Source: Candidatus Zhuqueibacterota bacterium (GTDB lineage: Bacteria > Zhuqueibacterota > Zhuqueibacteria > Residuimicrobiales > Krinioviventaceae). From it: 38,109 nucleotides of DNA. Of this stretch, positions 1 through 38,109 are shown piece after piece (within the stretch, counting starts at the first letter, position 1; every line of letters starts with the position of its first letter). The notes beneath the pieces were generated by a model. That model was not told the DNA's origin and ran no database searches. It saw only the letters and a list, made by a program, of their open reading frames with translations. The position numbers and the translations under genes were made by a program. The stretch is from assembly GCA_016934825.1 (NCBI GenBank), contig JAFGSB010000030.1, positions 1 through 38,109 of the forward strand. The letters are read 5' to 3'.

Positions 1-128
1 CTTATGGTTTTCACGATATTCAATATTTCTCTTTGAAAATTATTCAAGCTACTACCAACTAAAAGTTAGAAGAACCTAAAATAATAAATAATCAAATTAA
101 GGCAACAATAAAAATTGAAAGGAATAAG

Positions 129-202
129 TACCCCTGAGAGGATTCGAACCTCCGACCAATGGTTTAGGAAACCACTGCTCTATCCTACTGAGCTACAGGG
201 GC
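129..202 (-). tRNA. tRNA-Arg (anticodon CCT)
   Basis: Read on the minus strand this folds as a full cloverleaf. The acceptor stem is GCCCCTG paired with CAGGGGT, the D arm contains GCTCAGTAGGATAGAGC, the anticodon stem is GTGGT/ACCAT around the loop TTCCTAA, and the T arm contains GGTTCGAATCC. The anticodon is CCT, which reads AGG (Arg). No CCA is encoded at the 3' end. The first acceptor pair is G-U. No integrase or attachment-site duplication is seen next to it. Confidence 0.93.
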
Positions 203-515
203 AGGTTGTTAAGGAATAATTTAATAATTTTTATCAATATCGCAATTGTTTTTTCATGTAATTTATCATATCAATTTATAATAACTGTCAGTTGTATCAG
301 TATTAAAGTAAATTGTTTACACAATGTCGGATAACGAACATTGTCGGGATTATAAATGACTGGTAAAAGAACATATCAGCCCCGTATTGAGGTTATCCAG
401 GCTATTTCAATAATATTATGGATTGAAAAATCCCCCTTATTTTCAAAGCCATTAAAACGATGAAAAAGACAATTAACATTTTAATAACACTACACGAGAG
501 AATGCTACATAATTA
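203..515. other. intergenic region between tRNA and Mo-hydroxylase gene
   Basis: About 310 AT-rich bases with no credible coding frame. The region lies upstream of the minus-strand tRNA and downstream of the minus-strand hydroxylase stop, so it should hold the tRNA promoter and the end of the hydroxylase transcript. I see only a weak AT-rich hairpin (TTGAAAA/TTTTCAA arms near 423-446) and a small dyad, CAATGT at 322-327 with ACATTG at 338-343. No classic rho-independent terminator is visible. Confidence 0.5.
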
Positions 516-2663
516 TTACCCTTTGTTAACTGCTTCTTTAATTCTCTCCGGGGTCATTGGCAGTGTATATAACCTGACGCCAATAGCATCATAAACCGCA
601 TTGGCGATTACGGCGCCCATAGTGGTAATTGATGGTTCCCCGCATCCCTGCGGCGGCAATTCCGGATTATCAATTAGGACGGGTTCAATCTTTGGCACCC
701 AGGAGAATCGTGTTATCTCATAGGTGTCAAAATTCTCGTCAATTATTTGTCCCCCGTTAAATTTTATTTCTTCAGTCAGACAATAACCAAGCCCCATCGT
801 CACAGCACCTTCGATTTGCAGTTTTGCTCCCTGGGGATTGATGATCTCACCCATATCCTGAGCACATACTATACGTTTAACCTGAACATGCCCGGTATTC
901 TTATCGACGTCCACTTCCGCCATACTTACCACATAAGTATTGAGATAATTTGTACAGGCAATACCGTAACCTTTACCACTTGGGGATTTTACAAAAGTAT
1001 TGCCGAAATGATCGGCGGCTGCAGTTAAGACACGTTTCATTCGTTCATCCGATAAATTTTTCAGACGGAACGATAAAGGATCCATTCCTGCTGCCTGCGC
1101 CATTACATCCGTATGGGATTCCATTGCAAAAACGTTCGTATTGCTGCCGGGTCCGCGCCATGCGCCCGTACCAAACGGATGAGCGTCCGGTTCATTTCTT
1201 CCTGTACTTTTATATTTTACGATATAATGGGGAATATTGTAAATCGGTTCGGTACTTCTCGTTCCCGAGAATAAATGTTCAAAGTCCCAGAGTGTAATTA
1301 GTCCGTTCTTATTCAAACCGGTTTTAGCTTTGACAACGGCAGCCGGTCTGAAGGTGTTATAAAAAAATTCTTCTTTTCTGGTTAAGGCAATTTGCACGGG
1401 TCTGCCGGTTATTTTGGCCAGCCGGGCGGCCTCCTCAATATACAATCCAGATTTTTTACCGCCAAATCCGCCGCCTAAAAATATCTGCATCACACGCACT
1501 TTTTCAACCGGTATTCCTAATATCTCAGCCACTTCTTCCTGTATCCGAAAAGGTGTTTGCGAAGACACCCAAACCCTGACTTTATCTTTTCCGATATCAA
1601 CCAGTACAGTATGGGTTTCCATCGGGGAATGGGCGACATAGTGGTTGTAATAGGCGGCTTCAATCGACTGTGCGCTGTTGTTTTGTCCTGATTTGATATC
1701 ACCGTTTTCCGTCACTATGCGCTGTGAGGTGGCGGATTTTTCAAGATGTGTGAATATTGTTTTATTGTTTATTGTTTGTTCGGGATTATCAAATTCCGCT
1801 TTGATTGTTGTTAAAGCCCTTTCAGCTACATCCGGCTTTTCATGCAGTACGGCTACCAGGTCTTTCTCTTCAACAATGATGATCCCTTCAATTTTTTTCG
1901 CGGGACTTGTATCCACCGATACAAGTTTGGCATTGTGCGCAGGGGGGCGCAGAACCTTTGCATACAACATACCGGGTAACCTGATGTCACCGGTGTATTT
2001 GGCCTCCCCGGTTACTTTTTGCAGCGCATCGGTGCGAAAAGCAGGGGTGCCAGAAATTGTATGCTGCGAATAATGTTTAATGTTTACATTACCGCCAACC
2101 TGCCTTTCAATTCTTTTACCTTTAGTAAGCTGTGCGTAGGACACGTTTATATCGGGATTATCTTTAACTGAAATTATTCCGTCTTTCACCACGAGTTTAT
2201 TTTTGTCCGTTTTTAAACGAATAGCGGCAAGCTGGAATAAAATCGCCCTGGCCTTTGCTCCGGCTTCACGCAGGGGAGGTCCGAAATATTTTGTGCTGCG
2301 TGACCCAACTGTACCACTGTCCCATGGGCAAAGGTCGGTATCTCCCATAACCATATCAACAGACTTTAAAGGAACGTCCAGTTCTTCAGCCAGCATTTGC
2401 GCCAGAGAGGTAAAAATTCCCTGTCCCATTTCTATTTTTCCGGTATAACAGGTAACCCGACCATCCTCGCCGACCTTAAGATAGGCATTCAGGTCCTCGG
2501 GATATTCGCTGCCGCGTCTTTGCGCTTCGGCAGCGGGAACACCGGCCGTGATGAAAATGATAATACCGCCGCCCAAATGTTTAAGGAAGTCCCGACGGTC
2601 AAGTTTATATTCCGGAAGGATTTCATCCAGATCAGGTTCAAATAAATAATCGTCTTTTTTCAT
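516..2663 (-). CDS. Mo-hydroxylase large subunit, IorB type, Tat-exported
   Basis: Molybdopterin-binding subunit of a xanthine dehydrogenase-family hydroxylase, 715 residues from the chosen start. An N-terminal twin-arginine signal (DRRDFLK followed by a hydrophobic stretch ending near AAEAQ) indicates a periplasmic enzyme. As in isoquinoline 1-oxidoreductase beta subunits, a segment of the Mo-binding fold (GQGIFTSLAQMLAEEL) comes before the hammerhead domain (KVTGEAKYTGDIRLPG). GGGFGGKK and the GCGEP motif with the likely catalytic Glu676 are present. The start at 2663 is preferred over an upstream in-frame start at 2738. It has an AAGGGGG ribosome site and overlaps the preceding gene's stop by 4 bases (ATGA), which implies translational coupling. 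The substrate cannot be read from sequence; aldehydes or N-heteroaromatics are typical. No cytochrome partner gene is adjacent. Confidence 0.9.
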   Translation of the reverse strand: MKKDDYLFEPDLDEILPEYKLDRRDFLKHLGGGIIIFITAGVPAAEAQRRGSEYPEDLNAYLKVGEDGRVTCYTGKIEMGQGIFTSLAQMLAEELDVPLKSVDMVMGDTDLCPWDSGTVGSRSTKYFGPPLREAGAKARAILFQLAAIRLKTDKNKLVVKDGIISVKDNPDINVSYAQLTKGKRIERQVGGNVNIKHYSQHTISGTPAFRTDALQKVTGEAKYTGDIRLPGMLYAKVLRPPAHNAKLVSVDTSPAKKIEGIIIVEEKDLVAVLHEKPDVAERALTTIKAEFDNPEQTINNKTIFTHLEKSATSQRIVTENGDIKSGQNNSAQSIEAAYYNHYVAHSPMETHTVLVDIGKDKVRVWVSSQTPFRIQEEVAEILGIPVEKVRVMQIFLGGGFGGKKSGLYIEEAARLAKITGRPVQIALTRKEEFFYNTFRPAAVVKAKTGLNKNGLITLWDFEHLFSGTRSTEPIYNIPHYIVKYKSTGRNEPDAHPFGTGAWRGPGSNTNVFAMESHTDVMAQAAGMDPLSFRLKNLSDERMKRVLTAAADHFGNTFVKSPSGKGYGIACTNYLNTYVVSMAEVDVDKNTGHVQVKRIVCAQDMGEIINPQGAKLQIEGAVTMGLGYCLTEEIKFNGGQIIDENFDTYEITRFSWVPKIEPVLIDNPELPPQGCGEPSITTMGAVIANAVYDAIGVRLYTLPMTPERIKEAVNKG

Positions 2664-3139
2664 TTTACGCCCCCTTTCATTTCTTGAGCCGCGGCAAGAA
2701 TGGCGGCGACGATCCTTTGATGTGAACCGCAGCGGCAAAAAACATCTTCCATTCCGTCTATTACCTCGGTTCTGGTCGGTTGTGGATTCTCATTTAGCAA
2801 ACTCAGGGCGCTGAGGATCATTCCCGGAGTACAAAAACCGCATTGCAGGGCCTCATGCTCAATAAAAGCTTTTTGCAGTGGATGCAGGACGCCATTTTGA
2901 GTCAATCCTTCAATAGTTATTACTTTTTTCCCCGCCACATTTTTAACAGGCAGTTGACAGGAGCGTTCGGCCTGGTTGTTGACAAGCACGGTACATGCAC
3001 CGCAAAATCCTTCACCACATGCGTATTTGGTTCCTGTTAATTGTAAATCGGTCCGCAGTACCCACAAAAGAGAACGTTCCGGATCGACTTCGATATTTAT
3101 CGATTTCCCATTGAGATTAAATTTTATGGTTTCTTGCAT
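2660..3139 (-). CDS. Mo-hydroxylase 2Fe-2S subunit, IorA type
   Basis: Small electron-transfer subunit of 159 residues, the usual length for this family. The plant-type [2Fe-2S] ligands are Cys41, Cys46, Cys49 and Cys61 (CGEGFCGAC...C). The second cluster uses Cys100, Cys103, Cys135 and Cys137 (CGFCTPG...CRC). It has no signal peptide of its own. By analogy with IorAB and similar enzymes it would fold in the cytoplasm and be carried through the Tat pore by the signal on the large subunit, whose start codon overlaps this stop. There is no FAD subunit in this pair, so electrons probably leave from the Fe-S clusters to a periplasmic or membrane acceptor that is not encoded here. Confidence 0.92.
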   Translation of the reverse strand: MQETIKFNLNGKSINIEVDPERSLLWVLRTDLQLTGTKYACGEGFCGACTVLVNNQAERSCQLPVKNVAGKKVITIEGLTQNGVLHPLQKAFIEHEALQCGFCTPGMILSALSLLNENPQPTRTEVIDGMEDVFCRCGSHQRIVAAILAAAQEMKGGVK

Positions 3140-3297
3140 AGTTCACATCCTGATAAATTTTTGTTGTTTTTTAATACAACATCGGTTATAAATTAAAACG
3201 AATTGAATTGAAGCTCTTTTATTGACTTTGAACTGAATCATATCAGCTCTGGTATTTATTAAATAATAAATGATAAAATTCAAAAAAACAAGAAATT

Positions 3298-4854
3298 TTA
3301 ATGACCGTATTCACAAAACCGGGGAATATTGAGAATGTTTGCCGCGGCGGCAATTGTGACGCCGTAAAATATGACCGGTTTCCCGGTATCCAGAAAGGAG
3401 GACAGAGTCCCGTTGACCACTGTTGAGCCGGTGGCGAAAATAATATCGCACCATTCGACGGCCCCTGGAGTTTCTTCGGGTGATTCTATGATAATTCCAT
3501 ATTTCGACGAACCGATATTGTCTGGGTCCATGTCTACACATCTAACCGGATGATTTTTTTTCAGGTATTCCAGGAAACGGGGTTGTAATCCGACCAACAA
3601 AACCTTGTCACCCGGCTTGAACAAACGGTCAATTTCTTTTGCGCATTTTTTTGGCTCCTGGTCGCGGCAATGCACGGTACGATCGCATAAACCCAGATAC
3701 CGGTAAATGGCGTTTAGGGCAGCGATCAGGTCCGCACGGTTGCGGTTCGTGTCCGGCGGCAGTTCCAATATCTGCTTCAGGGTATAATTTTTATCTCCAT
3801 AGGAATCGGAAAACGCATGTCCTTTAATTTTTTCAAATTCGGCCTGAACAATAGTTTCCTTGCCTTTGAGTATGGGATAATCTTTATCTTCGGGCGTACC
3901 TATCGCCTGTTCCGATGTGATTGGCTTGCATCGAATGGTGATTGCATTGTCAAACAAATTATGTTTCTCGACCTGTTGGTAAAGGGCTTTTCTTAATTTT
4001 TGGTAAACAGACTGATTTTTTTTCATTTTAGTATTCCGGGTTAATGTATAGGTCATATCCTTAGATGCCGTTTCGTTCTTTTTTAATAATTTATATAAAT
4101 CCGACAGGGATGAGTAAAGAAATTTAATGCCCATTATCAAAATAAAGAGACCGAAGGCTTGTTTGAGTAATTTGTCCGGAAGATTTGAGGATATTAAAAC
4201 ACCAATAACCGCTCCGGTCAGGGCAGGAGGGATGAGTTTTTTTACGGAATTAATTTTTATGGCTTTGAGTTTTTGGTGAACGAGGGATGCCGACAGTGTC
4301 AGAAGAAACATAGTGGCCAGTGAGGTGGTTATGGCTTCATGCATCGGATAGTTCAAAATGTATACCAGAAAGGGGACAATAATCAAACCGCAGCCCACAC
4401 CCAGTAATGTTGAAATTATGCCGGTTAACAGTCCAAAGATTATCAGGAACAAAAATTCATACCCGTAAATCAAATCGTGCAGATAATGGAATATCATAGA
4501 TGTTGCATCATATACCTTCAGCATTCGTAAACCCACAGTTATAAGAAAAACCGCAAACAGAGTGTACAGCCATTTACCTTCATATTTACGAACAAATATA
4601 CCACCGATTATAGTACCGAATACCGCAAAAATAACCAATGTCAGGTAATTGATAAAATGAAAATGCTTAATAATCAGCAGGTGGCTTGCTGCCCCCACTA
4701 ATGTTATGGGTACTATTGTTGCCAAAGAAGTGCTTGCCGCTTTGCGAAACGGATAGTGAAATCCATATACCAGGGACGGTACAAGTATGGAGCCGCCGCC
4801 GACTCCAAGACCGGCGCTTAAAATTCCAATGCAAAACACTACAAAATATAACAC
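3298..4854 (-). CDS. TSUP/TauE permease fused to DUF4213/DUF364-like domain
   Basis: A 518-residue two-part protein. Residues about 1-255 form a typical TSUP (TauE/SafE) permease with two homologous halves of hydrophobic helices, each opening with a GxGGGxxxxP-like motif (GLGVGGGSILVPSLVYG; LLGVGCGLIIVPFLVYI). After a charged linker, residues about 285-518 resemble the DUF4213-DUF364 putative heavy-metal-chelation family. Evidence for this is IGTPEDKDYPILKGKE, GHAFSDSYGD, and a Rossmann-like C-terminal part with ATGSTVVNGTL, YGVTIAAAA and a terminal RFCEYGH. The start is a GTG preceded by AGGTGG. It lies 158 bases upstream of the IorA-like gene on the same strand and may belong to the same unit. 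TSUP members move sulfite, sulfonates, thiosulfate or other anions; a sulfur or metal role for cofactor maturation is only an inference. The permease call is firm, the C-terminal family call moderately so. Confidence 0.82.
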   Translation of the reverse strand: MLYFVVFCIGILSAGLGVGGGSILVPSLVYGFHYPFRKAASTSLATIVPITLVGAASHLLIIKHFHFINYLTLVIFAVFGTIIGGIFVRKYEGKWLYTLFAVFLITVGLRMLKVYDATSMIFHYLHDLIYGYEFLFLIIFGLLTGIISTLLGVGCGLIIVPFLVYILNYPMHEAITTSLATMFLLTLSASLVHQKLKAIKINSVKKLIPPALTGAVIGVLISSNLPDKLLKQAFGLFILIMGIKFLYSSLSDLYKLLKKNETASKDMTYTLTRNTKMKKNQSVYQKLRKALYQQVEKHNLFDNAITIRCKPITSEQAIGTPEDKDYPILKGKETIVQAEFEKIKGHAFSDSYGDKNYTLKQILELPPDTNRNRADLIAALNAIYRYLGLCDRTVHCRDQEPKKCAKEIDRLFKPGDKVLLVGLQPRFLEYLKKNHPVRCVDMDPDNIGSSKYGIIIESPEETPGAVEWCDIIFATGSTVVNGTLSSFLDTGKPVIFYGVTIAAAANILNIPRFCEYGH

Positions 4855-5271
4855 AGTTCCACCTGTATCTGTTTATTAACTCGTTGATTTGTTTATTTTG
4901 ATCGAATCAAGTCCGAATAATTGCCCCCAAATACTGATACACTTAACAGCGTACAGAAAATGAATACTCCATTTGAATTATAAGATCATTTTGTCCAATC
5001 GGGAAACCTGATGGCCTTTTAAATTTGTTCGGCGCCCAATATTGCAGAATAGCGTAAAATGCAAAGAAAAATGTTAAAAATGAAATATGAATTAAAAAGT
5101 ACTTGCAAAACATCGGGACGAGTAATATATTTTAATTATAGATATTTATTATTTCGATTGACCAAGGGAAAAAATATCAGTCAACTGCATGTAGATGAAA
5201 TAACAGATTTTATTATATTATAATCAATTGATACCCGGAAAGCAATTAAAATTTATAAATGGAGTTGTCAT
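4855..5271. promoter_or_regulatory. divergent intergenic region between two Mo-hydroxylase units
   Basis: About 417 AT-rich bases separate the minus-strand TSUP-fusion/IorAB genes from the plus-strand PaoABC-like operon, so promoters for both directions should lie here. I cannot pick a convincing -35/-10 pair. The plus-strand operon start at 5272 is preceded by GGAG about eight bases upstream. No ORF or RNA motif is recognised. Confidence 0.45.
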
Positions 5272-5895
5272 ATGGGTGATTCAAATCAAAAATCGGGAAT
5301 GTCCCGCCGTAACTTTATAAAAGGGTTAGGCGGCGGTATTGCCGGTGCGACGGCCATTGCAGCCAAAACCGGCAAAGCCGCGCAAGAGGGACCACATGGA
5401 GCTATGGTTGTAGGTGCCGGGCCGGTAAAAATTTCCTTGTTAATCAATTCAAAGAAGCATGAACTGACCGTTGATCCCCGTACTACTTTACTGGATGCAT
5501 TGAGAAATGATCTGGATTATACAGGAACAAAGCGGGTATGCAATAAAGGTCAATGCGGTGCATGCACGGTTATTCTAAATGGTAAAACCATCCTGGCCTG
5601 CAGCATGCTGGCCCTGGATGCCGATGGTGCATCTGTCGAGACGATAGAAGGTCTTGCACAGGGGAACAAACTGCATCCACTTCAGGAAGCGTTTGTTAAA
5701 CATGATGCCATGCAATGTGGATTTTGTACACCGGGTTTCATCATGTCCTGCGTCTCTTTACTGAGGGAAAACAATCAACCTACACTTGATGAGATCAAGA
5801 ACGGTGTTGCCGGCAACCTCTGCCGATGTGGTACATACCCCAACATTTTTAAGGCAGTCGAAGATGCGGCAACAACCATAAAGAAAGGAGGGTGA
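5272..5895 (+). CDS. Mo-hydroxylase 2Fe-2S subunit with Tat signal, PaoA type
   Basis: 207 residues. A twin-arginine signal at residues 11-17 (SRRNFIK) is followed by a Gly/Ala-rich hydrophobic segment, then a standard two-cluster ferredoxin subunit. Cluster ligands are Cys90, Cys95, Cys98 and Cys110, then Cys149, Cys152, Cys184 and Cys186. Carrying the Tat signal on the Fe-S subunit matches the periplasmic aldehyde oxidoreductase PaoABC (YagTSR) of E. coli and is the opposite of the neighbouring IorAB-like pair. It is the first gene of a three-gene operon; the next ATG begins one base after its stop. The product should be exported as a folded complex with the Mo and FAD subunits. Confidence 0.92.
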   Translation: MGDSNQKSGMSRRNFIKGLGGGIAGATAIAAKTGKAAQEGPHGAMVVGAGPVKISLLINSKKHELTVDPRTTLLDALRNDLDYTGTKRVCNKGQCGACTVILNGKTILACSMLALDADGASVETIEGLAQGNKLHPLQEAFVKHDAMQCGFCTPGFIMSCVSLLRENNQPTLDEIKNGVAGNLCRCGTYPNIFKAVEDAATTIKKGG

Positions 5896-5896
5896 A

Positions 5897-8005
5897 ATGA
5901 CCGGTTGGAAAAAATTAAACGATATGACCTATCTCGGTAAATCGTATACCCGTGTAGACGGTCCCGATAAAGTAACGGGGCGCGCCAAATATACATACGA
6001 TCTGAAATTCCCGGGTATGTTATACGGACGTATCCTGCGGAGTCCTCACCCCCATGCAAAAATCATATCTATTGACGCTTCCCGGGTTGTCAATATGCCG
6101 GGTGTAAAAGCAGTTCTCACCGATATCAAAGATGAAGTTTTTTTTGTAGGTGATGATGTCGCGGCCGTTGCGGCCGAAACGGAAGAAATCGCGAATGAAG
6201 CTTTATTAAGATTCAAAGTGGAATATCAGGTCCTTCCGTTCACGGTCCGGGAAGAACAGGCCATGCTTGATGATGCCCCCAAAGTTTTCAGCAACAGGGA
6301 TAACAATATCGGTTCTACCCAGGACCGAACCGAAGGCGATGTTGAAAAAGGCTTTCAGGAGGCCGATGTTGTTGTTGAACAAACTTATCATATAAATGTT
6401 CAGGTGCATAACCCGCTGGAAGTTCACGGTTGTATTGTGAAATGGCAGGATGATGAGTTATATATGTGGGATTCTACTCAGGCCGTTCATGGAGAGCGCA
6501 GCGCAATGGCCAGACATTTTAAAATTCCCGAAAATAAGGTACATGTCATTTCGCATCATATGGGAGGCGGCTTTGGCAGTAAGTTGGGTATGAAAAGTTT
6601 TCATATTATTTGTGCAAATCTGGCCAAAAAAGCCGCTGTGCCCGTAAAATTGATGCTTGATCGGGAAGAGCAGTTCCTGGCCGTTGGCAACCGTCCGTCC
6701 TCTATTCAGAAAATCAAAATTGGCGCTAAAAAGGACGGTACCCTGACCGCGTTTCAACTCGATTCCTTCGGTACCGCAGGGATTGGCGGCGGAGCCGGTG
6801 TACCACAACCGTACATTTACCAATTCCCGAATTACAAGGTTAATCACAAAGATGTATTTATTAACGCCGGAGCCGGTGCTCCGATGCGCGCTCCGGGACA
6901 TCCGCAGGCCAATTTTGCCATGGAATCAATTATGGATGAATTGGCGGAAAAACTTGGTATGGATCCACTGGAATTGCGAATAAAAAATGATCCCAATAAA
7001 ACCCGGCAGCAGGAATATCTGATTGGCGCAAAGCAGTTTGGCTGGGACAAACGGCTCAAGTCCGGTAGTCAGAAAGGAAAAATTGTTAAAGGTATGGGAC
7101 TCGGGTCCGGAAGATGGAGTGGAGGAGGCAACAGGGAAACCAAAGCCAATGTAAATATATATCCTGATGGCGCGGTTGATGTTAAAATAGGTACCCAGGA
7201 TATTGGTACCGGTGCACGGACAATTGTTGCGGCTGTAGTTGCGGAAGAACTGGAACTGGATTTAAAGGATGTACTGCCCCTGATCGGTAAAAGCGATTAC
7301 CCCTGGGCCCCGGCCAGTGGCGGAAGTACGACCACCCCTTCGATTTCCCCGACCGTGAAATTGGCTGCAGAAAAAGCCAAAAATTCATTAATTGTCAGAG
7401 TTGCGGATGAATGGAAAGTTACACCTGACCAGGTGATATACTCTAAAAAGACTTTTACCAGCAAAGACGGAGCACAATCATTGTCCTGGCAGGAAGCCTG
7501 TGAATTACTGAGAGCGCCCATATCCGAGATGGAAAAATGGAACGAAGGGTTATCGGATTCGGGAACTGCCGGCTGTCAGTTTGTTGAAGTGGAAGTGGAT
7601 AAAGAAACCGGTCATGTCAAGGTTACACGGATGATCGGCGTTCATGATTGCGGACTGGTTGTCAATATGCTGACCACTAAAAACCAGATCCAGGGCGGCA
7701 TGATTGGTGAAATTGGATACGTTACCATGGAAAACCGGTTGCTCGATGCCGATACGGGTATAATGCCCAATGCGGATATGGAAAATTACAAGATACCGGG
7801 CGCCTTGGAAATGCCCGATTTTAACATTACCATGTTTGACGAGTCGGAACGGGGTGTGATCGGAGTTGGTGAACCACCGGCCATACCGGGTGTCGGCGCA
7901 ATTGCAAACGCAATTGCCAATGCGATTGGCGCACATTTTTATGAGACACCGATAACTCCGGACAAGGTACTAATGGCGATTCAAGGAAAGGAGGGCAAGT
8001 CATGA
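5897..8005 (+). CDS. Mo-hydroxylase molybdopterin subunit, PaoC type
   Basis: 702 residues, close to PaoC length, without its own signal peptide. The a/b-hammerhead domain opens the protein (KVTGRAKYTYDLKFPG, residues 26-40). GGGFGSK lies at 223-229 in the first Mo-binding domain. A Moco-binding stretch contains APMRAPGHPQANFAMES. The C-terminal GVGEP motif places the likely base-catalyst glutamate at Glu659. The gene starts one base after the Fe-S subunit stop, with AAAGGAGGG as a strong ribosome site, and its stop overlaps the FAD subunit start by four bases. It would bind a cytosine-dinucleotide or related molybdopterin supplied by the XdhC/MocA-type proteins encoded nearby. Substrates of such enzymes are commonly aldehydes; the actual substrate is unknown. 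Confidence 0.92.
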   Translation: MTGWKKLNDMTYLGKSYTRVDGPDKVTGRAKYTYDLKFPGMLYGRILRSPHPHAKIISIDASRVVNMPGVKAVLTDIKDEVFFVGDDVAAVAAETEEIANEALLRFKVEYQVLPFTVREEQAMLDDAPKVFSNRDNNIGSTQDRTEGDVEKGFQEADVVVEQTYHINVQVHNPLEVHGCIVKWQDDELYMWDSTQAVHGERSAMARHFKIPENKVHVISHHMGGGFGSKLGMKSFHIICANLAKKAAVPVKLMLDREEQFLAVGNRPSSIQKIKIGAKKDGTLTAFQLDSFGTAGIGGGAGVPQPYIYQFPNYKVNHKDVFINAGAGAPMRAPGHPQANFAMESIMDELAEKLGMDPLELRIKNDPNKTRQQEYLIGAKQFGWDKRLKSGSQKGKIVKGMGLGSGRWSGGGNRETKANVNIYPDGAVDVKIGTQDIGTGARTIVAAVVAEELELDLKDVLPLIGKSDYPWAPASGGSTTTPSISPTVKLAAEKAKNSLIVRVADEWKVTPDQVIYSKKTFTSKDGAQSLSWQEACELLRAPISEMEKWNEGLSDSGTAGCQFVEVEVDKETGHVKVTRMIGVHDCGLVVNMLTTKNQIQGGMIGEIGYVTMENRLLDADTGIMPNADMENYKIPGALEMPDFNITMFDESERGVIGVGEPPAIPGVGAIANAIANAIGAHFYETPITPDKVLMAIQGKEGKS

Positions 8006-8979
8006 AAGAATTTCAGTATATCTACCCCAAAAATTCTCAATCAGTACCCCTGATTTTGGGAGAATATAATGGCAAGGCTCTTTTATATGCCGGCGGTACC
8101 GACGCCCTGGCAAGAATGAAAGAAGGCATAAACCGGCCGGAGCAGGTTGTGAATCTCAAAGCCGTTGAGGAACTGAATTATATAAAAGAAGATTCAGACG
8201 GACTCAACATCGGCGCTACAACCCCGCTGGTGGATATTGTGAACAGTAAAGTTGCACAGACCTACGGCGGATTATCCCGTGCAGTTGAAACCGTTGCAAC
8301 CATTCAATTGCGGAATATGGGTACCCTTGGCGGTAACCTGTGCCAGAGACCGCGATGCTGGTATTTCCGCAGCAGGCATTTCCACTGCATTCGCAAGGGC
8401 GGAGATGTATGTTTTGCTGTTAGCGGAAACAACAAATACCATGCGATTTTGGGCGGCTCATCGTGCTATATTGTTTACCCGTCCGATGTAGCCCCCATGT
8501 TGATCACGTTACAGGCCAGCGTCGAAATACTCGGGCCCAAAGGTTCGCGTATGGTTCCGCTTGAGGACTTTTATATTCTGCCGAAAGTGGACCCGACCCG
8601 TGAGAATATTCTCCAACCGGATGAAATAGTGACCAGGGTTTTTGTCCCCAAAAGCGCGAAACAGGTAAAAAGCATTTATTTAAAATTCCGGGAACGTGAC
8701 TCGTTTGATTTTGCGATGGTTAGTGTGGCGGTTTCGGCAAAGGTTTCAGGTAATAAATTGTCCGATCTGAAAATCGCAATGGGCGGTGTTGCCCCTGTTC
8801 CCTGGCGGGCGAAAAAAGCGAAAATGGTGCTGAACGGCAATACCGTTTCCGACGAACTCCTGAAAAAAGCCGGGGAAGCGGAACTGGAAAACGCCGAACC
8901 TCTGGAACAGAATGAATATAAAATAACGTTGACAAAGAACCTGCTCAAGCGGGCAGTTGGTGAATTATTGGCCTTATAA
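8002..8979 (+). CDS. Mo-hydroxylase FAD subunit with 4Fe-4S loop, PaoB type
   Basis: 325-residue FAD-binding subunit of the CoxM/XdhB family. FAD contacts are visible at AGGTD (30-34) and GTLGGNL (107-113), followed by the CO dehydrogenase flavoprotein C-terminal domain. Between residues 114 and 137 it has four cysteines (Cys114, Cys119, Cys129, Cys137) in CQRPRCWYFR...C...GGDVC. This is the insertion that binds a [4Fe-4S] cluster in PaoB and 4-hydroxybenzoyl-CoA reductase beta subunits. It is therefore an intact family feature and not a frameshift. The ATG overlaps the Mo-subunit stop (ATGA). With no signal peptide it would be co-exported on the PaoA-type Tat signal. Confidence 0.92.
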   Translation: MKEFQYIYPKNSQSVPLILGEYNGKALLYAGGTDALARMKEGINRPEQVVNLKAVEELNYIKEDSDGLNIGATTPLVDIVNSKVAQTYGGLSRAVETVATIQLRNMGTLGGNLCQRPRCWYFRSRHFHCIRKGGDVCFAVSGNNKYHAILGGSSCYIVYPSDVAPMLITLQASVEILGPKGSRMVPLEDFYILPKVDPTRENILQPDEIVTRVFVPKSAKQVKSIYLKFRERDSFDFAMVSVAVSAKVSGNKLSDLKIAMGGVAPVPWRAKKAKMVLNGNTVSDELLKKAGEAELENAEPLEQNEYKITLTKNLLKRAVGELLAL

Positions 8980-8996
8980 ATTTGATGGGTAAAATT

Positions 8997-9200
8997 ATGA
9001 GTGAGAAAAAACGTGTTTGTACCATGTTGATGCGTGTCGGCCCCACATATCCGGGATTTTCGGATGATTCGGAGGGTGATGACAGAATTTTGACATCACA
9101 ATTTAGCTGTATCCGGACTGCCTCTGCTGTGGGACCTGATAACAATGTGGCAAATCCGCACGAGTGTAATTCGTCACGATCTTGTTTCACAACGGAATAA
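8997..9200 (+). CDS. possible small Cys-containing protein
   Basis: A 67-codon frame from ATG at 8997 (an in-frame TTG at 8982 would add five residues) directly follows the FAD subunit gene and ends just before the operon terminator. The product begins MSEKKRVC and has four cysteines, but I recognise no family, membrane segment or motif. Third-position use is reasonable, yet there is no clear ribosome site and the length could arise by chance. If real it would be the fourth gene of the PaoABC-like operon. Otherwise this is a 3' untranslated leader to the terminator. Confidence 0.28.
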   Translation: MSEKKRVCTMLMRVGPTYPGFSDDSEGDDRILTSQFSCIRTASAVGPDNNVANPHECNSSRSCFTTE

Positions 9201-9220
9201 AAGTAACCGATTTAAATACG

Positions 9221-9250
9221 AAAAAGGGCTGTTTTGGGCAGCCCTTTTTT
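9221..9250. terminator. bidirectional rho-independent terminator
   Basis: Perfect 11-bp stem AAAAAGGGCTG (9221-9231) / CAGCCCTTTTT (9239-9249) with the loop TTTTGGG. It has a T run on the plus strand and, by symmetry, a T run on the minus strand. It sits exactly between the 3' ends of two convergent units, the plus-strand PaoABC-like operon and the minus-strand Moco operon, whose last stop codon is at 9252-9254. It is the clearest terminator in the window. Confidence 0.93.
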
Positions 9251-9251
9251 A

Positions 9252-9698
9252 TCATTCTGTTATCAATTCTATGGAATCACCGGGTTTGGCAATCCCTCCA
9301 TGTAAAACTTTAGCGAAAATTCCTTCCGTCGGCATAATACACTCACCGGTCTGCTGCTTGATGGCGCATCCGTGATGACATTCTTTGCCGATCTGTGTTA
9401 TTTTTAATAATATATCGCCACCGATACGGATAGTGTATCCGACTACCGCATATTTAAAATCAAGATTGCGGGTAATAATATTCTCGGCAAAAGCGCCCTG
9501 TCGTAACTCCGGTATTTGTTTTTTTAATCGATCAATACTTTCACCGGCAAGCAGTGAGACCTGCCGGTGCCAATTCCCGGCATGGGCGTCGTCCTTAATT
9601 CCGTGTCCCGCAACAAACTCGGCTTCATCGATCGGGATTTTCACGGTCCCTTTCCCGGTGCTGACGCATATGGCTTCAATGTATCCGTTTTTTATCAT
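9252..9698 (-). CDS. MOSC-domain protein
   Basis: 148-residue stand-alone MOSC domain (MOCO sulfurase C-terminal fold), the compact form often found beside moaC/mogA genes. Typical elements are the early VKIPIDEAEFVAGHGIKDDAHAG segment, ENIITRNLDF, and the conserved cysteine region CHHGCAIKQQTGECIMPTEGIF with the closing GGIAKPGDSIEL. MOSC proteins handle sulfur or the molybdenum cofactor itself; in a locus devoted to Mo hydroxylases, which need a terminal sulfido ligand, a role in cofactor sulfuration, carriage or delivery is plausible but unproven. It is the last gene of the operon. Its ATG overlaps the moeA stop by four bases and its stop abuts the terminator. Confidence 0.88.
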   Translation of the reverse strand: MIKNGYIEAICVSTGKGTVKIPIDEAEFVAGHGIKDDAHAGNWHRQVSLLAGESIDRLKKQIPELRQGAFAENIITRNLDFKYAVVGYTIRIGGDILLKITQIGKECHHGCAIKQQTGECIMPTEGIFAKVLHGGIAKPGDSIELITE

Positions 9699-10912
9699 AA
9701 GTCCCAGGGGTAAAGTGTTACTGTTACTTTATTGTTCTGTACTATGGTTTGACCCGGTTCAACCAGTATAAAACCATGGGCCTGGTCGATTGATGTCAGC
9801 ATATGGGAATCCTGCTTTGCAAATGGACGGGCAACGGTTTTGTTGTTTTGTGTGAGTAATTGCACACGTAAGTACACGGTCCGGTTTTCCTCATTGGTAA
9901 ATGATTTACTCAATACGGCTTTAACTTTTTTGTGTTCAAATGTTTTCCCTGCCATTTGCCTTAATATGGGGTGTATATAAAATGCAAAACTGTTCAGGGC
10001 GGAAACCATATTGCCGGGAAGTCCGAACAATAAAGTATTGTCTTTTTTGGCAACATATAAGGGTTTGCCCGGTTTTTGCCGAACCCCCCAGAACAGTTTT
10101 TTAAAACCCGCATCCTGCGCGGCCGGCTTGACCAGATCGTGCGGGCCCATCGATACGCCCCCGCTTACAATGACCAGGTCCGATACATCCGCCGCTTTGT
10201 TTATACCCTGCCGGACCGCATTGATATTGTCATCGGTTCGGGTATGAAAAACATTTTTCGCGTTCGAGGCATGAATCATAGAGCTCAGCATGATGGTGTT
10301 GGCGTCCCGGATTTGCCCGGGCTCCGGTTTCAGATCATGAGGGATTAACTCGGACCCGGTAACCACCAGTGAAACCCGCGGGGGTAAAATGACTTTTATC
10401 GATAATATACCCTGTGACGCCAGCAATCCCAGACAACCGGGTGTTAATATCGTACCCGTTTTGCACAATACGGCGCCGCTTTCAAATTCCGCACCGGCCG
10501 GACGTATAAACTGTCCTTTGCGGGTGATACGGGTGATAACAACACGGTCATTGTTTTGTACCGTATGCTCTACGGGTATAACAGTATCCGTGCCGTCCGG
10601 CAAAACCGCGCCGGTGTTGATTTGTACGGCTTGTCCAGTTTCAACATGTTGTCTGAACGGTAATCCGGCGATACTCTCTCCGATAATATGCAGAGTCACA
10701 GACATTTTTTCCCCTGTTTTGGAGACATCACTCCATTTTACGGCAAAACCGTCCATGGCGCTGTTGGTAAACAACGGTGAAGCTTCACGCGCCAACACAT
10801 CCTGAGCAACAACCAGTCCGGAGGTCAGTTCAAGCGTGAGCGCATCGGTTTGTATCGGCGGAATATTTTGCTGAATTATTTTTACCGCTTCTTGTATTGA
10901 AATTAAATCCAT
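9695..10912 (-). CDS. moeA: molybdopterin molybdenumtransferase MoeA
   Basis: 405 residues, the normal length for MoeA, which inserts molybdate into adenylylated molybdopterin in the cytoplasm. The four-domain layout is visible: the N-terminal helical segment (ALTLELTSGLVVAQDVLA, FTNSAMDGFAV), the INTGAVLPDGTDTVIPVEHT segment, the MogA-like catalytic domain with VVTGSELI and SGGVSMGPHD, and LFGLPGNMVSALNSF before the beta-barrel C-terminal domain. It lies 19 bases after the MoaC-MoaB fusion and its stop overlaps the MOSC gene start, so it is in the middle of the cofactor operon. Confidence 0.96.
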   Translation of the reverse strand: MDLISIQEAVKIIQQNIPPIQTDALTLELTSGLVVAQDVLAREASPLFTNSAMDGFAVKWSDVSKTGEKMSVTLHIIGESIAGLPFRQHVETGQAVQINTGAVLPDGTDTVIPVEHTVQNNDRVVITRITRKGQFIRPAGAEFESGAVLCKTGTILTPGCLGLLASQGILSIKVILPPRVSLVVTGSELIPHDLKPEPGQIRDANTIMLSSMIHASNAKNVFHTRTDDNINAVRQGINKAADVSDLVIVSGGVSMGPHDLVKPAAQDAGFKKLFWGVRQKPGKPLYVAKKDNTLLFGLPGNMVSALNSFAFYIHPILRQMAGKTFEHKKVKAVLSKSFTNEENRTVYLRVQLLTQNNKTVARPFAKQDSHMLTSIDQAHGFILVEPGQTIVQNNKVTVTLYPWDL

Positions 10913-10931
10913 TTTTTCTCAATTCTCTGTA

Positions 10932-11840
10932 TTAGTGACCTTCTCCCCGGATCATTAGCAATGCATGTGTCAAGCCCGGAAACAGTGATTGAATACTCTG
11001 CATAGCGCCCTTTTCGCTGCCGGGCAGGTTGATTATCAGGGTGTTTTTACGTTTTCCGCATACCTGGCGCGAAAGCATTGCGTAAGGTGTTCGGTCTTTG
11101 CCGTAGGATCTGAGCGCTTCGGCAATGCCGGGGATCTCTTTATCGATTACGGCCAGCGTTGCTTCCGGAGTGATATCTTTTGGCCCCAGTCCGCTGCCGC
11201 CGGCTGTGAATATCATGTCCAGTTTATCCGAATCCGCCAATTCAGTTAATTTCGATTCGATTTTTCCCCGGTCGTCCGGCAGGACGTCGTAAACCGGCAC
11301 CCGGAAACCCTGCTGCTGCAGGAAAGTTACCAGCGCTTTGCCTGACGAATCCGTCCGCTGACCGGCGAATGTGGAATCGGATATGACCAGAACACCGCAG
11401 CGGATATTCTGCGCTTCCGGTTCCCTGTAATCACTCCATCCGCCGGATTTTTCAACCAGCCGGATATCGCCCAGATGTAAGTCGTCATCGAGGGGTTTCA
11501 GCATATCATAGATATTGAGCAGAGCCGCGGATACAGCCGTCAGGGCTTCCATTTCCACACCGGTTTTCCAAACGGTACGGATTTCCGCCAGTACGCGAAT
11601 ACGGTCGTTTTGCGGTTCGACCGTCACTTCCACCCAATCCAGCGGAATCGGGTGGCAAAAAACCATCAGCTCCGCAGTCTTTTTCGCGGCCAATATACCT
11701 GCAGCGCGTGCCACCTGGATGACATCGCCTTTGGGTACGTTATTGTCGATGACCCGCTGTACAATTTCCGGCCGGGCAAACAAAAAACCTTCGGCACGCG
11801 CATAACGCAAGGTATTGAATTTTTTACTGACATCAATCAT
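10932..11840 (-). CDS. moaCB: MoaC-MoaB/MogA fusion (bifunctional Moco synthesis)
   Basis: 302-residue fusion. Residues 1-145 are MoaC, which with MoaA converts GTP to cyclic pyranopterin monophosphate; CHPIPL (62-67) and KTGVEMEALTAVSAALLNIYDMLK (92-115) are its signatures. Residues about 147-302 are a MogA/MoaB-type molybdopterin adenylyltransferase, with GVLVISDS, GGSGLGPKDITPEAT (214-228) and the late LPGSEKG. Such MoaC-MoaB fusions are known in several phyla. The fusion joins two steps that are not consecutive, because MPT synthase (MoaD/MoaE) acts between them. Those genes are absent here and must lie elsewhere. Its ATG overlaps the stop of the MOT1-type transporter. Confidence 0.95.
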   Translation of the reverse strand: MIDVSKKFNTLRYARAEGFLFARPEIVQRVIDNNVPKGDVIQVARAAGILAAKKTAELMVFCHPIPLDWVEVTVEPQNDRIRVLAEIRTVWKTGVEMEALTAVSAALLNIYDMLKPLDDDLHLGDIRLVEKSGGWSDYREPEAQNIRCGVLVISDSTFAGQRTDSSGKALVTFLQQQGFRVPVYDVLPDDRGKIESKLTELADSDKLDMIFTAGGSGLGPKDITPEATLAVIDKEIPGIAEALRSYGKDRTPYAMLSRQVCGKRKNTLIINLPGSEKGAMQSIQSLFPGLTHALLMIRGEGH

Positions 11841-12994
11841 GTTTTGCCTGATTTCTTAATAACAAAATTTAATATGAATTCAACAACAAAACCGGCTATC
11901 AGGGCGATAAACAGGTTTCTTGTAAAATAAGAGATCAAACCAACCGTCAGGGCGGTGATGTATTCGATATAATGATGTAACCGGCGAATAAGTATTATTA
12001 AACCGAAACTGGTAATAACCAAAAGCGCACCCAGTATGGGTACGGGTATGTAAAAGAGGAAACCGGACAATGGTTTGATTATGGAGAATAATACCAACAA
12101 GCCGCCGATGATGATGGTGGTACCGCCGGTTTTCCCGCCGAATTTGGCATGCGCGGCAATACCCCCGGCGCCATGACATATTGGAAAGCCGCCCAGTAAT
12201 CCGATAATGACGTCGCCTGTTCCGATTGATAAACTCAGCCGCGAGGGATTCACACGTTTTGCCTGTTCTTTCCAGAAAACGTGGCAGGCGTCGTTGGCGG
12301 CATAAACGGCATTGCCCAGGGTCAACGGCAGTTGCGGGATTATCAGATAAATAAATGCCGGGATCAGAAATGTAAAATCGGGTAATTGAGGATAAATAAC
12401 CTGACCGAATGTTCCGGTTGTGATATCCGTATTTCCGGTAACCAGCGTATACGCAATACCGAGTAGGATCATTATCAGACCGGCGGGTTGTTGTTTCCAG
12501 AGCTGGAATACGGATAATAATATCACCGCCAGCAACAGAAGAATAATATTAATAAATAATGAGCCGGAATCCTGGTGGATATACAAACCGTGGTCCAGTA
12601 CCAGGTCTATTGCCTTATGCAGTAATATCAGACCGATTCCCACCTGCACGCCGCGTATCAGGGCGGGACTGAATACTTTTTCAAGCCAGCGTATAGCGCC
12701 CGTAAGGGACAAAAGTATCAGCAATACCCCGTAAAAAAATGACGTGGATGCGAGCTGCGCAACGCTAAATCCACCGGCAATGGCTATGACGGCCATAGCT
12801 TTAAGGGGTTGTATGGCAACCGGGACCCTGTAAAACCAGCCGGTTATGATATAGGCCGCTCCCCAGAGGAAAAACAATCGCTGCGGGGAAAAATGGTTAA
12901 ATAATACAAGAACGAAGGCCAGCGGTAACATTGTACCCAGGTCACCAATCGCGCCGGACCATTCGGACAATCCGAATCTGTTTTTCAAATTCAT
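11837..12994 (-). CDS. MOT1-type sulfate/molybdate transporter
   Basis: 385-residue polytopic inner-membrane protein with about ten to twelve hydrophobic segments, resembling the MOT1 family (putative sulfate/molybdate transporters, SulP relatives). Diagnostic features are the N-terminal EWSGAIGDLGTMLPLA motif and the paired VPVAIQPLKAMAVIAIAGG motif, plus a second-half copy, SIGTGDVIIGLLGGFPICHGAGGIAAHAKFGGKTGG. Placement between moaA and moaCB, with four-base overlaps on both sides, strongly favours molybdate as the substrate. It would replace a ModABC importer, of which there is no sign in the window. Confidence 0.92.
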   Translation of the reverse strand: MNLKNRFGLSEWSGAIGDLGTMLPLAFVLVLFNHFSPQRLFFLWGAAYIITGWFYRVPVAIQPLKAMAVIAIAGGFSVAQLASTSFFYGVLLILLSLTGAIRWLEKVFSPALIRGVQVGIGLILLHKAIDLVLDHGLYIHQDSGSLFINIILLLLAVILLSVFQLWKQQPAGLIMILLGIAYTLVTGNTDITTGTFGQVIYPQLPDFTFLIPAFIYLIIPQLPLTLGNAVYAANDACHVFWKEQAKRVNPSRLSLSIGTGDVIIGLLGGFPICHGAGGIAAHAKFGGKTGGTTIIIGGLLVLFSIIKPLSGFLFYIPVPILGALLVITSFGLIILIRRLHHYIEYITALTVGLISYFTRNLFIALIAGFVVEFILNFVIKKSGKT

Positions 12995-14001
12995 CCTCCT
13001 ATATCCACCATATCGGCGATTGACAAAGCCGCGCAGGCGTTCTGTGCCGCGTTTCCATCCTGGAAACGGTGCTGCGCCGCTGTATATATTCTGTTGGCGA
13101 TCTCTACATTATCCTTGCCCTGCCTGATCATATCGATCACAGAGATTACACCGCCGTCATAAAGGCAGAATTTTAGCTGACCTCGAGCTGTAACGCGCAT
13201 CCGGTTGCAGGTCTCACAAAAAGTTCTGGAATCCCCGGCTATTATTCCGATTGTTCCCCGAAAGGAGGGGACCGCAAAACGTCTTGCGGTTGTGTTTTCG
13301 TTTTCAAGCATGGATAGTTTCGGATAATGATATTTCAGGATTTCTTCCAGGACTTTGGCGGTATAATTGGGCGGCTTATTTTGATTACTGGTTCGGCTGA
13401 TGGCCATGTGTTCAATAAACCTGACTTCCACCGGCAGCTTTTGCGCCAGAGCGGCAAGGCTTAACAGTTCGGATACCGGCATGTCGTCAAGCACAACCGT
13501 ATTGATCTTTACCGGTATATCTTTTGCCAGCAATTCGTGCAGGTTTTGTAAAACCTGGTCGAGCCTGTTTACACCGGTCAGCCGGTAATAACGTTCAGGA
13601 TCAAGCGAGTCCAGGCTCAGGTTGATCCCGGAAATATTGCTCTGTTTTAAATCTTTTATCCAGGGACTGATCAGCACGCCGTTGCTGGTAATATAGAGCG
13701 ACAGGGACGGGTATTTTCCCCTGATCGTATAAATAAAATCCTGTAAACCGGATCGTATAAAGGGTTCTCCACCGGTGAGCCGTAATTTATTGATGCCCAG
13801 TTCACATGTGAATATTTCCACAATACGCAAGAGTTCGGACCATGACAGCCGTTCCGCTTTTGAATTTATTAGAATTTGGGAATAAGGTTTGCAGTAGGTA
13901 CAATGTAAATTACACTGGTCGGTAACCGATAATCGTAAATAGTTCAGCTTTCTGCCAAAATTATCCGTTAAAGAAGAGGTTTTTTTTACTTCGACTTTCA
14001 T
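12991..14001 (-). CDS. moaA: GTP 3',8-cyclase MoaA
   Basis: 336-residue radical SAM enzyme for the first step of molybdenum cofactor synthesis. The N-terminal SAM cluster is C30-x3-C34-x2-C37 (CNLHCTYCKP). LRLTGGEPFIRSGL is the SAM-binding GGE motif. The C-terminal substrate cluster is CETCNRMRVTARGQLKFC (C-x2-C-x13-C), and the protein ends in the conserved Gly-Gly tail (VDIGG). Length and motifs are complete. The gene begins 76 bases after the nucleotidyltransferase stop and its own stop overlaps the transporter start. The product acts with the MoaC half of the downstream fusion. Confidence 0.97.
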   Translation of the reverse strand: MKVEVKKTSSLTDNFGRKLNYLRLSVTDQCNLHCTYCKPYSQILINSKAERLSWSELLRIVEIFTCELGINKLRLTGGEPFIRSGLQDFIYTIRGKYPSLSLYITSNGVLISPWIKDLKQSNISGINLSLDSLDPERYYRLTGVNRLDQVLQNLHELLAKDIPVKINTVVLDDMPVSELLSLAALAQKLPVEVRFIEHMAISRTSNQNKPPNYTAKVLEEILKYHYPKLSMLENENTTARRFAVPSFRGTIGIIAGDSRTFCETCNRMRVTARGQLKFCLYDGGVISVIDMIRQGKDNVEIANRIYTAAQHRFQDGNAAQNACAALSIADMVDIGG

Positions 14002-14077
14002 TTGTTCTTAATTGTTGAATAATCACTGGTTTTGTTTAATTTATATTTTAAGAAAATAGAGAAAACCGGCCAAGAAT

Positions 14078-14680
14078 TCAAGAAAAATTATCGGGCGGCA
14101 TAAACCGGGATTGAATTTTGTGTAAATCCCGGGGCGTATCCGCATCGAATAAAATGCCCTCCGATGCCAAATTAATCCGTAATGTGGAATCGGTAAAAAT
14201 GTCACGCAGATCACGGGCGGTTTGCGTGGGCTTCATCTGTAAAATTTTTTCCAGCACTCTTGATGAATATAACACCGGGTGCCCTGATTGACCTCCATAT
14301 TGCGGGATGATAATATCACTATTGGTATTTGTAAAGGCGGTAGTTAATTCTTTGATCCATTCGGCCCTTATATGTGGCTGATCGCCCAAACAGACAATTA
14401 CGGCCCGACAGGATGAAGGCAAAGCCTTTACACCCGTCTGCAATGATGAAAATTGTCCATGTTGATAATGGTCGTTGATGACAAATTTGGCTTTTATGCC
14501 GCTTTGATGGCGTATCAGGTCCGGTTTATAACCCAGAACCACCACAATCGGATGTATACCTGCAGCGGTTAATTGTGCTTCAATATACTGAAGAAAGGTT
14601 TTGCCGCCGATTTTGAGAACGGGTTTGAGCTTGCCCATACGCCGGGATTCTCCGGCGGCTAAAATAATACCTGCAATCAT
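14078..14680 (-). CDS. MocA/MobA-like molybdopterin nucleotidyltransferase
   Basis: 200-residue nucleotidyltransferase with the NTP-binding signature ILAAGESRRMGKLKP (residues 6-20), a metal-binding GDQPH motif near 105, and GHPVLYSSRVLEKI. The family includes MocA (adds CMP to molybdopterin for xanthine dehydrogenase-type enzymes) and MobA (adds GMP for DMSO-reductase-type enzymes). The direct coupling to xdhC, with overlapping ATGA, and the two hydroxylases nearby favour a MocA-type cytidylyltransferase, giving the MCD cofactor used by PaoABC-like enzymes. The sequence alone does not fix CTP against GTP specificity. Confidence 0.9.
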   Translation of the reverse strand: MIAGIILAAGESRRMGKLKPVLKIGGKTFLQYIEAQLTAAGIHPIVVVLGYKPDLIRHQSGIKAKFVINDHYQHGQFSSLQTGVKALPSSCRAVIVCLGDQPHIRAEWIKELTTAFTNTNSDIIIPQYGGQSGHPVLYSSRVLEKILQMKPTQTARDLRDIFTDSTLRINLASEGILFDADTPRDLHKIQSRFMPPDNFS

Positions 14681-15495
14681 TTTATGTCCTGTGCAGGATT
14701 CGGTTTTTGAATTTCGGTCACATTGTTTTTTACGGCGATCAATTCGGCGGCTATGGAAACGGCAATTTCCGTCGGCGTATCGCCGCCGATGTCCAGCCCG
14801 ATTGGACTGTGTAATTTTTTAAACAATTCCGGTGATATACCCTTGTCGATAAGATTTTGCACTGTCTGTTTTACCTTGCGGCGGCTGCCGATCATGCCGA
14901 GATAGTGAAACGGCTTTTGAATGCAATACTCCAGGACTTCCTGGTCGTATGCATGACCATGTGTGACGATAACGATGGAGGTCTGTTCCGTGAAAACCAA
15001 CTCATCAAGAGCTTTCGGGTATGGTTTTGCCAGAATGTTTGATACGGCGGGGAACCCCTCCGGGTTTGCATATTCCGGCCTGTTGTCGATTATAGTAATG
15101 GCAAAACCTGCTCCTTCAAGGATGCGGCATAGAGCGTGGCCGATATGCCCTGCGCCGAAAATGTACAGCGGCTTTGGCGGATTCATGGGTTCGAAAAACA
15201 GGGACATGTGGCCGCCGCATAACATTTCCGCGTCCGTTTCCAGCTCATATTGTATGAATTGCGGATCCGTGTTTTGCTTTAATGATAACGCAAACTCTAT
15301 GGCTTTTTTTTCTATGGCGCCCCCGCCTATGGTACCGCTGATGCGCCCGTCCGAATAGACCAGCATGCGGGCGCCGGCTTTTTGAGGCGCCGAGCCTTTT
15401 ACCTCTATTACGGTTACCATGACTGTCGGAACAGCTTTTTTTTGTGCGTTTAATAGTTCGGAGAAGACATTGTTTTGAGAAGCAGAAATAGACAT
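14677..15495 (-). CDS. xdhC: XdhC-family Mo hydroxylase maturation factor
   Basis: 272 residues with the XdhC/CoxI N-terminal domain (VKGSAPQKAGARMLV, GTIGGGAIE, and the conserved MLCGGHMSLFFEP around Cys93) followed by a Rossmann domain (FGAGHIGHAL, residues 113-122; IVTHGHAYDQEVL). XdhC proteins bind the molybdenum cofactor, promote its sulfuration with a cysteine desulfurase, and insert it into xanthine dehydrogenase-family apoenzymes; PaoD has this role for PaoABC. It is the first gene of the Moco operon, with an AAAAGGAT ribosome site. One protein may serve both hydroxylases, since no second XdhC is in the window. Confidence 0.94.
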   Translation of the reverse strand: MSISASQNNVFSELLNAQKKAVPTVMVTVIEVKGSAPQKAGARMLVYSDGRISGTIGGGAIEKKAIEFALSLKQNTDPQFIQYELETDAEMLCGGHMSLFFEPMNPPKPLYIFGAGHIGHALCRILEGAGFAITIIDNRPEYANPEGFPAVSNILAKPYPKALDELVFTEQTSIVIVTHGHAYDQEVLEYCIQKPFHYLGMIGSRRKVKQTVQNLIDKGISPELFKKLHSPIGLDIGGDTPTEIAVSIAAELIAVKNNVTEIQKPNPAQDIK

Positions 15496-15793
15496 AACCG
15501 GATCCTTTTTATGTTCCTGTTACAGGTATTATAATAAAACGGATTATACATTTTTATATCTCTGACAATTAAAATAAGAGATACATTTACAATATACAAT
15601 TGTTTTTTTACCCGGGTGATTTTTGCTCTAATGGGACGGGGCAGGGGGTAACAATAATATGCGGCCAGTTAATAACCTGATTTTTCCGATTGTGATACTT
15701 TGAGTCGGAACAAGTCTGCTAAAAATTTTTATAAATATAATATTTCCTGATTATAATCTACCGTTCATACGTATGATTTTCAGATCATCCATC
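15496..15793. promoter_or_regulatory. region upstream of the Moco operon
   Basis: 298 bases between the minus-strand Ig-like gene and xdhC, so it should hold the end of the Tad-side transcript and the Moco operon promoter. A TATAAT box (15543-15548, minus) lies 14 bases from a TTGTCA (15563-15568), which is too short a spacing to trust. A perfect 12-bp palindrome, TCATACGTATGA, lies at 15765-15776, just past the end of the Ig-like gene. I do not recognise a Moco riboswitch fold or a ModE box. Confidence 0.4.
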
Positions 15794-18568
15794 TCAGACA
15801 TTTAAAAAGATGATAACAGAGCGGCTTGTGCTGCCGTTCGGACTATCAAGTTTTATATTGACGATCGCTGTTTTACTTTGATCTTCCGGTTTCAGATCGT
15901 TTGTTAATTGTACCTGGTAAATTGTCGAACCCAGACCATAATTTTCCTTTTCCGGCATCAAATCCGTGGCCGATAATTTCCCATGCGTCGTTTCAGCAGT
16001 TAATTCGGAACCCGCTGCAACAGGATTTCCATTTATATCCCAAATCCGGATGGTCAAAGTGGCCACCTGACCGATATTCAGGGACGTTCTGTCCGTCGTA
16101 ACGGTGAATACATTGAGGGGGCCGCTGAATACGACAAACCCTATTCTCCAAACTTCCGCATCGTTGCCGTTTTGATCCCGGCCATGTGTTCTTGCCATTA
16201 CATAGGCGATACCGTCGTTCTCATTGCCGTCCCCTTCAAAATCCGGTATTGTGATCGGAATTTCAAGATTATTGGCGTTTGGATTCAGTATATGATGAGG
16301 ATTCATTGCGTTGGGATCATCGGATGAAACATAGGGCAATGGGTGTCCTGTAATCAATGTCGCGTTGCTTATGCCTTTTTCATCTGTTTCGGTATCTGTA
16401 GTTACAATACCGCCCGTTGTTCGAAGATAGACAGTCGTACCCTGGTCTACCGGATTATTGTATTTGTCTCCAACCGAAACGGTTAATTTAAAATCCGTTA
16501 ACAGCATCCAGCCGGGAAGATTCAGATAATCAAAAGCTATGGACATATGCCCGTCTACAGTATTGGGATCGGCGGGATCAATATAGATGTAAGCCGGCCC
16601 GGATCGAATGACTAAATTTGTCATTCGGGCGGAAATATCATAATCCTCCAGTTTGGCTTCCATTTCAACGGTTCCCGGCCGTATACCCGATCTGAGTTTG
16701 ATTTTTGCCTCTCCGTCGACTGTTTGGATGGGTATTGATTCGGTGGTCGATCCCGTTACGGCCGGTTCGAGGAACTCGCCGCCGCCGGGGCTGTTTCTTA
16801 TTGTAAATATTACATTAACATTGGAATTAATGGGCTTTCCCGTCTGGGTTAATACCTGGGCGGTTACTATGGTTTGCTCCAGATTGCCGGTTTCTTTTAC
16901 CCAGATAAATTTCGGATCGGCCGTTAATACGATGCTGTTTGGTATTTCGGGTGAAACCTCAACGCTTAATGTTCGAGTAATTCTTCCATATCGAATTGTA
17001 ATGTTTGCCGTGCCGGACGTTTTGGATGAGAACAGGGCGGTGGCAACCCCATATTCATCTGTGGGGGACGAATTGGTAATGATACCCAGGTTGGTTGAAA
17101 ATGTGATATTTGCATCGGGTATGGCGACTAAGGTTGTGGAGAGTTTCAACAATGCGGTAACTGTCGACGTCGTTATGCCGTCACCGGGAATGGTTGACGG
17201 ATTCGCATCCACTTCCAGTAATACGCCCAAAAGGGTTATTTGTTTTGTCGTCTCTATAGTATCAAATCTGGCCGTTATAAAATCGGTCAGGTCTGTTTCG
17301 CCAGCATCCGGCGTATAAATGACATTAGCCTGGCCATCTTCATTGGTGCGGGCAACACTGTCAATTGTTCCGTTAACGATAGAGAAATAAACGGCGCGAT
17401 TCACCAGAGGCTGGTATTGTTCATCAACCAGGGTGGCGGTTACGGGAACCTGTTCAATGCCGTTTCTGTAAACCTGTTTTTCAAAATCCAGTAAAAGCAG
17501 TTTACCCAATGGGGGTGTTAGACTTTCAACAAAGGCGATGTGTGATGTGTCCGCAATTTCTCCGAATTTGGCAATCACCTTTACATCGGGATTTATATTT
17601 TTGCTGCTTAAAAGAACCGCTTTTGCTTCTCCTTCTTCGTTGGTAGCGGCGGCCTCCGTGATGATGCCGTCCGAACTGGTAAAATGTATTTCGGCTGCGG
17701 CAATCGGATGGTTATTATGGGAAAACAGGCGAGCGGTTAAATTGAGTTTGCTGCTGCCGTCGGCCTTGACTTTGGCGGAATCCGGTAACAGGTCAATTTG
17801 CGGGGTCATGTATGTAATTGTTATTTTGTATGACAGTTTATTGCCGTATTCGATAAATATCGTGTCGGTTACGGATTGTTTTACCGACGTTATATTTGTC
17901 GAAGCCTGCCCCTTTTCGTCAGTTAACAACTCTTCGGCAACAGTTGTATATGCCGCTTTGAGGTGTATTTTGGCATTTCCGACAGCCATTTTACTTGTCG
18001 ACTCTTTTATATTAAAAGATAATAAAGCGGTGCTGATACCATCCGCCGGTAATTCGGTTTTATCGAGTTTGTAATCAACAGATACACCAAGAAAAATCAT
18101 ACTTATATTGGAAGAGTTCTGGGTGATTTGATTCTTTTTTGCAAGTTTTTTGGGAAGATAATTTTTGCCAAAATATAAGACCAGGTTTCGATTTGTCGTA
18201 TTTTTTTTCATTAAATCCTGATCGTCCGAAAGAGTAGCTGTTATCGTTACATTGATATCCTGTTCACTTGCCTGACTGGTGATGACGGCTACGGCTTCGC
18301 CAAAATCATTTGTAAATGCTGATTTTGTTATTGAGCCTTTAGTTGTGGAGAAATTTACCTTTGCATTCTTGACATAGCCGCTGGTATCGTAAACCACAGC
18401 AATAATGTTCGCGGTTGCTAATCCATCCGCCAATATTGCCGGGACAGAAGATGTCAGTTCTTCAATATTTTTATGACCGGTAACGGTCTTTTTGTCATCC
18501 TTGCAATAAAATGACAGAATTAAGCTGATTAACACGATTAAAACAATACCGTACTTTTTCATCTTCAT
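15794..18568 (-). CDS. large surface protein with about eight Ig-like (Big_1) domains
   Basis: 924 residues. The N-terminus (KMKKYGIVLIVLISLILSFYC) is a signal peptide ending in a cysteine near residue 22, possibly a lipoprotein with a poor lipobox. The rest is a chain of about eight bacterial Ig-like modules of roughly 85-110 residues. Each has the pattern of a start such as ADG or GDG, a VTATL-like strand, PV..A.V.F, and a T.E.G.A segment, as in invasin/intimin Big_1 domains. The last two modules are more divergent. There is no C-terminal sorting domain. It starts 52 bases after the DUF192-methyltransferase gene in the same direction, so it may be the distal gene of the Tad unit. A surface adhesin or stalk is the natural reading; its ligand is unknown. 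Confidence 0.85.
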   Translation of the reverse strand: MKMKKYGIVLIVLISLILSFYCKDDKKTVTGHKNIEELTSSVPAILADGLATANIIAVVYDTSGYVKNAKVNFSTTKGSITKSAFTNDFGEAVAVITSQASEQDINVTITATLSDDQDLMKKNTTNRNLVLYFGKNYLPKKLAKKNQITQNSSNISMIFLGVSVDYKLDKTELPADGISTALLSFNIKESTSKMAVGNAKIHLKAAYTTVAEELLTDEKGQASTNITSVKQSVTDTIFIEYGNKLSYKITITYMTPQIDLLPDSAKVKADGSSKLNLTARLFSHNNHPIAAAEIHFTSSDGIITEAAATNEEGEAKAVLLSSKNINPDVKVIAKFGEIADTSHIAFVESLTPPLGKLLLLDFEKQVYRNGIEQVPVTATLVDEQYQPLVNRAVYFSIVNGTIDSVARTNEDGQANVIYTPDAGETDLTDFITARFDTIETTKQITLLGVLLEVDANPSTIPGDGITTSTVTALLKLSTTLVAIPDANITFSTNLGIITNSSPTDEYGVATALFSSKTSGTANITIRYGRITRTLSVEVSPEIPNSIVLTADPKFIWVKETGNLEQTIVTAQVLTQTGKPINSNVNVIFTIRNSPGGGEFLEPAVTGSTTESIPIQTVDGEAKIKLRSGIRPGTVEMEAKLEDYDISARMTNLVIRSGPAYIYIDPADPNTVDGHMSIAFDYLNLPGWMLLTDFKLTVSVGDKYNNPVDQGTTVYLRTTGGIVTTDTETDEKGISNATLITGHPLPYVSSDDPNAMNPHHILNPNANNLEIPITIPDFEGDGNENDGIAYVMARTHGRDQNGNDAEVWRIGFVVFSGPLNVFTVTTDRTSLNIGQVATLTIRIWDINGNPVAAGSELTAETTHGKLSATDLMPEKENYGLGSTIYQVQLTNDLKPEDQSKTAIVNIKLDSPNGSTSRSVIIFLNV

Positions 18569-18620
18569 AACAATATAGGCCCTTTTCTAATGAAATTTTA
18601 AGTCAAATGATTCAGTAATA

Positions 18621-19598
18621 TTAATATATTCCTGGAATAAATCTATAAATGACCTTGGACGTATAAGTTTTATATTCATCATCCCGTAATAGTAATTTTT
18701 CTTCAGCGTGAGACCGGAATATTTGTCCGGCAATAATTGATATGGTAATAACAAGATTTTGTATATTCCAGTTACCCAATAAAAAACTGAGATAAAATAT
18801 CACTTCACTGGTGTATATAGGATGACGAATAAATTGATATGCACCGTTTTGTTTGATAATCCTGTTCGCGGGAATAATTCCAAAACTTCTGCCGATGCTC
18901 AGCAAAGAGAATATAAGTAATAAAATTCCAAGCAGTTGAAAACTTGTTGATACGAGTTGAATTGTTTGAACGGTTGTTGTCTCAGGTTTATAATTGAATG
19001 ATATGATCACTGTAATGAGTGCTATGCTCCAGTCCAGTATATTTCTGGTTGTTTTTTTGCTTTCTCTCCGCGTTAAAAATAAAAAGAATAATATTGTATT
19101 GACAAAAAATAATCCAAGTGTGCAAGGGCTCCCGGAATTTATAAAGTATTTAAAACAGTTGAACGCAAAAAATCCCCATAATAATGAAAGCGCCAAATTG
19201 ATTGGCCAGTGTAAAATGGTATAAAATGCCGAATAGTTTATTTTTTGCGATTCGTCTACCTGAAGCTGAATACGTTGCCCTTCTTCAAATGATGCGGCAT
19301 CGGTTTGTCCGTCGGCAAATTCAAGGACGGATTTTGCTTTAAAACAGTTTTTTGGGGTTTTATTCGGTTGAAGATGAGTAATTTTTTTTACTATTATCCC
19401 TTGTTTGTCAAGAAATAACAGATCAATCGGATACTTCATGCCCATCGTATGAATACTTGAACAGGAGGGGATGTATAATACTTTATTTTTATCGATATTA
19501 TCTGTACCTAAAAGACCGAAAAGACGACTCAAAAATTTGTCCGCTTTATAAACTTTATACGGGAGTACCCTGTTATTTGTCTGGTTTACGATTGGCAT
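18621..19598 (-). CDS. DUF192 domain fused to ICMT-like membrane methyltransferase
   Basis: 325 residues in two parts. Residues about 8-115 match the DUF192 family (KADKFLSRLFGLLG, CSSIHTMGMKYPIDLLFLD, VLEFADG). The C-terminal half has four or five hydrophobic segments and resembles isoprenylcysteine carboxyl methyltransferase/phospholipid methyltransferase proteins, including RHPIYTSEVIFYLSF and a late EEKLLLRDDEYKTYTSKV. DUF192 genes often accompany Tad loci, but the attached methyltransferase-like domain is unusual to me. It lies three bases after the small lipoprotein gene, within the Tad gene run. The methyl acceptor is unknown. DUF192 is well supported and the methyltransferase family is likely. 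Confidence 0.82.
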   Translation of the reverse strand: MPIVNQTNNRVLPYKVYKADKFLSRLFGLLGTDNIDKNKVLYIPSCSSIHTMGMKYPIDLLFLDKQGIIVKKITHLQPNKTPKNCFKAKSVLEFADGQTDAASFEEGQRIQLQVDESQKINYSAFYTILHWPINLALSLLWGFFAFNCFKYFINSGSPCTLGLFFVNTILFFLFLTRRESKKTTRNILDWSIALITVIISFNYKPETTTVQTIQLVSTSFQLLGILLLIFSLLSIGRSFGIIPANRIIKQNGAYQFIRHPIYTSEVIFYLSFLLGNWNIQNLVITISIIAGQIFRSHAEEKLLLRDDEYKTYTSKVIYRFIPGIY

Positions 19599-19601
19599 TG
19601 T

Positions 19602-19958
19602 TTACCATAGCTTAAAAATGATAATCTGGTCTTTAGGCACTGATTTGATCTCTTCAATAATATTCAAACTGTCATCTTGAAATTTATAATAATTTCCAAT
19701 GCTGTAAATAATATTATTCCGGGTGATTTGTACCAACTTGCCATATGTTCTGTTACCCTCTTTGTCCCAGAATTCGATAGGGGGCATTTTAGATTTATTA
19801 ATTTCCCGGAACATTTCGATATTGTTCAACATGTCATCAACGAGAATTATTTTCGGTGGATTTGGTTGAGCATTATATCGATTGAGAGTGTGGCTACATG
19901 CAGTAAAGAGGATTATCATCAAAAACGTACATAGTATAAAAAAATAATTTGATCGCAA
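19602..19958 (-). CDS. small lipoprotein of the Tad locus
   Basis: 118 residues with a clear lipoprotein signal (hydrophobic segment followed by the lipobox FTAC, Cys21). The mature part is soluble, with EFWDKEGNRTYGKLVQITRNNIIYSIGNYYKFQDDSLNIIEEIKSVP, and looks like a short beta-rich domain. No family is recognised. It is tightly packed between tadC (16 bases) and the DUF192 fusion (3 bases), in the position where other Tad loci carry TadD or pilotin-like lipoproteins. It has no TPR repeats, so it is not a TadD homologue. A role as secretin pilot or envelope anchor is speculation from context. Confidence 0.75.
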   Translation of the reverse strand: MRSNYFFILCTFLMIILFTACSHTLNRYNAQPNPPKIILVDDMLNNIEMFREINKSKMPPIEFWDKEGNRTYGKLVQITRNNIIYSIGNYYKFQDDSLNIIEEIKSVPKDQIIIFKLW

Positions 19959-19974
19959 TTTTCACCTCTCTTTA

Positions 19975-20931
19975 TTATTTTGGCGTCTCATTGAATGTGC
20001 GCATGATTTGAAGAAATCCCGGCCCTAACATAACGATCATCAAAGCAGGCAGGATGAACAACACGAGCGGAAAAAGCATTTTAATACCGGCTTTTGCCGC
20101 CTGTTCTTCCACACGTTGACGAATTCTCGTTCGTAAAGAATCCGAATGTGTTCGCAGGGTCTGAGCAATACTGCTGCCCATACGGTCGGCCATAATTATA
20201 GCGCTGACAAGTATTCTCAGGTCCTGAATTTTGTTCCGATCGCTGAGATTCCGTAAGGCCTTTTCACGGGTAAAACCTGTTCTCATTTCCTGGTTGACCA
20301 ATATAAATTCTTCACTGAGTTGCTTACAACGCATATGTAGTTCCTGCCCAACCTTTAGAATAGCTGCATTCAGCCCCATACCGGCTTCCACACAGGTAAC
20401 GAGCAGGTCAAGGGCGTCTGCCAAACTGCTGCCGATTTGTTCTTGTCTTTTTCGGATTTGCGCGTTTAAAAATGCTTGAGGCAACAGATAGCCCATAAGG
20501 GTCATTAATGGAATCATTGTAAAGAAAGAACCTGCCATGCGGTTGCTTATGATTCCCAAATATATATACAGGACCGTAAAAACAATGGCGCTCGATATTC
20601 TTATTCCTATATAATTACGGAGATGCTGTTCTTTACGATAACCGGCATACAAAAGTGATTTTCTTATTTTTGATAGTTTTTCTTCATTGGTTGAATATAA
20701 TTGACCAACACTGGTTATTATTTTTTCTATTTTGGGAGATATTTTTTTATCTTTTTCGATTGCAGGTTTGGTAATATCTATGGCTTTGGGCTGATATCGG
20801 GATTGGTAACTTTTTATATCATGTAGTTTGTTGGTATAGTTATCCGTTTTCTGCCTTAAAACGTTCATAATGGTAACAGAAAACATGAATACTGTGATAA
20901 AGATTGAACCGAATATAATATAAGTGGACAT
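19975..20931 (-). CDS. tadC: Tad pilus inner-membrane platform protein TadC
   Basis: 318 residues, type II secretion F-domain family. There is an N-terminal membrane segment (TYIIFGSIFITVFMFSVTIM), a cytoplasmic region, two central hydrophobic segments, and a C-terminal hairpin (MLFPLVLFILPALMIVMLGPGF). The T2SSF core is LADALDLLVTCVEAGMGLNAAILKV ... DLRILVSAIIMADRMGSSIAQTL. TadC pairs with TadB to form the inner-membrane base on which the CpaF ATPase acts. It starts seven bases after the tadB stop. Confidence 0.95.
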   Translation of the reverse strand: MSTYIIFGSIFITVFMFSVTIMNVLRQKTDNYTNKLHDIKSYQSRYQPKAIDITKPAIEKDKKISPKIEKIITSVGQLYSTNEEKLSKIRKSLLYAGYRKEQHLRNYIGIRISSAIVFTVLYIYLGIISNRMAGSFFTMIPLMTLMGYLLPQAFLNAQIRKRQEQIGSSLADALDLLVTCVEAGMGLNAAILKVGQELHMRCKQLSEEFILVNQEMRTGFTREKALRNLSDRNKIQDLRILVSAIIMADRMGSSIAQTLRTHSDSLRTRIRQRVEEQAAKAGIKMLFPLVLFILPALMIVMLGPGFLQIMRTFNETPK

Positions 20932-20938
20932 ATTAATC

Positions 20939-21910
20939 TCAAGTCAGTTTAATAGATATGATTTTCTTAATGGATAAAAAGCCTAAAATTTGCAAAATGA
21001 CAGCTAACGCCAAAAGTTTTTTCCCGTCCGGCTCATAAAATAAAACATTTATATAATCCGGATTTATTATTCGAATAAATATAATAAAGGCAATTGGCAG
21101 CGAACCGACAACAAAAGCGGAAAAGCGGGCCTGGGCAGTATAGACCCGGATTTGACCCATTAATTTAAATCTTTCCCGAATCGTATAACTGATGGAATTC
21201 AGGATTTCAGCAAGATTGCCTCCCGTATCCTTTTGCAGGGATACAGCGGTAATAAATAGCTTCAGATCCAAACTTTCTACTCTGTTTGATAAATTAGTCA
21301 GCGCTTCAATTAATGGTATACCTAAATTCTGTTCCTCAAATGTTTTACGGAATTCAATTCCAACAGGATCCGGCGATTCATTGGCTACCATTAATAAAGC
21401 TTTATTGAATGCATTTCCGGATTTAATTGCGTCCGCCATCATATCTATGGCATCCGGAAATTCTTTAGTAAAATTCCGAATTCGCTTGGATTTAAGAATT
21501 TTTATATTCAAGACCGGGAGCAACAACATACCGGCGCCAAAAGTTATCGCTAACAGGGGACTGCCCATTTTTATTCCCAGGAAAAAGCCTATTAATCCAA
21601 ATAATATCATATATATAAAAAGGCGATCCAGTTTCATCGGATTCCCGGCTTGATCCAGTAATCTCTGCAATTTTTTGGAAAACTTGAAATTTTCAAATAC
21701 CCGGTTCAATAAAGGATTTTGACTATAACTTTCATCTTTAATAATGAATGGGACTTCACCCGGTTTAAGTTTCTGAGAATCTGAATATTGTGATACTTTT
21801 TTCTTTATTTGTGTATCTAATCCCTGTACTCTTCTGCGAAGAGCTAAAAATATTGTCGATATAATAATAAATATTGAAAAAAATAAAGCGCCGATCATTA
21901 TTTCAATCAT
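20939..21910 (-). CDS. tadB: Tad pilus inner-membrane platform protein TadB
   Basis: 323 residues with a hydrophobic N-terminus, a central pair of membrane segments (LFIYMILFGLIGFFLGI, LLAITFGAGMLLLPVLNI), the T2SSF domain (EFPDAIDMMADAIKSGNAFNKALLMV ... LDLKLFITAVSLQKDTGGNLAEIL) and C-terminal membrane segments. The TGGNLAEIL element is typical of TadB. Its start overlaps the cpaF stop by one base, so it is translationally linked to the motor ATPase. Confidence 0.95.
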   Translation of the reverse strand: MIEIMIGALFFSIFIIISTIFLALRRRVQGLDTQIKKKVSQYSDSQKLKPGEVPFIIKDESYSQNPLLNRVFENFKFSKKLQRLLDQAGNPMKLDRLFIYMILFGLIGFFLGIKMGSPLLAITFGAGMLLLPVLNIKILKSKRIRNFTKEFPDAIDMMADAIKSGNAFNKALLMVANESPDPVGIEFRKTFEEQNLGIPLIEALTNLSNRVESLDLKLFITAVSLQKDTGGNLAEILNSISYTIRERFKLMGQIRVYTAQARFSAFVVGSLPIAFIIFIRIINPDYINVLFYEPDGKKLLALAVILQILGFLSIKKIISIKLT

Positions 21911-23349
21911 TATGCTACTTCCTTCTCATTTTTTTTCTCTTCCTCTTCTTCAAAATCGTGAATGATTTTTGGATCAAAAACATCGATCGGCAATGATATA
22001 CCGGAAGTTTCCACCTGTTCAGCGAATTTCGGCCGTATTCCTGTTGTACGGTAACCCCCCAACACTCTACCATCTTCCCGAACTCCCATTTTTTCATATA
22101 CAAATATATCCTGCAACGAGATCGTATCTCCTTCCATACCGGTAATTTCCGTGATTTTGACAATTTTACGTGTTCCATCGCTTAATCTTGTACCCTGTAT
22201 GATGACATCAATGGCAGAGCTGATCTGCTCCCGCATGGCTTTATCGGTCAAATTACCGCCGGCCATCAGGATCATGGTTTCCAGTCTCCGGAGCGCGTCC
22301 CGGGGATTGTTTGCATGTATAGTTGAGAGCGAACCATCATGCCCCGTATTCATGGCCTGGAGCATGTCCAGGGCTTCTGCCCCACGAACCTCTCCCAATA
22401 CTATCCGGTCCGGACGCATACGCAAGGCATTACGAACCAGATCGCGCTGAGTTACCTGACCTTTACCCTCGATGTTGGCCGGACGTGTTTCCAGTCTGAC
22501 AACATGATCTTGTTGTAATTGTAATTCAGCGGCGTCTTCAACGGTTACAATCCGTTCGCTTCCCGGGATATAATGTGATAATATATTTAATAATGTTGTT
22601 TTACCGGAACCTGTACCGCCCGAAATTAAAACATTCAGCCGTGCTTTCACCATGGCGCTGAACATCTTGGCCATTTCAGGTGTCATGGATCTCAGTTCAA
22701 TTAAATCATCAATGGATAATTTTCTGATTCCGAATTTACGTATCGATAATATGGGCCCGTCAATGGCCAGAGGAGGAATGATGGCATTTACTCGTGAACC
22801 GTCCAAAAGTCTTGCATCGACCATAGGTGATGATTCATCAATACGTCGACCGACTTCGGAAACGATTCGGTCGATAATATGCAGTAAATGATTATCATCT
22901 TTAAATACCGTATTTGTCAATTCCAGTTTCCCAAAACGTTCAATATATACCTGTTTGTATGTATTCACCAGAATATCGGATATTGTATGATCATGTAATA
23001 ACGGCTCCAGAGGACCCAGACCAAAGGTTTCGTTGAGAATTTCTTCAATCAGTTTATCCCGGCTGATTTCTATGGTAAAATCCGATTCTTCGGTCAATAA
23101 ATTTTCAACCACTTCACGAACCTGACCACGCAGGTCATCTTTGGATAATGTGTCCAGTTTTGTCAGGTCCAGACGATCGATCAGATTTCTATGAATTTTT
23201 TCCTTTAATTCATTGGACCGGGAAATTGGTCTTTGGAGCGTTTCTATCTTGGGTACCGGTTTTTTTAATACAGGCTTTTGTTTTTCTTCTGTTTTTTGTA
23301 CTGCTTCAGTACTTTTTCTGTCAATATTTAGTCGACTGAGTAATCCCAT
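21910..23349 (-). CDS. cpaF: Tad pilus motor ATPase CpaF/TadA
   Basis: 479-residue secretion ATPase of the VirB11/GspE superfamily. Walker A is GGTGSGKTT at 244-252. The Walker B region is [28 protein letters not shown], followed by the histidine box [18 protein letters not shown]. The N-terminal domain contains [19 protein letters not shown], typical of CpaF. It powers Flp pilus assembly from the cytoplasmic face. The gene begins eight bases after the cpaE stop. The C-terminus is an acidic-basic tail ([11 protein letters not shown]) that probably varies between species. Confidence 0.97.
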
Positions 23350-23357
23350 TTTTTTCT

Positions 23358-24551
23358 CTATTTTTTGATCAGTTTTTTGAGCAGACTTTTAGATTTTTTA
23401 TCTTCTTTTTGTATTGATAGTTTACCATTCAATTTCGAGATCAGATCATCAAAACTTACGCTCATTTTGGATTTAGGCATCATCTGCGTAATCGGTGTGC
23501 CCTGATTGATTGAATCAATAACATTTGCATAGGTTTGATTGGGAATTTTTAAAAATATGGGGTAGTCAATTGTCTTTTCAAGCGTTTCGGATGTAAAGCC
23601 GTTTTGTGTAGCAAAACGATTCAGTACCAGCCTTACTTTATCTTTATCATATCCCATGCGTTTAAAAAGGTCCAGACAGCTTTTGGCATTATATATCGTT
23701 GCGATTTCTATATTGGCAATTGCTAAAATCAAATCTGATGAATCCAGCGCCTTGATGTTCAAATCATCAAATTCCCGACTGGAATCGATAATGATAAAAT
23801 CAAATAAATTTTTCAATATATTTAATATTTTTTCAACCTGAATCCCTTTAAGGGATTCGGAATCCTCCAAACGGGAAGGACCCGGCAGCATACAAACTCC
23901 GGATGAATGCTTTGGTAATGACTTTTTTAAGCGTTCTCCATCAATGTTGGTTAAATTCAGAGCCACATCCATAATGGAAAATTTTGGTTTTATGTTTAAA
24001 TACAGGGCGGCGTTTCCCAGTTTGAAATTAAAATCAACCAGAACAACATCTTTATTACTTTTTTTCCTCAATAACACCGCCAGGTTGGTTGCAACGGTAG
24101 TTGCCCCAACTCCGCCTTTTACACCAAAAATAGATATTATTTTACCGTCGCGGCCCTTACCGATTGATGATCTTTCTTTAAATTCGAGATAATTATTGAT
24201 TGCGGTAATCAGTTCTTCTTTTTTAAAAGGTTGAATAATGAACTCACGTGCACCGGCCCGCATGGAACGGATAATAATTTCAGGATAAGCCTGCGGACTG
24301 GATAAAAACAGGGTAACATTCGGAAGATTAGTGGAAATCCTTTCCGCCAGATTTAATGCTTTTTCTTCCGCCTGATATAAATTAATTATGACGATATCGG
24401 GATTTTCATTTTTTATAATATCATACCCATCCAGAAATTGTGAGGTTTGCGCCACAATCTCAGCATTGGGTATGTCCTTTATGATTTTTCTAACTGTACT
24501 TTCTTCAGTTTCAGATAGATTTACTACAACAATTTTAATGTTATTTCCCAT
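23358..24551 (-). CDS. cpaE: CpaE/TadZ pilus localisation ATPase
   Basis: 397 residues. The first 125 form an atypical receiver domain ([42 protein letters not shown]); the usual phosphoacceptor Asp is replaced in INLY. The rest is a MinD/ParA-like ATPase with KGGVGATT at 145-152. The signature first lysine is kept but the P-loop lysine is Ala150, as seen in many CpaE/TadZ proteins. [17 protein letters not shown] and [13 protein letters not shown] follow. TadZ/CpaE proteins mark the pole or assembly site for the Tad machine. It lies between tadG and cpaF with short gaps. Confidence 0.94.
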
Positions 24552-24569
24552 TAAATTATATACTTCTTT

Positions 24570-25532
24570 TTATTTTATTAACCTTACACCATTTAATGTT
24601 GAATTGATTTGACCTGAAGCGCCAAAACCGGATGTCGTGATCTCTAAAAAGACACCCTGCACATTTCGACCCGACATTCCCATAAGGAAAAACGAGCCCA
24701 GCCCGACGACGGTTACGGTATTCCTTCCCGAATCCGGGGCCAGATTACTATCATACAACGGCACTTTGATAATTCGGGGACTTGAGAAACCGGGATATGC
24801 GGAATCCGCAACTTTGTTTCCGTCCCAGTTTGCGTTCGGATCCATATCAATTAAGGCATTCACTCCCTGCACTGTGGGTCCGACCTGGTTACCCGGCTCT
24901 ACTTGCAGAATATCATCGATGAAAACGTCACAACCGGCGCCGTCAAGAATTTTTTGTTCATATATCTGCGCCCCCACTTCGGGTGTGCCGCGATTTAAAG
25001 GCGGGTAATCTACCGGGTAAAAGAATCCCGAACTGGTTCCCTCCGCGCCAAGTTCGCCCGCTTTGATAAGAACCGGCGCCCCAAGCGGCCACTGCATATC
25101 CGGTATCGCCCATGGTTTCAGATCACCGGTACCTTTAAGTTTACCAATTTCGGCCGTGGCTTCCGCGTAAATTGCCGCCTGATCAAGGCCAAGAACCCTC
25201 GCGAAAAATAAATTCACATTGACAGTGTTCTCGACACGTATCTGGTTTGCAGTCGGAAAAGAAATATCAGACAGACCTAACACAACGGGCTGATTCATAC
25301 AATCATTTAAACTGGCAAAGTGTACCGCGCGGTTTGTCGCATCCGCCTGACTGACCAGTAAACCGTTGGCGCCCGCCAGCGCGGCGGCGTCAACCGCTGC
25401 CTGTAATTGATTTTTTGTCGTAACCATATAACCAACATCTATCGAAAGGGCCATAAATCCAATAATAACGACCATAGCAAGAGCTGTTGTAACAATTACA
25501 GAACCCTTTTTACTTTTAATCATTTTTTTCAT
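24570..25532 (-). CDS. tadG: TadG-like pseudopilin/pilus assembly protein
   Basis: 320 residues with one N-terminal membrane segment preceded by lysines (MIKSKKGSVIVTTALAMVVIIGFMALSIDVGYMV), then QLQAAVDAAALAGANGL, the hallmark of the Flp pilus-assembly TadE/G-like family. The large C-terminal part is periplasmic and beta-rich, with two cysteines. It is likely a minor pseudopilin or anchor in the Tad machine. It lies between the secretin gene and cpaE. It lacks the von Willebrand A domain of some longer TadG proteins. Confidence 0.9.
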   Translation of the reverse strand: MKKMIKSKKGSVIVTTALAMVVIIGFMALSIDVGYMVTTKNQLQAAVDAAALAGANGLLVSQADATNRAVHFASLNDCMNQPVVLGLSDISFPTANQIRVENTVNVNLFFARVLGLDQAAIYAEATAEIGKLKGTGDLKPWAIPDMQWPLGAPVLIKAGELGAEGTSSGFFYPVDYPPLNRGTPEVGAQIYEQKILDGAGCDVFIDDILQVEPGNQVGPTVQGVNALIDMDPNANWDGNKVADSAYPGFSSPRIIKVPLYDSNLAPDSGRNTVTVVGLGSFFLMGMSGRNVQGVFLEITTSGFGASGQINSTLNGVRLIK

Positions 25533-25551
25533 TTTAAGCTCATAAATTTTA

Positions 25552-26637
25552 TTATAATTTATTTATATCGCTCATATCTTTTTCATTTATTGGTCTTATT
25601 ACTTTGGGAGAAGCCATAATAAGCAGTTCGCTTTCTTTATTCTGATACCGGGAACTGGTAAACAGCTTGCCTAGTATGGGAATATCTCCTAATACAGGGA
25701 TCTTTGAAATCAGTTTGGATGATTCTTCGGATAACAATCCTCCCAAAATGAGAAATTCTCCTTTTTTTAACTCAACTTCCGTTACCGTTTTTCTGGATAC
25801 CAGCGACGGGACCCTGAACCCGCTCAGGGTTACTCCGTTTTCAAAATCGAGACTGCTTACTTCGGCATTTATTTTTAAATTAACCAGTTCACTGTCCAGA
25901 ACAGTGGGAATAAAACCTAATTTAACACCATATTCCTTGAAAAGAATGGTAACGGACTGCATACCGGCCGAACCCTGAACGATAGGGACTGGGAATTCTC
26001 CACCGGCTAAAAAACTGGCTTCAGCACCACTTACGGCTACCAGATTAGGCTTTGCTAAAACATGTAATTGATTTTTTTCTTCCAACGCCTTGATGATCGT
26101 CGAAATATCCTGAGTAGGAATGGAAAGAAAAAGATCAACATTATCCGATAATGATAGAGGATCGGTTACCGCGCTGACTTTTCCCGCATAACTGCCTGTA
26201 TGAGCAATATCCGAATTTGCCGAAATATTTTTGACTAAAAAATCAACACCCAATTCCCTAAAAGCGCTCTTACTCACTTCAACAAAATGAAGTTGCAGCA
26301 TGATCTGGTGTGTTGCCGCCTCGTTATGCACAACAATTTTAAAAATTTGATTTTTCTCATTTTCGTCCCATACAATGAGTATAGTTTTACCAATTTTCAA
26401 TCCGGTTAATAATAATTGTGTTGGTAACGTTACCGTCGCGTCGGCCACTTCAGGGTCTGTTATGGATATCCGGTTAATGGGTTTATCAAAATTGAAAATA
26501 TCCGTTTGTCCTAATGGAATGTGAAGCGTTTCATAATTGGCACTTTTGGTCATTTCGCCATACACAAAATTCGTAGCGAGAAGTACTATCAAACATACTA
26601 CAATGGTTAAATCAATTCCTTTTTTCGTAGAAAGCAT
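25552..26637 (-). CDS. cpaC: Tad outer-membrane secretin CpaC/RcpA
   Basis: 361 residues from the preferred start, which has AAAGGA seven bases upstream; an in-frame ATG at 26664 lacks a ribosome site. A signal peptide (LTIVVCLIVLLATNFVYG) is followed by the short N-terminal domain typical of CpaC (FNFDKPINRISITDPEVADATV ... GKTILIVWDE) and a secretin domain (LVAVSGAEASFLAGGEFPVPI, VPSLVSRKTVTEVELKKGEFLILGGLL, KIPVLGDIPILGKLF). The secretin forms the outer-membrane pore for the Flp pilus. It is shorter than many CpaC proteins and has no BON domain that I can see. Confidence 0.94.
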   Translation of the reverse strand: MLSTKKGIDLTIVVCLIVLLATNFVYGEMTKSANYETLHIPLGQTDIFNFDKPINRISITDPEVADATVTLPTQLLLTGLKIGKTILIVWDENEKNQIFKIVVHNEAATHQIMLQLHFVEVSKSAFRELGVDFLVKNISANSDIAHTGSYAGKVSAVTDPLSLSDNVDLFLSIPTQDISTIIKALEEKNQLHVLAKPNLVAVSGAEASFLAGGEFPVPIVQGSAGMQSVTILFKEYGVKLGFIPTVLDSELVNLKINAEVSSLDFENGVTLSGFRVPSLVSRKTVTEVELKKGEFLILGGLLSEESSKLISKIPVLGDIPILGKLFTSSRYQNKESELLIMASPKVIRPINEKDMSDINKL

Positions 26638-26679
26638 TTGAATTCCTTTTTTTAAATCTGGCATTCATCATCACTATAA

Positions 26680-27546
26680 TTATTTATTTCGATCAAAAGT
26701 GATTTCCGATCGTTTATTCGCGCGAATGACCTCCACTTTACGTTCCTGTTCCTCCGGTTCGATAATTTGCTGTTCTTGTTGAGCGGCAGAACTTCGTCTG
26801 GTTCTGTAAACTCTTCTCGCAGCGGTTGTTTTGGTCTCAATCATTTCCGCCAGTTTTACTCCGTTTGCCATTGTATCTTCACTATATTCAGCTGAGTTCC
26901 TTAATGTTAACTGTAATTTCCCTTCAGTACTTGCCAATGCCAATTTTTCCGTATCTTCCGGTTTGATGAGCAGCGTAACAGATTGTACTGTCATCGGATC
27001 ATCGTCTTCTTTTTGAAAAATTTGATCTACTGCTAAAACGATAACATTTTCAAGAATGATTTTTGAAGTCGCATCTCCTTTTGAATTAGACGTATTTGCA
27101 GTAACCACAACATCAACATATGTTCCGGGTAATATAAAACCGCTTACACCGCTGACAACATTTACAGCGACTGTCATGGCCCTCATACCGATGGGGATTA
27201 AACTGGCAAAACCCCCGGTTGAACCCGGTGGAGCTAATTTGGATTCAAGAATAGCTTCCTTGGCATAAATTTTTTCCTTTGTTACTCTTCCATCCAATAC
27301 CGTCAAATCCTGAAACGTGGCATTTGGGATCAACTCTACCGGCCATTCAGTTAACTTGATATTTGTATTGTCCAGTTTTGCTCCGACGGGAATATCCACA
27401 GACGCGACAATAATCTGTTTTTTTTCGATCTTTGGTTCTTCAATTTTTTCTTTCTGTTTTTCCAAATAAATGTATGCGCTGTATGTCGAAATACCGCCCA
27501 AAATTAACGCGAACAATATCATAAACCTGGGCCTGAGCAAATTCAT
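26680..27546 (-). CDS. cpaB: Tad pilus assembly protein CpaB/RcpC
   Basis: 288 residues. An N-terminal membrane anchor (RFMILFALILGGISTYSAYIYL) precedes an SAF domain (IIVASVDIPVGAKLDNTNIKLTEWP, GRVTKEKIYAKEAILESKL) and the RcpC/CpaB core (MRAMTVAVNVVSGVSGFILPGTYVDVVVT, VTLLIKPEDTEKLALASTEGKLQLTLRN). A basic, glutamine-rich tail follows. CpaB is a periplasmic partner of the secretin. It lies 17 bases after tadE and 42 bases before the preferred cpaC start. Confidence 0.94.
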   Translation of the reverse strand: MNLLRPRFMILFALILGGISTYSAYIYLEKQKEKIEEPKIEKKQIIVASVDIPVGAKLDNTNIKLTEWPVELIPNATFQDLTVLDGRVTKEKIYAKEAILESKLAPPGSTGGFASLIPIGMRAMTVAVNVVSGVSGFILPGTYVDVVVTANTSNSKGDATSKIILENVIVLAVDQIFQKEDDDPMTVQSVTLLIKPEDTEKLALASTEGKLQLTLRNSAEYSEDTMANGVKLAEMIETKTTAARRVYRTRRSSAAQQEQQIIEPEEQERKVEVIRANKRSEITFDRNK

Positions 27547-27563
27547 ATGTTAGACTCCGTTTC

Positions 27564-27959
27564 TTATCCTTCCCAGTGCATCCTCGAACTTCGGGTTAAT
27601 TGTAATGATCCTAAGAAAGGGAAAAATGAACCCGTAAGAGGAGAATATGATAACTGAACAGTTACGGTCACTTCCTTGTTTGCATTCGGTCCATTAACGG
27701 TAATCGAAGCACCTGAGATATTATTAGCCGATAAAATGTTATTCGCAGCATTATTTACCTGGCTCACATCCGGCGCCGATACCGCCGCAACTCTTGCGCC
27801 TTCCCGTGCTGCACTGGTTAATATGTTAGTCGTTTCAAGTAGTCGTCCGAACTCAATAATACCCATTAAAATCAATATTAATACAGGTAATATTAAAGCA
27901 AACTCGACAATGGATTGTCCGTTTTTTCTTTTAAATAGATTTAATAATCTGTTTTTCAT
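27564..27959 (-). CDS. tadE: TadE-like pseudopilin
   Basis: 131 residues with a prepilin-like N-terminus (KRKNGQSIVEFALILPVLILILMGIIEFGRLL). It would be cleaved after Gly, with Glu at the fifth mature residue, as for TadE pseudopilins processed by the TadV/CpaA peptidase. The rest (AAREGARVAAVS...) matches the TadE-like family. Minor pilins of this type are required for Flp fibre assembly. The gene starts four bases after the peptidase stop. Confidence 0.93.
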   Translation of the reverse strand: MKNRLLNLFKRKNGQSIVEFALILPVLILILMGIIEFGRLLETTNILTSAAREGARVAAVSAPDVSQVNNAANNILSANNISGASITVNGPNANKEVTVTVQLSYSPLTGSFFPFLGSLQLTRSSRMHWEG

Positions 27960-27963
27960 TTTT

Positions 27964-28449
27964 TTATTTATAGATTATAAGTGTTAAAACAGTTCCAATT
28001 GAAATAGCAAGACCATAGGGTACGCTTTGGCTCAACATTTCTTTTCTATATGATCTCACTTTTAATTGATTATTCGATTTACTTGGATTTAAACGTTTGT
28101 TTATTATAAAATTAATTATTTGAATAAATGCGATAATGCCTCCTGCTAAAATAATTATAACAATAGCCGGAATGATTTTTATTCCTAAAATACTGCCCGC
28201 ACCCGCGCCTAATTTAACATCACCCGCACCCATCATTTTTAAAGCGTATAATAACACAAAAAATACAAATCCGATGATCATACCTAATAGAGATATTTTT
28301 AAACCATGTTGACCACTATTCAGTATGTGATATAGTAATCCTAATATGATAAGACCGAACGATGCAGCATTAGGTATTAAACGATATTTTATATCGTAAT
28401 AAGATGCAATACCAAGAAAAATAATTATGCACAACTGGATAATTATCAT
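27964..28449 (-). CDS. cpaA: prepilin peptidase CpaA/TadV
   Basis: 161-residue A24 aspartic peptidase with about five membrane segments. The two catalytic aspartates are seen in SYYDIKYRLIPN near residue 19 and in the GAGDVKLGAGAG motif near residue 77. It has only the peptidase domain and lacks the N-terminal zinc-binding N-methyltransferase domain of PilD-type enzymes, as is usual for TadV. It would cleave the two Flp pilins and TadE encoded on either side. Confidence 0.94.
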   Translation of the reverse strand: MIIIQLCIIIFLGIASYYDIKYRLIPNAASFGLIILGLLYHILNSGQHGLKISLLGMIIGFVFFVLLYALKMMGAGDVKLGAGAGSILGIKIIPAIVIIILAGGIIAFIQIINFIINKRLNPSKSNNQLKVRSYRKEMLSQSVPYGLAISIGTVLTLIIYK

Positions 28450-28461
28450 ATCATATCAGAG

Positions 28462-28647
28462 TTAAAAAGCTGCCACAACGGCTTGCCATAATTGCAATAA
28501 TTGATTACCAAACAGTGTGAGAGATACAATAACGGCAATGATTACAAAAAATATAATCAGGGCGTATTCCATCAAGGTCTGCCCGTTATTTTTTTGTAAA
28601 AATGTTTTAATTACAAATAAAAATTTTTTCAATTGTAACCAAACCAT
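28462..28647 (-). CDS. Flp-type pilin, second copy
   Basis: 61 residues from the ATG at 28647, preferred because it gives a leader of normal length; an in-frame GTG at 28680 would add 11 residues but has no ribosome site. The leader ends FLQKNNG and the mature part begins QTLMEYALIIFFVIIAVIV, so the Gly/xxxxEY processing site of Flp pilins is intact. The mature peptide is about 39 residues. It differs considerably from the first pilin and may be a minor or alternative subunit. It lies 53 bases from the first pilin gene, measured to the preferred start. Confidence 0.88.
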   Translation of the reverse strand: MVWLQLKKFLFVIKTFLQKNNGQTLMEYALIIFFVIIAVIVSLTLFGNQLLQLWQAVVAAF

Positions 28648-28700
28648 TGTATTCTCGTTTGAAAAGTTGAAATCTCTCACACCATTTTTTTAAAATTGCG

Positions 28701-28883
28701 TTAAATTGCGCCGCCAAGTGTGTTGGCAATACTTTGCAGTATAGCTGTAATGTTAACACCCAGGGCCGTCAGGGCAATAATCACAACAATAGCGACAAGT
28801 ACCAGGATCAATGCGTATTCGGATAAAGTTTGTCCCTCTTCACCTCTAAAAATGCGTCTGAAAAAGTTTTTTAAATGACTCAT
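28701..28883 (-). CDS. flp: Flp-type major pilin
   Basis: 60 residues. A 17-residue leader (MSHLKNFFRRIFRGEEG) and the Gly/QTLSEY site precede the hydrophobic core ALILVLVAIVVIIALTALG, giving a mature pilin of about 43 residues. A strong AAGGAG site lies just upstream. It is the better match to the Flp consensus of the two pilins and stands first, so it is probably the major subunit. An 80-base AT-rich gap separates it from the receiver gene, enough for its own promoter or a processing site. Confidence 0.93.
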   Translation of the reverse strand: MSHLKNFFRRIFRGEEGQTLSEYALILVLVAIVVIIALTALGVNITAILQSIANTLGGAI

Positions 28884-28963
28884 TTTACACTCCTTGCAAT
28901 TAATTAATATGTTTTTATTAAAAATAAAAAATGTATTTAATCAATCACCTCCCCTTCGTTTTG

Positions 28964-29359
28964 TTAATTATTGTTTACCAAAGCATTTTGTTTACTTTTT
29001 ATTGATTCGATAGCGTCTATGATCATGTTTGTTTCCTGCTCGCTAACCGGTTTTAAACTCCAGTAAAAAATTCCGAGGTTATATAATTCAATGACCAATT
29101 CTATAGACGGATTTTCAGCAAAAACAATAATCGGTAAATTTGGCCGTGTTTTTTTAATTATGCTGATAAAGTCCAGACTCGTCTGATCCGGTTTTTCAAA
29201 ATCCAGGATCAAAAAATCAATTTTTTGATCCAGTATTTTCAATATTGAGGATACCTGAGAATTACATACTGTTATGACCAAATTACGCTTGATGAATAAT
29301 GAACTTAATTCATCAACAAAAGTATAATCTTTGGTAGATATAATTACATTTGGACCCAC
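28964..29359 (-). CDS. single-domain receiver protein, partly degenerate
   Basis: 131 residues forming one CheY-like fold and nothing else. The phosphoacceptor position is kept (FLILDFEKP, Asp53) and so is the lysine (WSLKPVS, Lys103). The usual acidic pair at the end of strand 1 is replaced by NVIISTKD, so magnesium binding may be impaired. It is the first gene downstream of the candidate sigma-54 promoter and just ahead of the pilin genes. It may be a regulator or localisation factor for the Tad machine. No partner kinase is encoded nearby. Confidence 0.85.
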   Translation of the reverse strand: MGPNVIISTKDYTFVDELSSLFIKRNLVITVCNSQVSSILKILDQKIDFLILDFEKPDQTSLDFISIIKKTRPNLPIIVFAENPSIELVIELYNLGIFYWSLKPVSEQETNMIIDAIESIKSKQNALVNNN

Positions 29360-29412
29360 AATAGCCTCTATTTAAGTTTAAATTAATTATATAGTTTGAA
29401 TACTGTTACAAG

Positions 29413-29428
29413 TACAAGAAGTGTGCCA
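29413..29428 (-). promoter_or_regulatory. candidate sigma-54 promoter for the Tad operon
   Basis: On the minus strand the sequence reads TGGCAC-ACTTC-TTGTA. The -24 box is a perfect TGGCAC. The five-base spacer is correct. The -12 box is TTGT, where TTGC is the consensus. It lies about 55 bases upstream of the receiver gene start at 29359, and the gene directly upstream encodes a sigma-54 activator. The mismatch at the conserved C lowers confidence. Confidence 0.55.
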
Positions 29429-29477
29429 GGGAATGGTTGTGCGGCTGGTGGTTTTATGATGTTAAGTACTTATAAAT

Positions 29478-29491
29478 ATTGTATTTACAAT
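29478..29491. promoter_or_regulatory. dyad upstream of the sigma-54 site, possible activator site
   Basis: ATTGTA-TT-TACAAT, with perfect six-base arms, sits about 50 bases upstream of the candidate -24 box and downstream of the activator gene. A Fis-type helix-turn-helix, as at the end of the encoded activator, binds such dyads. Only one good copy is seen, whereas enhancers usually have two. Confidence 0.35.
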
Positions 29492-29625
29492 AAAATAAAA
29501 TTCGATAGTTTTAACGTGAAATATATAAATGGTCAATAGGCTTCTCACATAGCAAATTTTATTTTATTCAAGTTTTTAATTTTCAACACTTTATATTGAG
29601 TGTCCCTAATATTATACATAATTTT

Positions 29626-31002
29626 TCAATTCAATTTTTTCTCAATATTATATGTGTTTAATATATTGTAAATCTGCCTTCGACTTAGACCCGAAATGAG
29701 TGACACTTTGGTAATGTTTCCATTACATTTTTGTAACAAGTCGGTAAAATAGTTAGTTACAAATTTGCTCATGTACATTTTTTTCGCTTTTTTAAATGTA
29801 TGTAAATGATAATGATCGATAAAATCATCATTATTTGTTTGTTTTATATGAGCCGGCAAATTATTAATATCTATTGTTTCCGTTTCTGTCAAGGCCATCA
29901 TGTGTTCTATTACATTTTGAAGTTCTCTGATGTTACCCGGCCAGTCATATTCTTTTAACTTGTTTAGCGCCTCCTGGGTTATTCCGTTAATATTTCTGTC
30001 CAAAAAATTATTATTAAATTCTATAAAATGCTTTACCAATAATGGAATATCCTCCGTCCTCTCTCTTAACGGCGGTATCTTTAAAGGCACAACATTTATC
30101 CGGTAATATAGATCCCTCCGGAGTATTTTTTTTTCAATGGCTTCAACAGGATCACGATTTGTTGCAGTAATAACTTTAATATCGACATTTATTAATTCTT
30201 TACCGCCAATTCTTCTAAAATTTCGTTCTTGCAGGAATCTTAATAATTTTGTTTGTAATGAATAGTCCAGTTCAGTAATTTCGTCCAGGAATAATGTACC
30301 ATGATTGGCCAATTCCAGCACTCCCGGTTTAGATCGTGTAGCTCCGGTAAAGGCTCCTTTTTCAAAACCGAATAGTTCGCTCTCCAAAAGATTTGAAGGT
30401 AACGTGCTGCAATCCAGTGGTATGAACGGTTTATTTTTTCGGTCACTCAGCAGATGGATATTTTTAGCAATTAATTCTTTTCCGGTACCGGATTCACCGA
30501 TCAGTAAAACTGTAGATTGAACCTTGGCAATTTTTTGTACTTTTTGGAACAGTTCCTTTATTGAAGTACTTTTGCCGATAATATCTTTAAATTCATTAAA
30601 GTCATTTTTGGTTTTCTGTTTTTTTTCCAGGTGATCAATTGTTTTGGGGGGGAGGTAATTTTCAATGATTTGAATGAGATTCTGATTCGAAACAGGCTTT
30701 TCTAAAAATTCATTAACTCCAGATTTGATCGCAGTCACGATATTTTGAACAGAATTCATATTTGAATAGGCAATAATCGGCATTTTATTATCCTTTTGAC
30801 GGATATTATGGACCAGTTGTTTTCCTTTTTCAAATGGTTGGTCTATATTAAAAATAAACAGATCAGGTTTTTCTGACTCTATCAGGTTGGCCGCATCATT
30901 ATAATCCCGGGCAATATAACAATCAAATCCAAAAGTGATCAAAAAACGTGTTATTTCCCGTAAGGAATCAATTTTTTGATCATTTAAAATAATTTTATAC
31001 AT
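29626..31002 (-). CDS. sigma-54-dependent response regulator (NtrC family)
   Basis: 458 residues: receiver (1-118, Asp54 in FIFNIDQP and Lys102), AAA+ sigma-54 interaction domain (about 141-365) and a C-terminal Fis-type helix-turn-helix (VSLISGLSRRQIYNILN). Walker A GESGTGKE lies at 169-176 and the sigma-54-contacting loop GAFTGA is intact at 216-221. All motifs needed for activation are present. No histidine kinase is adjacent. Position and direction, just upstream of the Tad genes with a candidate -24/-12 site between, suggest that it controls pilus expression. Confidence 0.95.
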   Translation of the reverse strand: MYKIILNDQKIDSLREITRFLITFGFDCYIARDYNDAANLIESEKPDLFIFNIDQPFEKGKQLVHNIRQKDNKMPIIAYSNMNSVQNIVTAIKSGVNEFLEKPVSNQNLIQIIENYLPPKTIDHLEKKQKTKNDFNEFKDIIGKSTSIKELFQKVQKIAKVQSTVLLIGESGTGKELIAKNIHLLSDRKNKPFIPLDCSTLPSNLLESELFGFEKGAFTGATRSKPGVLELANHGTLFLDEITELDYSLQTKLLRFLQERNFRRIGGKELINVDIKVITATNRDPVEAIEKKILRRDLYYRINVVPLKIPPLRERTEDIPLLVKHFIEFNNNFLDRNINGITQEALNKLKEYDWPGNIRELQNVIEHMMALTETETIDINNLPAHIKQTNNDDFIDHYHLHTFKKAKKMYMSKFVTNYFTDLLQKCNGNITKVSLISGLSRRQIYNILNTYNIEKKLN

Positions 31003-31179
31003 ACACTTACTTTTTTATTTTAAAACATTATGATATGACTAATGTTTTCGCAGAACCGGCCCCATAATAACCACCCTGTATCCCACGTTTAATAAATAAG
31101 AAATATAATTTCTTTTTACAATAACTTTCTGTTATTTAACATGATGATAACGTATTTTACTATATTATCGCTTAAACCA

Positions 31180-31809
31180 TTATTTCTGTAAATCCTGCCA
31201 ACTGATCAGTTTTCCGTTTTGAAAATATAAATATGTATTTTCATAATACCATTGTTCATTTTCACCTGATTTCAGCACAGTCCGCATAACTTTTTGAGGC
31301 AAACCCCAGCTATCAATTACCATTTCTTTTGTCATCTCCAACCAGATTTTTTCATCAATAATATCTTTTGCGATATCAATACCGTATTTTTGCACAAGTG
31401 TTTGAATTTTTAAATCATGTATTTTCCGGGTTATTCCAATATCAAATCTTGATATCCAGCCTATATATTCTGAATATTTGACTTTATAATATTGTGTTTG
31501 ATAGTCCAAAATTTCAATTTTTTCACCTTTTGCAATTTTACATACAATTTTGGTTGAATTATCCGGGTTTTCATAAATTCCCGCCGCATTCACGGTAGTT
31601 GTTTCCAGAAACTCCGGTTCTTCATTTAATATGGCGTTTTTTTTCGTTTCCAAATCTTTAATTTTAATATTTATTTCATCGATTAAATTTAAATAGTAAT
31701 CTTTGATTTTTAATAAACTATCGATTTTGGCATCAATGTTTTCAAGCGATTGACTCAGTCCCGGATTATTAATGAATAGAATAATTGAAATCATCATTAT
31801 TTTTTTCAT
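31180..31809 (-). CDS. exported SH3b-domain protein with coiled coil
   Basis: 209 residues. A signal peptide (KKIMMISIILFINNPGLSQS) is followed by a predicted coiled coil of about 45 residues (NIDAKIDSLLKIKDYY ... IKDLETKK), then a bacterial SH3 domain near 70-125 (AGIYENPDNSTKIVCKIAKGEKIEILD, YYKVKYSEYIGWIS). The tail (VIDSWGLPQKVMRTVLKSGENEQWYY ... YLYFQNGKLISW) resembles the small BamE/SmpA-like fold. Such proteins are periplasmic and often peptidoglycan-associated. It lies upstream of the sigma-54 regulator on the same strand, with a 177-base gap, so linkage to the Tad genes is uncertain. Confidence 0.75.
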   Translation of the reverse strand: MKKIMMISIILFINNPGLSQSLENIDAKIDSLLKIKDYYLNLIDEINIKIKDLETKKNAILNEEPEFLETTTVNAAGIYENPDNSTKIVCKIAKGEKIEILDYQTQYYKVKYSEYIGWISRFDIGITRKIHDLKIQTLVQKYGIDIAKDIIDEKIWLEMTKEMVIDSWGLPQKVMRTVLKSGENEQWYYENTYLYFQNGKLISWQDLQK

Positions 31810-32013
31810 GGTCTAAGCCTGTATAAATTATGATATGGGAGATAATATTATATTATATATTATTTTAAATGGATTGTCAAGTAAAATCTTTTTTAAAAAA
31901 TTTGATTTTCCTGTTGATATTTTCCCTTTGGCATGTATTTCTTTTATCTGTTAACATCTCATTCGAAACAAAACGACGTTTGTATATGATTCTCAATTCA
32001 TTTGAAAATAATA

Positions 32014-32463
32014 TCAGGCCATCGGTCCCAGGATTTGTCTGATGTGATGTTCCAGATGTCTCAAATAATCTTTGATTACAAATTCCATAGTAGCAAGATT
32101 TTCTTTGCCGATATTGACCGGATTATTTAAGACCTCCCGGGGCAAAAAATCAATGATTCGGCACAAATGAAAGTTATTTCGGCAAAACAGTTCGACAAGT
32201 TCAGGCCAGTCCATTTCGTTGTAATGTTGAATTTCTACCCAGCGATTTTGATCATAAGCGGGAAAGTCCGCAGCGAGGTTCTGAGCGCCCCTTACGAATC
32301 GCTGGTGGTTATTTGCGGCGGAATCGATCAGGTGACCGAGAATTTCCTTTTTTGACCAGCTATCCGGACTTTTCTTGTTACCGGTCGTTTCTTGTGATAT
32401 GTTTAGTAATCCGGGTTTGGACGCTGTTACAATATCACGGATTTTTTCTGTAATGGTTTTCAT
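32014..32463 (-). CDS. DinB-family metal-binding protein
   Basis: 149 residues with the four-helix DinB/YfiT-like pattern. DSWSKKEILGHLIDSAANNHQRF carries His44, and the C-terminal LRHLEHHIRQI carries the His136/His140 pair; these three histidines form the usual metal site. The family includes thiol-dependent transferases and hydrolases, but most members have no known substrate. It appears monocistronic, with about 200-base gaps on both sides. Confidence 0.88.
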   Translation of the reverse strand: MKTITEKIRDIVTASKPGLLNISQETTGNKKSPDSWSKKEILGHLIDSAANNHQRFVRGAQNLAADFPAYDQNRWVEIQHYNEMDWPELVELFCRNNFHLCRIIDFLPREVLNNPVNIGKENLATMEFVIKDYLRHLEHHIRQILGPMA

Positions 32464-32529
32464 TATATTTCTTTCAATTAATGAATTTTACAGAGAATGA
32501 ATTTATTCAAGTATTGTTGTGAGAAGAAC

Positions 32530-32562
32530 AACAGGCGTTTGTAAATTTTACATACACCTGTT
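32530..32562. repeat. 33-base imperfect hairpin
   Basis: The sequence from AACAGG to CCTGTT folds on itself with 14 of 16 positions paired and a one-base centre (TGTAAA-T-TTTACA inner arms). It lies between the kelch gene end and the DinB gene start. There is no T run next to it, so it is not a typical terminator. It could be a regulator site for the DinB gene or a remnant repeat. Confidence 0.5.
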
Positions 32563-32661
32563 CTATCATACATAAAATAACCTTTGTTGTAACCCTTTCT
32601 TTCCGCAATCCCGCAGAAACGGCCGAATGGAGAGATCCGTAAACAGTAGATTGCCGTACAA

Positions 32662-34080
32662 CTATTTCAAATACAGTACCTTACGGTTTAACATCCTGTT
32701 CTCCGATTCCATTCGCACTAGGTAGATACCGGTGCCGACCGTGGACCCGTTTTCGGATTTTCCGTTCCAGGTTACGCTGTATGATCCGGCGAAATGTTGT
32801 GCGTCTACCAGTGTGCTGATTAATTCACCTGTCGTATTATAAACGGCAATCCTGACATTTGCCGCTCTTGTCAGCGTATAATCGAGCCGTGTGACCGGGT
32901 TGAACGGATTCGGATAATTCCGGGACAAGGTAAAAAAGTCCGGGGGGTTCAGATTGTTTAACTTTCTGCCGTCCATTTGTACCGATGTGAGAGTATCCGG
33001 CACGAACAGTTCGGCCTTGTTCAAAACCACATTTTCATCATCATAACCTCCGCTAACCAGTACGGAACCGTCCTGCAGTAATGTCGCCGCAAACTGTGAC
33101 CTGGGTGTTTCCATGCTGTCGGTAGCAAAAAAGGTGTTGGTTTTCGGATAGTAAAGTTCGGCAGATTTTACGATCTTTTCAAAATATCCTCCGGCAAGCA
33201 GAACGAGACCGTTATGCAGCAGAATCGCCTGGTGATTGCTGCGTCTGAGAACGACCATGCCCGGGGTAGTGGTCCAGGAATCGTTTAGATAATCGTATAA
33301 TTCGGCTATACTAAAATACCATGAACCGCCCGTTAACAGGACAAGATTGTTCGGCAGCAATGTTAACTGATGTTTACTGCCGCGTTCTTTGTTCAGATTT
33401 TTAACCATACTGAATGTCCCGTTTTCCGGATCATATAGCTCACATGAAGTAATATTTTTACCGTTTCCAGGTGTTGTCGTTTGCATACCACCGGTGATCA
33501 GGACTTTTCCGTTCGGCAGCAGTATGGCGCCATGCCCGGACCGGTCCACGTTAAGGCTGTCCGTCAAACTGAATTCACCGGTGGCGGGATCATAGATTTC
33601 CGCAATCGCGTTGGTCTGTGGTCCGGCGTTTTGGTCCTGTCCGGCGACGATCAGCACCCTGCCGTCCTGGAGCAATGTGGCGGTGTGATAACTATGCGGC
33701 GCTTCCAGTGTGTCGGTCAAACTGAAATCGCCGGTATCCGGATCATATAATTCCGCTGTATTTTGTGCGAGAGTACCTCCGACGATCAGTACTTTCCCAT
33801 CATTCAATAAAGTTGCCGTATGACCCTGGCGGCGATATTCCTTGGTAGCGCCGATCTCGATAAATGTCCGGCTGTCCGGATCGTACAATTCATTTGAATT
33901 GTAATCCCAGCCGACGATTAATACTTTGCCGTTATTTAACAGCGTTGCGGTATGGTCCGCTCTGGGCTTTACCATATCGCCGGTTGGGGACCAGTTGTCC
34001 ATCGTCAGCGCCGGTGCGCAACTGATTAATATCAGCGCCGCAAAAAACATCCCGACAATATTTACCATGTTTGTCTTCAT
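32662..34080 (-). CDS. kelch beta-propeller lipoprotein with T9SS-type sorting domain
   Basis: 472 residues. A signal ends in ILISC, a usable lipobox. Residues about 35-370 contain seven kelch-like repeats with the pattern H(T/Q)A(T/I)LL..G.VLI.GG followed by AELYDP, enough for a seven-bladed propeller. Residues about 375-472 form a FlgD-like sorting domain (NYPNPFNPVTRLDYTL, VRIAVYNTTGELI, GIYLVRM), common in Ignavibacteria, Calditrichota and relatives. A lipobox and a sorting domain on one protein are an unusual pair. Its function is unknown; propellers of this type bind sugars or proteins. Confidence 0.87.
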   Translation of the reverse strand: MKTNMVNIVGMFFAALILISCAPALTMDNWSPTGDMVKPRADHTATLLNNGKVLIVGWDYNSNELYDPDSRTFIEIGATKEYRRQGHTATLLNDGKVLIVGGTLAQNTAELYDPDTGDFSLTDTLEAPHSYHTATLLQDGRVLIVAGQDQNAGPQTNAIAEIYDPATGEFSLTDSLNVDRSGHGAILLPNGKVLITGGMQTTTPGNGKNITSCELYDPENGTFSMVKNLNKERGSKHQLTLLPNNLVLLTGGSWYFSIAELYDYLNDSWTTTPGMVVLRRSNHQAILLHNGLVLLAGGYFEKIVKSAELYYPKTNTFFATDSMETPRSQFAATLLQDGSVLVSGGYDDENVVLNKAELFVPDTLTSVQMDGRKLNNLNPPDFFTLSRNYPNPFNPVTRLDYTLTRAANVRIAVYNTTGELISTLVDAQHFAGSYSVTWNGKSENGSTVGTGIYLVRMESENRMLNRKVLYLK

Positions 34081-34436
34081 ATTGACTCCTTTTCCATTTT
34101 TAATTCGCGTGAATGCCTAAAAACAACTTGATAAATCAGAATGTCAATTTTTATATTTTTGAAAATTTTAATCAGCAGGAGTGTTAATATTACAACATTT
34201 CAATATCTTTATATTAAAATGATTTGTAATGCTCTTTTAATTTTGCTGTTCCGGTCCGTTTCAAGTACTGTCTTAATTCCGGTATAACATTTTAATGAAT
34301 ATTATGTATCGGGGCAAGAGAAAATTTCAGGTTTTATGGGATTCTCAGCACCATTCGCGGCATCTGCCCATATCAGCCGCAGTCGGAATTGCTTTATCCC
34401 GGTTAGTTAAATAGTTGAAGAACAGAACCGGCATTT
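34081..34436. other. intergenic region upstream of the kelch gene
   Basis: 356 bases. The half next to the kelch gene is AT-rich and should hold its promoter; its ribosome site is AAAGGAG just before the ATG. The half near 34321-34430 is richer in GC and has an inverted CCGGTT (34399-34404)/AACCGG pair with a 21-base loop, without a T run. No gene or RNA is recognised. Confidence 0.4.
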
Positions 34437-35063
34437 TTAAAATTTATTCCTGGAAAACCAGACTAACAAAATATCGCCCGCTATTTTTAACAGCACCAAT
34501 ACCATCAGGCCGCCCAGCGGATTTGGCCCCTTTCCGGCAACAATTGGAGCGGCCATCACCATAAAGAATAAAAGTAGCATAAATGAACCGCCCTCAAGGT
34601 TAAGCGGTTGTGTGCCTGATCCTTTAAAAACTCCGGCGTTGAGTAAATCCTGAACCAGCCGTACCAGCCGGATAAAAGCGATGATCAACAGCGGCCGGCC
34701 CAGATCCACGACAATCAGATCTATTACGAGCAGCATCCTGTCCGCTATCATATTTTCCAGTGATTCATACGGTCCGTAAACCAGGAGGGCAAAAAAGCCA
34801 TAAAAGATAATAAAACAAAATTCAATTAACAGATTAATCTTTACTTTCTGTTTATTTTTCAAAAACTGAAACTTTATGATATCGGTAAAAAGTACAATCA
34901 CGCCTTCCACAATAAATAATAAAACCAGGCCGATACTGTTCCAGCCAAGGCGGAATACACCGTAAACCGGGACGGTATTGATAAGAATGACCGAAAGGAA
35001 TCGAAAAATCAATGTTAAAGTGGATGTTTTTCGCTCTGAAAAGTTTTTATTCTTTTTTGACAT
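34437..35063 (-). CDS. integral membrane protein, DUF6498-like
   Basis: 208 residues with about five or six hydrophobic segments (IFRFLSVILINTVPVYGVF, SIGLVLLFIVEGVIVLFTDI, LLIEFCFIIFYGFFALLVYG, LVIDLIVVDLGRPLLIIAFIRL, FMLLLFFMVMAAPIVAG, GGLMVLVLLKIAGDILLVWF) and a basic N-terminus. The pattern PVYGVFRLGW...VEGVIVLFTDIIKF recalls the DUF6498 family. The function is unknown. It is the last gene of a same-strand run that includes the next two genes upstream. Confidence 0.7.
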   Translation of the reverse strand: MSKKNKNFSERKTSTLTLIFRFLSVILINTVPVYGVFRLGWNSIGLVLLFIVEGVIVLFTDIIKFQFLKNKQKVKINLLIEFCFIIFYGFFALLVYGPYESLENMIADRMLLVIDLIVVDLGRPLLIIAFIRLVRLVQDLLNAGVFKGSGTQPLNLEGGSFMLLLFFMVMAAPIVAGKGPNPLGGLMVLVLLKIAGDILLVWFSRNKF

Positions 35064-35139
35064 AATTTTATGAGTTTCTTTTTGTTAACACATAATTAAA
35101 ATCGCGCCTGCTAAAAATCGATTATTCGCCGCCGTTAGC

Positions 35140-35643
35140 TTATTCACAATGTTGGCCGTCCCACGCTTCAAGCCATTGTTTCGTACTTTTATAACTTTTG
35201 AGCCCCACGGTTTCAAATTCATCGAGTCCCCGGCCACAAACGACGCCTAATTGCTTGAGAACAGTGTTGATATTGTCCCCAGGGGGTTCAAGTCGTTCTC
35301 CGTACTCCCAGAGCATCGTTGCATGTCCTCCGTAACCGCCGATGAAAGTCGCTTCCACGTATGCGACGAGCCCTTTGTGAGACAGATGTCGTGCAAATTG
35401 ATCAACACCAACGATAAGTCGCTCGAATATCGGATGGAACAGAGACGCTGAGAACTGCTGCGACTCGGGACGGGTGACTTTTGTTCCTCCCTGATACCGG
35501 TTCTCAAGTTCCTGCAGAAGCCCGCCCGCCATGGGGATTATACAAATATCCTCATGCAGCGGGATCAGCCTGACATTCGAAAAACCCGCCGCGGCATCGT
35601 GCAGAGTCGCTTTTTGGGCAAGGATGGCTTCAAGCGTATACAT
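35140..35643 (-). CDS. hypothetical soluble protein
   Basis: 167 residues, no signal peptide or membrane segment. I recognise no family. Visible features are an acidic, aromatic-rich middle (VEATFIGGYGGHATMLWEYGERL) and a C-terminal GLDEFETVGLKSYKSTKQWLEAW. The gene is visibly richer in GC than its neighbours and has codon use unlike the Tad genes, which hints at transfer. It starts 17 bases after the stop of the membrane-protein gene upstream, in the same direction. No upstream ribosome site is striking. Confidence 0.72.
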   Translation of the reverse strand: MYTLEAILAQKATLHDAAAGFSNVRLIPLHEDICIIPMAGGLLQELENRYQGGTKVTRPESQQFSASLFHPIFERLIVGVDQFARHLSHKGLVAYVEATFIGGYGGHATMLWEYGERLEPPGDNINTVLKQLGVVCGRGLDEFETVGLKSYKSTKQWLEAWDGQHCE

Positions 35644-35660
35644 GAGTTTCTATACCGTGG

Positions 35661-36149
35661 TTATTGGTGACTTCTTGTGCCGGATAACATTAATTTTACT
35701 TTCAGATTATTCTCACACAGTTTGTATTTTCTTTCCTTGATATGAAATGCCATTTTTACTAAAGATACAATAAAGCAAGTAAATACCGAGGTGAAAATTA
35801 TCCAGACAGGAGCTGTCATCTCGGCGATTATCGAATATAATATCCCGAACAAAGTCCCACATGCCAGGTAGGTAGTTATGTTTATTAATCTAATCTTCTG
35901 TCCTGGTCTTTGAAGAAGCTTGAGCCCCAACCATTCCATGATAATAGTGAATACTATAGACGGAAGAAACATCAAAAGGAAAATTGAATGAATTGAGAAT
36001 AATACGGCTAACCAAAAAAGGGATTCTTTATAGATATTTGTTATTATTGAATAAATAACAATACCGGAGGGCGTCGGCAACAATATGGACAAAAGAATCC
36101 TTGCGATTCTTATTCCGGTAAAATTATTCTTAAACTCGGCGATGGACAT
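35661..36149 (-). CDS. hypothetical membrane protein with four membrane segments
   Basis: 162 residues with four hydrophobic segments (about 15-35, 44-68, 86-108 and 114-134) and a basic C-terminal tail (HIKERKYKLCENNLKVK). It resembles no family that I can name. It may be co-transcribed with the GC-rich hypothetical gene 17 bases downstream. The 474 bases upstream of it hold a palindromic repeat cluster and no gene. Confidence 0.65.
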   Translation of the reverse strand: MSIAEFKNNFTGIRIARILLSILLPTPSGIVIYSIITNIYKESLFWLAVLFSIHSIFLLMFLPSIVFTIIMEWLGLKLLQRPGQKIRLINITTYLACGTLFGILYSIIAEMTAPVWIIFTSVFTCFIVSLVKMAFHIKERKYKLCENNLKVKLMLSGTRSHQ

Positions 36150-36241
36150 TATGTATGTTAAAAAAATTTAGATTCTTTTACAAACAAAAAAGAGTTTTTG
36201 ACAAGTTAATTTTATGAGGTTTGTATTTTATTTTCGTCTTT

Positions 36242-36470
36242 CCTTCTCGTTCCAATCTCCAGCTTAGAACGAATAAGTGCGGGAATCTCCGATTCCCATA
36301 AATCACGCATTCTTTGCGTCCTTTGCGCCCTTGCGTTTAATGGCTTCTGCTGTTATTTTTTTTAACGCGAAGATCACTGAAGGCACGGAGTCGATTCCGG
36401 TATTCCTTTTTTATTTACATATTCCGGCTTGGAATAAAATTATTTTTTGGACGGAACGTCCAAATTTATG
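36242..36470. repeat. composite palindromic intergenic repeat, copy A
   Basis: Lies in a 474-base gene-free stretch (36150-36623). In order: a loose hairpin CGTTC ... GAACG (36248-36271), a perfect hairpin GGGAATC-TCC-GATTCCC (36281-36297), a TTCTTTGCGTCCTTTGCGCCCTTGCG stretch cut here as positions 36310-36336, a CACTGAAGGCACGGAG-like piece (36374-36391), and a palindrome TTTGGACG-GAA-CGTCCAAA (36446-36464). The same blocks recur in the same order at 37471-37680. The remainder of the gene-free stretch is AT-rich or low complexity. Confidence 0.8.
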
Positions 36471-36623
36471 AGCCGACCTGAGAAGGATTTCCGCCAAATG
36501 CGGAATTCCTTTTACGGTGGATCTACGACTCCGATCCGGGGCGAGTGAAAAATTGAACCAACCATCAAATAGCCAATTTCATCGTATAGATTTAACTTGT
36601 TAAATACTTTCTGTTCCATTTTA

Positions 36624-37430
36624 CTAACTTAAATAAACTGTATATGAACTATCGGTATTTATTTCAATCTTTATTTTGCCATCTTTTCTTGTAGTCAACA
36701 CTTTTCTTAACGTATCTCCAAACATGATTCCGGATGCATATTTTGAATATAGATTAGACAATTGTGTTTCATGCTCAATTGCTTCATCTGAAATTATTAT
36801 TAATTCAGGTTTACAAAAATCAAATATCTCTTCACAAAAGCCGCTTTCTCTACCATGATGCGACGCCAATAGGAAATTGGTTTTTTTTAGACAATTACAG
36901 AATTCATTATTTGTTAAATGTTTTTTCCAACCCGCTTTTTCTAAATTTCCAGGGAAAAGAATTCCGATATTAGAATAAGAATAAAAACTAACTAGACTTA
37001 AATTATTGAAATCATCAAAATCATTAAAAGAATGACAAAATCTTCGTTTTGTTAACCCATAATCGACAAAAATACTATTCCCTGTATATTTGTTTCTCAT
37101 GATTTCTATTAATTTTTCAACACCTTGTCCAATTCTTCCAGTTACTTTTTTTCTTTTTTCAATCCAATCCGGTTTTAAGTTCCAATTTGTTTTGAGAGTA
37201 AGAGGTTCACAATTATCAATTATTTTAACCAAATCAGATACATGATCTTCATCTATATTTGCTATTGTCAAATTTGTTATTTCAAGATTATTATTTCGAA
37301 TCCAATTTGACGGTCGCCAACCTGTAGATAAATTTTTTCCACAGTCAATCATGATTAATTTATTGTTTGAAGTTTCAATAATATTGCACGCTCCATGTTC
37401 AACATCGAAAATATGAATTATTATACTCAT
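36624..37430 (-). CDS. ComEC-like metallo-beta-lactamase-fold protein
   Basis: 268 residues, no signal peptide. It has the beta-lactamase-fold pattern of ComEC/Rec2 C-terminal domains and stand-alone relatives: FDVEHGACNIIE and LIMIDCG at the start, then ANIDEDHVSDL, where ComEC has S-H-x-D-x-D-H. Asn58 thus replaces the first metal-binding histidine while Asp60, Asp62 and His63 remain. Later elements are NIGILFPGNLEKAGWK and LLASHHGRESGF. Such proteins are likely nucleases or phosphodiesterases, and stand-alone forms occur in mobile or defence-related regions. It stands alone, AT-rich, between two copies of the composite repeat, which suggests an accessory gene. Confidence 0.82.
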   Translation of the reverse strand: MSIIIHIFDVEHGACNIIETSNNKLIMIDCGKNLSTGWRPSNWIRNNNLEITNLTIANIDEDHVSDLVKIIDNCEPLTLKTNWNLKPDWIEKRKKVTGRIGQGVEKLIEIMRNKYTGNSIFVDYGLTKRRFCHSFNDFDDFNNLSLVSFYSYSNIGILFPGNLEKAGWKKHLTNNEFCNCLKKTNFLLASHHGRESGFCEEIFDFCKPELIIISDEAIEHETQLSNLYSKYASGIMFGDTLRKVLTTRKDGKIKIEINTDSSYTVYLS

Positions 37431-37470
37431 TTGATTACTTGTCCTTTATTGTTGAATTTGTAACTATATT

Positions 37471-37680
37471 TCCTCTCATTCGCATATCCGGATTCGGCCT
37501 TGCGCGTGAATCTCCGATTCCTTTAAATCAAGTATTCTTTGCGTCCTTTGCGTCATTGCGGTCTGTTATTAACCACAGAGCTCACCGAGTTCACGGAGAC
37601 TTGACCGGTGCTCCTTTTTATTGACAAATCCCCGCCCGGTGCAAAATAATTTTTTGGACATGATGTCCAAATTTATATCC
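37471..37680. repeat. composite palindromic intergenic repeat, copy B
   Basis: Same block order as copy A: GAATC-TCC-GATTC (37508-37520), a TTCTTTGCGTCCTTTGCG stretch (about 37535-37552), ACCACAGAGCTCACCGAG and TTCACGGAG (37570-37598), and the palindrome TTTGGACAT-G-ATGTCCAAA (37653-37671). Relative to copy A, the eighth arm pair changes from G-C to A-T on both sides, which keeps the pairing. Confidence 0.8.
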
Positions 37681-37770
37681 TGCCCTGGAAACCATTTCCA
37701 GAATGAGCGGTAAGTATGTTTTCCTAAATATCGACAATTATGGCAATTAGTTGTTGTGTATTATTTTGCC

Positions 37771-38025
37771 TCTCGTTCAATCTCCAGAACGAACATTTAG
37801 ATCTTAATAAAAAACAACCTTTAAACTTTTTCCGCTAAAATCCAAAAAAATCAGTCTGCCCTGGAATATCGCCCCGTATCATAATAATTATATACCAATT
37901 TTCGCAAATACAATCAAGAATTTTTTTAATAAAGTGTGATTTTCCCCTCCCGTAGCAATCTTCAGATTGGAACGATTTTACGCGGGAATCTCCGATTCCC
38001 CTAAATCATGTATTCTCCGCATCCT
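37771..38025. repeat. partial copies of the composite repeat, C and D
   Basis: Copy C is a short hairpin CGTTC ... GAACG (37774-37791) containing the AATCTCCA core of copy A. Copy D has CAATCT-TC-AGATTG (37956-37969), then GGGAATC-TCC-GATTCCC (37984-38000), identical to copy A, followed by CTAAATCATGTATTCTCCGC. The whole tail 37431-38109 has no credible gene; outside the repeat blocks it is AT-rich and unremarkable. Confidence 0.72.
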
Positions 38026-38109
38026 GGTTTGTACTAGTCAAGTAAAATTTATTACTATTACATGATTCCCTGCTTAATCCTGGTATTTTGAGAGTCCTAA
38101 AAGGCTCTA

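Follow-up and report, generated by a model that had tools for sequence, protein, structure and literature searches.

The protein analyzed here combines two described families. For DUF364, a probable metal-handling domain, the 2010 paper on the structure of Dhaf4260 described gene neighborhoods containing molybdenum, tungsten, vanadium and iron transport genes, and proposed that the domain is a chelator-related enzyme (PMC2954201). TSUP carriers, for their part, are generally assigned sulfur-containing molecules (PMC5840216). The known molybdenum transporters are ModABC, WtpABC, TupABC, MOT1 and MOT2, according to a 2018 survey of molybdenum use in which TauE is unmentioned and 278 of 3,683 molybdenum-using bacteria were without any known transporter (PMC6147048). 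Our full-text search of open-access papers found no report of a TSUP–DUF364 pair or fusion, and both the TSUP partner and the fusion appear to be new.

A TSUP carrier and a DUF364 domain share one open reading frame

The gene lies in a 38,109-nucleotide stretch of DNA from a Candidatus Zhuqueibacterota bacterium, hereafter the window. A first-pass annotation had described an uninterrupted frame running from two TSUP half-repeats into a DUF364-like domain; its coordinates proved exact, to which we add the strand of the gene, minus. The main features of the gene are:

3298..4854, minus strand: TSUP–DUF364 fusion gene, 518 aa, GTG start (single open frame with TauE and DUF364 profile matches)
4859..4864, minus strand: AGGTGG, a ribosome-binding-like site ending 4 nt 5' of the GTG (read by eye)
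4069..4854, minus strand: TSUP carrier half, aa 1–262 (PF01925 profile, all-helical AlphaFold2 model)
3988..4083, minus strand: linker, aa 258–289, with helix predicted on both sides
3301..3987, minus strand: DUF364-subfamily half, aa 290–518, with an enolase-N-like plus Rossmann-like fold (AlphaFold2, Foldseek)

The frame extends from the GTG at 4854 to the stop at 3298–3300 with no internal stops. By eye, none of the internal ATG codons in the linker has a ribosome-binding-like site upstream comparable to the AGGTGG that precedes the GTG; the simplest reading is therefore one polypeptide. Unfused DUF364 proteins begin, in the alignment, close to Met277 of the fusion. TauE and DUF364 were the only profile matches in the protein; the domains of known molybdenum uptake systems (ABC ATPase, permease and binding protein, and the MOT1 profile) were absent. 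Our analysis confirms that the fusion of a TSUP carrier with a DUF364 domain is real, on the basis of one metagenome-assembled genome.

For structure prediction the two halves were modelled separately, since in an alignment of the whole fusion the TSUP rows fell on DUF364 columns. Rows from the plasmid locus L094 (described below) were left out of the alignments behind the models.

The carrier half carries a clade-specific cysteine

A PF01925 search of the N-terminal half, proposed in the first-pass annotation, returned TauE with an E value of 4.8e-45 (154.5 bits against a cut-off of 32.6) in two stretches that amount to a complete carrier, the half-repeats covering approximately aa 1–112 and 137–257. 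The AlphaFold2 model of this half (262 aa) is all-helical, with a pLDDT of 90 and a pTM of 0.86; comparison of the model with solved structures gave no match (best E 0.13), and charge-based topology did not decide its membrane orientation. In its two half-repeats, glycine motifs and predicted all-helical fold, the protein resembles other TSUP/TauE–SafE members. It differs from them in being fused to a soluble domain, in being set among molybdenum genes rather than sulfur metabolism, and in one residue of the second repeat that is common only to the DUF364-paired clade:

4390..4392, minus strand: Cys155 in the repeat-2 glycine motif GVGCG, among the TSUP rows, seen only in the clade that pairs with the fusion's DUF364 clade

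This clade reads GVGCG or GIGCG at the motif. The cysteine is present in the fusion and in the TSUP proteins of loci L023, L025, L094 and L151, and not in ten other TSUP rows.

The DUF364 half belongs to a subfamily with invariant cysteine and histidine residues

The C-terminal half had been assigned to DUF4213/DUF364, and profile searches bore out the second part of that name only. PF04016 (DUF364) matched with an E value of 2.8e-11 and 43.7 bits against a cut-off of 23, over profile positions 8–98 of 147, and was found in all 45 rows of the subfamily (E <= 0.1). PF13938 (DUF4213) gave no match in the window protein at E <= 0.01; over the 45 rows, 5 reached E <= 0.1, the best at 0.005. The AlphaFold2 model of the C-terminal half is confident (pLDDT 94, pTM 0.90), and Foldseek matched it over its whole length to 3npg (E 5e-9, 236 columns, TM 0.54) and also to 3l5o (E 2e-6). 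Given this match, the modelled fold suggests that an N-terminal DUF4213-like domain is probably present, with a diverged sequence. The DUF364-like motifs singled out in the first-pass annotation (TGSTVVNGTL, YGVTIA and RFC) coincide with conserved columns of the subfamily. The half contains the following:

3352..3621, minus strand: PF04016 (DUF364) match, aa 412–501 (profile search, own-genome search)
3667..3672, minus strand: invariant His395–Cys396 in the motif T-[VI]-H-C (92 of 92 sequences)
3643..3645, minus strand: invariant Cys404 (92 of 92 sequences)
3313..3315, minus strand: invariant Cys514, near the C-terminus (92 of 92 sequences)

Profile–profile alignment of the subfamily with seven classical DUF4213–DUF364 proteins had a probability of 96.8%, and none of the seven has a conserved cysteine or histidine at the columns of His395, Cys396, Cys404 and Cys514. 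The TGST..NGT region of the subfamily aligns to the classical ITGT..N.T, with the N-terminal glycine/arginine loop lying outside that alignment; the classical pocket of Dhaf4260 comprises Gly37, Gly39, Arg42, Asn83, Gly129, Glu148, Thr174, Asp180 and Thr182. Thus the window protein shares with Dhaf4260 (3l5o) and PH1506 (3npg) a PF04016 match over cut-off, the fold of the entire C-terminal half and a gene location near molybdenum or tungsten transporters, as already noted for those proteins (PMC2954201). It differs from them in belonging to a subfamily with an invariant His-Cys and two further invariant cysteines, which the classical proteins compared do not have, and in not reaching the DUF4213 profile. 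The four residues may form one site. This Cys/His subfamily of DUF364 appears to be new. At nine loci (L033, L056, L074, L080, L092, L126, L135, L141 and L148) a gene of the Cys/His type stands in tandem with, or near, a classical DUF4213–DUF364 gene, which suggests complementary roles.

The fusion gene is set among molybdenum genes

The gene had been described as lying beside two Mo hydroxylases and a molybdenum cofactor (Moco) operon, and these are indeed its neighbors, at 516–3139 (minus), 5272–8979 (plus) and 9252–15495 (minus):

2660..3139, minus strand: Mo hydroxylase 1, 2Fe-2S subunit (PF01799, PF00111), on the same strand as the fusion and 158 nt downstream of it
516..2738, minus strand: Mo hydroxylase 1, Moco-binding large subunit (PF20256, PF02738, PF01315)
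5272..8979, plus strand: the three-subunit Mo hydroxylase 2 (2Fe-2S, Moco, FAD), beginning 417 nt from the fusion and pointing away from it
9252..15495, minus strand: Moco operon, with XdhC, MocA, MoaA, a MOT1-type carrier, MoaC-Mog, MoeA and MOSC
11837–12994: MOT1-type molybdate carrier, a separate gene within the Moco operon

The 158 nt between the fusion and Mo hydroxylase 1 yielded no terminator, and promoter and terminator scans of the region gave counts no higher than in shuffles. A riboswitch search near the fusion gene found none, the sole item being a tRNA at 129–202, and a phage match was sought and not found. The window also encodes a protein of 924 aa in which bacterial Ig-like (Big_1) domains are repeated (15794–18568) and a pilus gene cluster of the Tad/Flp type (19975–27546).

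In the host genome (G000; 5.39 Mb, 95% complete) DUF364 occurs once, and large subunits of Mo hydroxylases are encoded three times. It lacks ModA, and none of its three matches to the ModB profile comes near the cut-off; of the molybdate carriers tested, MOT1 alone was recognised.

The fusion is a singleton, and unfused TSUP–DUF364 pairs recur

The genome survey suggested by the first-pass annotation found the fusion in one genome: no second example occurred in the 81 other genomes of the phylum, in 1,072 genomes from three further phyla or in 71 loci from the genome collection. The annotation had also considered that the fusion might occur mostly in genomes lacking Mo hydroxylases, and the sole genome with it carries the three large subunits mentioned above. 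The three phyla searched were those of L025 (Omnitrophota), L023 (Planctomycetota) and L043 (Desulfobacterota, judged from its members), in which DUF364 genes occur in 11 of 334, 7 of 343 and 68 of 395 genomes, respectively. The loci opened from these searches contained no TSUP fusion, and in the unopened Desulfobacterota matches no open frame exceeds 391 aa, which leaves no room for a full TSUP carrier besides DUF364.

Long frames at L116, L119 and L126 had been suspected of being further TSUP fusions; none is, and L126 is a plain 241-aa gene. L116:838-2220 (G747, from the Planctomycetota search) encodes a NifU_N–DUF364 fusion (PF01592 1.8e-35, PF04016 2.1e-8). Like the window gene, it joins the DUF364 subfamily to another domain, but the partner there is an Fe-S scaffold domain and in the window a carrier. 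At L119:3-1514 (G515) a class-IV aminotransferase frame runs on into the DUF364 subfamily and is cut by the contig end, and at L091:7998-9152 the first half of the subfamily is followed in one frame by 4Fe-4S and P-loop stretches, either a fusion or a chimera.

Among the 82 genomes of the phylum, true homologues of the C-terminal half occur only in the window genome and in G010, where the gene is unfused; weak matches in G039, G047 and G059 are glycosyltransferases, not homologues. In the DUF364 tree the window copy falls in a 10-member group (support 100/98) together with four copies paired with TSUP genes of the same clade, the other five members having no adjacent TSUP gene in the stretch seen. 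The G010 copy sits elsewhere in the tree, outside this group, and the window copy was therefore probably acquired separately, as judged from the sequence tree.

The four same-clade pairs come from different phyla. A TSUP carrier of the fusion's clade (39–45% identity) adjoins DUF364 in L023 (Phycisphaerae), where one TAG separates the two genes, which share a frame; in L025 (Omnitrophota), where they overlap; in L094, a gammaproteobacterial plasmid (Dongshaea marina, NZ_CP028898.1), where they are convergent; and in L151 (Desulfobacterota), where the gene order is Mo-oxidoreductase, MoeA-like, TSUP (44–45%) and DUF364 (49%). Carriers of other TSUP clades adjoin DUF364 in L033, L061, L092, L105, L153 and L154. 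In the Omnitrophota loci L153, L154, L061 and L105 the DUF364 gene is followed by the other-clade TSUP gene, and some of these loci are near Mrp/MinD-type ATPases and a gene of the metallo-beta-lactamase fold. On the mobilizable L094 plasmid, DUF134, NifX-family, thioesterase, DUF364 and TSUP genes lie together near IS elements.

The DUF364 subfamily is tied to molybdenum genes

The subfamily is strongly tied to molybdenum genes, its members lying next to genes for molybdenum uptake and Moco across many bacterial phyla. With one fixed probe per family, a molybdenum-related gene was found in 25 of 31 DUF364 loci (each at least 14 kb, about 16 kb) and in 2 of 40 controls (stretches of 16.7 kb), a difference whose p value of 2e-11 is only nominal because fewer genomes are represented among the controls than among the case loci and some of the probes were drawn from the latter. 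These controls were taken from genomes met in the same searches, several from one genome. ModB was present in 18 of the 31 loci against 1 of the 40 controls, and MoeA-like genes in 7 against none. The immediate same-strand neighbors at 64 loci included ModA (12), MoeA-like (10), SsuA-type (7) and TSUP (4) genes, and ModABC is the commonest partner of the subfamily. In this genomic setting the window gene resembles ModABC, WtpABC, TupABC and MOT1; it differs from the three ABC systems in that its TSUP half is a carrier without ATPase or binding protein.

Where a TSUP gene adjoins DUF364, ModA, ModB and SsuA were absent (0 of 5 loci, against 40 of 65 others; p 0.012, with small numbers), the pattern expected of an exchangeable carrier. 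Two pair-bearing genomes, G082 and G084 (completeness unstated), have MoaC and a Mo hydroxylase; a search covering ModA, ModB (over cut-off) and MOT1 found none of these in either genome. A third pair-bearing genome, G1132, has ModAB.

The association is not exclusive. DUF364 lies by or near FeoB and/or DtxR-type genes in L036, L037, L053 and L152, so the subfamily is not tied to molybdenum alone, and at some loci NifX/Mrp genes take the place of Moco genes.

Possible roles of the fusion protein

The explanation that we favor, quite possible though short of probable, is that the gene merges into one polypeptide a conserved module, made up of a carrier and a Cys/His DUF364 protein, that acts in molybdenum supply. 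The TSUP half would take up an oxyanion, most likely molybdate, with tungstate or a thio-form as possible substrates; the tethered cytosolic DUF364 half would bind the oxyanion at its Cys/His residues on the inner face of the membrane and pass it to a molybdenum-insertion or maturation step (MoeA, XdhC) serving the adjacent Mo hydroxylases. The carrier would be exchangeable, an ABC transporter of the ModABC or SsuABC-like type in most relatives and a TSUP protein in some. We infer the substrate, the direction of import, the cytosolic orientation, the metal binding and the hand-over from the gene context and the conserved residues. This explanation has to be set against the MOT1-type carrier of G000 and the ModAB of G1132, with which neither genome has an obvious need for TSUP to take up molybdate. 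The sulfur substrates generally assigned to TSUP carriers, the FeoB/DtxR and NifX/Mrp loci and the failure of the TSUP model to match a solved structure also count against molybdenum. The idea in the first-pass annotation, a device for transport and capture in cofactor maturation, is supported in part: the DUF364 neighborhoods and the gene order in L151 strengthen it and narrow it towards molybdenum, while the association, with ModABC and MoeA-like genes, concerns molybdenum supply in general more than the Mo hydroxylases specifically.

The main rival to molybdenum supply, possible but on balance unlikely, is a supply of sulfur or selenium, in which TSUP would move a sulfur oxyanion, thiosulfate or a related compound, and DUF364 would hold molybdenum or sulfur and, with XdhC, make the terminal sulfido ligand of the Mo hydroxylases. 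TSUP carriers are usually assigned to sulfur compounds (PMC5840216), XdhC is encoded in the Moco operon of the window, and the motif cysteine is specific to the fusion's TSUP clade. Some relatives lie near YqeB/YqeC/YedE selenium-dependent Mo-hydroxylase genes, and the Omnitrophota pair stands in clusters of the NifX/Mrp type, a setting in which the Orange Protein carries a Mo-S-Cu cluster. However, this reading leaves unexplained the exchange with the molybdate carrier ModABC, the commonest neighbor of DUF364. An enzymatic role of the DUF364 half, as proposed in the Dhaf4260 paper, is improbable: the half would synthesize or hydrolyse a metal chelator resembling a pterin or flavin, and either this chelate or the metal would be moved by the carrier. 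The deep interdomain pocket of the solved relative and its similar gene neighborhoods (PMC2954201), the fold match to 3npg and 3l5o and the aminotransferase-IV–DUF364 open frame in G515 fit such an enzyme, but the invariant cysteines and histidine suggest direct ligation of metal or sulfur rather than a classical pocket alone.

We regard it as quite improbable that the fusion is incidental, or an assembly or consensus error, in which two adjacent genes lost the stop codon between them and the frame means no more than their pairing. There is a single instance among the genomes searched, the window comes from a metagenome-assembled genome, and in L023 one substitution in the TAG would be enough to join the genes; against this, the frame runs cleanly through a plausible helical linker behind one good ribosome site at the GTG, and the unfused pair recurs across phyla. 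The module itself survives even without a genuine fusion. Export or detoxification, with TSUP exporting excess sulfite or thiomolybdate and DUF364 as a cytosolic sensor or gate, is likewise quite improbable: the Pfam family name refers to sulfite export and a tethered soluble domain could gate a carrier, but the relatives are mostly paired with ABC importers (ModABC, SsuABC-like).

Returning to molybdenum supply, we consider the fusion protein a good candidate for a new kind of supply device. Some molybdenum-using bacteria were found to have none of the known transporters. A broader proposal, unlikely though conceivable, is that the GVGCG clade of TSUP is an unrecognised class of molybdate (or thiomolybdate or tungstate) carrier, with a cytosolic Cys/His molybdenum chaperone as its separate or fused partner, and that it explains some of the molybdenum users without a known transporter. 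The fate of molybdate between import and insertion is poorly defined, and a carrier and a Cys/His protein in one chain would tie both steps together. The named residues and small expressible constructs make the substrate and the Cys/His site directly testable. If true, molybdenum supply would provide a concrete biochemical hypothesis for DUF364, a domain whose structure was solved in 2010 and to which no function is assigned in the literature found.
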